The position numbers and the translations under genes are program-made. 64,000 nt of DNA from Anaerotignum propionicum DSM 1682 (GTDB lineage Bacteria; Bacillota; Clostridia; Lachnospirales; Anaerotignaceae). This document shows positions 1 to 64,000 of this stretch, piece after piece. Below the pieces are notes generated by a model. The model was not told the origin of the DNA. It saw only the letters and a program-made list of their open reading frames with translations, and ran no database searches. Positions within the stretch are counted from its first letter, which is position 1. Each line of letters opens with the position of its first letter. The stretch is taken from positions 2,294,001 to 2,358,000 of the forward strand of contig NZ_CP014223.1 of the NCBI RefSeq assembly GCF_001561955.1. The letters are read 5' to 3'.

Positions 1-391
1 AATTCACAGGCCACCATAAACGGTTATCTACCTTTCCATCCTCAGGAAGAATGAGGCTCCATTCCGCCGGCAACAAAAGCATCAATTCCGCCCTTTCCAA
101 TACTTGATATTGGGGCAATAAGTCTTCCGGCAGTTTCATTGCCAATGCACTCATTCCCACGGTATACAAAACATGAAAGTCTTTTTTCGTTGGTGCTTCC
201 AGCAAATGAATATCTATCTGTAAAAAATCCGAAGTTTGTTCATAAAACACACGCTCTTTCCGCTCTGGGAATAACGATTTCATATGTTTATCAATTTCTT
301 TGTCATACGATGTTGTATGCACAGGTCTTTTTTTTCCTGTATTCTCGGGCTCCTTATAATGAAGTTCCGATGTATTTTTCTCATTTTCCAT
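1..391 (-). CDS. Suppressor-of-fused (SUFU) domain protein, partial
   Basis: The start codon lies at 391 behind a strong AAGGAGG site and the 3' end runs off the window, leaving about 130 residues. After a polar N-terminus the protein reads DIHLLEAP, then YTVGMSALAM, then RAELMLLLPAEW. This is the pattern of the bacterial SUFU domain (PF05076). Such proteins are usually cytosolic and often turn up as immunity or accessory proteins, but the function here is not known. It follows ftsY by 15 bases and is probably cotranscribed with it. Family assignment comes from motif recognition; the C-terminal half cannot be seen. Confidence 0.7.
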   Translation of the reverse strand, partial: MENEKNTSELHYKEPENTGKKRPVHTTSYDKEIDKHMKSLFPERKERVFYEQTSDFLQIDIHLLEAPTKKDFHVLYTVGMSALAMKLPEDLLPQYQVLERAELMLLLPAEWSLILPEDGKVDNRLWWPVN

Positions 392-405
392 AGTCAATTG
401 CCTCC

Positions 406-1905
406 TTATTCCCCAAATAAAGCCTTAGCAAATTCCTTAGCATCGAATTTCTGTAAATCGTTGATACCTTCGCCTACGCCAATATAACGCACAGGAATTT
501 GCAGTTCACTTTTAATGGCTACCACAATGCCGCCCTTAGCCGTGCCATCCAGCTTTGTAAGAATAATACCTGTAATATCTGCAACCTCTTGAAAAAGCTT
601 TGCTTGCTGTAAAGCATTTTGCCCTGTGGTTGCGTCCAAAACCAAATATACCTCTTTATGGGCATCAGGATGCTCCCGCTCAATTACCTTTCCAATTTTC
701 CGAAGCTCTTCCATAAGGTTCTTTTTGTTATGCAAACGTCCTGCGGTATCGCAGATCAAGAGATCTCGCTTTTGATTCCTAGCCGCATGAACAGCATCAT
801 AAACCACTGCCGCAGGGTCAGAATTTTCCTCCTGCTTAATGACCTCAATCCCAGCACGTTGTCCCCAAACTTCAAGCTGGTCTATGGCCGCCGCACGGAA
901 AGTATCTGCCGCAGCAAGCAAAACTGTGCGCCCCTCTGCCTTATAGCGGCTTGCCAATTTGCCAATTGTAGTGGTTTTTCCAACACCATTTACACCTATT
1001 ACAAGAATGACGGAAGGATTAGGTAAGGTCTCCTCCTGCTGTACCCCCTCAGATAAAATTGCAGTAATTTCGTCAGCCAGCATTCCTTTGATTAAGGATG
1101 GATCTGTTGCATGTTCACGCTTTACCCGTTTGCGCAGGTTTTCTACAATATTCATTGTAGTCTGCACACCCATATCCGCCATAATGAGGGCTTCTTCCAG
1201 CTCCTCAAACAATTCTTCATCAATTTTAGTAAATCCGCCTAAAACTGCATCCACGCCGCCCAAAATACTCTTTCTAGTTTTATCTAATCCTGCCTTTAGC
1301 TTTGCAAAAAAGCCCATCTTTTTTTCTTCTTGCTCAGGTTCGTCCGTTGTTGCAAGCTCTTCTTTAGGAACCTCAGTAACAACAAGCTCTTCTTGCAAAG
1401 TCTCCTCAACCAAGTCAGTTAATTCTTGCAAAAACCCTTCGGCTTCCTCTGGATTTTCTTCTGAAAAACAATCTCCTTCGGCAGTTGTTACCAACAACTC
1501 CTCCTCACCATTGGGCTTTTCCAGCATCTCAGCCGCCAAATCAGAAAGAGCTTCAATAAAAGCTGTTGCGTCTTCCTGATTCTCAGAAACAAAGGTTTCT
1601 CCATCTTCCGTGGTAATTTCAACCTCCGCTTCTTCAAAAGCATCCATTTCCATATCAGCTTCCCCGTATAAAGAGTCCTCGTTCCCTCTAAAAATCTGGA
1701 CTTCCTCAGACCCCATGGCTTTTCCAATAGCCCGATTGACAGCCGCCGTTTTTTCCAAGTCTTCATCCATTTCTAAAACAATCTCTGCCAATTCCGACTG
1801 GGGCGTTTCAACCTCTATCCCATCTAATTCAAAAACGCCTTCCTTTTGTGCTTCTACCAAAGGCTCATCCTTCGTTTTTTTCTTTAAAAAATCAAATAAT
1901 CCCAT
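406..1905 (-). CDS. ftsY: Signal recognition particle receptor FtsY
   Basis: SRP receptor GTPase that docks ribosome-SRP complexes at the membrane for co-translational insertion. The 499-residue protein has a long acidic N-terminal A domain (about residues 1-195, rich in Glu/Asp), then the NG domain. G-motifs are visible: [15 protein letters not shown] (G1, about residue 303), [19 protein letters not shown], and [10 protein letters not shown] near the C-terminus. ATG at 1905 follows an AGAGGTG site. It lies 56 bases downstream of smc, the usual smc-ftsY order in Firmicutes, and is probably cotranscribed. The A domain, near 190 residues, is long for a Firmicute, where it is often short. Confidence 0.97.
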
Positions 1906-1961
1906 TTGTTTTCACCTCTAAAACATTACGTCTAGAAAATTAATTGTAACCAATTTCGAAT

Positions 1962-4900
1962 TTACATAGCATCCTTTTTTTGCTCCGAAAAATCTACGGA
2001 AATCAGCTTTGAAATGCCCTTTTCCTGCATTGTTACACCATACATCACATCAGCGTATTCCATGGTACCCTTTCTATGGGTAATGACAATAAACTGGGTG
2101 TCATTTGCAAACTTCTTTAAATACTGGGCAAATCTGCTTACATTCGCATCATCCAGAGCCGCCTCAATTTCATCCAAAATACAAAAAGGTGATGGCTTCA
2201 GGTACAGAATTGAAAATAAAATTGCAATTGCCGTTAAGGCTCTTTCCCCACCGGATAATAATTGCATATTCTGCAAATTTTTCCCTGGCGGTTGGGCAAT
2301 TATTTCAATGGGAGATTCCAGCACCCGTTCTGTATCAAGCAACCTTAGGTATGCCTTTCCGCCGCCAAACATCTCTTGAAAAACACGACTAAAGCTTTCA
2401 GAAATCAATTGAAATTGCTCTCTAAACTGCTTTTCCATTAAAAGAGACAGCTCTTCAATAATACCCCGAAGCTTTTCTTCTGCCTCCAGAATATCTGCCC
2501 TTTGTTGTGTCAAGAAAGCATATCTTTCCTTTACTTCTTTATATTGCTCAATGGCACCCACATTTACATCACCCAAAGAACGAATGTCTCCCCTTATTTC
2601 CTTTACAGGACGGCTTTTCAAGTCATTCTGTTTATTTGAGGTATATTCCAGCGCCATTCGATATGTCATTTCATATTCTTCCCACATTTGCGTGGTAATG
2701 CGCATTTTTTCTTCTTCCAGCCGCTCTCCCTTTGCTTCAAGGCGGAACAACTCACTTTCCATCTGTCTTGATGCTTCCCTTAAGTCTATTCCTCTTTGCT
2801 CAACGGTTTCTGCTACTTGCGAAATTTTATTCTTTTCTTCTGTGGTTTTTGTCAGTGCCTCCTGCAAATCACGAATTTTTTTATCCAACGCCACGGATTC
2901 CTCTTGCAAAACTGCTTTTGCTTCATCTTTTTTCTCAGTATTTTCACCAAGAACAGATATTTTTTCTTCATCCAGTTTTATTTGCTGTAACAGCGTTTGA
3001 ATCTCTCTTTGCAAGCGCAAAACCGTTTCTTCTATATTAGAAATATTTTGACCATTTTTGGAAAGTCCAATCTTCAGAGATGTAATTTCAGTCATTACTG
3101 TATCCCGTTTTCCTTTTTCATCGGTGAGGTTATCCTGAAATTGCATCAAAGCCGCACTGACTTGTTCCACCTTACTCTCTGTGAAGGCAAGGGTTTCTTT
3201 GCCAATTTGGATATCCTTTTCCGTTCGCAAAAGCTGCTCCTGAAGCTGGCCTTCCTCTAGAAGAATTAATTTTAAGCGTTCCTGATTCTCCTTGGTATCC
3301 ATAGATGTTTTTTCCCGATCCCCATGACTGCTGTTTAAGGTTACAGTCATTCTTTGCAGCTCCATTCTTTTTTCCAAAATTTGCTCTTCAATCTCTGCCA
3401 TATCCTCTTGGAAAAGCGAAAGTTTCTCTTGAAGCTGTCCAACCAATTTACCCGTACTTTCCATTTTCTCCTGTAAAGAACGGATTTCTCTTCCTCGGCT
3501 GAAAATATGTGCCGCCTTTTTCTGTTTTGATCCACCTGTCATGGCGCCACCGGGGTTTAAAATATCACCCTCAAGGGTTACCATTTTATACTGATGCTTA
3601 TATTTTTTCGCAAGTATTACAGCTTGCTCTAAATTTTCCATGATGATGGTTCTTCCCAATAAATTCTCTGCAATTTGGCGATACATATCATCAAAAGAAA
3701 TCAGTTCATGGGCAACGCCAATTACTCCCACCTCATCCAAGATAGGTGGTCTACCCTCAAAGGTATGTCCCTTGATTGCGGAAATGGGCAAAAAGGTTGC
3801 CCGACCCAAGTTATGATTCTTTAAGTAATTGATTGCTTCTCTGGCATCTTCTTCGGTTTTGGTCACAACATTTTGCATTGCTCCCCCCAAAGCCCCTTCT
3901 ATAGCAACTTCATATAGTTCATCAACTTTAAACAATTGACCTACAGCACCGCAAATACCTCTTTTTTCTTTATCAGGTAAATTTAAAAGGCTCTTAACAC
4001 TATGGAAAAAACCTTCATTTTCCCTTTCCATTTCTTTTAATACTGATAATCTGGATTGGATCTCAGAAAGCACTTTGCCTTCTGTGGAAAGATATCCTTG
4101 TGCATCCTCTTTCTCTTTTTGGGCTTTTAGTTTATCTTTTTCCAATGCAAGAAGTTCTTTTTCCATAAAAGAGGCATTCTCTTTCATATCCGCTTCTTGC
4201 TTATCCAAAGCCTGTATATGTATTTCAAGCTGGTGAATACGACTTTCTAATTGTGTCTTTTCCGTTTGCAATTGCACCATACGGTTTAAAAACTGTTCTC
4301 GTAGTGCTTCTCGTTTTGCTATTTCGCCCTTTGCCTCTGTTCCTGCTTTGATTTGTTCAAATATTTCATCCTTATAGCTTTCCGCTTGGGTTTCATCCTG
4401 ATGCAAACTGGAGTTTAAAGATGCATATTCCTGTTCCAACTTAGAGAGCTGACCCTGTTGAAGCTCCATTTCAATGCCAAGGGCGGTAATTCTACTTGTG
4501 CAAAGCTCCAGCTGATTTTGATTTTCAGCTTTTTGCTCTTGCTTTTGCAAGATTTCCCGCTGTATTCTGGCGAGATTAGAAGCATCGTTTTGCTTTTGCT
4601 CCTCTGTCAGACGAATTTCACCTTCTTTGCGCTCTTTTTCCGCCCGAAGCTCTGCTATCTCTTGGTTCTGCTGTTGTATCAGTACATCCAGCTGTTCTAA
4701 ACTATTTTTTAATTGGCAAATTTCAGCTTTATCTTTTCCCTCTTGGGCGAGATGCTCTTTTAATTGTTCCTCCGCCAGAGCCTTATCCTGCAAAATTTTA
4801 GCTAGACTTTCCTCCATTTTACTCAAATCTCTGCAAAAAGCCACAATTTCTGCTTCTTTCAATTCTTCCTTAAAAATCAGATAGCGTTTTGCCTTCTCGC

Positions 4901-5525
4901 TCTGCTCTTCTAAAGGTTCCAATTGTACTTCAAGCTCGCCAATAATATCGTCCACACGAAGGAGGTTTTGCTGTTCTCGTTCCAACTTGCTTGCAGCCTC
5001 GTTCCGACGGGTTTTGTATTTTACAATTCCTGCCGCCTCTTCAAAAATACGCCGCCGTTCATCACCCTTTGCGCTTAATATTTCATCAATTCTGCCTTGT
5101 CCTACAATGGAATAGCCTTCTCGCCCAACGCCAGTATCCATAAAAAGCTCCTGAATATCCTTGAGTCGGCAAGCTGTACCGTTAATACGATATTCACTTT
5201 CTCCTGAACGGAACACTCTTCGGGTCACCTGTACTTCGGTATATGCCAAGGGCAGCTTTTGGTCTTGATTGTCAATGGTTATGGAGACCTCCGCAAAGCC
5301 CAGGGGTTTCCGATTCTCTGTCCCCGCAAAAATAACATCCTCCATTTTATCTCCACGAAGGCTTTTTGCTCTTTGTTCCCCCAAAACCCAACGTACCGCA
5401 TCGGAAACATTGCTTTTTCCACTGCCATTGGGCCCCACAACTGCCGTTACACCTTGGTTAAACTCTAATTTCACTTTTTCGGGAAAGGACTTAAAGCCCT
5501 GCAGATCCAATCTTTTTAAATACAT
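1962..5525 (-). CDS. smc: Chromosome partition protein SMC
   Basis: Condensin ATPase that, with ScpA/ScpB, organises and segregates the nucleoid. The 1187 residues show the full SMC architecture: Walker A GPNGSGKSNVSDAV near residue 32, a long coiled coil, a hinge around residues 520-650 (GICGAVGQLF and AIEGALGGAMQNVV), a second coiled coil, the ABC signature LSGGERALTAIAILF near residue 1095, and Walker B CILDEIEAALDDANV. Length is typical. The gene starts 22 bases after pyrC. In many Firmicutes rnc and acpP precede smc; here the pyrB-pyrC pair sits in that place. Confidence 0.98.
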   Translation of the reverse strand: MYLKRLDLQGFKSFPEKVKLEFNQGVTAVVGPNGSGKSNVSDAVRWVLGEQRAKSLRGDKMEDVIFAGTENRKPLGFAEVSITIDNQDQKLPLAYTEVQVTRRVFRSGESEYRINGTACRLKDIQELFMDTGVGREGYSIVGQGRIDEILSAKGDERRRIFEEAAGIVKYKTRRNEAASKLEREQQNLLRVDDIIGELEVQLEPLEEQSEKAKRYLIFKEELKEAEIVAFCRDLSKMEESLAKILQDKALAEEQLKEHLAQEGKDKAEICQLKNSLEQLDVLIQQQNQEIAELRAEKERKEGEIRLTEEQKQNDASNLARIQREILQKQEQKAENQNQLELCTSRITALGIEMELQQGQLSKLEQEYASLNSSLHQDETQAESYKDEIFEQIKAGTEAKGEIAKREALREQFLNRMVQLQTEKTQLESRIHQLEIHIQALDKQEADMKENASFMEKELLALEKDKLKAQKEKEDAQGYLSTEGKVLSEIQSRLSVLKEMERENEGFFHSVKSLLNLPDKEKRGICGAVGQLFKVDELYEVAIEGALGGAMQNVVTKTEEDAREAINYLKNHNLGRATFLPISAIKGHTFEGRPPILDEVGVIGVAHELISFDDMYRQIAENLLGRTIIMENLEQAVILAKKYKHQYKMVTLEGDILNPGGAMTGGSKQKKAAHIFSRGREIRSLQEKMESTGKLVGQLQEKLSLFQEDMAEIEEQILEKRMELQRMTVTLNSSHGDREKTSMDTKENQERLKLILLEEGQLQEQLLRTEKDIQIGKETLAFTESKVEQVSAALMQFQDNLTDEKGKRDTVMTEITSLKIGLSKNGQNISNIEETVLRLQREIQTLLQQIKLDEEKISVLGENTEKKDEAKAVLQEESVALDKKIRDLQEALTKTTEEKNKISQVAETVEQRGIDLREASRQMESELFRLEAKGERLEEEKMRITTQMWEEYEMTYRMALEYTSNKQNDLKSRPVKEIRGDIRSLGDVNVGAIEQYKEVKERYAFLTQQRADILEAEEKLRGIIEELSLLMEKQFREQFQLISESFSRVFQEMFGGGKAYLRLLDTERVLESPIEIIAQPPGKNLQNMQLLSGGERALTAIAILFSILYLKPSPFCILDEIEAALDDANVSRFAQYLKKFANDTQFIVITHRKGTMEYADVMYGVTMQEKGISKLISVDFSEQKKDAM

Positions 5526-5547
5526 CGCTGCACCTCGTTTACTTGGA

Positions 5548-6819
5548 TTACATGATTAGTCTTCCGCCTACCATGGTATAAATTACTCTGCCTTGTACTT
5601 CCCAATCCGCAAAGGGTGAGAATTTCGCTTTAGAAGCAAAATGCTTGGGATCTATACGGTAACCTTGGCGCAAATCCACCACGATAAAATCCGCATCCAT
5701 TCCTTCTGCAATGCGTCCCTTGTTTTCCAACTTTAATATCTCTGCCGGTTTTGTACTCATCATATGAACCAAATCAGCAAGGCTAATCAGCCCTGTTTTC
5801 ACTAGGCCTGTATAACTTAGAGAAAATGCTGTTTCCAAAGATGAAATACCGTAAACTGCACTGGTAAACACTTTGTTTTTATCCCCCTCGTTTGAAGGGC
5901 TGTGACCTGAGGCAATCACATCTATGGTGCCATCGGCCAAGCCTCTTTGGATTGCCTCTACATCCTCAATGGTTCGCAATGGAGGGTTTACTTTTGCTAA
6001 GGTATTATAGTTATCCACCCCTTCCTCTGTTAAAAGGAAATAGTGGGGACAAGTTTCCCCTGTTACCTTAGCCCCTCTTTTCTTTGCCTCTCGAATGAGC
6101 TGAACGGAGCCTTTTGTGCTTACATGGGCGATGTGAAGTCTTGCTCCTGTATTTTCTGCCAAAATAATATTTCTTGCCACCACAACCTCCTCAGCCTCTC
6201 GGGGCATTCCTGCTAAACCGAGATAGGATGCAGTAAAACCTTCGTTCATTACACCAATTCCTGATAAGCCTCTATCTTCACAATGGGTTATTACTGGCAT
6301 ATCGAACATTTTCACATAAAGCATGACATTGCGCAAAAAAGATGCCTCATCTGTAAATTGGTCTCCATCGGAAACCCCCACGATACCAGCGTTATACATT
6401 TCGCCGATTTCTGCCATCTCCCGTCCTTTACAGCCAATCGACATGCTTCCATAAGGATGAATATTCACCAATGCCTGACTCTTTGATTTTGAAACAATAT
6501 ATTCCACAACAGTTTTATTATCAATCACAGGATTTGTATTTGGTTCACAAGTAATTGTGGTAAAACCGCCCCGAGCGGCACTGCGAGACACCGTTTCAAT
6601 ATTCTCTAAATATTCAAACCCGGGATCGCAAATGTTACAGTGCATATCAATTAAGCCCGGCAAAACAGTATTTCCACCTAAATCCATAATTTTTGCATCG
6701 GCTTTTGCTATGTTTTTTCCGATTTCTTCAATAATGCCATCTACCACATAGATATCATATAATTCCTTTTCTTGAAATTCAGGAGATACCACATGGCAGT
6801 TTTTCAACAGGGTTTTCAA
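5548..6819 (-). CDS. pyrC: Dihydroorotase-like protein (PyrC family) with altered metal site
   Basis: A class I dihydroorotase by fold and length (423 residues from the TTG at 6819), but key residues are missing. The HxH metal motif reads DMHCNICDPG (6634-6642 encode H-C-N), so the second His is Asn and the following Arg is Cys. The catalytic Asp motif, normally ATDHAP, reads ASGHSP (Gly codon at 5905-5907). His in THCED and HIAHVS, and NPPLR, are kept. TTG is chosen because it overlaps the pyrB stop (TTGA) behind a GGGGGG site; an upstream ATG at 6906 would run deep into pyrB. It may be a non-catalytic scaffold, as with the PyrC' proteins of Pseudomonas, or have changed chemistry. Confidence 0.8.
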   Translation of the reverse strand: MKTLLKNCHVVSPEFQEKELYDIYVVDGIIEEIGKNIAKADAKIMDLGGNTVLPGLIDMHCNICDPGFEYLENIETVSRSAARGGFTTITCEPNTNPVIDNKTVVEYIVSKSKSQALVNIHPYGSMSIGCKGREMAEIGEMYNAGIVGVSDGDQFTDEASFLRNVMLYVKMFDMPVITHCEDRGLSGIGVMNEGFTASYLGLAGMPREAEEVVVARNIILAENTGARLHIAHVSTKGSVQLIREAKKRGAKVTGETCPHYFLLTEEGVDNYNTLAKVNPPLRTIEDVEAIQRGLADGTIDVIASGHSPSNEGDKNKVFTSAVYGISSLETAFSLSYTGLVKTGLISLADLVHMMSTKPAEILKLENKGRIAEGMDADFIVVDLRQGYRIDPKHFASKAKFSPFADWEVQGRVIYTMVGGRLIM

Positions 6820-7745
6820 CGAAAAGCGCCCCCCATCTGTGTTAGGATATAATAAATTGCCATTCGAACGGCAACACTGTTTGCAATTTGATCGTTGATG
6901 ATACATTGAGGGCCATTAATAACACCGGCAGAAATTTCAATTCCCCTGCGAATGGGCCCCGGATGCATCACAATAGCATCCTTTTTTGCATAACGAAGCA
7001 ATGCCTCATCAATACGGAAAAATCTTTTATATTCATCCAAAGAGGGTAAAACCATGGTATTTTGGCTATCCTTATGCATCCTTGTTGTTAAAATAACATC
7101 TGCGTTATTCATGGCTTCACGGGCATCATAATAAACCTCTACACCAAACTTCTCAATCTCAGGAGAAATTAAAGTAGGAGGCCCTGAAACACGAACCTCA
7201 GCCCCCAGCTTTGTCAGTGCCCAAATATTACTTTTGGATACACGACTATGGATTAAATCCCCAATCACCGCAACTCTAAGGCCTTCAAAACCGCCTTTTT
7301 GCTCCTTAATGGTCATCAAATCCAACAAGGATTGACCGGGATTTTCATTGAAGCCGTCCCCTGCATTGATAACAGAAGCATCCACAGTGGTTGCCAAAAG
7401 CTGGGGAGCCCCTGCCATTGGATGACGCAGAATAATAAAATCCGCACCCATTTGGTCAACCAATTGTCCCATATCCAAAAGACTGTCAAATTCTTTGTTT
7501 TGGATAGAGCTGGTCATATCTACCACACTGGCACTTAAATGCCTTGCTGCCAATTCATAGGAAAGCTTGGCTCTTGCACTGGCCTCATAAAACAAAATAA
7601 TCACCGATTTCCCTCTTAAGTGGGGAGACGTTTTATTTTTTTGACTCAAAATATATTTCATGGTTTCTGCCGTACCTAGTATATAGCGAATATCATCCGC
7701 AGACAGGTCCTTTAGACCAAAAAAATCCTTTTTTATCAGCGGCAT
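6816..7745 (-). CDS. pyrB: Aspartate carbamoyltransferase-like protein with altered active site
   Basis: ATCase/OTCase-family protein of 309 residues, normal length for a PyrB catalytic chain. Many family blocks are kept: RHPMAGAP, INAGDG, SRVSKSNIWALTKLGAEV and HPGPIRRGIEI. The carbamoyl-phosphate loop, normally STRTR, reads SARAK (7566-7580). The HPTQ block reads NPGQ, so the catalytic His is Asn. The QKGE loop reads QNKE, and the RxQ motif reads RMH. Start is ATG at 7745 behind AGGAGGG. It lies 18 bases after the rluD-type gene and overlaps pyrC by 4 bases. No pyrI or pyrR is nearby. Catalytic activity as an ATCase is doubtful; the family assignment is firm. Confidence 0.8.
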   Translation of the reverse strand: MPLIKKDFFGLKDLSADDIRYILGTAETMKYILSQKNKTSPHLRGKSVIILFYEASARAKLSYELAARHLSASVVDMTSSIQNKEFDSLLDMGQLVDQMGADFIILRHPMAGAPQLLATTVDASVINAGDGFNENPGQSLLDLMTIKEQKGGFEGLRVAVIGDLIHSRVSKSNIWALTKLGAEVRVSGPPTLISPEIEKFGVEVYYDAREAMNNADVILTTRMHKDSQNTMVLPSLDEYKRFFRIDEALLRYAKKDAIVMHPGPIRRGIEISAGVINGPQCIINDQIANSVAVRMAIYYILTQMGGAFR

Positions 7746-7763
7746 TTCCTGACCCTCCTAATT

Positions 7764-8678
7764 TTAACCTTTTAAGCGCATAAGCAGTTTTTCATAATTC
7801 TCAGGCAAAGGTGCTTCAAATTCCATATACTGCCCAGTTGTTGGATGCACAAAGCCCAAAACACGGGCATGTAAAGCTTGTCCCTCCAAATGGAACGGTT
7901 GTTTTTTGGGTCCATATACCGTATCTCCCAAAAGAGGATGACCAATAAAGGTCAAATGAACACGAATTTGATGGGTTCTCCCAGTTTCCAGCTGAGCTTC
8001 GATAAACGTGAAATTTCCCATTCGTTCCAGCACCCGATAGTGGGTAACTGCCCTGCGGCTATGCTTTTGTGTCACCGCCATTTTTTTTCGGTCTAAGGGG
8101 TTTCTGCCAATGGGCTGATCCACTGTGCCTTCATCTTCTTGGAAGCCATTAAACACAATTGCATTATATTTTCTAGTAATGCTATGCTCCGCTAATTGCT
8201 CCGCCAAGGATTGGTGCGCCACATCATTTTTTGCAATCATCAAAACTCCGGAGGTATCCTTATCAATACGATGAACAATCCCCGGGCGCTTCTCCCCATT
8301 AATCCCCGAAAGCTCATCCCCACAGTGATACATTAGAGCATTCACCAGGGTACCTGAGGTATGACCTGGCGCTGGATGAACCACCATTCCTTGGGGTTTA
8401 TTTACAATGATTACATCCTTATCTTCATACAAAATATCCAATGGTATGTTTTCAGGCAAAATTTCCACTGTTTTCGCCTCAGGAACCTCAACGTCAATAA
8501 TATCCTTTTCCCGCAGCTTATAATTCGCCTTTACTGGGGAACCATTTAACTTGATAAGACCTTCTTCAATCAGCCTTTGCACACCGCTTCGAGAAAGCTC
8601 CTCAATATTTTCTGCAATAAAAACATCTATGCGACTGCCTACGTCCTCTGGCTCTGCCCCAAATGTAAAATAATCCAT
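7764..8678 (-). CDS. rluD: RluA/RluD-family 23S rRNA pseudouridine synthase
   Basis: Converts uridines in 23S rRNA to pseudouridine. An N-terminal S4 RNA-binding domain (about residues 15-75) is followed by the RluA catalytic domain with PGIVHRIDKDTSGVLMIAK, which carries the catalytic Asp in HRIDKDTSG, and GRTHQIRVHL. The start used is the ATG at 8678 because an AAGGATG site is well spaced for it; an ATG at 8687 overlaps the lspA end and has no spacing. Cotranscribed with lspA upstream. It could be called RluD or YlyB; exact target uridines cannot be read from the sequence. Confidence 0.9.
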   Translation of the reverse strand: MDYFTFGAEPEDVGSRIDVFIAENIEELSRSGVQRLIEEGLIKLNGSPVKANYKLREKDIIDVEVPEAKTVEILPENIPLDILYEDKDVIIVNKPQGMVVHPAPGHTSGTLVNALMYHCGDELSGINGEKRPGIVHRIDKDTSGVLMIAKNDVAHQSLAEQLAEHSITRKYNAIVFNGFQEDEGTVDQPIGRNPLDRKKMAVTQKHSRRAVTHYRVLERMGNFTFIEAQLETGRTHQIRVHLTFIGHPLLGDTVYGPKKQPFHLEGQALHARVLGFVHPTTGQYMEFEAPLPENYEKLLMRLKG

Positions 8679-8679
8679 A

Positions 8680-9159
8680 TTATTCATCCTTCTTTTTTTC
8701 TTCCGGCTCTTTTATCACAAACAAAATCAAAAAAGCCAATATACATACTCCAACAACAACATAAATATCTGCTACATTAAACACAGGGAATTTGAAAAAA
8801 GAAAACTCAAAAAAATCTACTACATAACCACGAAATACTCTATCAATCATGTTCCCAATTGCTCCCGAGAAAATAAGAATCATCACCATACGAACCAGCT
8901 GATATTCTTTTGTTCTAGGTAATTTATTATAATAATACAATAAAGCCACCGTAATCACCGCTGTCAAAAGCAGAATAAACCAACGCTGTCCCGAAAACAT
9001 TCCAAAGGCAACACCTCTATTTTCTACAAAAGTGAAATCTAAAAAACCTTTCATAAAAACCATGGAGCCTATGGGCTTAAGGTTTGTCAACGCCAAATAT
9101 TTTGTTGCCTGATCCAATCCGATTAAAATTATCGCTGCAAATGCAGGTATCAACCACAT
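8680..9159 (-). CDS. lspA: Lipoprotein signal peptidase II
   Basis: Membrane aspartic protease that cleaves prolipoprotein signal peptides after lipidation. The 159 residues contain four hydrophobic segments and both conserved catalytic-Asp blocks: ENRGVAFGMFSG, then SGAIGNMIDRVFRGYVVDFF, then FNVADIYVVVG. Length is typical (150-170). It has an AGAGGTTG ribosome site. In many Firmicutes lspA is followed by rluD/ylyB and the pyr genes, as here. Confidence 0.96.
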   Translation of the reverse strand: MWLIPAFAAIILIGLDQATKYLALTNLKPIGSMVFMKGFLDFTFVENRGVAFGMFSGQRWFILLLTAVITVALLYYYNKLPRTKEYQLVRMVMILIFSGAIGNMIDRVFRGYVVDFFEFSFFKFPVFNVADIYVVVGVCILAFLILFVIKEPEEKKKDE

Positions 9160-9380
9160 AATTCTGTCAACCTCTTATTCTTTATTTTTATATATCGTAC
9201 ATTGCAAGAACTGTTTTTTTAAAAAAGTTTCATTCAGCTATTCTTTTAACAAGCAAAAAACTTCCCAATCCTATAAAAAGACGAACTGTTGTAAAATGCA
9301 AAATAGCCGTGGCAGCAAAAATGCTTAGTCACAGCTTATTTCAGATGCCCTGGGATTTCGGAAACTTCCTCAAACCGCAG

Positions 9381-9422
9381 AAAAAGCGGCTTCCGGCAAT
9401 CACACGTTGTCCACCGCTTTTT
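9381..9422 (-). terminator. Hairpin terminator after divIVA
   Basis: A 9-bp perfect stem (AAAAAGCGG at 9381-9389 pairing with CCGCTTTTT at 9414-9422) begins 7 bases past the divIVA stop. It ends in a run of T on the minus strand, so it should stop transcripts from the sepF-divIVA cluster before lspA. Confidence 0.75.
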
Positions 9423-9428
9423 GGCTTA

Positions 9429-9908
9429 TTATTCACTTGCTTTTCTCACTTCATCCTTTTCTGCAAGGATTTCGTTTTTATCCAGCAATTCAATTTCGGC
9501 ATATAATAAAAGTTTCACTCTGGTTCGCATTAATTCATAACGATTTTGCAAAGCAGCCATTTCCTGCTCCAATTCGTAGGTTTTTGTTCTTGCACTTTGT
9601 AAAATTTCCTCTGCCTGAAGCTTTGCGTTTTGTATTATTGCTTCACTCTCTGCCTTTGCTGCCGCCTTTGTTTCCTCTGCTGCGGCTTCTGCTAAGGTTA
9701 AGGTGCGTTCCAAGGTTTTTTGTAAATTAGTAATTTGCTCAGTTTGGGAAGATGCTTCTTCTACCTGAACCTTTTCTTTTTTTGTTTCGGCATAAAGCCT
9801 TTCATAATCCTCATAAAGGTCATCCAAAAAGGTGTCTACCTCTTCCGGAGAATACCCAACGGCAACCTTTTTAAAATCCTTGGTAGCAATGTCATTCGGT
9901 GTAATCAC
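9429..9908 (-). CDS. divIVA: Cell-division initiation protein DivIVA
   Basis: Curvature-sensing coiled-coil protein that marks division sites and poles. The 159 residues start with the classic DivIVA head: MITPNDIATKDFKKVAVGYS, then EVDTFLDDLYEDYERLY, followed by a long coiled coil. The start codon is GTG at 9908 behind GAGGAGG. It is the last gene of the yggS-sepF-yggT-ylmH-divIVA run and is followed at once by a terminator. Confidence 0.95.
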   Translation of the reverse strand: MITPNDIATKDFKKVAVGYSPEEVDTFLDDLYEDYERLYAETKKEKVQVEEASSQTEQITNLQKTLERTLTLAEAAAEETKAAAKAESEAIIQNAKLQAEEILQSARTKTYELEQEMAALQNRYELMRTRVKLLLYAEIELLDKNEILAEKDEVRKASE

Positions 9909-9924
9909 GCAAAATCCTCCTCAT

Positions 9925-10716
9925 CTAAACGTACACTTCTAATTCCAGACCGATTCTGTCTTTTTTCGTTCTTCCACCCACTTCCCCTACGCGGAAGCGG
10001 CCGAATCCTCGGGCAGAAACCATATCTCCTGTTTTTAATATGTAAGATGTATTTGTCACAGCAGACCAATTTACATTTACCTTTTCTCCTGTAATTAAGG
10101 TCTGCGCCTTTCCCCTTGAGAGATGCAAAGCATCTGCTAATATTGCATCCAGCCGCAAAGATGCCACAGTAATACGGCGGATTTCCGTACGCTTTGGTGA
10201 CAAAACCTCAGCTTTATCTATCTTAGTTACCGTTACCGGTGTTTTTGAAACCTTGTCCAAATTGGTCTGTATATATTCCGCCATTTCTGCCTCAGCAAAA
10301 CATATCCCACCATCCTCAGAGACCAAAATATCTCCAATTTTACCTCTCTCAATCCCTAGTCCAAGAATGGAACCGAGATAATCACGATGACTTAAATCCT
10401 TTTGCCCAAACTTTTTACTTTTTGGGGCAATTTTTATAACTGTAATCGGAAAAATTTCGTGGGAAAGAATACCCTCGCCGAATGAAAAGCCAAGCATCAT
10501 CCGCTCCGCATCTTCCACCCCGCCAAAGGAAAGCATGTCAATCTTTCCAACGCTTTTCAACCGTTCCAAAAACCGCTCACATTTTGCTCTATCCATAAAA
10601 TCAGTAAACTGCACCTCATGGCGCTTTAAAGAAAATGCCACTTGATCCAATGCATTGGCAAAAAGCACACGCTCTTCTTGATCTTGAATGCCTTTCATCA
10701 TCTGCTGCTTATTCAC
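9925..10716 (-). CDS. ylmH: YlmH-family S4 RNA-binding protein
   Basis: 263 residues with an N-terminal YlmH domain and a C-terminal S4 RNA-binding domain (about residues 180-245; LRLDAILADALHLSRGKAQTLI, given here by its key L-D and S-R-G-K-A residues). YlmH homologues bind ribosomes or tRNA-stalled 50S subunits and are encoded in the sepF-divIVA cluster of Gram-positives. The start is a GTG at 10716 with a weak GGGTGAT site. It sits 16 bases from divIVA and was identified from domain order and neighbourhood. Confidence 0.9.
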   Translation of the reverse strand: MNKQQMMKGIQDQEERVLFANALDQVAFSLKRHEVQFTDFMDRAKCERFLERLKSVGKIDMLSFGGVEDAERMMLGFSFGEGILSHEIFPITVIKIAPKSKKFGQKDLSHRDYLGSILGLGIERGKIGDILVSEDGGICFAEAEMAEYIQTNLDKVSKTPVTVTKIDKAEVLSPKRTEIRRITVASLRLDAILADALHLSRGKAQTLITGEKVNVNWSAVTNTSYILKTGDMVSARGFGRFRVGEVGGRTKKDRIGLELEVYV

Positions 10717-10731
10717 AGTATCACCCGTTTC

Positions 10732-11019
10732 TTACAGCATGGTTATCAAGCTTAAAATCAACTGCTTTACAAGCATCATTAATATCAAAGCAATGATAGG
10801 GGAAAAATCCAACATCATTCCACCACCAAGGGGGGATTTATCCAGCATTTTGCGACATGGCCCCAATATCGGTTCTGTCATGTTGTAAAGAAACGCTCCA
10901 ATTGGATTGTGAAACCCCATGGGCAGCCAAGAAAGAATAATGCGCCCAAATATTAAAAGCTCCATTACATAAAAAAACATGTCAACGGCTTTCATTAGTA
11001 AAAATTGTAAATTTTCCAA
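10732..11019 (-). CDS. yggT: YggT-family membrane protein
   Basis: 95 residues with two hydrophobic segments (about 10-30 and 70-92) and the family block LSWLPMGFHNPIGAFLYNMTEPILGPCR. YggT/YlmG proteins are integral membrane proteins of unclear function, linked to cell division by position. The reading frame opens with a TTG at 11019 behind AAGGTGG. It lies between sepF and ylmH as in other Firmicutes. Confidence 0.9.
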   Translation of the reverse strand: MENLQFLLMKAVDMFFYVMELLIFGRIILSWLPMGFHNPIGAFLYNMTEPILGPCRKMLDKSPLGGGMMLDFSPIIALILMMLVKQLILSLITML

Positions 11020-11033
11020 TATTTTATACCACC

Positions 11034-11546
11034 TTATCTAGCACTATTCACCCACGGAAGAATTACGCCCTTTGTCTTCAGCTCTTCTTTGAAATCCCCC
11101 GAGATATCCACATTTGCCGGAGCAATAATGAATATATTATTTGCAACTCTTTGAATGGATCCTTCTAAGGAATAGCAAGTACCGCTCAAAAAGTCCATAA
11201 TACGCTGGGCAATGGGATACTCAACCTTTTCAAGGTTTACAACAACAGGTCTTTTTGTTTTAATCTGATCGCAAATTTCCTGGGCATCCTCATAACAGCT
11301 GGGCTTAATGATTACAACCTGCATCTGCACGTTTGTGTTAATGCTATAAACCTGAGGACTTCCCTTTGGCATTGGTTTGCGAGCTGCCTGAGCAGAATAA
11401 TCCATTTCTCTGGGAACCTCACGTAAGCCATAACCACTGGAAACCGCTTCTCTCACAGGAACATCATATTCCTCTTCTTCATAATACTCATCATCATCAT
11501 ATTCACCAAACATTAAATCCTTCATTTTATCTAATAATCTAGCCAC
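11034..11546 (-). CDS. sepF: Cell division protein SepF
   Basis: FtsZ membrane anchor and Z-ring assembly factor. 170 residues: a short amphipathic N-terminus (MARLLDKMKDLMFG), an acidic linker (DDDEYYEEEEYD), then the SepF/DUF552 domain with IKPSCYEDAQEICDQIK, RPVVVNLEKVE and FLSGTCYSLEGSIQRV. The start codon is GTG at 11546 behind AGGAGGAAGC. Typical length and context. Confidence 0.95.
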   Translation of the reverse strand: MARLLDKMKDLMFGEYDDDEYYEEEEYDVPVREAVSSGYGLREVPREMDYSAQAARKPMPKGSPQVYSINTNVQMQVVIIKPSCYEDAQEICDQIKTKRPVVVNLEKVEYPIAQRIMDFLSGTCYSLEGSIQRVANNIFIIAPANVDISGDFKEELKTKGVILPWVNSAR

Positions 11547-11576
11547 TTGTCTGCTTCCTCCTAATCGCTACATTCT

Positions 11577-12284
11577 TTATTTTTCTTTATTGGAGTAATC
11601 TCTTGCACCAAAAATACCCGTGCCTACCCGAACAATAGTTGCACCTTCTTCGATGGCAACTTCATAGTCACCGGTCATTCCCATGGAAAGCACGTCCATT
11701 TTTATATTATCAATTTTTTTTGCATTGATGTCAACCTGTAATTGTCTCATCTTACGGAAATATTCCCTGTTATCTTCCTGATTTTCTACAAAAGGTGCCA
11801 CCGTCATCAGGCCTCTTACGCGCAAATGCTCCATCTTTGCAAGGATTTTGACGAACTCTAACGTATTATCAGGAGTAATGCCAAACTTACTTTCCTCGTC
11901 AGCCATGTTTACTTCCACCAAAATGTCCATTACAATGCCCTTGGACGCTGCACGCTTTTCAATTTCCTCTGCAAGCTTCAAACTTTCCACAGAATGAATC
12001 ATGTCTACTTTATCAATGATGTATTTTACCTTATTTGTCTGTAAATGTCCAATTAAATGCCAATGAACCCCGTTACCCATAGGCTCGTACTTGTCCATAA
12101 TCTCCTGAACTTTATTTTCGCCAAGAGAGGTCAAACCACAGGCCACTGCCTGCTGAATGGTTTCCACAGTCTGCGTTTTGCTCACTGCCAACAGAAGGAT
12201 ATCCTCCCGCTTTCTGCCACTTCTTTGGGCAGCAGCCGCTATCTTTGCTTCTACCTCTTTGATATTATCTGCAATATAACTCAT
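11577..12284 (-). CDS. yggS: YggS-type PLP homeostasis protein
   Basis: Pyridoxal-phosphate-binding alanine-racemase-fold protein that controls PLP availability. 235 residues from the ATG at 12284 (MSYIADNIKEVEAKI), chosen over an ATG at 12350 because of the GAAAGGAAAG site and the match to family N-termini. Motifs: LLAVSKTQ with the PLP-binding Lys, HWHLIGHLQTNKVK, SVESLKLA and LSMGMTGDYEVAIEEGAT. It sits upstream of sepF, the usual place. Confidence 0.94.
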   Translation of the reverse strand: MSYIADNIKEVEAKIAAAAQRSGRKREDILLLAVSKTQTVETIQQAVACGLTSLGENKVQEIMDKYEPMGNGVHWHLIGHLQTNKVKYIIDKVDMIHSVESLKLAEEIEKRAASKGIVMDILVEVNMADEESKFGITPDNTLEFVKILAKMEHLRVRGLMTVAPFVENQEDNREYFRKMRQLQVDINAKKIDNIKMDVLSMGMTGDYEVAIEEGATIVRVGTGIFGARDYSNKEK

Positions 12285-12303
12285 ATTTGTCTTTCCTTTC
12301 TTA

Positions 12304-13953
12304 TTAATAAAGGTTTTGACCCTCTTTAATATTTTTTGCATCGGATACAATCAAATCATAGGCCTGCAAACCATAGGTGGTTCCTGAGCGAATGATTGCA
12401 TATTCTTGATTTTGTTCTAAAATATCTATGGTCACAAATTTTGCCATGGAACTGTTTGCAACATAAACACCGGTTCGTGGAGATAAGCCGGAAACCGTAT
12501 AATGTGTTGCCTTCTCACCTGTTCCCTGCAAAATAACATCACCTAGTTTGAGCTCACCATTTTGATCGATATAAACGTTTGTATCATCATAAGAAATTAC
12601 AGAAATAGCTATAAATTTAGCATTGCTGCCATTTACCAGAAGCACCCCTGTATTTCCCATGCTTTCCTGCATACAATCCTTCGGTATACTAATGAGTGAT
12701 TTCTCAACGATAGCATCATTAGGCACCTTAAGTCCTTCCACAATTGCCCCTGCCAAATAAAACTCTAAAACCCTTCTGTTGATGAAGCGATCCATCTGCT
12801 CATAAGTCGAAAAAACCACCTTTGTTTCTTTTTCCCCCACTTCAGTGGATTCAATTTTGGCATTAACCGGAATCACCTCATCATCCAAAAGCAAATTCAG
12901 TATCTTTCCGTCCCCCTTTGCCCAATTTACAGTTGCCGAATTTGGCAGATAAGCAACCATATACCACTGATTGCTTGTCACAATTTTAAACAAGGGGTCT
13001 TCCTTAGAAACAGCTTTTGCTTTTGAAATATATTTGGTTTTACTTTCTCCAATCTGTTTTTTTGTAATCCCGTCCAAGGTTTTTGAGGTAAGGGTTTTCT
13101 CCAAGCCATCATAGCTTAGGGCTAAAATACCGCTTTGCTCCGCACGCATAGCACTCATATTCTGAGCCAATTGCTGCTCATATTGTGATTTTTCCTGCGT
13201 CAGTTTAGATAAACTATCAACATTTTCTGTCAGCCAAATTTCATTTCGTTGTGTCATAAAGGATTGTACTTGATCCTTCATATTGTAAAGAAAGCTTGCG
13301 TCGGATTTCATCGATTTTCCCGCATAGGAGATAATCACTCGCTGTATGTTTTCTTCAATTCTGGAAATATCTTCTGAAAAAGCCGATAAATCAGAACGAC
13401 TTTTCTGGTTTTTCAAAATATTTTTATCAAGCTTTTCCAATTTACTTTCTATTTCTTCTGTAGAATTTGTATCCTTTACCGTACAAACCACAGCATTCCT
13501 TGAAATATATTCCCCCTCGGAAAACTGATAAAAAGGCTGTCCGGCCCGATTGCTTTGAACAACGTATTCGTCCCTCACAATCAGCCCTGTATAACGTGCC
13601 GGAGTATCAAGCCCCCCATAATCAACAGTCTCCATATTTATCTCTGATCTTTTGGCAGACATGGCCAACATTTGTCCAAAAAGATAAATCGCAATTACCC
13701 CGAACACAAACATGGGCAAAACCCGACTTACTCGAAGACGTCGTGTTCTTTTTCTGGTTTTTGGTGCTTCTCTTTTAGGTGAAACTTTCGTTCTCACTCT
13801 TCCATAGCTCCCTTGTCCTATGTCAGAATCCATCCTATAGACATTCTCTTTGGGAGGATATACTTTTTTAGGGCGGGGTGTCTGCCTATTTGAACTTTGT
13901 CCACCCCTCTGGGGATGCCTTTTTTTTCTATTCTTTGAGGAATCTTTTTGCAT
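12304..13953 (-). CDS. HlyD-like membrane-fusion/adaptor protein of the sepF cluster
   Basis: About 549 residues from the ATG at 13953, which has a strong AAGGAGG site; an in-frame ATG at 13980 lacks one. A basic, low-complexity N-terminal tail (about 70 residues) precedes one transmembrane segment (LPMFVFGVIAIYLFGQMLAM). A large extracytoplasmic part follows with a barrel-sandwich opening (YTGLIVRDEYVV), a coiled-coil hairpin in the middle, and HlyD_D23-like strands. Proteins like this often precede yggS-sepF in Clostridia; their role is unknown and there is no partner exporter here. First gene of the cluster. Confidence 0.75.
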   Translation of the reverse strand: MQKDSSKNRKKRHPQRGGQSSNRQTPRPKKVYPPKENVYRMDSDIGQGSYGRVRTKVSPKREAPKTRKRTRRLRVSRVLPMFVFGVIAIYLFGQMLAMSAKRSEINMETVDYGGLDTPARYTGLIVRDEYVVQSNRAGQPFYQFSEGEYISRNAVVCTVKDTNSTEEIESKLEKLDKNILKNQKSRSDLSAFSEDISRIEENIQRVIISYAGKSMKSDASFLYNMKDQVQSFMTQRNEIWLTENVDSLSKLTQEKSQYEQQLAQNMSAMRAEQSGILALSYDGLEKTLTSKTLDGITKKQIGESKTKYISKAKAVSKEDPLFKIVTSNQWYMVAYLPNSATVNWAKGDGKILNLLLDDEVIPVNAKIESTEVGEKETKVVFSTYEQMDRFINRRVLEFYLAGAIVEGLKVPNDAIVEKSLISIPKDCMQESMGNTGVLLVNGSNAKFIAISVISYDDTNVYIDQNGELKLGDVILQGTGEKATHYTVSGLSPRTGVYVANSSMAKFVTIDILEQNQEYAIIRSGTTYGLQAYDLIVSDAKNIKEGQNLY

Positions 13954-13997
13954 TGAAATCCTCCTTATCAACGTTATCAAAGAAATTCTATCATAAC

Positions 13998-14026
13998 ATT
14001 ATATAATATATTTCATAGAAGGTAAA
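13998..14026 (-). promoter_or_regulatory. Probable sigma-A promoter for the division cluster
   Basis: On the minus strand TTTACC (14021-14026) and TATAAT (13998-14003) are separated by 17 bases, about 45 bases before the HlyD-like start codon. The -10 is perfect; the -35 matches partly. Confidence 0.5.
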
Positions 14027-14401
14027 CAAAAAATAATCCATGATGTACCAGTGTTTCCTATTCTTAGACAAAACTCCTCCCTAAGTGAACTTTACAGCCT
14101 CCTTTATTTCAATTTTCCGAAAAAATTATCGTGTAAAAAAACCACGCGGTAAAACGCGTGGCTTCAGATTAATCGGAAAGTGTTGTCAGGAAAAAAAGAT
14201 GAATCATAGTTAATTCTTTATCAACGGAATACCTCTTTTTGAAAAACAACCTCTTTCTAATTTCAATTTCTACGTCTGGCTGACAGGTTTCTCTTTGAGT
14301 AATACATGAGTTTCAAGATAACTTCGCACCAGAACGCACTTCTTCACAGCTCGAATTCAATATAATGCTTTTATCCACACTATTGTTGGAAAAATAGCCA
14401 T
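14027..14401. other. Intergenic gap between the aco locus and the division cluster
   Basis: No ORF with a ribosome site was found on either strand. The only clear structure is the terminator hairpin at 14134-14161; the rest is AT-rich sequence between the end of the E3 gene and the cluster promoter. Confidence 0.5.
14134..14161 (-). terminator. Terminator of the aco operon
   Basis: A 7-bp GC-rich stem (CCACGCG at 14142-14148 with CGCGTGG at 14155-14161) is followed on the minus strand by seven T. It lies about 240 bases past the E3 stop and is the first strong hairpin downstream. Confidence 0.65.
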
Positions 14402-16132
14402 TTAGTTCTTCATGTGAATCGCCCGTTTTTCTACGTTCAAAGCGGCTTCTCTCATGGTTTCCGTCACTGTGGGGTGAGAGTGAATGGTAGAAATCAATTC
14501 TTCTGCCGTTGCTTCTAAACGAATGGCCAAAGCACCCTCTGCAATTAAATCTGTCGCCCTTGGCCCAACAATATGCATACCCAAAATTTCTTCATGCTTC
14601 ACATCGGTGATAATTTTTACAAGGCCTTCTCCACCGTTTAAAATGAGCGCTTTTCCATTGGCAGACATAGGGAATTTTCCAACCTTATATTCCATTCCCT
14701 TTTCCTTGCATGCCTCCTCTGTCAAGCCAACACCTGCGGCTTCGGGCATCATATATACACAAGTAGGACTTGTGCCTTCCTCATAATAAGCGGTGTGCCC
14801 ACAAATATTTTCCGCTGCAACTTCTCCCATGGCGGATGCAGTATGGGCAAGCTGGGCATAGCCCTTTACGCAGTCCCCAATGGCATATACGCCTGGTACA
14901 TTTGTTTCCATTTTTGTATTTACAAAAATGCGTCCGTTGTCATGATGAACGCCACCTACCTCTAATTCCAAGCTGGCTGTATTGGGACGTCGACCAATTG
15001 CCACCAATACCTTTTCAGCTTCAAAAGCCAAAGTATTGCCCTCTTTATTTTTGCAAATAACCTTTGCACCAAAAGGTGATGGCTCTATAGCCTGCACAGG
15101 GCATTCCAAATGGAAATCAATCCCCATGTTTTTCATATGTCCGACACTTACCTCTGTAATTTCTCGATCCATCATAGGCAGCATATGGGCAACGGCTTCA
15201 ATCACCGTAATTTTCGTACCAAATGCGGCATATGCACAAGCCAATTCCAAACCAATTACGCCGCCGCCAATCACTACCATAGATTTCGGCAACGCCTCCA
15301 AACTAAGGGCACCTGTGGAATCAATGCAATTGGGATTTTCCTTTAGACCAGGTATAGGAGGGGCAAAATTGATAGAGCCTGTGGCCAAAATAATGGCATC
15401 TCCCTTTAATTGCTCCTCTTTCCCATCCGCTTTTTTTACCAACAACGTTTTTGGTGCAATAAAGCTGGCTTCCCCATCAATTTTCTTTATTTTATTAAGC
15501 TTAAATAAACCCGCAACACCTGAGGTTAATTGCTTGGAAATTGCATCTTTATGTGCTATAACCTGAGTAAAATCCACACTAAGTCCTGTTGCATTGATGC
15601 CCAACTCTTTGCCTTGATGCTTGATTTGTTCATATAGCTCTGCACTATGAAGCAAGCTTTTTGTGGGAATACACCCAATATTTAAGCAAGTACCACCCAA
15701 ATATTCTTTTTCAACTACCGTTACCTCTGCGCCTAACTGTGCCGCTCTGATTGCCGCAACATAACCCCCGGGGCCGCCACCAACAATAATGATGGATTTT
15801 TTATCAGATTTCTGGGATGGTTCAGAGGATAAAGATTCTTTTTTTAATGGTGCTTCTTCCTTTTCAGCTGCAACATTTTCCCCAATGCTTTCTCCCGCCT
15901 GACCAATGTATGCAACAACGCTTTTGCAAGGTGCTGTTTCACCAGCAGGGCATACAATTTTCAGTAATACACCTTCTTTATCACATTCCACATCACTGCT
16001 TAATTTATCGGTGGCTACGGAGAAAAGCACATCTCCCGCCTTCACCGCTTCCCCCTCTTTTTTCTTCCACTCCTCAATGGTACCTTCCGTCATGGTCAGC
16101 CCCAATTTGGGCATTAAAATTTCAATTGCCAT
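14402..16132 (-). CDS. acoL: Lipoyl-fused dihydrolipoamide dehydrogenase (acetoin DH E3)
   Basis: FAD enzyme that reoxidises the dihydrolipoyl arm and passes electrons to NAD. The 576 residues join an N-terminal lipoyl domain (about 1-80, lipoylation motif ATDKLSSDVE) to a complete E3 of about 460 residues. The E3 has IIVGGGPGGYVAAIRAAQLG, the redox disulfide GGTCLNIGCIPTK, the NAD fold VIGGGVIGLELA, GDCVKGYAQLAH and the C-terminal active-site HSHPTVTE. The lipoyl domain lets E3 carry its own swinging arm. Last gene of the aco operon. Confidence 0.95.
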   Translation of the reverse strand: MAIEILMPKLGLTMTEGTIEEWKKKEGEAVKAGDVLFSVATDKLSSDVECDKEGVLLKIVCPAGETAPCKSVVAYIGQAGESIGENVAAEKEEAPLKKESLSSEPSQKSDKKSIIIVGGGPGGYVAAIRAAQLGAEVTVVEKEYLGGTCLNIGCIPTKSLLHSAELYEQIKHQGKELGINATGLSVDFTQVIAHKDAISKQLTSGVAGLFKLNKIKKIDGEASFIAPKTLLVKKADGKEEQLKGDAIILATGSINFAPPIPGLKENPNCIDSTGALSLEALPKSMVVIGGGVIGLELACAYAAFGTKITVIEAVAHMLPMMDREITEVSVGHMKNMGIDFHLECPVQAIEPSPFGAKVICKNKEGNTLAFEAEKVLVAIGRRPNTASLELEVGGVHHDNGRIFVNTKMETNVPGVYAIGDCVKGYAQLAHTASAMGEVAAENICGHTAYYEEGTSPTCVYMMPEAAGVGLTEEACKEKGMEYKVGKFPMSANGKALILNGGEGLVKIITDVKHEEILGMHIVGPRATDLIAEGALAIRLEATAEELISTIHSHPTVTETMREAALNVEKRAIHMKN

Positions 16133-16235
16133 ATGCTCAAGTCCTTTCTATTCTATCGTTAATTATCCAAAACCTCTACAACATCTATATTGAAAAAACG
16201 GACAAAGGTCATTGCCCCTATCCGTTTTTTGCTTC

Positions 16236-17564
16236 TTATGTAAACAAAAGATATGGGTTTTCCAAAAGGTCGCAAAGACGTTTTAAGAATTTCGCCGCCA
16301 TAACCCCGTCTACCACCCGATGATCTGCCGTTAAGCATAGGTTCATCATTGGGCGGATTTCAATTTGTCCGTTTCGTACCACAGGTGTTTCCACCATATC
16401 GCAAACACCCAAAATTGCTAGCTCAGGCTGATTGATGATGGGTGAAAAATTGGTTATGCCATAAGGGCCTAAATTAGAAATAGTAAAGGTGCCCCCTGTC
16501 ATATCTTCCATAGCAATTTTTCCACTACGGGCAGCTTCAATCAAAGCCTCTGTTTCCTTGGCAACTTCAATTAAAGATTTTGTGTCTACCCCTTTCACAT
16601 TGGGTACAATCAGTCCATCGCCTTTTGCCACCGCCAAGCCCACATTGGCATGGGTATGTCTTGTGAGCATATTATCTGCAAAGCTTGCATTTACATCTGG
16701 GAATTCCATTAGCACCTTTGCTGTCATTTTGATAATAATATGGTTAAAGGTTAGCTTCACATTGTCATCTTTGCAGGCAACTTTTAATTTATCCCGCATT
16801 TCTTTCATTGCTGTTGTATCCACAGGGTGGGTATAAGTCACACGGGGAGAGGTTTGCCAAGACAATGTCATATTTGCGGCAATGCTTCGACGCAAAGCAT
16901 TTACTTTCACCGGTTGCTGGTCATTATTGCTCACCGGAGCCACTGCTGCTTCTACATTTGCCGCCGCCAAAACGTCTTTTTTCATCACTCTGCCGTCAGC
17001 AGAAATTGATTGAATATTCACACCCAATTCCTCAGCCAGTTTGGCCGCCATAGGACTGGTTTTTGTTTTTTCTGCAGTATTTTCCGGCTGTGGATTAGCA
17101 AGATAAGCTTCCACATCCTGCAGGGTAATACGACCATTGGGGCCTGTTCCCACTATCAAACCAATTTCAATATTTTTTTCTTTTGCTAATTTTTTTGCCG
17201 CAGGAGAAGCCAAAACTCCCTCTCGAATCGGTGCGGCAGAGGATTGTGTTGTTCCTTTCCCCGTTTGTTCTTGGGGTTTTTCTTCTGTTTTTTCTGTCTG
17301 AGCAGACGTCTCTGCAATGGTTTCTCCCGCTTCGCCAAGATAGGCTACCACAGCTTTACACGCCGTGGTTTCCCCAGCAGGTACTAAAATCTTCAAAAGC
17401 ACACCTTCTGCGTCTGCTTCCACATCATTGGTTAATTTATCTGTAGAAACACTATATAAAATGTCTCCTTTTTTTACAAACTCACCCTCTTTGAATTTCC
17501 ATTCATCGATGGTTCCTTCTGTCATGGTCAGTCCCAATTTGGGTAATAAAACTTCCTGTGCCAT
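16236..17564 (-). CDS. acoC: Acetoin dehydrogenase E2 (dihydrolipoamide acetyltransferase)
   Basis: Transfers the acetyl group from the E1-bound intermediate through lipoate to CoA. 442 residues from the ATG at 17564 behind GGAGGTGAAG. Order: lipoyl domain (1-80, STDKLTNDVEA), linker, peripheral-subunit-binding domain (about 122-158, ASPAAKKLAKEKNIEI then GPNGRITLQDVEAYL), a second such domain-like segment (about 178-210, SPMAAKLAEELGVNI then DGRVMKKDVLAA), and the catalytic domain ending in TADHRVVDG with the active-site His. Two binding-domain-like segments may hold E1 and E3 separately. Confidence 0.94.
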   Translation of the reverse strand: MAQEVLLPKLGLTMTEGTIDEWKFKEGEFVKKGDILYSVSTDKLTNDVEADAEGVLLKILVPAGETTACKAVVAYLGEAGETIAETSAQTEKTEEKPQEQTGKGTTQSSAAPIREGVLASPAAKKLAKEKNIEIGLIVGTGPNGRITLQDVEAYLANPQPENTAEKTKTSPMAAKLAEELGVNIQSISADGRVMKKDVLAAANVEAAVAPVSNNDQQPVKVNALRRSIAANMTLSWQTSPRVTYTHPVDTTAMKEMRDKLKVACKDDNVKLTFNHIIIKMTAKVLMEFPDVNASFADNMLTRHTHANVGLAVAKGDGLIVPNVKGVDTKSLIEVAKETEALIEAARSGKIAMEDMTGGTFTISNLGPYGITNFSPIINQPELAILGVCDMVETPVVRNGQIEIRPMMNLCLTADHRVVDGVMAAKFLKRLCDLLENPYLLFT

Positions 17565-17592
17565 AACTTCACCTCCAAATCTTATCATTTTG

Positions 17593-18588
17593 TTAGAATC
17601 TTTTGTACAGACCCATTTCTACGGCTTTTTTAAGGGTTTTCCTAATTTCTACCCGCCAAGGGCCATTTTGTGTAATGGTAAACGCCAGACGGTCTCCTTT
17701 TTTTCCACGCAATTCCCGTTCTCCGTCTAACGCCACCATGCAATCCCACTCCATCACCAATTCCATTGGCATGCCTAAGGGCATCCGTTCTGCCTTGGAA
17801 TAGCTTAGAGGGGCTAAAATACCTGCGGCGATTGGTGCGATAATTTTTTCCCCTGTCTCTTCAAGGGTCAGGGCTAAACCATGGGGGTCGCTATCTTTTA
17901 CAATTTGAATGCATCCCGCCGCTGAGGAAAAGCCGATGCTTGCCGGATGACAGCGGGTCACAAAAATGTGCTTCAATTTCTCAGCATCCCAAATGGCTTT
18001 TGCTCCTATCCAGAGATCGTCGGTAATCACCGCATCAATTAAAGCAATATCCGAAAAAACTCCGTTTCTATATACTTCAATGCGCTTATCCTGTATACAG
18101 CATTCCTTGGGATTGGCCATACGGGCAATGACTGCCGCCGCCATTCCTGCCACCGTCCCCTCTGTCATAGTTGGATAAACGTTATTTGTTCCCGTGGAAA
18201 GAGGAAGGAGGGGTGTATCCTTCAGCCCTTTTGCAACGGCACGACTGGTACCATCTCCCCCCAGAACAATCACACAGCCTACCCCCAGTTTCTCCATTTC
18301 CACCGCCGCCGTGGTGGTATCTTCTGCGGAAGCCGTTAGGGGAATCTCCATCACCTGACAATCGATATGCAGTTTTTCTTCCTTTAACAAATCAGAAATA
18401 ACGGTATATCCTATTTGAAACGTATCAGGCATAATCCAAATTGTATCAATCTCTAGAGATTGCGCCGCCAATACGATTCGCTTTACAATATTTACCTTTT
18501 CCTGATTATCAATGGTTGTAGCATAGGAAACAAGCCTGCGAATATCTTTGCCCGAAGCGGGATTTGCAATAATGCCAATGCTGGACAT
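17593..18588 (-). CDS. acoX: AcoX-type ATP-NAD kinase-like protein
   Basis: 331 residues from the ATG at 18588 behind GGAGGG. The N-terminus SSIGIIANPASGKDIRRLV and the block CVIVLGGDGTSRAVAKGL (GGDG) place it in the NAD kinase/diacylglycerol kinase-like fold. AcoX homologues are regularly encoded in aco operons but are not required in reconstituted acetoin dehydrogenase and their reaction is unknown. Here it sits between acoB and acoC, with short gaps on both sides. Confidence 0.85.
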   Translation of the reverse strand: MSSIGIIANPASGKDIRRLVSYATTIDNQEKVNIVKRIVLAAQSLEIDTIWIMPDTFQIGYTVISDLLKEEKLHIDCQVMEIPLTASAEDTTTAAVEMEKLGVGCVIVLGGDGTSRAVAKGLKDTPLLPLSTGTNNVYPTMTEGTVAGMAAAVIARMANPKECCIQDKRIEVYRNGVFSDIALIDAVITDDLWIGAKAIWDAEKLKHIFVTRCHPASIGFSSAAGCIQIVKDSDPHGLALTLEETGEKIIAPIAAGILAPLSYSKAERMPLGMPMELVMEWDCMVALDGERELRGKKGDRLAFTITQNGPWRVEIRKTLKKAVEMGLYKRF

Positions 18589-18611
18589 AAACGCCCTCCT
18601 TCCCAATATTT

Positions 18612-19580
18612 TTAAACCAATGTACGAATGGCACCCACAATATCAATTGCATTGGGAATGCATGCCTGCTCCAAAACAGGAGCAAAAGGCACTGGCGTAT
18701 CCAATGCGCCGATACGTACCACAGGAGCATCCAACAAATCAAACATCTCTTCTGCAATGATTGCGGAAATTTCGCCACCATAACCGCCACGCTTATTTTC
18801 TTCTGTGGCAATTATAACTTTATGTGTTTTCTTTAAGGATTGGAAAATTAATTCTTTATCCAAAGGATATAAGGAACGAGGATCCAAAACCTCAACAGAA
18901 ACCCCCTCTGCCTCCAGCTGCTTTGCTGCAGACAGAGCTTCATGTACCATTTTACCTGTTGCAATGATTGTAACATCATTACCAGCATGCTTGATGTCAC
19001 CCTTGCCAAAGGGAATAGGCTCAAAGCTTTCCACTTCGCCCTTCATGGCATACATTGCCTTGTGCTCCAAAAACATAACAGGGTTGTCATCATCAATTGC
19101 TGAAAGCATCATCCCCAATGCATCCTGGGGTGTGGAGGGATAAACCACCTTTAACCCGGGCACATGGGTCAGCCATGCCTCTAAAGACTGAGAATGCTGT
19201 GCCGCAGCACTTACCCCTGCACCATTTGGCAAACGCACCACCATAGGCATAGAAATTTTCCCACCAAACATATAACGCATTTTTGCCGCTTGATTCACTA
19301 GCTGATCCATGCCAACGGTCAAGAAATCGCAGAACATTAACTCTGCAATGGGGCGGATGCCTGTTGCCGCCGCACCAACTGCGGTACCAATAATAACGCC
19401 TTCGGAGATAGGTGTGTCACGCACGCGTTTTTCGCCGAATTCTTGAAACATTCCTGCGGAAACGCCGAAACAACCGCCAAACTCGCCAACATCTTCACCA
19501 AATAATACTACATTGGGGTTTTCCCTCATCCGGATGCTCATGCCTTCTCGGATTGCCTCTGCATAACTCATCTTTTTCAT
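18612..19580 (-). CDS. acoB: Acetoin dehydrogenase E1 component, beta subunit
   Basis: 322 residues of a transketolase-like beta subunit that completes the thiamine-diphosphate site with AcoA. Visible blocks: LFGEDVGEFGGCFGVS, DTPISEGVIIGTAVGAAATG, RPIAELMFCDF and the C-terminal KTHKVIIATEENKRGGYG. It overlaps acoA by 4 bases (translational coupling). Context with lipoyl-E3, AcoX and AcoR favours acetoin over pyruvate as substrate. Confidence 0.93.
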   Translation of the reverse strand: MKKMSYAEAIREGMSIRMRENPNVVLFGEDVGEFGGCFGVSAGMFQEFGEKRVRDTPISEGVIIGTAVGAAATGIRPIAELMFCDFLTVGMDQLVNQAAKMRYMFGGKISMPMVVRLPNGAGVSAAAQHSQSLEAWLTHVPGLKVVYPSTPQDALGMMLSAIDDDNPVMFLEHKAMYAMKGEVESFEPIPFGKGDIKHAGNDVTIIATGKMVHEALSAAKQLEAEGVSVEVLDPRSLYPLDKELIFQSLKKTHKVIIATEENKRGGYGGEISAIIAEEMFDLLDAPVVRIGALDTPVPFAPVLEQACIPNAIDIVGAIRTLV

Positions 19581-20563
19581 CTTACCCGTACCTCCTCTAC
19601 AATATCGGAATAGATATCCTGAACAACGGATGCTACATCAGGCTCAGGACTCTCTTCTGCAAATTGAATGGCATCTTTTATTTCATTCATTACTTGTTCT
19701 GTGCAAGCAGAAAGTTCTTTTTCACTCAACACATTGTTTTCCTTCAAGAAAGCTTCAAATCTAGGAATAGGGTCCTTCTTTAACCACGCTTCCTGTTCTT
19801 CCTTAGGTTTATAGTTACCAGGATCTCCTTCAAAGTGGCCTCTCCAACGGTATGTTTTGCACTCAACCAAAGTAGGGCCTTGGCCTTTTCTTGCTCTAGC
19901 TACTGCTTCCGTTGCCGCTTCATAAACAGCAAGCACATCATTGCCATCTACAACAACGCCGGGGATGCCGTATGCCGCACCACGATCGGCAACGTCTTTA
20001 ATTTTCTGATGACGAGCCTGACTCATGGAAATGCCGTAATTATTGTTTTCACATACAAAGATAACAGGCAAGTTCCAAACTGCCGCCAAGTTCATAGATT
20101 CATGGAAGGTACCTTGGTTAGTGGAAGCATCACCAAAGAAGCAAACACAAACTTGATCTGTCTCCCGCAATTGGGCAGATAAACCTGCACCTACAGCGAT
20201 ATTATGGCCAGCACCTACGATGCCGTTTGCACCCAAAATACCCTTGTCACGATCCGCAATATGCATAGAACCGCCTTTTCCTTTGCCATAGCCTGTAGCT
20301 TTGCCATATAGCTCAGCCATCATAAATTTTAAATCGCCGCCCTTTGCCACAATGTGACCATGGCCTCTGTGGGTACTGGTGATATAATCCTCATCGCTTA
20401 AGCAAGCGCATACACCTGTTGCAACTGCTTCTTCCCCTAAATACAGGTGAACAAAACCGGGAATTCTCCCATCTGCAAACAAAGATTGTGCCTTGCTTTC
20501 AAATTCACGGATACGTAACATCCGTAGATACATGTCTTTCATGACTTCCTTAGGTACTTTCAT
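19577..20563 (-). CDS. acoA: Acetoin dehydrogenase E1 component, alpha subunit
   Basis: Thiamine-diphosphate E1 alpha of 328 residues from the ATG at 20563, preceded by AAAGGAGG. An ATG at 20593 is in frame but has no site. The TPP-binding motif GDASTNQGTFHES, ending in ENNNYGIS, is clear, along with STHRGHGHIVAKGGD and RWRGHFEGDP. The protein cleaves acetoin to acetaldehyde and hydroxyethyl-TPP. It follows the Lin0512-family gene by about 37 bases. Confidence 0.94.
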   Translation of the reverse strand: MKVPKEVMKDMYLRMLRIREFESKAQSLFADGRIPGFVHLYLGEEAVATGVCACLSDEDYITSTHRGHGHIVAKGGDLKFMMAELYGKATGYGKGKGGSMHIADRDKGILGANGIVGAGHNIAVGAGLSAQLRETDQVCVCFFGDASTNQGTFHESMNLAAVWNLPVIFVCENNNYGISMSQARHQKIKDVADRGAAYGIPGVVVDGNDVLAVYEAATEAVARARKGQGPTLVECKTYRWRGHFEGDPGNYKPKEEQEAWLKKDPIPRFEAFLKENNVLSEKELSACTEQVMNEIKDAIQFAEESPEPDVASVVQDIYSDIVEEVRVR

Positions 20564-20600
20564 TTCATAAACCTCCTTTGAAATATTGTTCAAGAACGCC

Positions 20601-20963
20601 TTATGGTTCCAGAATCCTAACCTCTACCGCCGCAATGGCAACCTCTATGCTGTCGTCTTTATCTCCAAACCTTGGTATAAAAAGCCCTGGTACTTGCAAT
20701 CCTCCTTTAACCGCCTTTACCTCCACTTGACCAATGGGTAAACAGTTTGCAATCTCAACAGGATTTACCTCCTCCGGCCTTGAAACTGCCACTGTCACTT
20801 GAATTTGTACCGACTGATTTAAGTCCTCTAGGCCCAAAACTTCTGTTAAACCACACAGACAACTGCGTGAAACTGCATCCTTCACCGCCTTTACTGCCGC
20901 TTTACCTGCATCCTGACCATGAAAATCCGTGCCCATTCCAAATTCAATGATATAACGCTTCAT
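20601..20963 (-). CDS. Lin0512-family protein, first gene of the aco operon
   Basis: 120 residues beginning MKRYIIEFGMGTDFHGQDAG, recognised as the Lin0512 family (small proteins found beside aco genes; function unknown). GMGTDFHGQD and the later ANCLPIGQVEVKAVKGGL are its conserved parts. It starts 26 bases from the likely sigma-54 transcript start and has a GGGAGGTGAAG site. The family may be a small chaperone or regulator for the complex, but that is inference. Confidence 0.75.
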   Translation of the reverse strand: MKRYIIEFGMGTDFHGQDAGKAAVKAVKDAVSRSCLCGLTEVLGLEDLNQSVQIQVTVAVSRPEEVNPVEIANCLPIGQVEVKAVKGGLQVPGLFIPRFGDKDDSIEVAIAAVEVRILEP

Positions 20964-21000
20964 ACTTCACCTCCCTCTACCTTGTTTCTGTACTATGTAT

Positions 21001-21018
21001 AAAGCAAGGTTTGTGCCA
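21001..21018 (-). promoter_or_regulatory. Sigma-54 (-24/-12) promoter of the aco operon
   Basis: On the minus strand the sequence TGGCACAAACCTTGCTTT gives TGGCAC, a 5-base gap and TTGCTT, a full match to the sigma-54 consensus. It lies about 38 bases before the Lin0512-family start, and the adjacent gene encodes an AcoR-type sigma-54 activator. Confidence 0.92.
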
Positions 21019-21038
21019 CATTTGGCGGTTACCAAAAT

Positions 21039-21056
21039 TTTGTGCACTTGCACAAA
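21039..21056. promoter_or_regulatory. Upstream activator palindrome, likely AcoR site
   Basis: TTTGTGCA-CT-TGCACAAA is a perfect 8-bp inverted repeat with a 2-base centre, starting 20 bases upstream of the -24 box. Sigma-54 activators bind such palindromes; the assignment to AcoR is from position. It is closer to the promoter than most enhancers. Confidence 0.65.
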
Positions 21057-21112
21057 TACAATGGAGTGTCATGAGACTTTGATAAATTTTTTTGTTTATT
21101 TTGTCTAAAACG

Positions 21113-21162
21113 CAAAAAACCGTAAGATTTTTGAGAAAAAATTTCTCTCAAATATCTCACGG
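21113..21162 (-). terminator. Terminator of acoR
   Basis: A long hairpin (CCGTAAGAT at 21120-21128 pairing with ATCTCACGG at 21154-21162, extended through the TTTGAGA core) ends in six T on the minus strand. A second short inverted repeat, TTTCTCAT/ATGAGAAA, lies at 21172-21193 right after the stop. Confidence 0.75.
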
Positions 21163-21195
21163 TCTCGATAATTTCTCATGATACAATGAGAAATC

Positions 21196-23132
21196 TCAAT
21201 CTATGACTTTTACTTTTTTCGGTTGAATACCACACTTTTTACATATGCGATAGAAAGTTGCCCGACTTACCTGTAAGCTCTTTGCAGCATCATCAATATT
21301 TCCTTTTGCACCTTGCAAAGCTTTTAATACTTCATGATACATGGTATCTGTTTGGGGAACAGTTTTTGATTGTAATTTTGAATTGCCAATGACATAACAA
21401 AAGTCCTCCGTAGTCAAGGTGTCTTCATTGCATGCATAAAAAGTTCTTTCTATGCTGTTTTGTAATTCACGCACATTTCCGGGCCAATCATATTGCATCA
21501 GCGCATCCAAATATCCCTCGGACATGTTTTTTTGCTGCTTTGGATAACGTTTGTTAAAGCGATCCAAAAATATCTCAGCACAGCCTTTGATGTCCAACGG
21601 ACGATCCCGCAAGGGGGGTATATCCAGTTTTAATACGTTTAGGCGATAAAACAAATCTTGGCGAAAACGTCCCTGCTCCGACTCGGTACGCAAGTTTCGG
21701 TTTGTTGCGGCAATCACCCGCACATCAAGCTTTCTTTCCTGGGTTCCGCCCAATCGGCGAATGCGCAGGGATTCCACCGCCCGCAAAAGTTTTGCCTGAA
21801 ACTCCAAAGGCATCTCTCCAATTTCATCCAAAAACAGCGTTCCTGAATTGGCAAGTTCAAATTTTCCAGGGTTTCCTTCCTTTAAGGCGCCAGTGAAAGC
21901 ACCCTTTTCATACCCAAACAATTCACTTTCAATTAAATCCCTTGGCAAAGAAGCACAATTCACTGCTACAAAAGGTCCCTTTGCCCGACTGCTCTCATTA
22001 TGTATTGCTTGCGCAAACAGCTCTTTCCCTGTTCCACTTTCACCTTCAATCAAAACCACCCCATCATAGCAAGCAAATTTTTGCGCCAATTGTATGGTTT
22101 TTCTCATCAAAGGGTCTTGGGCATAAATGTGCTCAAAGGTGTAATTCGCCCGATTTCCCGAAACTTTGTTTACAGAATCTATCAAATATTCTTGTCGCTT
22201 TAATGTAACTGTAAAGGTTCTAATATCCCCATCTAGGGTGGGGGACATGGTTGCACTGCAATCGTAAATATGCCGTCCCACCAAAAGGCGAGTGTCATTG
22301 GTAATATATTGTCGTTCCTGCTCCCAATGCTGTAATTGCGTCCAATCCACATCAGGCATATACTCTCGAAAATCTGAATTTTCCAAAAGATTCATGGTCA
22401 ATCCAAAGCTTTTTTCTGCGGCTTGATTAATCCATATTGGGCAAAATGCATCGTTTAACAGAACAATTCCATTTTCACTGCTATCTAGGGTTTTTCTCAT
22501 AAGCCTTGCACTTTGCTGCTGTTTTATCATGGTTTCTATGCTAAAGGCCGCTGCAACCACAAGCCCTAATGTATGGGTATGGGGCTGGGCATAGTGAAAG
22601 TCCCCCGATATATCCAAGCAACCAATGATTTCGCCATTGGCACCATGTATGGGTGCAGCGGAGCATGTCCATTGATGATGGGGCAAACCGTAATGCTCCG
22701 GCCCTACCATTTGAATAGACGTGTCATAGTCCAAGGCAATGCCGATGGCATTGGTGCCAACCTCTAAATCGCTCCAAAGGGAGCCTTTGACAAACTCCAG
22801 CTCCTTAGACATTTTTCAACCGCCATATCCCCTATGGTTTCCAGTATGTAACCAACACTATCTGTCAAAACCAATAAAAAGTGGGATTGCTTCACAATTT
22901 CGTATACACTTTGCATAACGGGCAAAGCAATTTCCAAAAGCTCCTTGTTTGCTGCCCGAATACTTTGAAATACTTTATCATCGGCACAACGCCCTCTGCC
23001 CTTCATTGGGTCTAGGCCATTGTGCTGGCATTTCTTCCATGATTTTTCCACAATTGGATTCATTCTTTCATCTGTCTCACCTGTTTTGACAAAATGATCC
23101 CATATTTCTTGTAAAATCTCAATTTCCATCAT
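21196..23132 (-). pseudogene. acoR: AcoR sigma-54-dependent activator, interrupted by a one-base frameshift
   Basis: Two overlapping reading frames together make one AcoR. The first (from ATG 23132, GGGGGA site) holds the N-terminal signal region, ending [12 protein letters not shown]. The second (21196-22812) resumes with [12 protein letters not shown] and EVGTNAIG, then a sigma-54 AAA+ domain ([30 protein letters not shown]) and a Fis-type helix-turn-helix at the end ([17 protein letters not shown]). The break is at an A5 run on the minus strand (22812-22816); six A would restore one frame (GAA AAA ATG). It could be a sequencing error, a true mutation, or slippage. It is convergent with nothing and reads toward the aco promoter. 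Confidence 0.85.
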
Positions 23133-23327
23133 TTTATCCCCCTTTAAAGCCAATTTTGTCTCAAAAGTCTTAATTATATTGTACAAGAATATCTCGTTTT
23201 TCACAATCGTATAAGATTACCAAGAAATATCTCACTCTTTTGTTGTAATTTCACAGAAGCACAACTTATTTATGAAACAAATCAATGTTGCCCATTGAAC
23301 CATATAGAACCTAGATATTTTTATAAA

Positions 23328-23367
23328 GCAAAACGGTTGCTGTCTTTCGACAACAACCGTTTTGTGC
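23328..23367 (-). terminator. Terminator of spoIVA
   Basis: A stem of about 11 bp (GCAAAACGGTTG against CAACCGTTTTGTGC, further GTC/GAC pairs) begins one base after the spoIVA stop. The minus strand continues into an AT-rich stretch. Confidence 0.65.
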
Positions 23368-23368
23368 A

Positions 23369-24847
23369 TTAAAGGATAATGCAAATCAAACCGCCGCTTC
23401 CTTCGTTTACAATCTTTTGCAGGGTTTCTGCCATTTTAAATTGTGCGTCCTCAGGCATACGATAAATCTTGTTTTGCATGCCCTCACTCACCATTGCACT
23501 TAACGTGCGTCCAAAAATATTCAAATCCCAAATCTTTTCAGGCTCAGTTTCATAATCTGCAATCAAATTATCAATAAACTCCCGGGACTGTTCCTCATTC
23601 CCGATAATGGGTGAAACCTCCGTTTCCACATCCGCTTTGATTAAGTGGATAGATTCGCCTTTTGCTTTCAGCTTAATGCCATAGCGGCTTCCTTGTTTGA
23701 ATACCTCTGGCTTCTCCAAGGAAATCTCTTCAAACACAGGGGTAACCACACCATAGCCTTTGCGCTTCACATCATTCAACGCCGTAGAAATCTTATCATA
23801 TTCTTTCTTGGTTTCTGAAAGCATTTTAATGGTAGAAATTAGAGCATAATCATTTTCAATAGGTAAATCAACGGTTTCACTTAAAATACGATAGAATAAG
23901 CCATCCTCAAAGGTCAGTGCAACATCCACAGCACCTTCTCCCGGCAACATGCGATCGGAAAAAACCTTTTTAAGGAAATCTTTGCTTTCTAAGGCTACAA
24001 TAGCACTGGAAACGTCCGCCAACCGATCAGCCTTTTCCATGACCTCTTTTAAACCCTCAATCAGGGAATCTTTCAACCAATGATCATCCTCCAGCGTCTC
24101 CACCCATCCAGGGAAATAAAAACGAATTTCACGCATAGGAAATTGATATAATACTCGCTCCAAAATAGTCTTAATATCTTCCGCTTTTAGCTGAGCAACG
24201 TTTACAGGAATAACAGGAACACCATATTTTTCCTCCATATCTCGAGCCAATATGACCGTAGATTCTCCGTAAGGTGTTGCCGTGTTCAGTAGAATTACGA
24301 AAGGTTTCCCCATTTCTTTTAATTCTTCAATGACTCTTTCCTCGGCATCAATATAGTTCTCCCTAGATAATTCCGTTACCGAGCCATCTGTTGTAACCAC
24401 AATGCCAATGGTAGAATGGTCAGTAATTACTTTCTTTGTTCCCATTTCTGCCGCTTCTATAAAGGGCATGGCATTTTCTGACCAAGGTGTATGTACCATA
24501 CGGGGAATTTCTCCATCCATATGTCCCTCTGCTTCCGGAACCAAATAACCAACACAATCAATCATGCGTACCCGCATATCCGTATTATCTCCAAGGGTAA
24601 TTTGCACCGCTTCATTGGGCACAAACTTTGGTTCCGTTGTCATAATGGTTTTTCCTGATGCAGATTGAGGCAGTTCATCTTTAGCCCGCTCTCTGGAATG
24701 AACATTTTGAATGTTGGGAAGCACCAGCAAATCCATAAACCGCTTGATAAATGTAGACTTTCCTGTTCGCACAGGGCCAACTACACCAATATAAATATCT
24801 CCGCCTGTCCTTTCTGAAATATCCTTATAAATATCAAATTTTTCCAT
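23369..24847 (-). CDS. spoIVA: Stage IV sporulation protein A
   Basis: ATPase that polymerises on the forespore to form the base of the spore coat. 492 residues from the ATG at 24847 (MEKFDIYKDISERTGGDIYI, strong AAAGGAGG); an ATG 57 bases further out does not fit the family. Walker A GPVRTGKSTFIKRF, MTTEPKFVPNEA, and the conserved C-terminus are present. Normal length. This is a direct marker that the organism can sporulate. Confidence 0.97.
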   Translation of the reverse strand: MEKFDIYKDISERTGGDIYIGVVGPVRTGKSTFIKRFMDLLVLPNIQNVHSRERAKDELPQSASGKTIMTTEPKFVPNEAVQITLGDNTDMRVRMIDCVGYLVPEAEGHMDGEIPRMVHTPWSENAMPFIEAAEMGTKKVITDHSTIGIVVTTDGSVTELSRENYIDAEERVIEELKEMGKPFVILLNTATPYGESTVILARDMEEKYGVPVIPVNVAQLKAEDIKTILERVLYQFPMREIRFYFPGWVETLEDDHWLKDSLIEGLKEVMEKADRLADVSSAIVALESKDFLKKVFSDRMLPGEGAVDVALTFEDGLFYRILSETVDLPIENDYALISTIKMLSETKKEYDKISTALNDVKRKGYGVVTPVFEEISLEKPEVFKQGSRYGIKLKAKGESIHLIKADVETEVSPIIGNEEQSREFIDNLIADYETEPEKIWDLNIFGRTLSAMVSEGMQNKIYRMPEDAQFKMAETLQKIVNEGSGGLICIIL

Positions 24848-25404
24848 AACAATTTCCTCCTTTGATTTCAAACTGTATCCATACAATATATTATTATGTT
24901 TCAAATACAGGAATAGAACAAAGTAGGACTTGTTTTAAAAATTATTTCTCTTTAAAAGAAATTGCAAAATATCCTTGGTGTCTTGTTAAAACCATTTTAC
25001 ATGTTTCTTAGTTTTCTATTGACTTTTGTATGGGAAAGTTTTAATAGCCGATCCAAGTACTTTGAGGACATTTCAATATAAAATTGTGGCTTTAAATTCA
25101 TTATCCCTAATCCTTATAAATAAGAAGTAAATGTAATGAAATATTCTTAGGTGTGACCCACCACATTAAGTTTAACTTGCAGAAAACATTCCACTATTAT
25201 GGTCTAAGAGAATCTTGATGAACTTTAACAAAAGCGAAGGAATAAATCTTAATCAATGTGTTGTTTGTCAATGGACAACTTCTGTCCTTGTTATTTATCC
25301 ACTAACCATACACGTCAAGGACAATGTAATTAATATTCCCGATCATAAATATTGAGACCAATTTAGCCATCTCTATATTTATGATATAAAATGATAAAAA
25401 GTCA
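24848..25404. other. AT-rich intergenic gap upstream of spoIVA
   Basis: No plausible ORF or RNA was found. The one clear structure is a 16-bp near-perfect inverted repeat at 25342-25385 next to the neighbouring stop codon. The spoIVA promoter (expected to be sigma-E type) must lie in the first hundred bases but I could not place it with confidence. Confidence 0.5.
25342..25385. repeat. Inverted repeat (16-bp arms)
   Basis: ATCATAAATATTGAGA (25342-25357) pairs with TCTCTATATTTATGAT (25370-25385), one mismatch, 12-base loop. It starts 19 bases past the stop of the 225-residue ORF. There is no T-run on the minus strand, so it is not a standard terminator. Confidence 0.6.
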
Positions 25405-26082
25405 TTAAAGAATTTTTAAAGGTATTTCTTTTGTCTGCTCGTTTTTATCTGTATAACGCACAACACACTCTCCTAGTTTTGAAAACGTCACAAAGTCGAC
25501 ATCATAATCAAGTGATAGATCATTTATGAAATTATTTTCATTATAAGCAGTGTACATTGGAAGAGGCACACACATTGGATAAGAAAAATCATAAAATTCA
25601 AGACCTGATGGGTGTGCCCAATAACACCCACTAATCACCAAAATATTATTTTTTTTGCAATAATACTTTTCTTGCCAAATAAAAGTCTCTTCCTTATTAA
25701 GAACAGTCTCGGGAACGTAAGATACTACCAATAAATTTGACATATCCATAATTGAATACCCATACAAATCAATGTTAAATATCAGATATTCTCTGCCATT
25801 TCTATGGTGAATCAATTTTGCAAATATATACCCAGTAATGCACTTAAACTCAGTAATAATTATCCCATCTACGCTTTTTAGTATACCTTTTGACACGGTA
25901 TGGCGTATTGGGAAGTTTGTACCTGCTTCTGATTTCTCATACAAAACAACCTCTAAGACATACTTGTTCTCTATATTATATTGAGTCGTGTTCGATGGAT
26001 TTAACATATATAGCCAATCAAAAGATTCCCTATATATCTTATAATCTTGTGTGTATGCAATATTTTTAGGATAATCTATCAT
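25405..26082 (-). CDS. Hypothetical protein, 225 residues
   Basis: I do not recognise the family. It is a mostly beta-type, AT-rich soluble protein with no signal peptide or membrane segment, and with aromatic-rich blocks (ESFDWLYMLNPS; GCYWAHPSGLEFYDFSYP). ATG at 26082 has a GGAG site with good spacing. Codon use is more AT-rich than the surrounding housekeeping genes. Size, composition and the neighbouring orphan ORF resemble immunity proteins of polymorphic toxin systems, but no toxin is present; that reading is inference. Confidence 0.6.
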   Translation of the reverse strand: MIDYPKNIAYTQDYKIYRESFDWLYMLNPSNTTQYNIENKYVLEVVLYEKSEAGTNFPIRHTVSKGILKSVDGIIITEFKCITGYIFAKLIHHRNGREYLIFNIDLYGYSIMDMSNLLVVSYVPETVLNKEETFIWQEKYYCKKNNILVISGCYWAHPSGLEFYDFSYPMCVPLPMYTAYNENNFINDLSLDYDVDFVTFSKLGECVVRYTDKNEQTKEIPLKIL

Positions 26083-26300
26083 AAAATTCGCTCCATATAA
26101 TTACTCCTAACTCTCGGATACCCATGTTTCATGCTTTCGCCCTCTTACTTGTCCCCCCTATTCACCATCGCTATCGTCTCAACGTGGCTTGAGAGGAGCA
26201 CTGATGTTTAATGCCTTTTCCGTTGTAGGGAATTGGTCAACGGTAATTTTACATTTTGTAAGATCTGCCAGACATGAGCTCTTAGTTGATATATATCTAT

Positions 26301-26645
26301 TTAGCCCTTAGTCCAAGATTTCTGCAATATTCGACCACTTACAGGATCAACAATTGCTTTAATCCCCTCAAAAGTTTGTAATTGTAAATTTCCATTGTCA
26401 TCTTTTTGTATATCAATAAAAAGATGTTCATCTGTGTATTTGTTGTAATTTTGGAATATTGGTTTCACATTCCACAAGACCTTTCCATTCTTTCCTATTG
26501 AATACACATTGCTCAAAGGTTGATCAGCCATATTATCACTATCGATATTCCACAACAATATAATATACACCTTCTCGAACTCAACAATAGACTTAATTTT
26601 ATAATCAAAATTTAATACCTCATTATTAATATTTTCCTTCCCCAA
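26301..26645 (-). CDS. Immunity-like small protein, possibly N-terminally truncated
   Basis: About 114 residues. The pattern VYSIGKNGKVLWNVKP, then DGN-like middle and AIVDPVSGRILQKSW resembles a common family of orphan or immunity-type proteins with a WxI...DPxTGxI layout. The only start in frame is a TTG at 26645 with no ribosome site, and the frame stays open upstream to a TAA (NPENIYSIVNIL). This suggests lost 5' sequence. Possibly a remnant. Confidence 0.4.
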   Translation of the reverse strand: MGKENINNEVLNFDYKIKSIVEFEKVYIILLWNIDSDNMADQPLSNVYSIGKNGKVLWNVKPIFQNYNKYTDEHLFIDIQKDDNGNLQLQTFEGIKAIVDPVSGRILQKSWTKG

Positions 26646-26711
26646 GATATTTACTATACTGTAAATGTTCTCTGGATTATTTTAATTACGTCATATTATC
26701 ATTTGATTGAC

Positions 26712-26933
26712 CTATTTACTGCCTTTTACCAAATTAACAGTATATTTTACGAATTCTTCAGGGGTGGGAATCTTATTTTTTCGTGGTACAGCATTTTGTC
26801 TTGCAGATGTAATACCATCACCCGTGGTATTTTGATAAGCATATTCAAGTGCATTTTGCATTTCTTCCTTTACCGCTTTTACGCTAAGTCCATTTTCTTT
26901 TGCAATTTTTCTAAAAATATTACGCATGCTCAT
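26712..26933 (-). CDS. Small helical protein of unknown function, 73 residues
   Basis: ATG at 26933 follows a strong GGAGGAGG site. The sequence MSMRNIFRKIAKENGLSVKAV and then a helix EEMQNALEYAY looks like a small helix-turn-helix-type fold. Similar short proteins occur in clostridial accessory regions, where some are annotated (loosely) as Spo0A-like. It is divergent from the XRE regulator at 27087. No firm function. Confidence 0.6.
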   Translation of the reverse strand: MSMRNIFRKIAKENGLSVKAVKEEMQNALEYAYQNTTGDGITSARQNAVPRKNKIPTPEEFVKYTVNLVKGSK

Positions 26934-27086
26934 TTGTGCCTCCTCCGTTTCCTAAATGAAAAATGAATGAATATTGTATAGGTACTTCTATAATACTATA
27001 CAAGATATCTATTTTCAATAACTTATATCATATTTATCTTATCAAATATTCGATATAGAATAATCAAAAAGAGGTGATAAGAGATA

Positions 27087-27413
27087 ATGGAAAAAGCACA
27101 ACTGAAAGAAATTGGGCAACGTTTAAGACAGAAACGCACTGAATTAAATTTAACACGTGAAGAATTTGCAGAACTTGCCGATATTTCGCCTGGTTTTTAC
27201 GGACAAATTGAAGTAGGAACCACACAAATGTCTATTGATACATTAATAAAAATTACAACATCTATGCACCTTCCCATGGAATATGTTTTATTTGGAACGG
27301 GATATTCACCCTCGGATTGTTCACCTATTATTGAATTGCTCAATAACTGTACCGAAAGAGAAATAAAGTTAGCCGAGCGACTTTTAAAACTGTATTTACT
27401 GAAAGTTGATTAA
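27087..27413 (+). CDS. XRE-family transcriptional regulator, 108 residues
   Basis: An N-terminal Cro/C1 helix-turn-helix (residues 8-63: IGQRLRQKRTELNLTREEFAE, abridged here to RLRQKRTELNLTREEFAELA and SPGFYGQIEVGTTQMS). The C-terminal 40 residues (IIELLNNCTEREIKLAERLL) are helical and may dimerise. An AGAGGTGATAAG site lies upstream. It is divergent from the 73-residue ORF, and the two may form a regulator-target pair. Confidence 0.85.
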   Translation: MEKAQLKEIGQRLRQKRTELNLTREEFAELADISPGFYGQIEVGTTQMSIDTLIKITTSMHLPMEYVLFGTGYSPSDCSPIIELLNNCTEREIKLAERLLKLYLLKVD

Positions 27414-27446
27414 AAGTAACTCATTAATAAATAATGAGTTACTTTT
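27412..27446 (+). terminator. Terminator after the XRE gene
   Basis: A perfect 15-bp stem, AAAAGTAACTCATTA and TAATGAGTTACTTTT, overlaps the stop codon and continues into TTTT/TTT on the plus strand. It may work in both directions. Confidence 0.75.
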
Positions 27447-27699
27447 AAATTTAAGGAATTAGAATTTCCTTAATAAACATAAAATCCTATTTGCACTACA
27501 AAAATTCATATCTCTTTTTTTGATATTTTTGCCTTTGCCCCAAAAGCTGCAACTCCAACTATAAATTTTATTGTTTTAAGTTTTATGCTAGGATTTAGGA
27601 ATCATCAGAGACAGCATTTATCTGCAATAGTGCCATCGTTTATTTTTGATGTAATGTTACCACCAGATGAATATTGTATTATGTCTGTTACCGTTTTGT

Positions 27700-28548
27700 T
27701 TAAATTAATAGTTGTCCTTTCGCAATTATCTTAACATCTCCAGATACTTTAATATCACCTGTTGATTGATCAGCAAATACCTTTATCTTGCTGGGTCTTC
27801 CCACGAAACCACCTTGATTAATTGTTATATCATCTGTTGCATTGAAAATATTCCATTTATATAGATAAGCTCCTGTGGGACCGGCTGCACTGCCAGTTGC
27901 TACATCCTCGCTTGCCCCCCCGTTATCCCAAGTACGACCTTCCATTCTATCTACATCGAACAAATAAACAAATTTTGCTTGAACTTTTCCTAGCTGCTCC
28001 TCAAAGTCTCCAACACTGATTCTTGCCTTTTCTAACCCTGAAGTAAGAGGAACAATCAAATAGGGTAATCCAGTTGAAACAACCTCCATTGGAAGCGATG
28101 GATGAAGATAGTCTGTTGTAAGATTCAGTGCCTGCAAAAATGTATTGACCGATTCACCCTCAACAGTACCCAAGAATGCGGGTGTACCTTGATTCATCGT
28201 AGCCTGAAAATAGCCTTCCTTTTTTACTGATTCCCCTTGCAATGATTTATTGTTCAACTCAAAAACTGCGGTTATATTTCGTTCTTCTGCAAATAGTTTT
28301 TCATGGATGACTGCCATGGCTCCTAGTATTGGATGTCCGGCAAAATCCAATTCTTCTTCCACAGTGAAGATTCTGGCACGAAAACGCTTCTCTTCGATTT
28401 GTCTGAGAAAAATAGTCTCAAATTGCTTGAATTCCTGTGCAATTGCCTGCATATAATCCTTGGACATATCTTCTTCATGAAATATTACGGTCAACCCATT
28501 CCCTGAAAGAATTTTAGAACTAAATACATCTACATGATAAAAAATCAT
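27700..28548 (-). CDS. PhzF-family isomerase-like protein
   Basis: 282 residues with the two-domain diaminopimelate-epimerase-like fold of the PhzF family: N-terminal NGLTVIF, FETIFLRQ with the conserved Glu, DFAGHPILGAMAV, and C-terminal DVATGSAAGPTGAYL. PhzF proper makes phenazine precursors, but most family members have unknown substrates and no phenazine genes are near. RBS AAGGAG upstream. Ordinary length. Confidence 0.85.
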   Translation of the reverse strand: MIFYHVDVFSSKILSGNGLTVIFHEEDMSKDYMQAIAQEFKQFETIFLRQIEEKRFRARIFTVEEELDFAGHPILGAMAVIHEKLFAEERNITAVFELNNKSLQGESVKKEGYFQATMNQGTPAFLGTVEGESVNTFLQALNLTTDYLHPSLPMEVVSTGLPYLIVPLTSGLEKARISVGDFEEQLGKVQAKFVYLFDVDRMEGRTWDNGGASEDVATGSAAGPTGAYLYKWNIFNATDDITINQGGFVGRPSKIKVFADQSTGDIKVSGDVKIIAKGQLLI

Positions 28549-28770
28549 TTGCTATTTCTCCTTTGCTGCATTTCTTTAACAAGTTATTTTCTTATATGGT
28601 ACTCTCCAGCATACAAAATGCTACCGAATGCCTTAAATAGTCAATACGATTTTGTTTGAATCTGATACCCCCTTGACAGGAAAGCATTATAGGCTTACCA
28701 AAAGCAAACGTCCGTAAAGTATTTTTGTATCAATTGATAGGCTTTTAATATAGAACTAAATATTGCTTCA

Positions 28771-29115
28771 TTAATCCATTTTTTCTTGTGCCAATTCTGC
28801 ACCCCATTTTGCCAATTCATCAAGAACCGGCAGAAGTTTCCTCCCTGCTTCCGCTAACGAATATTCAACATGAGGGGGCATCACATTATACTGTACTCTT
28901 TCAATTAATCCATCTTGCTCCAGTTCCTTAAGAGAACTCGTCAGCATCATGTTAGTGATTCCAACGGTCTTCTTTTTTAACTCATTGAATCTAAGGGTAC
29001 CACATTGTGATAATACCCAAATGATTGCCAACTTCCATTTTCCACCGATCAAACTTAAGGAATATGTTACGGGGCAAAAAACATTATCGCCCATAAAAAT
29101 AATCATATCTTTCAT
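28771..29115 (-). CDS. HxlR-family transcriptional regulator
   Basis: 114 residues of MarR-like winged helix: CPVTYSLSLIGGKWKLAIIW with the conserved Cys, RFNELKKKTVGITNMML, LIERVQYNVMPPHVEYSLAE. The start at 29115 has AGGAG. It is divergent from the oxidase-like gene at 29243, with 127 bases between, so that gene is its likely target; HxlR proteins often respond to electrophiles through the N-terminal Cys. Confidence 0.9.
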   Translation of the reverse strand: MKDMIIFMGDNVFCPVTYSLSLIGGKWKLAIIWVLSQCGTLRFNELKKKTVGITNMMLTSSLKELEQDGLIERVQYNVMPPHVEYSLAEAGRKLLPVLDELAKWGAELAQEKMD

Positions 29116-29242
29116 AAAATTCTCCTATACTCAGAATAAACTTACTTAGTAATAAAAAACTGCATACTTGCACCATATAATACTTTATTTTATGATTATA
29201 CTAAAAGAAGTTAAAAAATCAATTACAAATGGAGGTTTATTT

Positions 29243-29638
29243 ATGAATGAAGTTTTGAATTTTTTCAATGAATGCGGAGTTTTTTTCGTTTCTACAGTTG
29301 ACGGTGATCAACCCAGAGTTCGACCCTTCAGCTTTGCCATGGAGTACGAAGGGAAACTTTGTTTTGCTACAAGCAATCAAAAACCAGTATACACCCAGTT
29401 AATGAATAATCCAAATGTGGAAATTTCTGCTTCTTCAAAGGATGCAAGATGGCTGCGCCTAAGTGGCAAAGCTGTATTTTGCACTTCGAAGGAATCCAAA
29501 CAAAAGGCTCTTGAAGTAATGCCCATGTTAAAATCAATGTACTCCCCAGATGATACTATTTTTGAAATCTTCTATCTTGAAAATGCAGTTGCAAATTTCT
29601 ATTCTTTGCAAGGCGAATCTAAAAGTATTTCCCTTTAA
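29243..29638 (+). CDS. Pyridoxamine 5'-phosphate oxidase-like flavin-binding protein
   Basis: 131 residues from ATG 29243 with a TGGAGG site; an upstream ATG at 29168 has none. The split-barrel pattern FFVSTVDGDQPRVRPFSFAM and LCFATSNQKPVY is typical of the small PNPOx-like family that binds FMN or F420-like cofactors. Likely a small reductase controlled by the divergent HxlR. Substrate unknown. Confidence 0.85.
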   Translation: MNEVLNFFNECGVFFVSTVDGDQPRVRPFSFAMEYEGKLCFATSNQKPVYTQLMNNPNVEISASSKDARWLRLSGKAVFCTSKESKQKALEVMPMLKSMYSPDDTIFEIFYLENAVANFYSLQGESKSISL

Positions 29639-29648
29639 AAAACACAAG

Positions 29649-29678
29649 AAGAGACCCATATTACATTTGGGTCTCTTT
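29649..29678 (+). terminator. Terminator after the oxidase-like gene
   Basis: Stem AAGAGACCCA and TGGGTCTCTT (10 bp) with a 9-base loop, starting 11 bases past the stop. Confidence 0.75.
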
Positions 29679-29772
29679 GCTACTTAAAATAAAACATGAC
29701 TAGATTCTTAATAATTATAAAGTTTTATCAGAAAATAGCATTTCTAATAATTATTGAAATCTAGATGTAGGC

Positions 29773-29898
29773 TTAATGATTTTTATCTTCTCTCAAATAC
29801 TTTAACATGCATTTAACCGCCAATATTGCAAGGGCAATTCCCAGTCCGTATACAATAAATGTTGGAATAAGTAATAAAATTGTATATATTGATTCCAT
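29773..29898 (-). CDS. Small hydrophobic membrane protein, 41 residues
   Basis: Reads MESIYTILLLIPTFIVYGLG, continues as a second hydrophobic stretch (IALAILAVKCMLKYL) and ends in charged REDKNH. It forms one long transmembrane helix with a cytosolic-type basic end. The ATG at 29898 sits 6 bases after GGAGGTTG, a strong site, and codon structure is normal. Function unknown; too small for usual gene callers. It could be a toxin-like peptide or a small regulatory membrane protein. Confidence 0.55.
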   Translation of the reverse strand: MESIYTILLLIPTFIVYGLGIALAILAVKCMLKYLREDKNH

Positions 29899-30156
29899 GA
29901 CACAACCTCCTGCTAATTATTTGTACAAGCTTCAATTTCTTCATGTTGTTGCAACCTGTTCATCTTTCACAAGCTCTTCTCTTTTAGATATCATTGTACA
30001 ATCTTGTCTTTATAAATGAAGGAAAATGCCCTTCTCAGCTATCTGTTCCAGTTTTAATTCAATTTCCTTGTAGCGATTCATACGAAAAGACGATAACCGT
30101 TTCACTAATCTATACTTTAAAATCTCTAGGATTTTCAAAGTTAAAACACTCGGAAC

Positions 30157-31650
30157 TTATGATTCATCTGTTGTTCCGCCCCATTCAACAGCTACAAAGC
30201 CTTTTCTTTCACCCTTATTTAATATTTGCTCCTTCACACTTTCATTTCCATTTGCAGCTTTATACACCATAAATACCCGAATCAAGCTGTCAGGGCTGGG
30301 CTCAATGTTAAGAGATACTTTGGAGGCATATTCCTTGGTATCAAACTTAATCATATTGAAATCGTTCTTCATTAATTGGGGCCCCCAGTAAGTTATAAAG
30401 TCTGCCCGTTCTTTTGCATTCAGACCTAATAGGCTTAATTTTTCTTCCAAGAAAGAAATCGTTTCTTTTTTACCCACCAAAAAACCTTCGTCAAATACAG
30501 GTGTATAATTTCTTACTTCACCTTCCCAAAAAAGGTATGGATATTCTGTAGTTCCACTTACAAGGGTACCGTCTGTTTTTGCAGTAACAGTCCATCCTTT
30601 GTTGTATTCAGGATAGGTAAATGTAAATGCTCCATCAAAAGACACCTTTACATTTACCTTGGTTTCTTTTTCAGGATATAGATAAATCACCGGTTTTCTA
30701 ACCTGATAAGTATATGTAAATTTAGGTTCATGATTATAAGCGTTGTATAAAAGCTCCACTACCTCTTCCCGTGTAGCAATCTTGTCTGGGAATTGATTTG
30801 TTATCAGTTGATTTTCTCGGGCAATTTTTAGATATCCCTCCGGATAGCCACCTAATTTATTTACCGCAACAGAAAGACCTTGCTTCTTCGTATCCCTGTC
30901 TGCACAGGCTTTTATCAATACAGTAACACAATCTTTTATGGTGATACTTTCATTGGGAGAAAAGGTATTTTCATTTTTTCCACTAATCACATTCTTCCAA
31001 TGAGCAATTTCTATATACTTTCTTGCCCAATGCTCTTTTGGCACATCTTGAAAAGGGAATATTATTTCACCATCATTGTTATATGCTCCAGTAAAATGGT
31101 TACAAGTATAATTATAGTACATCTTCATAACAAGCGCCGTAAATTCCCCTCTTGTTATATTTCGCTCTAAATGTAATGCTCCATCTTCATATCCCTTTAA
31201 TATCTGCATCTTTTCTAAAAACTTCACCTTATCTTCAATGGTAATTTTCTTGCCATGCGGTTGATACATTAAAAGCTTGCGTGGTATTTCTTCTCCATCA
31301 TCACTCATTTTACTCGTAGAGTTATTAAAAAAATATGCCTTAATCACATCACCATCATGAAACGCATTCTCTTCAAAATTTGTGGTATCAAAAATGAAGG
31401 AATCCTTATTGGTTGAATCCTGAATATACCTATAATCTGATCTTCTTCCCGCTACAACGTCACTCCACAGCTCATCACTAATTTTTGAAAGCTTGATTCT
31501 ATCCTTTGAAATTGTTGTGACTTTACCTATAAGTACAGCGTAGTCGTCATCTATCTTTTCAAAGGAATATGAATTTCCTCCAAAAACCGTAGAAGTAGCC
31601 GAAATTAACAAACAAATACTTAATAAAAAACTGATCACTTTTTTACTCAT
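30157..31650 (-). CDS. S-layer-homology surface protein with a YLYPEKET C-terminal domain
   Basis: 497 residues from the ATG at 31650 (GGGAGG site). A signal peptide (MSKKVISFLLSICLLISATS) is followed by an N-terminal region, then SLH repeats at about residues 135-305 (GYEDGALHLERNITRGEFTA; FPFQDVPKEHWARKYIEIA; SGKNENTFSPNESITIKDCV). The C-terminal half starts KPVIYLYPEKETKVNVKV, a domain shared by clostridial surface or secreted proteins of unknown function. The SLH domains suggest anchoring to cell-wall polymers. It ends about 260 bases before the small membrane ORF. Confidence 0.8.
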   Translation of the reverse strand: MSKKVISFLLSICLLISATSTVFGGNSYSFEKIDDDYAVLIGKVTTISKDRIKLSKISDELWSDVVAGRRSDYRYIQDSTNKDSFIFDTTNFEENAFHDGDVIKAYFFNNSTSKMSDDGEEIPRKLLMYQPHGKKITIEDKVKFLEKMQILKGYEDGALHLERNITRGEFTALVMKMYYNYTCNHFTGAYNNDGEIIFPFQDVPKEHWARKYIEIAHWKNVISGKNENTFSPNESITIKDCVTVLIKACADRDTKKQGLSVAVNKLGGYPEGYLKIARENQLITNQFPDKIATREEVVELLYNAYNHEPKFTYTYQVRKPVIYLYPEKETKVNVKVSFDGAFTFTYPEYNKGWTVTAKTDGTLVSGTTEYPYLFWEGEVRNYTPVFDEGFLVGKKETISFLEEKLSLLGLNAKERADFITYWGPQLMKNDFNMIKFDTKEYASKVSLNIEPSPDSLIRVFMVYKAANGNESVKEQILNKGERKGFVAVEWGGTTDES

Positions 31651-31941
31651 AATAAACCTCCCTAAATCTGGAATCGGAATTTTCAAGAATCAAGCCATTC
31701 AATATGCATGATCAAACCCAATCTTTGGTTTCCAAACAGCTACAAAATCAACTTTTCTGTAAATTAATATTTCCTAAAACTTCATATTTTTACATAAATT
31801 ACCACAATTATACTATAGCTTTATTGCAACGTAAATGGCTATTGCCAATTTGTAACATATTTGTCACATACATTTTTTGAACTTCAATATCCTTTTTAGG
31901 TTCCCTTGATTTTTGTTTAATGTAGGATACCAGTAAAAAAG
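31651..31941. other. Divergent promoter gap between the SLH gene and the XRE-cupin regulator
   Basis: AT-rich, with no ORF seen. The regulator promoter lies at its right edge (31942-31970); the SLH-gene promoter should be here too, but no clear -35/-10 pair stood out. Confidence 0.4.
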
Positions 31942-31970
31942 TTGCCTTAAAAACCTGTTTTTGTTATAAT
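31942..31970 (+). promoter_or_regulatory. Sigma-A promoter of the XRE-cupin gene
   Basis: TTGCCT (31942-31947) and TATAAT (31965-31970) with 17 bases between, 57 bases before the start codon. Confidence 0.65.
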
Positions 31971-32026
31971 AGAAATCATTCATAGTTAAATGATATTGTT
32001 AAATTACAAAAATAGAGGAGATAGAA

Positions 32027-32578
32027 ATGTATAGTGTGCCCCCTGATATTGGAAAGGAAATGAGAAGAATCCGAACAGAAATGAGAATCAGCCTAGACAC
32101 TGCTGCCCGCCTTACAGGGGTTTCCAAGGCAATGCTTGGGCAAATAGAACGAGGTGAATCCATTCCTACCATTTCTACCCTTTGGAAAATATCCACCGGT
32201 TATAAGGTCACCTTTTCCAATTTTATTTCGCAAAATTCAGTTGAAAATAATATTTTAAGCATTAACGATATCTATCCCATAAAAGAAGAGAATGGAGATA
32301 TGCTTCTCTATAACATTTTTCCCTTTGACCCAATTTCAGGCTTGGATTTTTTGCAGATACACATGAAGCCCCATTGCCGGCACGAATCTTTCCCCCACAC
32401 CAATGTGTTAAATGAATATATCGTCATAATCAAAGGACAATTGCAAATGACAATCAACAATAAAGTTTATATTTTGCAAAAAGATGATGCTCTGTCCTTT
32501 CAAGGGGATTCAAACCATGTTTATGCAAACCCTACAAATGAGGATGTTATATTTCATAATGTAATTCGATATAAATAA
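32027..32578 (+). CDS. XRE-family regulator with cupin sensor domain
   Basis: 183 residues: helix-turn-helix (about 8-62; MRRIRTEMRISLDTAARLTG and SKAMLGQIERGESIPTISTL) plus a C-terminal cupin (about 105-180; IHMKPHCRHESFPHTN and LNEYIVIIKGQLQMTI, with His residues that may bind a metal or ligand). Such proteins sense small molecules and control adjacent catabolic genes. It is 255 bases upstream of the glycyl-radical enzyme in the same direction, so it is the likely regulator. Confidence 0.9.
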   Translation: MYSVPPDIGKEMRRIRTEMRISLDTAARLTGVSKAMLGQIERGESIPTISTLWKISTGYKVTFSNFISQNSVENNILSINDIYPIKEENGDMLLYNIFPFDPISGLDFLQIHMKPHCRHESFPHTNVLNEYIVIIKGQLQMTINNKVYILQKDDALSFQGDSNHVYANPTNEDVIFHNVIRYK

Positions 32579-32624
32579 AATGAAAAAGACGAAAATCCTA
32601 GGATTTTTGTCTTTTTTTCATTTT
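32577..32624 (+). terminator. Terminator after the XRE-cupin gene
   Basis: A long imperfect hairpin (AAAATGAAAAAGACGAAAAT with GGATTTTTGTCTTTTTTTCA) overlaps the stop codon. It separates the regulator from the glycyl-radical operon. Confidence 0.75.
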
Positions 32625-32677
32625 ATTAAGAAAAAGTATCAACCCTATTTTTTCAAAATAATTGGGTAAATGTGATA

Positions 32678-32706
32678 TTGACAAAAACGAAAAAAAATGC
32701 AATATT
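32678..32706 (+). promoter_or_regulatory. Possible promoter of the glycyl-radical operon
   Basis: A perfect TTGACA (32678-32683), a 17-base spacer, and TGC-AATATT (extended -10-like, four of six matches at 32701-32706). This leaves a leader of about 120 bases. The -10 is weak, which would suit an activated promoter. Confidence 0.4.
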
Positions 32707-32833
32707 AAGACTATAAGTTGTGCGTTATAACATACACTTTTTTCATTATCACATCTTTTCCCAATTAAGAAATCGACTGTTATCTCGCACAATCATCTGA
32801 CTGTTAATCTTAAATCCATTAAGGAGGGTCAAT

Positions 32834-35206
32834 ATGAATACAACTGCAAGAATTGAACGATTAAGACAAAACTATGTAAATTCGAAGCCATCTGTATGTA
32901 TTGAACGAGCAAGAATTTTTACAGAATCCCATAAGCGCACAGAGGGTATGCCTACCCCAATTCGCAGAGCCCAAGCCTTTTATGATTTTTGCAATGAATT
33001 TGATATTCAAATCTTCGAGGATGAGTTAATTGTGGGAACAGCTGGTAAATTTAGAAGAAGCGGCATTTTGACACCTGAATTCTCTTGGAAATGGGTAGAC
33101 AAAGAAATGGACATGTTTGATAAACGTCCTCAAGATCCTTATGAAATGACCGATGAGCAAAGAGCCTATGTACGTGAGAATATCTTCCCTTACTGGAGAG
33201 GAAAATCCCTTGAAGAGCATTTTCTCTCTATCCTTCCTGAAGAAACTGCCAGAATCGCAGTGGATACAGGTATTGTTGATAACGACTCAAAATGGCGTCA
33301 AGCTGTTGGAGAAGTAACCCCAGATTATCAAGATGTTCTTTTCCCCTTGGGCTTTCAAGGTATTTTGAAGCAAGCGGAGGAACAATTAGTTGAATTGGAT
33401 TTTGCAAATCCTGATGACTTTGATAAGATTGCATTTTATAAATCAACCATTTTAACCAGCAAGGGTATTATGCGTTTTGCAGAAAGATTTTCTGATCTGG
33501 CAGAGCAAATGGCTAACCAAGAACAGAATGAGGAAAGAAAAGCTGAACTTCTAAAAATCTCTAAGGTTTGCCGAAACGTTCCAGCAAATCCCCCAACCTC
33601 CTTCCATGAGGCAGTGCAATTTGTATGGTTTGTGCAGCTTGGGGCAATTATTTCCGAAAATCCATTGGCTCTTAACCCAGGCAGATTTGACCAATACATG
33701 TTCCCTTATTATGACGCTGATGTAAAAGCAGGCATTATTTCCAAGGAGGATGGGGAAGAATTGGTTCAGGCCCTTTGGCTAAAATTCTCTGAATGGGTTT
33801 GGACAATTTCTGCGAATACAACAGGTTATTTTGCAGGTTATAACCAATTCCAAAACCTTACTGTTGGTGGACGCAAAAGAGACGGGTCTGACGCTACCAA
33901 TGCGCTTTCCTATATCTGCCTGGAAGCCACGGATAAAGTGAAAACCCATCAGCCCGGACTAAGCGTTAGAATCCATTCCGACTGCCCTCAGAAATTACTG
34001 GATGCTGTAACTGAACTTGTCAGCAAAGGCACAGGCTTCCCTGCAATCCATAACGATCAGGTGGGAGCACAAATGCTTTTACAAGCAGGATATGAACCTG
34101 AGGATGCAAGAGATTGGAGCAATTGTGGTTGTGTTGTGCCCCATTTCCGTAAAACAGGACAGTGGACTGCTGCTGTAAATATTAACTTTGCCGCTGCCAT
34201 GGAATATGCATTAAACGAAGGAAAAAGCAGGCTTACAGGGGAAAAAATGGGTCTGGATGCAAAACCTATTGCAAATTACGCATCCTTTGCAGAGGTGAAA
34301 GATGCCACCTTGGAACAGATGAAAAACTTAATTTATCATAGTGTTGTTGCAACAGTTGTGGCACAAAAGTTACATACACAGCTTGTTCCCCGCCCTTTCC
34401 TTTCTACCTGTGTTGAGGATTGTATTAAAAATGGCAAAGACCTATCCTGCGGTGGAGCTCACTATAACGTTGGTCCTGTTCTGACAGGTATCGGTCTTGC
34501 GGTAGTGGCGAACTCCCTTGCAGTAATTAAAAAACTAGTTTTTGAGGATAAAGTAACCACCATGGAAGAGCTCAATAACGCTATGAATGCAAACTGGGTT
34601 GGCTATGAAGAATTAAGAGCAAAAGCATTAAGTGTACCAAAATACGGTAACGACGATGATTATGTGGACGATATTGCAAGAGAAATTGCCAACTATTATT
34701 ATCTGGAAACCAGAGCCCATAAAGATATCTTTGGCTCCAATTTTAACTCAGCTTTCATGGGAATTTCTAATTATATCCCAACAGGAAGAATTGTTGGCGC
34801 CACTCCTTGCGGCAGAGAAGCCACAAAGCCAATCACAGAGGGTGTATCCCCTTATGCAGGAAGTGACGTTACCAGTCCCCTTGCGGCAATGCGTTCCAGT
34901 GCAAAAATGAATCATGATGTTCACACCGGAGGTACACTTCTAAACCTACGTTTAAGTGAAGAAATGGTAAAAACACCTAAGGGCAGAAGAGACCTTGGCA
35001 ATATTATTCGGGCATATTTCTCCCTTGGTGCCTTCCACGTACAATTTAACACTCTTTCTACAGAGGTGCTTCGTAAAGCACAGAAGAATCCACAAGATTA
35101 TAAAGACCTCTTGGTGCGTGTGGCAGGCTATAGTACCCAATTTGTAAATCTTTCACCAGAAATGCAGGAAGCGATTATCGCAAGAACGGCACACGAAACA
35201 ATATAA
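32834..35206 (+). CDS. Glycyl-radical enzyme of unknown substrate (PFL-like superfamily)
   Basis: 790 residues, the size of the glycerol, propanediol and hydroxyproline dehydratase group. The radical loop RVAGYS sits near the C-terminus (Gly765). The active-site loop reads NCGCVVPHFRKTG (Cys431 and Cys433); most dehydratases and arylacetate decarboxylases have GCVE, so the usual Glu is Val435. NPGRFDQYMFPYY, PKYGNDDDYVDDIA and GGTLLNLR are also clear. Strong AGGAGG site. The activase follows in an operon. The substrate cannot be read; it is not a typical PFL, which has a Cys-Cys pair. Confidence 0.9.
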   Translation: MNTTARIERLRQNYVNSKPSVCIERARIFTESHKRTEGMPTPIRRAQAFYDFCNEFDIQIFEDELIVGTAGKFRRSGILTPEFSWKWVDKEMDMFDKRPQDPYEMTDEQRAYVRENIFPYWRGKSLEEHFLSILPEETARIAVDTGIVDNDSKWRQAVGEVTPDYQDVLFPLGFQGILKQAEEQLVELDFANPDDFDKIAFYKSTILTSKGIMRFAERFSDLAEQMANQEQNEERKAELLKISKVCRNVPANPPTSFHEAVQFVWFVQLGAIISENPLALNPGRFDQYMFPYYDADVKAGIISKEDGEELVQALWLKFSEWVWTISANTTGYFAGYNQFQNLTVGGRKRDGSDATNALSYICLEATDKVKTHQPGLSVRIHSDCPQKLLDAVTELVSKGTGFPAIHNDQVGAQMLLQAGYEPEDARDWSNCGCVVPHFRKTGQWTAAVNINFAAAMEYALNEGKSRLTGEKMGLDAKPIANYASFAEVKDATLEQMKNLIYHSVVATVVAQKLHTQLVPRPFLSTCVEDCIKNGKDLSCGGAHYNVGPVLTGIGLAVVANSLAVIKKLVFEDKVTTMEELNNAMNANWVGYEELRAKALSVPKYGNDDDYVDDIAREIANYYYLETRAHKDIFGSNFNSAFMGISNYIPTGRIVGATPCGREATKPITEGVSPYAGSDVTSPLAAMRSSAKMNHDVHTGGTLLNLRLSEEMVKTPKGRRDLGNIIRAYFSLGAFHVQFNTLSTEVLRKAQKNPQDYKDLLVRVAGYSTQFVNLSPEMQEAIIARTAHETI

Positions 35207-35266
35207 TTTTTAAATAATTCGCCTGCTCCGTTGTGGGGCAGGCGTCGTCTACAATAGGAGGTTACT

Positions 35267-36175
35267 ATGGGAGAATGTTCAAATACCGGCATTGTCATTC
35301 AGATGCAGGACTATTCTATACATGATGGCGATGGCGTCAGAACCACCATATTTCTTGCTGGCTGCAATCTGCGCTGCCAGTGGTGTGCCAACCCCGAATC
35401 TTGGACAACAAAAAGCAAATTGGTCTTTTATCGGCATAAATGCGTTGGCTGTATGAAATGCGCCAACGTCTGTCCCATGGATCTCGTTCCCTGCAATATG
35501 GAGCGACCCAATGATATCTGCACTGCTTGCGGAAAATGTGTTGCAGTTTGCGCACAAAAAGCCCTGGATATTGCTTGCACTGAGAAAAGTGTAGATACAC
35601 TGGTGAAAAAAATAGAGAGAGATGCACTATTTTTCCGCTATTCAGGAGGAGGGGTTACTTTTTCAGGAGGTGAACCCTTTTTACAGCATAAATTTATGCG
35701 GGTCTTATTAAATCGATTTGAGGAATTGGGAATTGAAAGCTGGGTGGAAACCTGCGGATATTTTGATTTTGAAGCAGTACAAGACCTATTACCCAAATTC
35801 AGCCACATTTTCTTCGACCTGAAGCATATGGATAGCGAAAAACACAAAGAGTTCACAGGTTGTGGCAATGAAATCATTCTGGAAAATGCGATAAAAGTAT
35901 ATCAAACAGGGGTTCCAATGACAATTAGAATTCCAACCATAGTTGAGGTAAACATAAGCGATGATAATATAGAAAAAACAGCACAATTTATAAAGGAAAA
36001 TCTGCCGAAAGCCAATGTTGAGCTTCTCCCCTATCACGGGTTGGGCAAGGCCAAATATATTTCCTTGGGAATAGAAGAAAAGTTTATTGACTTTACTACA
36101 CCAACAGCAACCCAAATTCAACATGCCTATGAAATTTTTAAGAAAAATGGCATAGACGTAATTGAATACAGATAA
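35267..36175 (+). CDS. Glycyl-radical-enzyme activating enzyme (radical SAM)
   Basis: 302 residues. The radical-SAM cluster motif is CNLRCQWC (CxxxCxxC) after GVRTTIFLAG. Two ferredoxin-type clusters follow (CVGCMKCANVCPM; CTACGKCVAVCAQ), as in the activases of non-PFL glycyl-radical enzymes, and GGGVTFSGGEP binds SAM. It installs the radical on Gly765 of the upstream enzyme. 60 bases downstream of that gene, AGGAGG site. Confidence 0.95.
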   Translation: MGECSNTGIVIQMQDYSIHDGDGVRTTIFLAGCNLRCQWCANPESWTTKSKLVFYRHKCVGCMKCANVCPMDLVPCNMERPNDICTACGKCVAVCAQKALDIACTEKSVDTLVKKIERDALFFRYSGGGVTFSGGEPFLQHKFMRVLLNRFEELGIESWVETCGYFDFEAVQDLLPKFSHIFFDLKHMDSEKHKEFTGCGNEIILENAIKVYQTGVPMTIRIPTIVEVNISDDNIEKTAQFIKENLPKANVELLPYHGLGKAKYISLGIEEKFIDFTTPTATQIQHAYEIFKKNGIDVIEYR

Positions 36176-36187
36176 AGTCAGAAATAG

Positions 36188-36210
36188 GGTTCGGTTAAAC
36201 GAACCTTTTC
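36188..36210 (+). terminator. Terminator after the activase
   Basis: A 6-bp stem GGTTCG/CGAACC with a 6-base loop, followed by TTTTCC on the plus strand, 12 bases after the stop. Confidence 0.6.
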
Positions 36211-36436
36211 CTTTGCCTCAGACAAAATTGAACCAAAAATAGCGCGCACGCCAGAAATATGGGACAAAAATGAATTTGGCTTAAATTAAAATAAGCTGTA
36301 AAAATTTATACCCTATGAAAAGACAAGTAAATCATTTTTCCTAAATGCTCTCGAACTCATGCACATTCTACTCTGGACACCCTAGGTAAAAATATGTATC
36401 ATAGATGTAATGATAAAGACAATAGGAGTTGATTCC

Positions 36437-36655
36437 GTGGATACCCTCAATAAAATCTGTACGTGCCAGAATTTATCATGTCCTTTACACCCCAGTAATC
36501 ACAGTCAAGGCTGTACACCCTGCATTGCTAAAAATCTCAAATTAAAGGAAATTCCCAGTTGCTTTTTCAACCTGATACCTAATGCAGAGAAAAGAGACGG
36601 TGATACTTTCAAATGCTTCGCCAAAGTGGTATCGGAGCAAACCGGACAAGAATAG
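36437..36655 (+). CDS. DUF6485-like small Cys-rich protein
   Basis: 72 residues from the GTG at 36437, which has AGGAG with good spacing; an ATG at 36410 has none. Cys pattern CTCQNLSCPLH, GCTPCIAKN, PSCFF and a final KCF gives seven Cys, as in a small family of probable metal-binding proteins (DUF6485-type). It is the next gene after the glycyl-radical pair, 260 bases on and beyond a terminator, so a functional link is only possible. Metal (Zn or Fe-S) binding is inferred. Confidence 0.65.
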   Translation: MDTLNKICTCQNLSCPLHPSNHSQGCTPCIAKNLKLKEIPSCFFNLIPNAEKRDGDTFKCFAKVVSEQTGQE

Positions 36656-36786
36656 GCGTTAAGCTTTAGGAAATTTTTTTGAGCTACATATTATTTAAAA
36701 AAGTCAGTTCCTGTATAAAAAAACTACCTTTAATCAATTCAGCATACTTAAAACTGCTGATAACCGAGTAACAGGGAGCTTTTTTT

Positions 36787-37794
36787 CTAAGTCAAAATCT
36801 TTAATATCGTTAAATTGAAAACCTCCATCAAATCAATTTCCTCCTTGGTTGCAGTAATCATCACCTTAGGCCTTAGGTAATGTTTCGTATTTTGCTGAAC
36901 CACGATTGCCTCTTGCCCATTGGAGAGCTCAACAGAAATTCCCGTAGGGTACGGTGATACATATTCCAAAATCTTTTTTACACAATCGATATCAAACATG
37001 ATATAACAATTTGACATCAAATATTCAAGGGCATCCGCCGGATTCATCGCCCTTCTATAAACACGATTGGACACCAGCGCATCATATACATCGCACACAT
37101 GGATAATCTTCGCATAGATATGAATATTCTTATCTGATAGTTGGCGAGGATATCCGCTTCCATCTTCATTTTCATGATGAGATAGCACTGCGTTTTTTAC
37201 CAAACCAGAAATCATGCAATTTTCTTTCAGCATATTATAGCCTTCTTCAGAATGACAACGCATAATATTCATTTCTTCCTCTGTCAGCTTGCCCTTTTTA
37301 TTCAAAATATCCAGACTGATAGATACCTTTCCAATATCGTGAAACAGTGCCGCTTCGGAAAGGTGTTTCAATTGTGAATAATTTAAGCCCATGCCTATGC
37401 CAACGATAACCGATAGGACTGACACATTAATACAATGAATGTATGTATAATTGTCAAAGGCAGCAATATTTACCATATCATATGAAACATCTGATTTATC
37501 CAGCAATTCATCCACAATAGAATGAGCCATCAAACGGCATAAATCTAGGTTTAATGATTTCAATGCGGCAACTGTATCTCTTCTGGTTTGCTCAGATAGC
37601 AATTCTTTCACAACAATTCCATTGGAAATGTCATCATATATATATAAGCCCACATATCCAAGTAATTCTAACTTCTTTAAATATGCCTGCTTTAATATGG
37701 TGTTTGCGTTTAAAAGAATGCTTCCGCTGTCATTATATACAGGAATGGCCAATATTGAATTTTCTTTCACTTGTTTTATTGGTAAATATCGCAT
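36787..37794 (-). CDS. HD-GYP domain protein (probable cyclic-di-GMP phosphodiesterase)
   Basis: 335 residues. The N-terminal 100 residues look like the DUF3391-type region; the HD-GYP domain follows with HDIGKVS (about residue 151) and HHENEDGSGYPRQL (the GYP motif). These metal sites hydrolyse cyclic di-GMP. No signal peptide or membrane segment. GGGTGG site upstream. Targets and stimulus unknown. Confidence 0.92.
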   Translation of the reverse strand: MRYLPIKQVKENSILAIPVYNDSGSILLNANTILKQAYLKKLELLGYVGLYIYDDISNGIVVKELLSEQTRRDTVAALKSLNLDLCRLMAHSIVDELLDKSDVSYDMVNIAAFDNYTYIHCINVSVLSVIVGIGMGLNYSQLKHLSEAALFHDIGKVSISLDILNKKGKLTEEEMNIMRCHSEEGYNMLKENCMISGLVKNAVLSHHENEDGSGYPRQLSDKNIHIYAKIIHVCDVYDALVSNRVYRRAMNPADALEYLMSNCYIMFDIDCVKKILEYVSPYPTGISVELSNGQEAIVVQQNTKHYLRPKVMITATKEEIDLMEVFNLTILKILT

Positions 37795-38400
37795 TGATTT
37801 CCACCCATTTACTTTCTCTTCTTAAACTTTTGAATGATAACTATCTTAAATGTTTGTATAAAACATAATTTTTAATATATAAATTATGATAAGATATACT
37901 TTATTATTATATAATAATATAAAAATAAAATACAAACTTGATTTTAATTCAATTTTAATAATATTTTTATCATTGACTGAACAATATTTAAAAATTATCA
38001 CTGCATAGCTGTATACAAAATAATAATTTAATATCCAAATATTTTTCTATTCATTTATATAAGATTACATTTGCAACTATAACTTAGTAAAAAATACATA
38101 TTTTCTAATAAAAAAGACATATTACATAGAATCTATTTTAACAAATATCAACAAAAAATGCAAATTGCATTTTGTCAGACCAAATGTACTTTTGAAATAT
38201 TTTTCTTTTGCATACTACAAATTCCTATTCTCTAAAAAAGCTTGTTAAATGAACGCAGGGTTATGAAGCTTTATATTTTCTACTATTGGCTTTTCCGTTT
38301 TATGTACACCTATTAAAATTTACAAAAAAACATAATCAAGCATTTTTAAAAATATCTTTTTTGCAAATTGAAAGATAGATATTATTTAAAAAAATTTATC
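37795..38400. other. Long AT-rich gap upstream of yjdF
   Basis: About 600 bases of very AT-rich sequence with no ORF, repeat or hairpin I can support. The HD-GYP promoter should be at its left end and the yjdF promoter (TGTTATAAT at 38405-38413) at its right end. Confidence 0.45.
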
Positions 38401-38404
38401 ACTA

Positions 38405-38413
38405 TGTTATAAT
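38405..38413 (+). promoter_or_regulatory. Extended -10 promoter of the yjdF leader
   Basis: TGTTATAAT gives TG-n-TATAAT, a perfect extended -10; the -35 (TTTAAA) is weak. A transcript starting about 38420 would carry the whole yjdF leader. Confidence 0.55.
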
Positions 38414-38419
38414 CATACG

Positions 38420-38532
38420 ACAAAGATAAAAACACAGTTCCGGTTGGTAGTCCGGACGCAGCAAAGCTGTCAGTAACCTGCCTCCTTGGTTGTCCCTTCT
38501 TTGTATGTTTTAAACTTACAGGAGGGAAAGCT
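38420..38532 (+). ncRNA. yjdF-type leader RNA (candidate azaaromatic riboswitch)
   Basis: The leader carries a structured, GC-richer block (GTTCCGGTTGGTAGTCCGGA, then CGCAGCAAAGCTGTC and GTAACCTGCCTCC) inside an AT-rich region, and ends at the yjdF ribosome site AGGAGGG. yjdF genes in Firmicutes are known to be preceded by a conserved RNA that binds azaaromatic compounds and controls translation. Called from position and structure; I could not check the consensus base by base. Confidence 0.65.
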
Positions 38533-38952
38533 ATGATAAAAACCGTATGGAAATTTACTGTATTTTTTGAGGACCCCTTTTGGGTTGGCGTTTATGAGCG
38601 TGAAACCCAAGGAGAGTACCAAGTGTGTAAGATTACCTTTGGCTCAGAGCCAAAGGATTATGAGATTTATGACTTTCTGCTCAAAAAATGGACTTATCTT
38701 CGGTTTTATGCATCTAAGGATGCCCCATGCATTACAGAAAGACCCATGAATCCTAAGCGTATGCAGCGTGAAATTAGACACCAACTGCAAAACACAGGGG
38801 TGGGGACAAAAGCACAACAAGCCCTTAAACAACAACAGGAGCTAGGTAAACAAGATCGAAAGACCCGCTCCCGTAAGGAAAAAGAGGCTGAAAATGAGAG
38901 AAAATTCGAATTGCGCCAGCAAAAGCGTAAGGAGAAACATAAGGGACATTAA
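38533..38952 (+). CDS. yjdF: YjdF-family protein
   Basis: 139 residues: an N-terminal folded part (KFTVFFEDPFWVGVYER; EIYDFLLKKWTYLRFY) and a very basic, Lys/Arg/Glu-rich C-terminal tail. The family is small and of unknown function, linked to handling of azaaromatic or toxic compounds because its leader RNA binds them. Followed by a terminator. Confidence 0.88.
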   Translation: MIKTVWKFTVFFEDPFWVGVYERETQGEYQVCKITFGSEPKDYEIYDFLLKKWTYLRFYASKDAPCITERPMNPKRMQREIRHQLQNTGVGTKAQQALKQQQELGKQDRKTRSRKEKEAENERKFELRQQKRKEKHKGH

Positions 38953-38967
38953 TTTTATCGTCCTAAT

Positions 38968-39001
38968 AAAAAAGCAAGGGTTTTTAGCACTTGCTTTTTT
39001 A
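38968..39001 (+). terminator. Terminator after yjdF
   Basis: AAAAAAGCAAG and CTTGCTTTTTT form an 11-bp stem ending in a T-run, 15 bases past the stop. Confidence 0.85.
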
Positions 39002-39062
39002 TTACCTCTGTATCTAAAAGAGATACAGATAAAGTGCGCCTGCTTCTGTAATTTTTCTATAA

Positions 39063-39109
39063 AAACCTGCTAAGAAAAGTCAATAGTTAATTTGACTTCT
39101 AGCAGGTTT
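39063..39109. repeat. Large hairpin beside the IS110 copy
   Basis: AAACCTGCTAAGAAAAGTC (39063-39081) pairs with GACTTCTAGCAGGTTT (39094-39109) with a small bulge, then CCTTTTTT on the plus strand. It may be a terminator or an end structure of the insertion. Confidence 0.5.
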
Positions 39110-39146
39110 CCTTTTTTATAAACCATCTTTTTTCACACATGACTAA

Positions 39147-39173
39147 AAAGACTGGATTCATTCAGCCAGTCTT
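39147..39173 (-). terminator. Terminator after the IS110 transposase
   Basis: AAGACTGG and CCAGTCTT pair around a short loop, and the minus strand continues into TTTTTAGTC. It is 19 bases beyond the transposase stop. Confidence 0.6.
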
Positions 39174-39191
39174 CTAATACTAGATTTGATT

Positions 39192-40392
39192 TTATTGATA
39201 TACTTCTTTTACTCGTGCATAGTATATCCGCAGAAATTTATTGAGACCTGCAATTTTTGCCAATTTCTTAGCTTTGCCTTCAGATTCTTTTTTCAAAATA
39301 TACCAATAAACAGAGCTGTCTGCTGGTGCACTGTGTGTCTTTAAGACCCTCATCACTTCATATCCGATTTTTCTTAGCGTCGAGGAACCTCGCTTGCTTA
39401 TTTTACGATTCGTTCCTATAAATTGCCCTGATTGGTATGGTGGAGCATCTATTCCTGCAAATGCAATCAAAGCCCTGCTGCTATGAAATCTACGAATATC
39501 ACCAATTTCTGCTATTAATTTTGGTGCTAATACATCTCCAACTCCCCCCATTGACCTTACTACAGAATATTCTGGCAACTGCTTGGCGAGTTCTTTCATC
39601 CGTGTTAAAATAGTCTTCAAGGTAGTATTGACTTGCCTCAATACACCAACTGCCTGCTGAATCATAATCTGAGTTGATTCCATTTCAGCAGGCAATGTAG
39701 GGATACCATCTTGTGCCAGGGAATAAATCTTGACGGCTTTATTATGGTTCTGATGGTATCCTTTTTCTTTTGCCCACGCTAAATAATTATTAATGAAATC
39801 TATCTCTGACAGTTTTGTTATATTATCGAAATGCCAATACATCTCTACAAAATCTGATAATTTGTCTTTACCAGTTGAATCTTGCCATCCCTTCAACAAT
39901 TTTTTTATACCAGGCATTGTATAGTCCAACAAATGTGTCAAGGACTGTACACTCTCTATTCTCATTCTCATATAATGTGAATACTGTCTGCCCAATATTT
40001 TAAGTTCTTGATAAATACCTTCGGACATTTCGTATTTTTTGAGGCGAAACCAGTAATCAATTCCGTAATTTGCTATTGCAATGGAGTCCTGCTTATCTGT
40101 TTTTATTGCCCTAAGTCCTTGACTTCTGTACTGTTTCATTTCAAATGGGTTTATTACAGCTACAAAAATCCCTCGTTCTTGCAGAAAATCAAACACCGGA
40201 AGATGATAGATTCCTGTTGCCTCAATTACAACTTTAACGTCTTCATTAAATCTTAAAAAGCATAGATGACAATTCAGATAATCCTTGCTCTGTATGTTCT
40301 ATTTCAAACGGTGAACAAATCAACTCTCCATATGGTTTTAAAATACAAACCGTACTCTTTCCTTTTGAAATATCAATTCCAACACTAATCAT
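39192..40392 (-). pseudogene. IS110-family transposase, frameshifted
   Basis: The full gene starts at ATG 40392 (MISVGIDISKGKSTVCIL, an RuvC-like DEDD N-terminus with GIDISK) and ends at 39192. The C-terminal part holds the IS110 transposase_20 domain (VVRSMGGVGDVLAPKLIAEI; FAGIDAPPYQSGQFIGTNRK, with the Ser nucleophile region near KISKRGSSTLRK). A one-base excess in a T5 run on the minus strand (40255-40260) breaks the frame: ATG CTT TTT AAG instead of ATG CTT TTA AGA. This copy is probably dead unless the run is a sequencing error. Confidence 0.85.
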
Positions 40393-40667
40393 TGACTCCA
40401 TCCCTCCAAATCAAAAAATATTTGTAGTTGTTACCATCCACACTTATTACAATTCATTTTAGTTCGTTACACGAAAGCTCATTTATGAGTTTCAACCTGC
40501 TTAATCGAATGCTTATAATAAGGGGTGGTTGACGGTTTTTGTGACGGATGTATAAATCCAAAATAGGCCACGCCAGACCAACTACTCCCTTTATTATAAA
40601 GAAATAAGTGCAAATGTTTTAGCACTAATGATGTGTTTAACACTTACACTTTTATGGTACTAAAAAT
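40393..40667 (-). ncRNA. Candidate bridge-RNA region of the IS110 copy
   Basis: About 270 non-coding bases precede the transposase. GC-richer segments (GGTGGTTGACGG, CTGGCGTGGCC on the complementary strand) within AT-rich flanks are compatible with a structured RNA. IS110-group elements are known to encode a bridge RNA in the upstream non-coding end. No fold was computed; treat as a location hypothesis. Confidence 0.3.
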
Positions 40668-40693
40668 AAGCCATGAGAATAGCTCCATGGCTT
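40668..40693 (-). terminator. Terminator of the alr cassette
   Basis: AAGCCATG and CATGGCTT (8 bp) followed on the minus strand by ATTTTTAG, 8 bases after the alr stop. Confidence 0.75.
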
Positions 40694-40700
40694 TTATAAA

Positions 40701-41846
40701 TCAAACATATATTTTTGTCGGACGATAGGTAATGTGGCAATAAACTTCTTCTTCCCCACATTTTAAAAATTCTGCCATTGCAGCAAAATCTATTTCCTTT
40801 TCCCGAGATTGGCCCATCACCACAGCAATATCTCCTGCCTTAACTCCACCAGCTTGGGATATATCTACCACCATTTGATCCATACAGACGCCCCCAATCA
40901 CAGGGCATAGCACATCATTAATCAATACAGAGCCTTTTCCAGACCCCATGCGCAAAATATCGGAATAACCAATGGTCAATACAGCCGCCTTTAAATCTGA
41001 ATCCGCACAAAATGCTCTGCTGTAGCCAATAAAGTCCCCTTTTTTTACATCACTTACTTTTCCAATACGACATTTGATTGTTACAATTGGTTTAAATATC
41101 GTGCCTCTATGGTTGTTAATCTCGGGCAATGCGCCGTAAATCAACGTTCCCACTCTCACCATATCCAACTGCATTTCCGGCATATTTACTGTTCCCGCAG
41201 AATTTAAACAATGCAAAATTCCAAGATAATTATTTTTTGACAACAGTTCATCTGTAATCTTCTTAAATCTTGCAAACTGAAGTTTAGAGTATTCAAGAGA
41301 ATCTTGGTCATTTTCATAGAAAGTTGCAATATGCGTATAGCACCCTGTCACCTGGAATGTTTTGTTATTGCAAATTTTAGTAATTTTCGCAATGGCATTA
41401 TCAAGATTTTCGTCAAAACAGCGGATTCCAATCCTACCCATACCTGTATCAAGTTTGATATGTATTTTCAATTTTTGTTCTTCCTCCTGAAGCACTTCTT
41501 CCAGCTGCAACGCATAATCGAAGGATACTAGGGTTTGGGTGATATTGTATTCTAATAATAAATTGGCATACTCAGGGGGGGTGTAGCTCAAAATTAAAAT
41601 GGGGTTCTCAATTCCTCCTTTTCTGATTTGAATTGCTTCCTCTACATTTGATACCGCAAATTGGATTTCATCGTCTAATGCAGTTAATTCCTTAGCAATT
41701 CTTACATCACCACAATTATACCCATTGGCTTTTAGAACCGCCATTATTTTTACATTTTCGTTTAATAACTCTTTTATTTTATAAAAATTATATTTTAGGT
41801 TCTCTATAGAAATTTCAACCCATGCACGTTTTATTAAGTCCATCAT
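40701..41846 (-). CDS. alr: Alanine racemase-family PLP enzyme
   Basis: 381 residues of the alanine/serine racemase fold. The PLP lysine is in VLKANGYNCG (usual AVVKANAYGHG), KLDTGMGRIG and VGTLIYGALPE are present, and the catalytic Tyr is in GYSRAFCAD. The AGGAGG site is 2 bases from the ATG at 41846 and 5 bases from the next ATG at 41843; the second is better spaced. A hairpin sits in front of the site. Placement after an AGCS symporter and a PLP lyase suggests catabolism rather than cell-wall supply; substrate could be an amino acid other than alanine. Confidence 0.85.
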   Translation of the reverse strand: MMDLIKRAWVEISIENLKYNFYKIKELLNENVKIMAVLKANGYNCGDVRIAKELTALDDEIQFAVSNVEEAIQIRKGGIENPILILSYTPPEYANLLLEYNITQTLVSFDYALQLEEVLQEEEQKLKIHIKLDTGMGRIGIRCFDENLDNAIAKITKICNNKTFQVTGCYTHIATFYENDQDSLEYSKLQFARFKKITDELLSKNNYLGILHCLNSAGTVNMPEMQLDMVRVGTLIYGALPEINNHRGTIFKPIVTIKCRIGKVSDVKKGDFIGYSRAFCADSDLKAAVLTIGYSDILRMGSGKGSVLINDVLCPVIGGVCMDQMVVDISQAGGVKAGDIAVVMGQSREKEIDFAAMAEFLKCGEEEVYCHITYRPTKIYV

Positions 41847-41858
41847 GACCTCCTATGA

Positions 41859-41891
41859 AAAATGCCTTAAGATAACCTCTTAAGGCATTTT
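41859..41891 (-). terminator. Hairpin between agcS and alr
   Basis: A perfect 13-bp stem (AAAATGCCTTAAG and CTTAAGGCATTTT, loop 7) sits 9 bases after the symporter stop. Its end leads straight into TT and the alr AGGAGG site. It would terminate or attenuate most transcripts before alr. Confidence 0.7.
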
Positions 41892-41900
41892 GAAATAATA

Positions 41901-43334
41901 TTATTTTGTTACTTCGTGCTCAATTGTTTCATAAGAAACTCTTTCAGGATTTTTTCCTGCTTTCAGTTCCGGAATAAAACGGTTCCAGAAATCATTGTAT
42001 AATCTGAAAATTTCTTTCCGCTTTGTATAAATGAATGTTAATGTAATAATTACATACATTGCACTTAAAATATCTGTAAAAGCCCAAAGCATGTCTGCCT
42101 TGATATTATAAAAAACAAGAGCAGGGATTAGAAAATACACCATGTAAACAGGAGAAAACTTTTTATTTATCTCAGTATCTCCAAGGGCATAATTTACGGA
42201 CTTAGCACAGCTATAGTACATACCGATAATGGTTGTCCAAGCAAAAACCGAAATGGCACATGCCATGAAGTATCCACCAAATTTTCCATATGCCACCTTA
42301 AATGCCACCGTAGTCAATTGCGCACTAGTAATATCAGGGTAATCAATATAGGAATTGGTTAAAATGATAGATAACGCAGTTACGGAACAAACAACAATCG
42401 TATCTAAGAAAACTTCGCCCCAGCCCCAAGAGGACTGACGAACCGGATGGTCTGTCTGCGCTGATGCATGGGCAACAATGCCATAACCAGTGCCGGCATC
42501 ATTGGAGTAAAGCCCACGGGCAATACCATATCTGATGGCATCTCTAACAGAAGCACCAGCAAAACCGCCAACACCAGCCATTGGTGTGAAAGCGCTTTTA
42601 AAAATTAGCGCTACTCCACCGGGAACGGCATCAAAATTCATAATTAAAATACCAATACCTGATATTATGTAAGCCAATGCCATAAAAGGCACTACTTTTT
42701 CCATAACACTAGAGATTCTCTTTAACCCGCCTGCAATTGTTACAAAGCATGTAAGTCCGATTACCGCAACAGAGATAGTGGGAGGAATTTGAAATGCTTC
42801 ATAAAGAGAGCTGGTTACAGATTCAGTCTGAACCGCATTGGTCCAAGGCCCAAACACAAAAACAAAAACAGCTAAGATGATTGACCCAGTTTTCCATCCA
42901 AGGGCATTCTTCATGACAAATGATCTATCGCAAAGATACTCATCCATGGACTTATCATATTTTACTCTGTATCTTTGACCTAAGATGATTTCACATGCCT
43001 TTGTACTCATACCCAACAAGCCGGACATCCACATCCAAAAAATCGCACCGGGGCCACCCATAGTAATGGCAGTGGCTACACCACCGATATTACCAACACC
43101 AATAGTATTGGCCATAGCGGTACAAGCAGCTGCAAATCCAGAGACTGTTCCTTCTCCTTCACCACCTTTAAACATTTTTCCGAATGTGTTTTTAAAATGA
43201 AACCTTATTTTTGTTATGTAAGCAAATCTAAATTTAATTGTTAAATAAATTCCTGTTCCTACCAATGCGACAGTCATGGGTGTTCCCCATAGAAAATCTG
43301 AAATTGCCCATAAAACTTCCAAGATTCTTTCCAT
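41901..43334 (-). CDS. agcS: AGCS-family alanine/glycine:cation symporter
   Basis: 477 residues, about 11 membrane segments. The signature block is TAMANTIGVGNIGGVATAITMGGPGAIFWMW (key part GVGNIGGVATAI). DAIRYGIARGLYSNDAGTG and SSWGWGEVFLDTIVVC are other family markers. It couples Na+ or H+ to uptake of Ala, Gly or related amino acids. RBS GGAGGGG; 41 bases after the PLP lyase. Supplies substrate to its neighbours. Confidence 0.93.
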   Translation of the reverse strand: MERILEVLWAISDFLWGTPMTVALVGTGIYLTIKFRFAYITKIRFHFKNTFGKMFKGGEGEGTVSGFAAACTAMANTIGVGNIGGVATAITMGGPGAIFWMWMSGLLGMSTKACEIILGQRYRVKYDKSMDEYLCDRSFVMKNALGWKTGSIILAVFVFVFGPWTNAVQTESVTSSLYEAFQIPPTISVAVIGLTCFVTIAGGLKRISSVMEKVVPFMALAYIISGIGILIMNFDAVPGGVALIFKSAFTPMAGVGGFAGASVRDAIRYGIARGLYSNDAGTGYGIVAHASAQTDHPVRQSSWGWGEVFLDTIVVCSVTALSIILTNSYIDYPDITSAQLTTVAFKVAYGKFGGYFMACAISVFAWTTIIGMYYSCAKSVNYALGDTEINKKFSPVYMVYFLIPALVFYNIKADMLWAFTDILSAMYVIITLTFIYTKRKEIFRLYNDFWNRFIPELKAGKNPERVSYETIEHEVTK

Positions 43335-43375
43335 CTTGTAAAATCCCCTCCGATTTTATAAAACTATATTATGCC

Positions 43376-44566
43376 TTATTGTGCCTTGTTAAATACTTCT
43401 AGAGCTTGGTTTAGATCTTCGATTAAATCCCCCACATCTTCCGCGCCAGTTGAAATTCGAATGAGTCCTTCATGAATACCCATTTTTGTCAACTCCTCCT
43501 CTGTAAACTCATTCCGAAAGGCTGTTGCAGGGTGAGCTAATGTCGTTCTAATTCCACCTAGTGTACCTAAATACTTAATTACTTTCAGTCGGCGAATGAA
43601 TTCATCCACTTTTTCTCTGTTATTCTCTACGGAAAAGCTTATCATGGCACCAAATCCATAGGAAAAAATTTGGCTTGCTAATGCATGCTGAGGATGATTT
43701 TCCAAGCTGGGATGGTAAACGCACTGAATGTGAGGATTCTTGCTTAATGCCTCTGCCACAAGAACCGCATTATCCAATTGTGCTCTCATTCTTAATCCCA
43801 TGGTTTTAATACTTCTTTGTAAAAGCCATGCCGAGTTTGCATCCAAAGAAGCTCCCAGCAATAAGTAACTTTGTTTCAATTTTTTGATTATTTCATTGCT
43901 CGCAGTAATTGATCCACCAGTCACATCACTGTGCCCGCCAAAGAATTTTGTTAAACTGTGAATGACTATGTCTGCACCAAAATCAAGGGGTTTAATTACA
44001 AAAGGTGTAGTAAAGGTGCTATCCACAACTACCGTTGCACCAAAGGAATGGGCGATTTTGCTGATCTTTTCAATGTCAACCACCAGAGTCAGCGGATTTG
44101 CAATAATTTCTGTATAGACTATTTTAGTACTTTCTTTCATGGCATTTTCAAATTCTTTAATATTTGTAAAATCCACTAAAGAAACATGAACGCCAAAGCC
44201 TCTCAAAATCTCAATTAATTCGATTGTTTCACCATAGATGCTTTTATTGAAAACGGCATGGTCTCCACATTTTAACAAGCCCAGCAGGGTTGTGGAAATA
44301 GCTCCCATCCCTGAGGAGCATACTAACGTGCTTTCACCATTTTCCAAATAGGAAATTGCTTCTGCTAATCCATCTCGATTGGGGTTCGCGGTTCTATTGT
44401 AAAAATATTTTCCACCATTATTGGCAAAATCATAATCTCTTGTATCTTTAATGATATATGCCGAGGAAGGATATATCGCCGGCGTTTCAGGATGAAGCGA
44501 CCCCTCTCTATCCTCCGTACCTTTATAAAGGATTTCTGTATTTTCTTTCAACAAGTTATCCACCAC
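43376..44566 (-). CDS. Cys/Met-metabolism PLP lyase (methionine gamma-lyase/cystathionine lyase-like)
   Basis: 396 residues of the Cys/Met PLP family: YFYNRTANPNRDGLAEAI, CSSGMGAISTTLL, VVVDSTFTTPFVIKPL with the stacking region, SLTKFFGGHSDVTGG with the PLP lysine, and GGIRTTLAHPA. It could act on methionine, cysteine conjugates or cystathionine. The annotated GTG at 44566 has a poor site; TTG codons at 44551-44554 follow GGTGG and may be used. First gene of the MerR-controlled cassette. Confidence 0.85.
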   Translation of the reverse strand: MVDNLLKENTEILYKGTEDREGSLHPETPAIYPSSAYIIKDTRDYDFANNGGKYFYNRTANPNRDGLAEAISYLENGESTLVCSSGMGAISTTLLGLLKCGDHAVFNKSIYGETIELIEILRGFGVHVSLVDFTNIKEFENAMKESTKIVYTEIIANPLTLVVDIEKISKIAHSFGATVVVDSTFTTPFVIKPLDFGADIVIHSLTKFFGGHSDVTGGSITASNEIIKKLKQSYLLLGASLDANSAWLLQRSIKTMGLRMRAQLDNAVLVAEALSKNPHIQCVYHPSLENHPQHALASQIFSYGFGAMISFSVENNREKVDEFIRRLKVIKYLGTLGGIRTTLAHPATAFRNEFTEEELTKMGIHEGLIRISTGAEDVGDLIEDLNQALEVFNKAQ

Positions 44567-44589
44567 TTTCTTAAATAATCAGTAATAAA

Positions 44590-44620
44590 ATCGTAATTCT
44601 TATACCTACTATAAGGTCAA
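44590..44620 (-). promoter_or_regulatory. MerR-type promoter with 19-bp spacer and operator dyad
   Basis: On the minus strand TTGACC (44615-44620) and TACGAT (44590-44595) are 19 bases apart, longer than the usual 17. The spacer holds the perfect dyad CTTATA-GTAGG-TATAAG (44599-44615). This is the hallmark of promoters activated by MerR-family proteins; the merR gene ends just upstream. Confidence 0.75.
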
Positions 44621-44633
44621 TTATTACTTATTA

Positions 44634-45431
44634 CTAAAGAAGTATCTGGATTTCATATTGAGCATCAGCATAATCCACTAAGTTATCTTCAAATTCCATA
44701 GCAAGAACCAGCTTGGGTTTTGGTTTGTGTTCGAAATATTTGGTAAGCATATTAATATCCCAATTTTCAGATAATGCTTGTGTTTGGAAACATAAATATT
44801 CTCCTGCGGGTATTACGTCATACAGTGTTCTATCTAAATCCGGCTTTCCTCTAAAATAAACAAAATACTCTCTGGGATAAAATTCTTTCTTAAATAGCGC
44901 ATCCAAATCTATCTTATATCCATATTGCCTTCTAAACTTTGTTTGCGTGTATTCGTTTTTGCTTTTTGCCGCAGCCAACCGTATTTCCATCTGAGCCAGT
45001 TGTTCTTTATAATAGCAAGGAACGCTTAAAATATATCGTTCTTCCTTCTGAATTTTATATAAATTATCTATGTTTTCACCTTTATTCATATAGGTAAAAT
45101 AGTCAATATACCATTCAATATCCTTAATGCGCTCTTCCATTTCTTTTAGTTCCTGTAAGGCATCCTCTCTTTTTTTCCTCAAATAAGGCAGCAATAAATC
45201 CACACTGCCGCTGTGAATAATTTTTCTAATGTCCTCTAGGGGCATCCCAAAGCTTTGAAGATATCTAATACGATCAAGAAAGTGAAATTGTTGATAGTAA
45301 TAATATCGATACCCTGTGTTTTCATCGGTAAATCCTGGAGAAAGCAGACAAATTTTATCATAATAACGTAATGTTTGTGTAGAAATTCCCAATAAGGCAG
45401 CTGTCTCTCCAATTGTATATTTCTTTTTCAA
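44634..45431 (-). CDS. MerR-family regulator with effector domain
   Basis: 265 residues: N-terminal MerR helix-turn-helix (KYTIGETAALLGISTQTLRY and FGMPLEDIRKII), a coiled-coil dimer helix, and a C-terminal part resembling a GyrI-like/effector-binding domain (YILSVPCYYKEQLAQ; LYDVIPAGEYLCFQTQ). Start codon TTG at 45431 behind GAGGTG. Its operator lies in the 67 bases before the lyase gene. The inducer is unknown, likely a small amphipathic or amino-acid-derived molecule. Confidence 0.88.
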   Translation of the reverse strand: MKKKYTIGETAALLGISTQTLRYYDKICLLSPGFTDENTGYRYYYYQQFHFLDRIRYLQSFGMPLEDIRKIIHSGSVDLLLPYLRKKREDALQELKEMEERIKDIEWYIDYFTYMNKGENIDNLYKIQKEERYILSVPCYYKEQLAQMEIRLAAAKSKNEYTQTKFRRQYGYKIDLDALFKKEFYPREYFVYFRGKPDLDRTLYDVIPAGEYLCFQTQALSENWDINMLTKYFEHKPKPKLVLAMEFEDNLVDYADAQYEIQILL

Positions 45432-45783
45432 AATTTCACCTCATAACTTCATATAAATAATAAATTATTATACCCTTTATCAAAAGATAAATCTCAATAT
45501 AACAGCCCAAATAAAAGGCAACTTTTTAGATGAATCAAGGGGATAAGCCTAAAGTCACACCATATACCACATTGGAATTCTGTTCTTAAATATTGCATTC
45601 ATTATAACAGCTCCCCAAACTTGGAAAAAAGCTATTTTTTTCAATGTATTATGCGATTTCGATATAACCCTATATAAGATAAAACATAGATACCACAATT
45701 TTTTATGATATACTGAATGCATAGACCAAGTATGCAGAAATCACACGCAAAAAAATAACCCCCGATTTACGGGGGTTCTAGAC
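45432..45783. other. Intergenic gap between merR and tRNA-Thr
   Basis: AT-rich, with no ORF I can support. It should hold the merR promoter and the end of the tRNA transcript. The stretch CCCCCGATTTACGGGGGTTCT at 45760-45780 region forms a short GC hairpin next to the tRNA, likely its terminator. Confidence 0.45.
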
Positions 45784-45856
45784 AGCTGATAACGGGATTC
45801 GAACCCGTGACCTCCGCCTTACCAAGGCGACGCTCTACCTACTGAGCCATATCAGC
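45784..45856 (-). tRNA. tRNA-Thr (anticodon GGT)
   Basis: 73 bases; acceptor GCTGATA/TATCAGC, D-loop AGTAGGTAG, anticodon loop TTGGTAA (GGT), T-arm GGTTCGAATCC. No CCA encoded. Stands alone between merR and sigH. Confidence 0.93.
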
Positions 45857-45894
45857 ATAGCCACGAAAAATATTTCGTCAGCCTGTATATATTA

Positions 45895-46599
45895 TCACAT
45901 TGTCTTTGTTTCGTCAATACTATTTTGCTCCAAAAAACGTTCCATTTTCTTTTTTACCCTTTGCAGTGCATTATCAATGGATTTCTCATTCTTTTTTAAG
46001 CTTTTTGCGATTTCAAAATAACTTCTGCCTTGCAAATAGAGGGCTAATACCTTGGTTTCAAAACCACTTAAATTTTTCACCATCTGGGATTCAATAAAAT
46101 CCTTGTTTTCTTGTCCAATAAATAATGCTTCAGGATTTAACAGCTCCCCTTCTTGCAATAAATCAATATAGGTCTGATCTGAATCATCGTCAAAAACTGG
46201 TTTATTCAAAGATATATAAGAATTAAGAGGTTGATGCTTGTATCGCGTTGCAGCCTTAATTGCCGTAATCATCTGGCGGTTCACACATAGCTCCGCAAAG
46301 CCACAGAATGACGTATTTCGTTCCACATTAAAATCACGAACGGCTTTATAGAGGCCAATCATCCCTTCTTGAATAATATCCTCACTATCTGCTCCAATTA
46401 AAAAATACGCCCTTGACCTTGCTTTCACCAGAGGCTTAAATTTATCCATTAAATATTCCTCTGCTTGTGCATTTCCCTGCTGAGCCATTGTTACCACATC
46501 TTCATCTTTAAATGCCCCAAACCTAATCGTGCTCGACTCTGGGGCTTGAGCCGCGCCTTTTCCTTCTTCTATTTTGTTCTCCGCAACGCTTCTATCCAT
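45895..46599 (-). CDS. sigH: RNA polymerase sporulation sigma factor SigH
   Basis: 234 residues of the Spo0H type: region 2 (ARSRAYFLIGADSEDIIQEG, then GLYKAVRDFN), and region 4 (VLALYLQGRSYFEIAKSLKK, with KSIDNALQRVKKK). SigH starts the sporulation programme with Spo0A. Position after yacP and rlmB is the conserved Firmicute order. The start overlaps the yacP end by 31 bases with an internal GGGAGG site. Confidence 0.96.
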   Translation of the reverse strand: MDRSVAENKIEEGKGAAQAPESSTIRFGAFKDEDVVTMAQQGNAQAEEYLMDKFKPLVKARSRAYFLIGADSEDIIQEGMIGLYKAVRDFNVERNTSFCGFAELCVNRQMITAIKAATRYKHQPLNSYISLNKPVFDDDSDQTYIDLLQEGELLNPEALFIGQENKDFIESQMVKNLSGFETKVLALYLQGRSYFEIAKSLKKNEKSIDNALQRVKKKMERFLEQNSIDETKTM

Positions 46600-47087
46600 T
46601 CCAACGCCTCCCGGTCAAGATGATCTGCTAGCAAATTATTTTTGGGCGGTCTATTTTCAATAAACCGCTCCCTCAAGTAATCTGTTTCTGCTTGAATTTC
46701 CATTCTTAGCTCTTTTGCCGTCATTCTTGTGGCACCTTGCCCATAGATAATGAGCTGCTCAAGTCCATCCCCTGTGGCCACCCGAACTCTGTAATGCTTT
46801 GGCATGGCAGTAACGACTCTTTCTATATAATGATCCGCCGTTTCCGCCTCTTTGGTATAAACAACAAATATATTTTGATATGGATTCACAGACCCAATAT
46901 TCCCTTTCACCAAATAGCCATCAAAAACTAAAATAATAGTTGTGTTTTTTACCCCTTTATAATTCGAGAGGATATCCATAAGCTTTTGCCTTGCACTTTC
47001 CAAGCTTACATCTAGAGCTAGTTCTTTTAAATCATCCCAAGCATGAATAATATTATAGCCATCAACCAATAAGAATTCCTTATGCAA
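46569..47087 (-). CDS. yacP: NYN-domain ribonuclease-like protein YacP
   Basis: 172 residues of the NYN/PIN-like nuclease family: FLLVDGYNIIHAWDDLKELA, ILVFDGYLVKGN, VVYTKEAETADHYIERV and VATGDGLEQLIIYGQGA (acidic catalytic residues). Start TTG at 47087 is preferred: the GGAGGGGG site overlaps an ATG further out (47102), and 172 residues matches the family. B. subtilis YacP (Rae1) is a ribosome-associated endonuclease. Between rlmB and sigH. Confidence 0.88.
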   Translation of the reverse strand: MHKEFLLVDGYNIIHAWDDLKELALDVSLESARQKLMDILSNYKGVKNTTIILVFDGYLVKGNIGSVNPYQNIFVVYTKEAETADHYIERVVTAMPKHYRVRVATGDGLEQLIIYGQGATRMTAKELRMEIQAETDYLRERFIENRPPKNNLLADHLDREALEWIEALRRTK

Positions 47088-47203
47088 AAGCGCCCCCTCC
47101 ATTCTGCAGTGATATACACAATAGAGTAACATATTTTGTCGCAATTTGCAAAACCACTATTTACATTATAAATATTATTTTATTATTAGAATTACCAAAT
47201 ACT

Positions 47204-47968
47204 TTATTCTTTAGTGTATTTTCTTTGTCGTACAACTTCATACATTAAAAGACCTGCTGCTACAGATGCATTTAAAGAAGAAATCTGCCCATACATGGGA
47301 ATAGAGGCAGTAAAATCGCAATTTTCCCGAACCAGACGACTTACGCCTTCTCCTTCACTACCAATTACCAAGGCCAATGGCCCCTTCATGTTGGTATCAA
47401 AGTGGTCTAAGCCTTTCATATCCGCACAGGCAATCCACAAACCTTCTTTTTTCAGCTTTTCCATAGTCTTGACAATATTGGTTACTCTGGCTACAGGAAT
47501 GTATTCAATGGCACCTGCGGAAGTCTTGCCTACTGTGGCATTTAACCCTACAGAACGGCGTTTTGGAATAATTACACCATGTACTCCTGCACATTCTGCT
47601 GTACGCAAAATTGCCCCTAAATTATGTGGATCCGTAATACCATCCAATAACAAAATAAAAGGGTCTTCCTGTTTTTTTCTGGCAATCGCCAAAATATCCT
47701 CCACCTCAACATATTCATGAGCAGAAACCAAAGCAATAATACCTTGATGATTTTTCGTTTGGGAAAGCTCGTCCAGCTTCTGCCGGCTTACCTCCTGAAT
47801 CACTACACCTTTTTCTGTTGCCATAGCAATAATGCGCTTAATTGTTCCCTCTAGATTCCCCTTTAATACCAAAAGCTTTTCCATATCTCTGCCACTTTTT
47901 AATACTTCCAGCACAGCATTTCTGCCTTCTACTTGATTTTCGTTAATTTCTCTTTCTATTTTATCCAC
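47204..47968 (-). CDS. rlmB: 23S rRNA (guanosine-2'-O-)-methyltransferase RlmB
   Basis: 254 residues of the SPOUT/TrmH family: N-terminal substrate-binding domain, then the knot with ILLLDGITDPHNLGAILRTA, VIIPKRRS, LALVIGSEGEGVSRLV and IPMYGQISSLNASVAAGLLM (SAM site). GTG start at 47968 behind GGAGG. It could also be called TrmH-type YacO. The typical order is cysS-mrnC-rlmB-yacP-sigH. Confidence 0.95.
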   Translation of the reverse strand: MDKIEREINENQVEGRNAVLEVLKSGRDMEKLLVLKGNLEGTIKRIIAMATEKGVVIQEVSRQKLDELSQTKNHQGIIALVSAHEYVEVEDILAIARKKQEDPFILLLDGITDPHNLGAILRTAECAGVHGVIIPKRRSVGLNATVGKTSAGAIEYIPVARVTNIVKTMEKLKKEGLWIACADMKGLDHFDTNMKGPLALVIGSEGEGVSRLVRENCDFTASIPMYGQISSLNASVAAGLLMYEVVRQRKYTKE

Positions 47969-48071
47969 AAAAATGCCTCCATTTTTTCTAAGCCAAATAC
48001 CTATCTATTGAAAAAAATTTTTTTAAATTGGGGTCCTACTCAACCCACGAATCACATCACAATGTTATAGA

Positions 48072-48108
48072 AAGCCGAAGGAACAGGTTTCTCTCCCTCC
48101 TTCGGCTT
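48072..48108 (-). terminator. Hairpin between mrnC and rlmB
   Basis: AAGCCGAAGGA and TCCTTCGGCTT form an 11-bp perfect stem starting 11 bases after the mrnC stop. Only a short T-run follows on the minus strand, so it may be partial or a processing site. Confidence 0.5.
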
Positions 48109-48118
48109 ATCTTTCATC

Positions 48119-48544
48119 CTATTTTTCTATTATATCTGCCATGCCCAAAGAAAACAAGCTCATTGCCCGTTGTTTTTCACCTTTTAAATACAAATATCCG
48201 AATAATGCCTCAAGACCTGTGGCATGACGATAATCCATTAAATCTGCATTTTTGGGTGTCGTAAACGACTTTGCATTACGACCACGACGAAAAACAGAAG
48301 CTTCTTCCTCTGTCAAATCCTCTGCAATGCGAAAATACATCTGGGCTTGTGCCTTGGCATTGACCAAATCTTTTGCTTTTTTGTGTAAACGATTTACCGG
48401 CGCATTTCCGTCTGTTAATACCGTCAATCGGACAAACATCTCGTAAACCGCATCCCCTATATAAGCAAGACCTAGGGGCGACATTCCTTTAGGATCAATC
48501 TTCCCTGTACCACCTAAAATTAAATCAAGTTCTTGTAAATCCAT
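48119..48544 (-). CDS. mrnC: Mini-ribonuclease 3
   Basis: 141 residues of the Mini-III family, an RNase III catalytic domain without the dsRNA-binding domain. LGLAYIGDAVYEMFVR carries the catalytic Asp, followed by KAQAQMYFRIAEDL and TEEEASVFRRGRNAKS. It matures 23S rRNA in Gram-positives. It is 2 bases from cysS and cotranscribed with it. Confidence 0.94.
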   Translation of the reverse strand: MDLQELDLILGGTGKIDPKGMSPLGLAYIGDAVYEMFVRLTVLTDGNAPVNRLHKKAKDLVNAKAQAQMYFRIAEDLTEEEASVFRRGRNAKSFTTPKNADLMDYRHATGLEALFGYLYLKGEKQRAMSLFSLGMADIIEK

Positions 48545-48546
48545 AT

Positions 48547-49959
48547 TTAACCTCTAAACCACTGTACACCCTGACGAGTATCCTTAATAGTAATTCCCAT
48601 GGCTGTTAATTCTTCCCTAATTGCATCGGCTGCGGAGAAGTCTTTGGCCTTCTTGGCTTCATTTCTTTTTGCAATCAATGCTTCAATTTTTGCTGTTTCC
48701 TCATCAGAAATACTATCTTCGCTCAATTCCGCAATGCCCAATACACGACATAAGTGATCCAGCATATCTTGAATTTTTGAAGCATACTCCTTGGAAGCAC
48801 CTGCTTTAACAGCAATATTGCTAAAACGAACCAATTCATAAATTACGGAAACCGCATCAGCAGTATTAAAGTCATCATCCATGGCAGCTTCAAATTGATC
48901 TTTATAGCTTTCTAAATCCTTCACTTGGCTCTTTTCTTCTTCGCTCATGGTTCCCACAGGGGCATTTTCGATAAAGAATGCAAGCTCTTTTCTAGCGTTT
49001 TTAATGCGTTCCAGACCATTCTGGCAAGCCTGCATTAAATCTCGACTGAAGTTGATGGGGCTTCTATAATGGCCATTTAAGATAAAGAAACGGATCACTT
49101 CATATGGGAACTGTGCAGCGATATCTCTTACCGTAAAGAAGTTACCTAATGACTTAGACATTTTCTCGTTGTCAACAGTGATAAAGCCATTGTGCAGCCA
49201 ATATTTTGCAAACTGGCAGCCATTGCATGCTTCACTCTGAGCGATTTCGTTTTCATGATGAGGGAAAACCAAATCTTCACCACCAGCATGAATATCAATG
49301 TGCTCACCCAAATGGTGCTTTGCCATAACAGAGCATTCAATGTGCCAACCAGGTCTGCCTTCTCCCCAAGGTGAGGTCCAACTGGGCTCACCCTCTTTTT
49401 TGGGTTTCCAAAGGACGAAATCTGTAGGGTTTTTCTTGGCATCATCTACTGAAACACGTTCACTGCCGCCGGCAATCAGTTCATCCAAATTTTTACGTGA
49501 TAACTTTCCATATTCAGGAAATTTCTTTGTATTATAGTAAACAGTACCCTTATCTTCATAAGCAAAGCCTTTATCAATCAGGTCTTTTACCATTTCAATG
49601 ATTAAGTCCATTTCCTCGGTTACACGAGGGTGAACGGTAGCTCTTTTTACATTCAAGCCATCAGCATCATGAAAAGCTTCTTGAATATATCGATTGGATA
49701 TCTCCTGCATCGTACTGTTTTCTTTATTCGCACGGTTAATGATTTTATCATCCACATCCGTAAAATTCTGTACATATGTTACTTCATAGCCCTTATACTC
49801 CAAATAACGTCTTACTGTGTCAAAAACAACATAAGGTCGTGCATTACCAATATGAATATAATCATACACTGTAGGACCACAAACATACATTTTTACTTTG
49901 CCTTCCTCCAGGGGGACAAATTCTTCCTTTTGTCTGGTTAGGGTATTATAAACCTTCAT
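48547..49959 (-). CDS. cysS: Cysteinyl-tRNA synthetase
   Basis: Class I aaRS of 470 residues from the ATG at 49959. HIGH motif is HIGNARPYVVFD, KMSKS is DNEKMSKSLGN, and the zinc-binding Cys/His are in CGPTVYDYIHIG and HIECSVMAKHHLGEHIDIHAGGEDL (abridged: HAGGEDLVFPHHENE). It is probably induced together with cysE by the upstream T-box. An ATG 24 bases further out lacks a site. Confidence 0.97.
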   Translation of the reverse strand: MKVYNTLTRQKEEFVPLEEGKVKMYVCGPTVYDYIHIGNARPYVVFDTVRRYLEYKGYEVTYVQNFTDVDDKIINRANKENSTMQEISNRYIQEAFHDADGLNVKRATVHPRVTEEMDLIIEMVKDLIDKGFAYEDKGTVYYNTKKFPEYGKLSRKNLDELIAGGSERVSVDDAKKNPTDFVLWKPKKEGEPSWTSPWGEGRPGWHIECSVMAKHHLGEHIDIHAGGEDLVFPHHENEIAQSEACNGCQFAKYWLHNGFITVDNEKMSKSLGNFFTVRDIAAQFPYEVIRFFILNGHYRSPINFSRDLMQACQNGLERIKNARKELAFFIENAPVGTMSEEEKSQVKDLESYKDQFEAAMDDDFNTADAVSVIYELVRFSNIAVKAGASKEYASKIQDMLDHLCRVLGIAELSEDSISDEETAKIEALIAKRNEAKKAKDFSAADAIREELTAMGITIKDTRQGVQWFRG

Positions 49960-50154
49960 ATGTGATTCATCCTTTCTAATCATTTATTTCGAAATATAAA
50001 TATATTAAGAACATTCTGTACAAGCACATCTCAAAAAGCTCCTTCTCCAATGAAAAATGAATTCAGTAAAGCTCCTGAAAATTATTACCTCTATTTTGCA
50101 ATTATATCATATATTCTTAAAAAATACTTATATTTTCCACAGGAATATAAAGAT

Positions 50155-50718
50155 TTATACCGCTCTTCTTTTGCATCCTGTTAACTCCTCAGGAGCAACG
50201 GGTGAAATACGCATGCCATCTTTTCTAACCACCATAACTGGTGAACCAACCGCAGTTACATTCTCCGGAATATCTTGAATCACCACAGAGCCTGCACCAA
50301 TTTTTGAATTTTTACCAATTGTAACTGGACCCAAAACAATAGTACCTGCACCTATCATAACATTATCTTCCACAGTTGGGTGCCGCTTATTTTTATCTTT
50401 TCCTGTACCACCTAAAGTCACCCCATGATACAGCATTACATTATCGCCAATTTCCGCTGTTTCGCCAATTACAATACCCATACCATGGTCGATAAAAAAA
50501 TTCTTGCCAATGGTTGCACCGGGATGAATCTCAATGCCTGTAATAAAACGGGAAAACTGTGAAACCAATCTTGCTAAAAAATATTTATTTTTTTTGTAAA
50601 GTGCATGGGCAATACGGTGATTTATTACAGCCCAAAAACTGGGATATAAAAAAACCTCAATACTGCTTTTAATTGCGGGGTCTTTTTCTTTAATAACTCT
50701 AATTGCATCCTTTAACAT
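50155..50718 (-). CDS. cysE: Serine O-acetyltransferase
   Basis: First step of cysteine synthesis: acetyl-CoA + serine to O-acetylserine. 187 residues from ATG 50718 (AGGAGG site); an upstream ATG would begin inside the leader. Left-handed beta-helix hexapeptides are clear: [56 protein letters not shown] short form without the long N-terminal domain, as in Firmicutes. Confidence 0.96.
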
Positions 50719-50813
50719 AATAATTCCTCCTATTTTTAAGATAACCTCATTCACAAAGCAATTTATAGTCAACAACTCATTTTTTAACGTTGGATTATAA
50801 AAAAACAAGAAAT

Positions 50814-51115
50814 AAAAAAACTTCGTCCTTATACAAATAAAGACGAAGCTATATATTCTCCGCGGTTCCACTTTAATTAGACGGCCATCACCATCTCTCT
50901 TTCGGACTGTAACGTTGTCACCGGATACAGACTACTAAAAATTCGCCTGCTCAGTTCAGGAACGCACTTCATTCTCCCCCACCTATAAGCGACTCCCACC
51001 CAAGTATCTCAAGATGTTGACAGATAAAACCATGCATACACGATTTCAAATCTCATCACCTTTCACCAAGGTCGCTACTCTCTGTTAGGCAAGAAAAGAA
51101 TTACTCTTTTCCATC
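50814..51115 (-). promoter_or_regulatory. T-box riboswitch upstream of cysE-cysS
   Basis: On the minus strand: stem I begins AACAGAGAGTAGCGACC with GGTGAAAGG, the T-box sequence AAAGTGGAACCGCGG lies at 50860-50874, and the terminator stem CTTCGTCTTT with its T-run at 50814-50848. A TGC (Cys) codon at 50964-50966, inside GAAGTGCG, is the likely specifier, which fits Cys-tRNA control of cysE and cysS. The leader starts about 20 bases after the ispF stop. Confidence 0.88.
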
Positions 51116-51131
51116 ATAACCTTTTTCTTAT

Positions 51132-51605
51132 TCACTTTTGCTGTAATAGGCAAACTGCCGTAGCGGCAATACCCTCGCCTGCTCCAGTAAAACCCAAACC
51201 TTCTTCCGTTGTTGCTTTTACATTCACTTGGCTTCTATTTATTTCCAGAGTTTTTGCAATTATTTCACACATTTCTGGAAGATAGGGCGCCAATTTTGGT
51301 TTCTGAGCAATAATCGTTGCGTCGATGTTAATTATACAATATCCCTTTTCAGAAATCAAGTATAAAACTCTGGAAAGAAGCTTTACACTATCAGCACCTT
51401 TATATTCTTCCTTCGTATCGGGAAAATGCCTTCCAATATCTCCTAATGCTGCTGCACCCAAAAGCGCATCCATAATAGCATGTAATAAGACATCAGCATC
51501 TGAATGCCCTAAAAGACCCTTTTCAAAAGGAATTTCTAATCCACCAAGAATCAGTTTACGATTCTTAACCAATTTATGCACATCATATCCAGAGCCAATC
51601 CGCAT
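51132..51605 (-). CDS. ispF: 2-C-methyl-D-erythritol 2,4-cyclodiphosphate synthase
   Basis: MEP-pathway enzyme of 157 residues. The N-terminal [20 protein letters not shown] and [25 protein letters not shown] (shortened to [10 protein letters not shown]) hold the Zn-binding Asp/His. The C-terminal block [20 protein letters not shown] is also typical. No ispD fusion. AGAGAGG site. Upstream of the T-box. Confidence 0.96.
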
Positions 51606-51741
51606 TTTTTTACCTCTCTTTTAAAATATGCTTGGATGTAAATAATTCTACTATCCTACGTAATTTTTTAATTCTATTACCCTACTATACCCTGACCTTA
51701 TCATTCTGTCAAGAATGTGAAAATTACTGGATTAACCTTCA

Positions 51742-52374
51742 TTATCGAATGAAATTTGTTCTATGTGTCCGCTCAACCTCAGGCAACGAAACTCCACTAT
51801 TCTTACCAGCCTCAATATTTTTTAACATCCATGCCATATTTACCCCGATATTTCTCATGGTCTGCAGTCCCTCTGCATCCTGCTTAACCTCTTCGGGAGA
51901 ATTACCATGCACCATATTCCAATAACTTGAAGCTACTATAGGCATCATTGCAATGGTAAAATATTTATTAATTACGTCAAATGATGCTGTAGTGCCACCT
52001 CTCCTAGCAGAAACAACAGCTGCTGCTGGTTTAAAGTTAAATGGGTTTTTAGGGGAAGTGGTTGAACAGTAAAAGGCTCTATCCAAAAAAGAGAGCAAAC
52101 GACCACTAGGATGAGCATAATATACGGGCGAACCAAAAATAAAACCATCTGCCTCTTGAGCCATTTCTACAAATCTGTTTACGTCATCATCGTTAAAAAT
52201 ACATTTTCCTTCGTGGCACTTGCCACATCCAATACAATCTCTGATAGGTTTTGGGCCTAGTTGAAAAATTTCATAGTCAATTCCTTGTTTCTCCAAAGCC
52301 ATGCCTACTTCTGTTAATGCTGTAAAAGTGCAGCCTTTCAAGTTTGAGCTTCCGTTAACCATTAATACCTTCAT
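51742..52374 (-). CDS. Flavodoxin-family iron-sulfur flavoprotein
   Basis: 210 residues. FMN-binding MKVLMVNGSSNLKGCTFTAL and GFIFGSPVYYAHPSGRLLSF mark the NADPH-dependent FMN reductase/flavodoxin fold. A Cys cluster in DCIGCGKCHEGKC may bind a [4Fe-4S] centre, as in the ISF-type flavoproteins. A soluble electron-transfer protein with unknown partner. RBS AGGAGG. Confidence 0.88.
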   Translation of the reverse strand: MKVLMVNGSSNLKGCTFTALTEVGMALEKQGIDYEIFQLGPKPIRDCIGCGKCHEGKCIFNDDDVNRFVEMAQEADGFIFGSPVYYAHPSGRLLSFLDRAFYCSTTSPKNPFNFKPAAAVVSARRGGTTASFDVINKYFTIAMMPIVASSYWNMVHGNSPEEVKQDAEGLQTMRNIGVNMAWMLKNIEAGKNSGVSLPEVERTHRTNFIR

Positions 52375-52551
52375 GCTATTAGCCTCCTTATTTATTATTG
52401 TTATTACAAATAATTAATTTTGATAAAACCGTTATTAAAATACCGGGTTTTACTTTCAAAATAAAAAATAATATTAAATCATACTATTTAAATATGGAAT
52501 TATTATAACCTATTTATTTCATTATGCCTATATAAATTTAAAATTGAAAAC

Positions 52552-52578
52552 AAAAAAGCACCCCTGCTTTAGGATGCA
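52552..52578 (-). terminator. Terminator of the rRNA-tRNA operon
   Basis: After tRNA-Met, GCATCC pairs with GGGTGC and is followed by TTTTTT on the minus strand. Confidence 0.7.
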
Positions 52579-52586
52579 ATAAGACA

Positions 52587-52660
52587 TAGCGGAGGAGGGA
52601 TTTGAACCCCCGACACTGCGGGTATGAACCGCATGCTCTAGCCAACTGAGCTACTCCGCC
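52587..52660 (-). tRNA. tRNA-Met (anticodon CAT)
   Basis: 74 bases; acceptor GGCGGAG, anticodon loop TTCATAC, T-arm GGGTTCAAATCC. The GCGGTTCATACCCGC arm is typical of elongator Met in Gram-positives. Last gene of the operon. Confidence 0.92.
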
Positions 52661-52685
52661 ACATATTAATTTTTTTGTAATAAAA

Positions 52686-52758
52686 TGGGAGTTACAGGGC
52701 TCGAACCTGTGACCCTCTGCTTGTAAGGCAGATGCTCTCCCAGCTGAGCTAAACTCCC
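52686..52758 (-). tRNA. tRNA-Val (anticodon TAC)
   Basis: 73 bases; acceptor GGGAGTT/AACTCCC, anticodon loop CTTACAA, T-arm GGTTCGAGCCC. Confidence 0.93.
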
Positions 52759-52763
52759 ATAAA

Positions 52764-52837
<74 letters not shown>

Positions 52838-52850
52838 ATATTAAATTAAA

Positions 52851-52924
52851 TGGGTCTTCAGGGACTTGAACCCGGGACCGTCCGGTTATGAGCCGGATGC
52901 TCTAACCAACTGAGCTAAAGACCC
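52851..52924 (-). tRNA. tRNA with CAT anticodon (Met or Ile2)
   Basis: 74 bases; acceptor GGGTCTT/AAGACCC, anticodon loop CTCATAA. CAT is either Met or the lysidine-modified Ile2; the GGCTCATAACC arm favours neither decisively. It differs from the other CAT tRNA in the same operon. Confidence 0.88.
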
Positions 52925-52951
52925 AAAATACTGCGCTCAGTTAAAAATTTA

Positions 52952-53024
52952 AGCCGATGATCGGACTCGAACCGATAACCTGCTGATTACAAGTCAGCTG
53001 CTCTGCCAATTGAGCCACATCGGC
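52952..53024 (-). tRNA. tRNA-Thr (anticodon TGT)
   Basis: 73 bases; acceptor GCCGATG/CATCGGC, anticodon loop CTTGTAA, T-arm GGTTCGAGTCC. First tRNA after 5S. Confidence 0.92.
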
Positions 53025-53036
53025 TTAATATAGATT

Positions 53037-53153
53037 TCGGCAACCATCTACTTTCCCAGGCAGCTTCCCACCAAGTATCATCGACCGCTCAGGTCTTAAC
53101 CGACGTGTTCGGAATGGGAACGGGTGTGTCCCCTGAGCGCATCATCACCGAAA
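53037..53153 (-). rRNA. rrf: 5S ribosomal RNA
   Basis: About 117 bases: helix I pair TTTCGG/CCGAAA, CCCGTTCCCATTCCGAAC (loop B/C) and CTGCCTGGGAAAGTAG. Lies between tRNA-Glu and tRNA-Thr instead of directly after 23S. Confidence 0.93.
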
Positions 53154-53161
53154 ATCTAGAA

Positions 53162-53233
53162 TGATCCGTGCGGGATTCGAACCCGCGTTACCGCCGTGAA
53201 AGGGCGGTGTCTTAACCCCTTGACCAACGGACC
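53162..53233 (-). tRNA. tRNA-Glu (anticodon TTC)
   Basis: 72 bases; acceptor GGTCCGT/ACGGATC, anticodon loop CTTTCAC, T-arm GGTTCGAATCC. Between tRNA-Asn and 5S. Confidence 0.92.
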
Positions 53234-53238
53234 ATTTA

Positions 53239-53310
53239 CTCCCCGTGTTGGATTCGAACCAACGACCCTCCGGTTAACAGCCGGATGCTCTACCGCTGAG
53301 CTAACGAGGA
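53239..53310 (-). tRNA. tRNA-Asn (anticodon GTT)
   Basis: 72 bases; acceptor TCCTCGT/ACGGGGA, anticodon loop CTGTTAA, discriminator G. First tRNA after 23S, 69 bases away. Confidence 0.92.
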
Positions 53311-53378
53311 TTATCAAGGTATATCTCTACACCTTCAAAACTGAACACAAGAAACATTATATCATCAATCGAATTATT

Positions 53379-58039
<4,661 letters not shown>

Positions 58040-58243
58040 TATTAAAGTTTTGTCCTGCCAGTCTTAATGTCTGGCTTACTTCCGATTTTTTCGAAATCGG
58101 CAAACTCTTTGTCTTCTTTTGCTTGTTCCGCAAAGCGGAAAAAGCTGAATTGACTATGGGTTGTGTGTTTGTATCTCTACTGTTTAGTTTTCAAGGATCA
58201 AGTAATTCTTTGTTGCTGTCATATTTCGTTGTCAGCGAAGATT
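58040..58243 (-). other. rRNA leader
   Basis: Transcribed leader between promoter P2 and 16S. It has two short hairpins (CCGATTTTTTCGAAATCGG near 58082-58100; TTCCGCAAAGCGGAA near 58125-58139) that are likely RNase III and antitermination elements. Confidence 0.55.
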
Positions 58244-58272
58244 AGTTTATCAGAAGCAATTCCTTTTGTCAA
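58244..58272 (-). promoter_or_regulatory. rRNA promoter P2
   Basis: TTGACA (58267-58272), 17 bases, TAAACT (58244-58249) on the minus strand, about 205 bases before 16S. Confidence 0.75.
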
Positions 58273-58376
58273 GAATTTTTTTTCCAATTTTTTATTTCTA
58301 TTTGACATTTTTTGTTCCTTAGAATTGACTGCTTTTTTTCTATCTCAATGCTTTCAATCGGCAGTGACAGTTATTT

Positions 58377-58404
58377 ATTATACACTGTTTTTCAATCTTG
58401 TCAA
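58377..58404 (-). promoter_or_regulatory. rRNA promoter P1
   Basis: TTGACA (58399-58404), 16 bases, TATAAT (58377-58382): perfect boxes on the minus strand, 132 bases upstream of P2. Tandem promoters of this kind are usual for rrn operons. Confidence 0.8.
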
Positions 58405-58508
58405 CACCTTTTTCGACATTTTTTAAATAATTTATTGTTAATCCGTCAAATGCTGGTAATATCAACATTTCCTACAATAAAATCTTAATCAATGTAATTA
58501 TTACTAAG

Positions 58509-58539
58509 AAAATCCCTTCCTTATACAAGAAGGGATTTT
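58509..58539 (-). terminator. Terminator of the small KTN-repeat gene
   Basis: AAAATCCCTTC/GAAGGGATTTT, 11-bp stem with 9-base loop, 22 bases after the stop. Confidence 0.75.
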
Positions 58540-58560
58540 CAAAAAACTTATTGCTTATCT

Positions 58561-58722
58561 TTAGTTTGTGTTGCTTGATTTGTTAGTCTTGTTTGTTTTG
58601 TTTGTCTTATCACATTTACTGTTTGTTTGAGAACCAGTATCGATGCTGTATTCCTGAGCAAATTCGGTTCTGTTCATACCTTTTTGTGCTTTTTCTGATT
58701 CTTTATTTGTTCTCTTTTCCAT
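58561..58722 (-). CDS. Small Lys/Asn/Thr-rich protein, possibly gamma-SASP-like
   Basis: 53 residues from ATG 58722 (strong AAGGAGG); an ATG 24 bases further out overlaps the site. Reads MEKRTNKESEKAQKGMNRTE, then FAQEYSIDTG, and ends in a KTNKTNKTNK repeat. TEFAxE resembles the GTEFASET core of gamma-type small acid-soluble spore proteins, which are Asn/Gln/Lys-rich. This link is tentative. Has its own terminator. Confidence 0.6.
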   Translation of the reverse strand: MEKRTNKESEKAQKGMNRTEFAQEYSIDTGSQTNSKCDKTNKTNKTNKSSNTN

Positions 58723-58792
58723 AGTTAATGACCTCCTTAATTTCATTTCAATCTTTATTGATCGAGGAATATCCTCGCAATCATAGTATGGA

Positions 58793-59608
58793 TTATCTTT
58801 CGTTTTTTATACCTAATCTTTTTTGAATCAGATATCTTTTTTTATATTTTAGAGACACATATTTCATAATTTTATGATAAACAAATGGGTTGACCATGCC
58901 GCCAACAATGCCAAGCACAAAAAAACCTTGAACAAATTTCGATAATAGTAATGCCTTAGAGAGTGCGATTGATGCTTTTTGTATTTCTTCTTCAAAATCA
59001 TAAATAATTTGGCTCTCATTCATATGCACGATCCAAAATTCAACGCTATCATTTAACTTCTTTATCTCTTCATCAGTACATAAAGCGGCTGTAATCATTT
59101 TTAAAATGAGAATTTGTTCTTTTTCTTCTTTATAATTAAAACCATATCCAATTGCAGTTTCGTAAATACCTTTTAAAAGAACACCAAGGAAAAGTGGGAT
59201 ATCCGGCAAGCCAATTCCGATCGCCCCTAAGCTTATTCCTTCGGCCAATGTTACACAGGTATTAAAGCTCTGTTCTTTTTTTATTTCTTTCTCCAGAAGC
59301 CTTAATGACTTTTTATCAGGCCTTTGGTTTATTCTAAAATCATTAACTCTAAAAGCCAGTTCCAACTCGTCTTCCCGAAATGTTTTTTCTATAATCCCAA
59401 TCCCTTTGGTAAAAATTAGTTGAAATGCCTTATTAAAACCTTTGTTCAATGTATCTATCATTTTTTCGGGAATCTTATTTTCCAACTCTTTCTTCAATTC
59501 GTCAAGCCTAGTGAAATTGTGTTTGATATTTTTTCGTTGTATTTTTTCCAGCATAGATTCTTCTATGGCTAAAGTTTTTTCCAATAAATCATCAAGGCTC
59601 CTTGACAT
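58793..59608 (-). CDS. EcsC-family protein
   Basis: 271 residues. The family core is LAEGISLGAIGIGLPDIPLF, then GVLLKGIYETAIGYGFNY, with two hydrophobic stretches (about 120-150 and 225-250). EcsC proteins are associated with Ecs transporters in Bacillus, but no ecsAB is near, and their biochemical function is unknown. Clear AGGAGGG site. Confidence 0.85.
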   Translation of the reverse strand: MSRSLDDLLEKTLAIEESMLEKIQRKNIKHNFTRLDELKKELENKIPEKMIDTLNKGFNKAFQLIFTKGIGIIEKTFREDELELAFRVNDFRINQRPDKKSLRLLEKEIKKEQSFNTCVTLAEGISLGAIGIGLPDIPLFLGVLLKGIYETAIGYGFNYKEEKEQILILKMITAALCTDEEIKKLNDSVEFWIVHMNESQIIYDFEEEIQKASIALSKALLLSKFVQGFFVLGIVGGMVNPFVYHKIMKYVSLKYKKRYLIQKRLGIKNER

Positions 59609-59766
59609 AGAGACCCTCCTTCTCCTATTATTTCATCCTTATAATTATTGTCGTACCGACATTTAAAAACCGCCTTATTCCTAAATTAGCTTCCTTACGC
59701 ATTTCACCCTACTATTCAGGTTAGAATACATTCTTGCCAAGACAATTTCCTCTATTTAAAAGTTAA

Positions 59767-59799
59767 AAGAAAGACCGTCCTTCAAAGGCGGTCTTTCTT
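59767..59799 (-). terminator. Terminator of nfeD-floA
   Basis: AAGAAAGACCG/CGGTCTTTCTT (11 bp), followed by TTTT on the minus strand, 17 bases after the floA stop. Confidence 0.85.
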
Positions 59800-59815
59800 A
59801 CACTGTCTTTTTAAC

Positions 59816-60823
59816 TTATGATTTCGTAGTAGGATCATTTTGGGACTTAAACATTTTGCCGATATCTGTCGTTCCAATATTATTTTTCATATTAGTATCT
59901 GATTGAATATTTTGCATACGGTAATAATCCATAACCCCTAAGTTGCCATTGCGTAATGCTTCTGCTAATGCCATAGGCACTTGTGCCTCAGCCTCAACAA
60001 CCTTGGATTTCATATGCTCAACTTCTGCCTTCATTTCTTGCTCTTTTGCAATAGCCGTTGCACGACGTTCCTCAGCCTTCGCCTGGGCAATTTGTTTGTC
60101 CGCCTCAGCCTGCTGAATCTGCAAGTGAGCACCAATATTTCTACCAATATCTACATCAGCAATATCGATTGATAAAATTTCAAAAGCAGTTCCATTGTCC
60201 AATCCTTTTGACAAGACAGTTCTGGAAATTAAATCTGGATTTTCCAAAACACTCTTGTGACTTTGGGAAGAGCCAACTGTAGTAACAATACCTTCACCAA
60301 CTCTTGCAATAATGGTTTCTTCCCCAGCACCGCCGACCAATCTGGCAAGATTGGTACGAACAGTTACTTTTGCAACTACCTTTACTTCGATGCCATCTAT
60401 CGCTACTGCGGAAATCCATGGAGTTTCAATAATTTTGGGTGTTACACTCATACGAACAGCCTCAAAAACGTTACGTCCCGCCAAATCAATGGCTGCGGCT
60501 CTTTCAAACGAAAGATCAAGATTGGCTCTGTGTGCTGCAATCAATGCATCCACAACATTGTCCACACGTCCACCAGATAGCAAGTGAGATTCCAACTGAT
60601 TTGCATTTACATCCATGCCAGCTTTTTGCGCTTTGATTAAGGGGCGAATAATTTTATCCGCACGAACACGACGAAGACGCATACCAATTAATGAAAAAAT
60701 TCCTACTTTAACACCCGCAGAAACCGCAGAAATCCATAAACCTAAGGGCACAAAGCTTAAAAAAATCATGATGATAACAATAATGACAATGAGTGGCATG
60801 ACCACCGGTATTAAATCAAACAT
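59816..60823 (-). CDS. floA: Flotillin-like protein FloA
   Basis: 335 residues: one N-terminal membrane hairpin ([20 protein letters not shown]), a SPFH/Band7-like domain, [20 protein letters not shown] and [20 protein letters not shown], and a C-terminal coiled coil ([20 protein letters not shown]). It organises membrane microdomains. Partner NfeD is 23 bases upstream. Confidence 0.95.
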
Positions 60824-60846
60824 TTATCGTTCCTCCTTATTCTCTT

Positions 60847-61311
60847 TTATTCTTCCCATTCCTTTACAGTCACTGTCTTACCTGAAATTTGAACAACCTT
60901 AACTCTTTTTCCTTTGTCAATAAAATCTCCTAAAGAGCAAACATCATAGTTATTTTCATCAATTTCAGCAACACCATAGGGTCTCAGTGTAGTTTGGGTA
61001 ACACCAATTTTCCCAATTAGTCCTTCAAGTCTGGTTTCATCGAAATCCTTTGATTCCAGACGGTCATACAGAACCACTTTGTTATACAATCCGCTTTTTT
61101 TAGCAATCATCAACATTATAAAAAATAGAGCAACCAATGCTATAAGCAAAATCATAAATACGATGACTCCATAGATTTTTGCCGCCATAATTGTGGAGCA
61201 TAATAATGAAAGAATACCAAAAACTCCAAAGACACCAAACCCAGGAATAAGCATTTCTGCAAAAACCAGAATTAAGCCTAGTATGGCTAACACGACAATC
61301 CAAGGTAACAT
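60847..61311 (-). CDS. nfeD: NfeD-family membrane protein
   Basis: 154 residues: two or three membrane segments (about residues 4-75) and a C-terminal OB-fold (VVLYDRLESKDFDET; LIGKIGVTQTTLRPYG; VKVVQISGKTVTVKEW). The short YuaF/NfeD1b type, without the ClpP-like protease domain. It works with FloA in membrane organisation. GGGAGGG site. Confidence 0.9.
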   Translation of the reverse strand: MLPWIVVLAILGLILVFAEMLIPGFGVFGVFGILSLLCSTIMAAKIYGVIVFMILLIALVALFFIMLMIAKKSGLYNKVVLYDRLESKDFDETRLEGLIGKIGVTQTTLRPYGVAEIDENNYDVCSLGDFIDKGKRVKVVQISGKTVTVKEWEE

Positions 61312-61833
61312 ATTTACCCTCCCTTCTCTATATTTTCTATTGATAATACTCGCCAGAAAATACCAATTTATTTTTCAATTCTAACACAATTATAACTACA
61401 TCACAACGAAATTCTTTTAAAAGTAAAAAATGCTTAAGAAATGACTTTTCCATTTTTAATGGCTTATATCTTGATACTCTTCGTTGTTTTTATATCTAAT
61501 TTATAATATCTCCAAAAAAACCAACTCTATGTTTTAAAAAAGAGCCTTAAAGGCTCTGAAAAGTTGTTAATATCACCAGTACTGTCGAGACTAAAATCTA
61601 AAAGCTTTCATTTTTATAAACTAAAAAAGAATTTCTAAAATTTAGACCACTTCGAACATCCTCGATTATTTTCAACATAATAACCAGATTTGTTCCAGTA
61701 AAGGATTCACTAATCAGCAAGTTTGAAATGAAATCCTCTAATCTTTTATCATTAACACTCTGTTCAGCCTATAAAACATAACCCTTGTTTCAAACACATA
61801 CAGGCGATGAGAAAGAACTTGAAAGCTATTTGC
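61312..61833. other. Gap between yneA-like and nfeD genes
   Basis: About 520 AT-rich bases with no ORF. It holds the AGAGCC/GGCTCT terminator at 61535-61557 (minus) and the nfeD promoter region at its left end. Confidence 0.5.
61535..61557 (-). terminator. Probable terminator of the yneA-like gene
   Basis: AGAGCC/GGCTCT with a 5-base loop, followed by TTTTTT on the minus strand. It is 280 bases past the stop. Confidence 0.55.
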
Positions 61834-62139
61834 TCATCTTTTCATTGGAACAATTAAACTTTCACCAGATAATATGTTCTCAGAACGCATTCCGTTAATT
61901 TTCATGATTTCAGAAATCATATGTTCTACTTTTTCATTATCCGCCTTATATTTTTTGGCAATCTGCCATAGAGTATCTCCAGAATGAATGAATACAGCTT
62001 CATAATAAACTTCTTGTGATTGCTCTCTCTGTGCACCCAATACCATGGTTCCAAGGCCTAGAATCATGCCCAATGTGATGAACAAAAATGCTCTTTCACG
62101 TACCTTTTTCATAAATCTTTTAACAAAATAATAATTCAT
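61834..62139 (-). CDS. yneA: YneA-like LysM protein (SOS division inhibitor)
   Basis: 101 residues: an N-terminal basic stretch and transmembrane helix (AFLFITLGMILGLGTMVLGA), then a LysM domain (VFIHSGDTLWQIAKKYKADN to NILSGESLIVP). This is the architecture of YneA, which blocks division during DNA damage. It is divergent from lexA, as in Bacillus, and SOS boxes lie between. Sequence identity to YneA was not tested. Confidence 0.75.
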   Translation of the reverse strand: MNYYFVKRFMKKVRERAFLFITLGMILGLGTMVLGAQREQSQEVYYEAVFIHSGDTLWQIAKKYKADNEKVEHMISEIMKINGMRSENILSGESLIVPMKR

Positions 62140-62189
62140 AAAAACGCCCCCACGCGAACAAATTTTCTTTAATTCCCCTTTATACTAAT

Positions 62190-62203
62190 CGAACTTATAT
62201 TCT
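62190..62203. promoter_or_regulatory. Candidate LexA box (near yneA)
   Basis: CGAACTTATATTCT is a near match to the Gram-positive SOS box (CGAAC-N4-GTTYC), with one changed base in the right half. About 50 bases upstream of the yneA start. Confidence 0.55.
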
Positions 62204-62229
62204 TTGTCAATATTTTTTTTGATATATTC

Positions 62230-62243
62230 CGAACGTAGGTTTG
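62230..62243. promoter_or_regulatory. LexA box between yneA and lexA
   Basis: CGAACGTAGGTTTG, with CGAAC and GTTTG half-sites and 4 bases between, fits the Firmicute SOS box. It sits 112 bases before the lexA start and likely gives autoregulation. Confidence 0.75.
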
Positions 62244-62354
62244 ATTTTATTCTAGCTCTGTGTTATACTGCAAAAAAAGGAAATAGTTTTTTATATAATT
62301 GCACCGTATAAAAGTTTTTCATTTACAAAGTCTATCTGTAAAGGAGTGTTATCA

Positions 62355-62966
62355 ATGGGCGATTTGTCACCTAAGCAAAGACAAATTTTAGAATATATGA
62401 AATCCGAAGTGAGAGAAAAGGGCTATCCACCATCGGTACGTGAGATATGCGAAGCAGTTGGTTTAAAATCCACCTCAACTGTGCATGGTCACCTTGCCAG
62501 ATTGGAAAAAAAGGGACTCATTCGGCGTGATCCAACCAAGCCACGGGCAATCGAAATATTGGCTCCCGATTTTTATGATTCCCCCCAAAAAGAATTGGTA
62601 AACGTGCCTATTATAGGAACCATTACCGCAGGCACACCAATTTTGGCCGTAGAAAATATTGAGGATACCTTTCCCATTCCTGTTGAATATATCCATAATG
62701 ATACTGTGTTCATGCTGCGCGTAAGAGGAGAAAGTATGATTGAGGCTGGAATTTTTGATAAAGATTTAATTCTTGTCAGGCAGCAAAATTCCGCCAATAA
62801 CGGAGACATCGTCGTCGCTCTGATTGAAGATTTTGCTACCGTTAAAACCTTTTATCGAGAAAAAGATTTTATCCGTCTACAGCCTGAAAACTCTGCCATG
62901 TCACCAATCATTGTTCGTGATGTGACAATCTTAGGCAAAGTAATTGGTTTATTCAGAAAATTCTAA
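62355..62966 (+). CDS. lexA: LexA repressor
   Basis: 203 residues from ATG 62355; a GTG 9 bases upstream overlaps the AAGGAGTG site and is not used. N-terminal winged helix ([38 protein letters not shown]), the self-cleavage bond in [11 protein letters not shown] (Ala-Gly), Ser in RGESMIEAG and Lys in [12 protein letters not shown]. The first gene to the right of the SOS boxes, followed by nadE. Confidence 0.97.
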
Positions 62967-62978
62967 GGAGTGTATATC

Positions 62979-64000
62979 ATGTTTAACTACATTAAAGTTG
63001 CCGTTGCCATTCCCAAATTAAAGGTTGCTGACTGCATTTATAATAAGCAAGAAATCATGTCAGTAATCAAAAATGCGGCAGAAAAAAAGGTGAAAATTCT
63101 TACTTTTCCTGAGCTTTCCGTTACAGCATATACCTGTGGGGATTTGTTCTTTCAAAACCCCTTGCTAGCCTCTGCCGAAAAAACCTTAGCAGAAATTGCG
63201 GCAGAAACCAAGGAATTGGACATGCTAATATTAATTGGCGTTCCTGTTCTGTCCGATAATCAAACTTTCAATTGCGCTGCACTCCTTCATAAGGGGAAAA
63301 TATTAGGTCTTGTTCCGAAAACATTACTTCCTAATTATAGCGAGTTTTATGAGGAGCGTTGGTTTGCATCATCCGATGATTTAATTCAGGAAGAAATCAC
63401 TTTTGCCGGACAAGTTGTTCCCATTGGTGGGGACCTTATTTTTGCTGCGGAAAACTTCCCAAATCTCAAAGTAGGCGTGGAAATTTGTGAGGATTTGTGG
63501 GGACCAATTCCTCCAAGTTCCTATTTGAGTTTATATGGAGCCACAGTACTTTTAAATCCCTCGGCCAGTAATGAATTGGCAGCAAAACCGGGCTATCGCC
63601 ATCAACTTATTGCTCAACAATCCTCCCGTTGTTTGTGTGCATATGCATACGCTTCCGCAGGAATTGGCGAATCCACGCAAGATACCGTTTTCAGTGGTCA
63701 CAGCCTAATTTATGAAAATGGCGTTTTGCTTGGAGAATCAGAGTCATTTTCACAGGAAAATCAGCTGATTTATGCCGATGTGGATTTAGAACTTTTGGCT
63801 AGCGAACGCCGTAAGCATACCACTTACATGTCCCATCTTTCCAGAGCCCATGCACAAAAATTCTATCGAGAAATTAAATTTTCCATGGTCGAGGATGAAT
63901 TGGATGAGTTTAAGAGACCTATTACTGCAAAACCCTTTACTCCTGCTGATGATGCCTCATTAAGCAAGCGTTGTCATGATATCTTTATGATTCAAACAAC
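62979..64000 (+). CDS. nadE: Glutamine-dependent NAD+ synthetase (partial)
   Basis: Starts ATG 62979 (AAGGAGTG), 12 bases after lexA, and runs off the window; about 340 residues visible. This is the N-terminal amidase (nitrilase-like) domain: Glu in LTFPELSVTAYTCGDLF, Lys in LVPKTLLPNYSEFYEERWF and Cys in VGVEICEDLWGPI. The C-terminal synthetase domain is just beginning at the edge. It amidates nicotinate adenine dinucleotide using glutamine. Confidence 0.95.
   Translation, partial: MFNYIKVAVAIPKLKVADCIYNKQEIMSVIKNAAEKKVKILTFPELSVTAYTCGDLFFQNPLLASAEKTLAEIAAETKELDMLILIGVPVLSDNQTFNCAALLHKGKILGLVPKTLLPNYSEFYEERWFASSDDLIQEEITFAGQVVPIGGDLIFAAENFPNLKVGVEICEDLWGPIPPSSYLSLYGATVLLNPSASNELAAKPGYRHQLIAQQSSRCLCAYAYASAGIGESTQDTVFSGHSLIYENGVLLGESESFSQENQLIYADVDLELLASERRKHTTYMSHLSRAHAQKFYREIKFSMVEDELDEFKRPITAKPFTPADDASLSKRCHDIFMIQT

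Follow-up and report, generated by a model that had tools for sequence, protein, structure and literature searches.

A CGCVV branch of the glycyl-radical enzymes with valine at the position of the eliminase glutamate, found in Anaerotignum propionicum and its relatives

In this work, we analyzed a 64,000-nucleotide stretch of the Anaerotignum propionicum DSM 1682 genome (contig NZ_CP014223.1, positions 2,294,001 to 2,358,000; hereafter the window, in which position 1 is the first letter), and specifically a glycyl-radical enzyme (GRE) whose active-site loop reads CGCVV. Within a known superfamily, the CGCVV GREs form a monophyletic and, it seems, uncharacterised branch, judged by the sequences and structure models compared here, and a change in the active site sets this branch apart: a valine stands where GRE eliminases have the glutamate of their CXE motif, as this motif is defined in the available parts of PMC7077986 and PMC8473560. 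That the branch catalyses a reaction differing from all known ones is plausible. Our favored reading, which we hold tentatively and at somewhat less than even confidence, is that the enzyme may act as a lyase on a cationic amine, perhaps an N-methylated one, and use Glu160 as acid/base, as suggested by the sequence and by the mapping of the pocket residues.

The GRE gene lies at positions 32834-35206 on the forward strand and encodes a protein of 790 aa (P0001), the reading frame having its sole stop at the end. The protein has the features that define the GRE superfamily, namely the PFL-like and Gly_radical domains (PF02901, 753.6 bits with a cut-off of 24.3; PF01228, 107.8 bits with a cut-off of 22.2), the thiyl cysteine C433 and the glycine motif with G765. 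The cysteine loop, N430-C431-G432-C433-V434-V435-P436-H437, was read in the DNA at 34121-34144 (forward strand); C433 aligns with the thiyl cysteine, V435 with the glutamate of the CXE motif and C431 with Met487 of choline trimethylamine-lyase CutC. The radical glycine, Gly765, has its codon at 35126-35128 (forward strand). The initial annotation had described a CGCVV loop at residues 431-435 that replaces the usual glutamate, in a protein of dehydratase-like length with a normal RVAGYS loop, and all of this agrees with our reading: the numbering is correct, RVAGYS carries G765, and the fold is dehydratase-like as well. The 3.12-Mb source genome, a single contig, has one other PFL-like gene, with the loop CCVS.

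The loop is uniform throughout the branch. CGCVVPH was present in 53/53 rows with at least 58% identity, a set in which some genomes were fetched twice and the window is one row. In the counting alignment, which spans three phyla and includes the window, C431, C433, V435 and H437 were found in 57/57 clade rows, as was Glu160; all 57 rows read C433-V434-V435 and none has the CXE motif. Row L038 was left out of this alignment, and its correct frame also has the CGCVVPH loop. Identity to the window protein falls to 56.3% within the clade (row L145) and reaches at most 40.3% outside it. At the V435 position, 28 outgroup rows have glutamate (25), glutamine (2) or serine (1); hence the glutamate is also missing in a few other lineages, but without valine, and the change from glutamate to valine is seen only in the CGCVV clade.

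Carriers are frequent close to the source organism and rare further away. In the window's family, 27 of 58 genomes gave a match at E<=1e-100, or 26 after removal of one genome (G021) that was set aside for having only 33-34% matches, one of them HpfG-type (L029). A CGCVV GRE was also found in two further families of the phylum (8/17 and 4/10 genomes). When genomes were drawn evenly from wider groups, at E<=1e-220, it was recovered in 4/392 genomes of the class and 5/398 of the phylum, the own genome being counted in both, and draws around a Vibrio genome at the same threshold gave 1/197 in the family and 1/398 in the phylum, each time the centre genome itself. Named carriers include Anaerotignum neopropionicum, Intestinibacter bartlettii, Terrisporobacter mayombei, Acidaminobacter hydrogenoformans, Peptoclostridium acidaminophilum, Acetoanaerobium noterae, Cohaesibacter, Oleispirillum naphthae, Vibrio sp. 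HA2012 and a Treponema MAG. The proteobacterial rows are nested within the Bacillota rows in the tree, which suggests transfer.

Phylogenetic analysis placed the CGCVV proteins in one clade, both in a quick tree of 61 rows (33 clade rows, support 100) and in a careful tree of 30 rows with the cysteine loop masked (14 clade rows, 100/100). In the masked tree, this clade grouped with CutC (three rows) and with a family carrying a CGCVE loop (two rows) at 100/99. The order inside this three-family group is weak (CutC with CGCVE at 81/69), and CGCVV and CGCVE are separate clades at 100/100 each, the latter on two rows only. None of the trees had rows for IslA, HpsG, the decarboxylases, GD, PD, HplG or the X-succinate synthases, and these families were assessed solely from NCBIfam scores and structure ranks. 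The GRE was listed with 12 NCBIfam models, 11 of which score below their cut-off, and no equivalog reaches its own; the only model passed, and narrowly, is TIGR01774 (678.7 vs 678.2 bits), a broad subfamily not tied to any one reaction. The highest-scoring equivalog is that of CutC (TIGR04394, 756.2 bits with a cut-off of 1050), the models for HpsG, HpfG, indoleacetate decarboxylase and 4-hydroxyphenylacetate decarboxylase stay below cut-off, and no IslA model was among the matches listed. Carrier genomes also encode true CutC (L193), HypD (L195, L196) and HpfG (L199) as separate genes, and the loops of 1r8w, 9rco, 5i2a, HplG (7vua) and PflD (8yjo) are GCVE or GCIE. A characterised family sharing the CGCVV loop, on whose absence the initial annotation had made its reading depend, was not found in these comparisons, IslA, HpsG, the decarboxylases and the X-succinate synthases being absent from the trees. 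A search of the open literature, with partial coverage (two main GRE papers lay outside it), found no paper on the CGCVV family, which leaves absence from print unproven.

An AlphaFold2 model of the GRE (pLDDT 93.1, pTM 0.92) has CutC as its nearest solved structure (TM 0.98; for 5FAU, a Z of 56.1, with 789 residues aligned at an rmsd of 1.3 A). Z is 53.2 for HypD, 43.1 for benzylsuccinate synthase and 37.8 for PFL. Thirteen CutC active-site residues were compiled from the available parts of PMC12838924 and PMC12451663, and in each of three CutC rows our mapping returned the published letter at all 13 sites, which serves as a control of the mapping. Five of them are retained in the window GRE (F389 as F333, F395 as F339, C489 as C433, T502 as T445 and I700 as I644), one is changed conservatively (D216 to E160), and seven are altered (Y208 to S152, H209 to K153, T334 to L278, M487 to C431, E491 to V435, Y506 to N449 and L698 to M642). 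Twelve of the 13 mapped sites are invariant in 57/57 clade rows, and N449 is present in 55/57. As far as the accessible text of these papers goes, Glu491 is the catalytic base of CutC (PMC12451663), Met487 is a pocket residue (PMC12451663, PMC12838924) and Asp216 lies close to the trimethylammonium head (PMC12838924). The accessible part of PMC8473560 gives Phe395 a cation-pi role and treats CutC Asp216, HypD His160 and IslA Gln193 as one equivalent site that touches the substrate. Glu160 of the window GRE (codon 33311-33313, forward strand) occupies this site and is our candidate acid/base. The initial claim that the enzyme has no glutamate base therefore holds for the CXE glutamate, which is absent, and is incomplete as regards the pocket, where an invariant acid stands at the CutC Asp216 position.

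CutC is the nearest known relative by sequence (38-40% identity), by NCBIfam rank and by structure, and the acid at the Asp216 site is kept. In contrast, the window GRE falls short of the TIGR04394 cut-off, Glu491, Tyr208 and Tyr506 of CutC are replaced by V435, S152 and N449, and no microcompartment shell gene was seen by eye among the open reading frames read around the gene. HypD has a similar fold and an equivalent of its Phe340 is present, whereas the score with its model NF043068 is 601.8 bits against a cut-off of 1100, and HypD residues Asp278 and Asp339, both catalytic, Glu436 and Tyr450 (PMC7077986 and PMC8473560, each in part) align with L278, Q338, a valine and an asparagine.

The CGCVE family bears directly on the significance of the second cysteine. 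The initial annotation had reasoned that two cysteines near the thiyl site imply a different reaction, and this was not borne out: C431 is also found in the two CGCVE rows, L194 and L030, both of which retain the CXE glutamate and Glu160. Row L194, from a Terrisporobacter genome, matches two PDB entries: 8ID1 (1220 bits), titled as the N-methyl-cis-4-hydroxy-L-proline dehydratase of Intestinibacter bartlettii, and 8IOF (910 bits), titled as the N-methyl-cis-4-hydroxy-D-proline dehydratase of Clostridium sp. FS41. By this sequence match, the CGCVE family is that of the N-methyl-hydroxyproline dehydratases, the two structures being known here from their PDB titles. Because these dehydratases have C431 yet keep the glutamate, C431 by itself is no mark of new chemistry. 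They resemble the CGCVV clade in C431, E160, W428 and T445 and belong to the same tree group; they differ from it in keeping the CXE glutamate and in having arginine at position 156, where most clade rows have glutamine or asparagine, and their structures share 34-36% identity with the window GRE in the structure alignment. Read by eye, both CGCVE loci contain a P5C reductase-like gene, and one of them also a BCCT-type transporter.

Downstream of the GRE gene, on the forward strand (35267-36175), lies a gene for a radical-SAM GRE activase of 302 aa with ferredoxin-type 4Fe-4S motifs (TIGR02494, 312.8 bits with a cut-off of 174.35; Pfam matches agree), and upstream, on the same strand (32027-32578), one for an XRE-cupin transcriptional regulator of 183 aa (PF01381 and PF07883, both over cut-off). 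Among 60 loci, which were not dereplicated and some of which are cut by contig ends, an activase homologue was present in 56 and an XRE-cupin homologue in 48. A terminator-like hairpin 3' of the regulator gene (32582-32617, forward strand) is at most suggestive, such hairpins being no more numerous overall than expected by chance (five in the consensus scan vs 4.1 in shuffles), and a promoter-like TTGACA-17-AATATT follows at 32678-32706 (forward strand; 28 such sites in the region vs 15.6 in shuffles).

A probable operator, the near-palindrome TGTGCGTTATAACATACA, was read in the DNA at 32719-32736; its core in the window, TGCGTTATAACATA (32721-32734), starts 14 bp after the -10-like hexamer. 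The palindrome TGCGTTATAACGCA is enriched upstream of the relatives that carry the regulator: when matches of at least 11/14 letters were counted in the 250 bp before the GRE gene, or before the XRE-GRE pair if the regulator directly precedes the GRE gene, it was found in 23/35 loci with an XRE-cupin gene vs 0/10 without (45 of the 60 loci), the consensus having been read off the same loci that were later counted, so that the count is not an independent test. Dinucleotide-step resamples of each stretch reach the operator score in 1.1% of cases. Twelve of the 35 regulator-carrying loci score below 11, including both Peptostreptococcaceae loci (L043, L045). With a longer operator pattern, the only zero-mismatch match in the source genome is the site upstream of the GRE gene, and all zero-mismatch matches (genomes G000, G829 and G830) lie before a GRE gene. 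When up to two mismatches were allowed, there were 129 matches in 13 genomes vs 118 for the reversed control, palindromic sites counting twice; per genome, the figures were 10 vs 11 in the own genome, 19 vs 9 in Vibrio and 18 vs 8 in another Anaerotignum genome (G020). Six other operator-like sites were read and revealed no shared target gene. The regulator thus looks local to the GRE locus, though Vibrio and G020 exceed their controls and further targets are possible there. We propose that the XRE-cupin protein would act as a repressor of the operon, bound to the promoter-side operator until an inducer binds its cupin domain. In four loci (L145, L115, L143 and L050), a GntR-type gene (cluster 20) takes the place of the XRE-cupin regulator, which the family can therefore do without.

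The gene neighborhoods of the 60 loci were also considered as a source of information on the substrate, and this approach was rejected, recurrent extra neighbors being weak. After the activase and the XRE-cupin regulator, the next commonest neighbor cluster was that of ABC transporter ATPases, in nine loci. Comparing genes within 3 kb of the GRE with genes at 4-8.5 kb (253 vs 324 genes), M20 peptidases were near in four loci (L117, L119, L125 and L046) vs one far, a DUF5058 gene in three vs one, a threonine-aldolase-like gene in three vs none, alanine racemase in one vs one and a methionine gamma-lyase-like gene in two vs three. Gate-domain pairs were also among the weak recurrent neighbors. 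These genes hint at amino-acid derivatives, no more.

In the mechanism that we favor, the activase would put the radical on G765, G765 would oxidise C433 to the thiyl, and the thiyl would abstract a substrate hydrogen next to a heteroatom, whereupon E160, acting as acid/base, may enable the breaking of a C-N or other C-heteroatom bond. A cationic-amine substrate is suggested by the retention of F333, F339 and the acid E160, the corresponding acid being near the ammonium in CutC. The replacement of CutC Glu491 and Thr334 by V435 and L278 implies that the group on the side of the choline hydroxyl is apolar or needs no base. Given that Glu491 is the base in CutC and that the E470Q variant of IslA loses all activity (PMC8473560, in its available part), loss of the glutamate should matter; either the substrate would have no hydroxyl to deprotonate, or Glu160 would do the job. 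Other considerations count against an amine: with Tyr208 and Tyr506 lost, the substrate need not be a quaternary ammonium, HypD likewise has a phenylalanine (Phe340), so that this residue alone does not fix an amine class, and the reading is further weakened by a neighborhood that names no pathway. Moreover, C-N cleavage without a radical neighboring a hydroxyl is energetically hard. Notwithstanding, we rank a cationic-amine lyase above an eliminase with a relocated base, an isomerase, and an addition or other C-C reaction. It is possible, at a confidence that we also place below even, that this GRE family, spread over three phyla, has given up the general base of its cysteine loop and catalyses a reaction beyond the known GRE set, namely radical cleavage or rearrangement of an amine without a neighboring hydroxyl, by means of the strand acid Glu160 and possibly C431.

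The enzyme might instead be an eliminase, such as a dehydratase, whose substrate is hydroxylated but need not be an amine; it would then use known chemistry, with its base shifted from the cysteine loop to Glu160. The eliminase fold, the invariance of Glu160 at a site that touches the substrate in CutC, HypD and IslA, and the presence of E160 in the CGCVE dehydratases and in the GCIQ row L198 are all in line with such a relocation. We nevertheless regard it as unlikely, as the hydroxyl side of the CutC pocket is now apolar (V435, L278) and the inactive IslA variant E470Q indicates that the CXE glutamate is hard to dispense with. Isomerisation, epimerisation or 1,2-migration of an amine or amino acid would proceed by abstraction and return of hydrogen and would need no base, with C431 perhaps as second hydrogen donor. 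The position of C431, two residues before the thiyl cysteine and at the pocket-wall position of CutC Met487, would suit this role, QM/MM work on CutC favors amine migration (PMC12451663, as far as available), no pathway gene is recurrent beside the cassette, and some loci (L158, L115) have racemase-like genes close by. Against this stands the occurrence of C431 in the water-eliminating CGCVE dehydratases, and the racemase neighbors are few, alanine racemase being as frequent far from the GRE as near it. Besides, we know of no GRE epimerase, and consider this reading distinctly improbable.

An enzyme acting on C-C bonds without the glutamate, by radical addition to an acceptor or by C-C cleavage, would have precedents: the PFL-like row of the source genome (CCVS) has no glutamate after the thiyl cysteine, as in the window GRE, and the X-succinate synthases, which share the GRE fold, also lack it. 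However, CutC and the CGCVE dehydratases are the families that group with the CGCVV clade in the tree, and the structure ranks place benzylsuccinate synthase and PFL (Z 43.1 and 37.8) well behind CutC (56.1). PFL has vicinal cysteines where the window GRE has C-G-C, and its model TIGR01255 (pyr_form_ly_1) gives 136.4 bits with a cut-off of 994.2. The small partner subunits and BssD-type activase of the X-succinate synthases were not found here either; no small partner-subunit gene recurs alongside, and the activase scores 188.1 bits with the BssD model TIGR04003, the cut-off of which is 496.45. These data make a C-C enzyme a slightly poorer candidate again than an isomerase. Finally, the valine could be a loss-of-function change in a decaying or inactive GRE, and a few relatives do have stops in the GRE gene (the genomes of L101 and L044) or in the activase gene (L043). 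This we find barely credible, since the thiyl cysteine, the radical glycine and the pocket residues are invariant in 57/57 rows, a set that reaches as low as 56% identity and spans three phyla, and an activase accompanies the GRE in 56/60 loci; invariant catalytic residues together with a recurrent activase point to selection for function.

GREs underlie the formation of trimethylamine, p-cresol and sulfide in anaerobes. Within this superfamily, the CGCVV proteins are a coherent family that occurs in named organisms without recurrent pathway genes alongside. The predicted operator and its regulator offer a handle on the substrate, by way of what induces the operon, and the family is a natural test of the role of the catalytic glutamate and of whether an acid elsewhere in the active site can substitute for it.

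The DNA around the CGCVV glycyl-radical enzyme (GRE) and its activase holds, about 3 kb downstream of this cassette, an ORF on the reverse strand (39192-40196) that resembles an IS110-type transposase when read by eye. At four loci of other genomes, which belong to several families (L117, L119, L136 and L159), a DUF5058 gene, matching PF16481 in L117, lies near the GRE; it often comes together with another membrane protein that matches no Pfam model, and M20 or D-aminoacylase-like genes accompany it.

The activase frame adjoining the GRE copy of Intestinibacter bartlettii DSM 16795 (L043:10382-11290, forward strand) contains an in-frame stop at residue 133 and, because of this stop, the activase in that record may be unable to activate the neighbouring GRE. 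The activase ORFs of L044, L049, L118, L121 and L125 span only 246-253 aa, compared with 302 aa in the window, and the L125 protein, read by eye, lacks the ferredoxin-type stretch. The GRE frame itself is interrupted by a stop in two MAG copies (L101 and L044, from genomes G841 and G843), one by TAG and one by TAA, which may reflect decay or assembly error.

Gln replaces the Cys-loop Glu of GRE eliminases (the CXE Glu) in two further GREs, with the loops GCIQ (L198:540-2942, reverse strand) and GCSQ (L097:5773-7965, forward strand). The former also carries Glu at the position of Glu160 of the window GRE, and had no match to NCBIfam models at E<=1e-200.

In an Anaerotignum relative (G025), locus L204 holds a GRE with the CGCVE loop, of the same type as the N-methyl-hydroxyproline dehydratases, around which genes for a BCCT transporter, P5C reductase, aldehyde dehydrogenase, a racemase, a DHDPS-type protein and an FAD oxidoreductase were recognized by eye; the region 3722-18411 is likely an N-methyl-hydroxyproline catabolic cluster.
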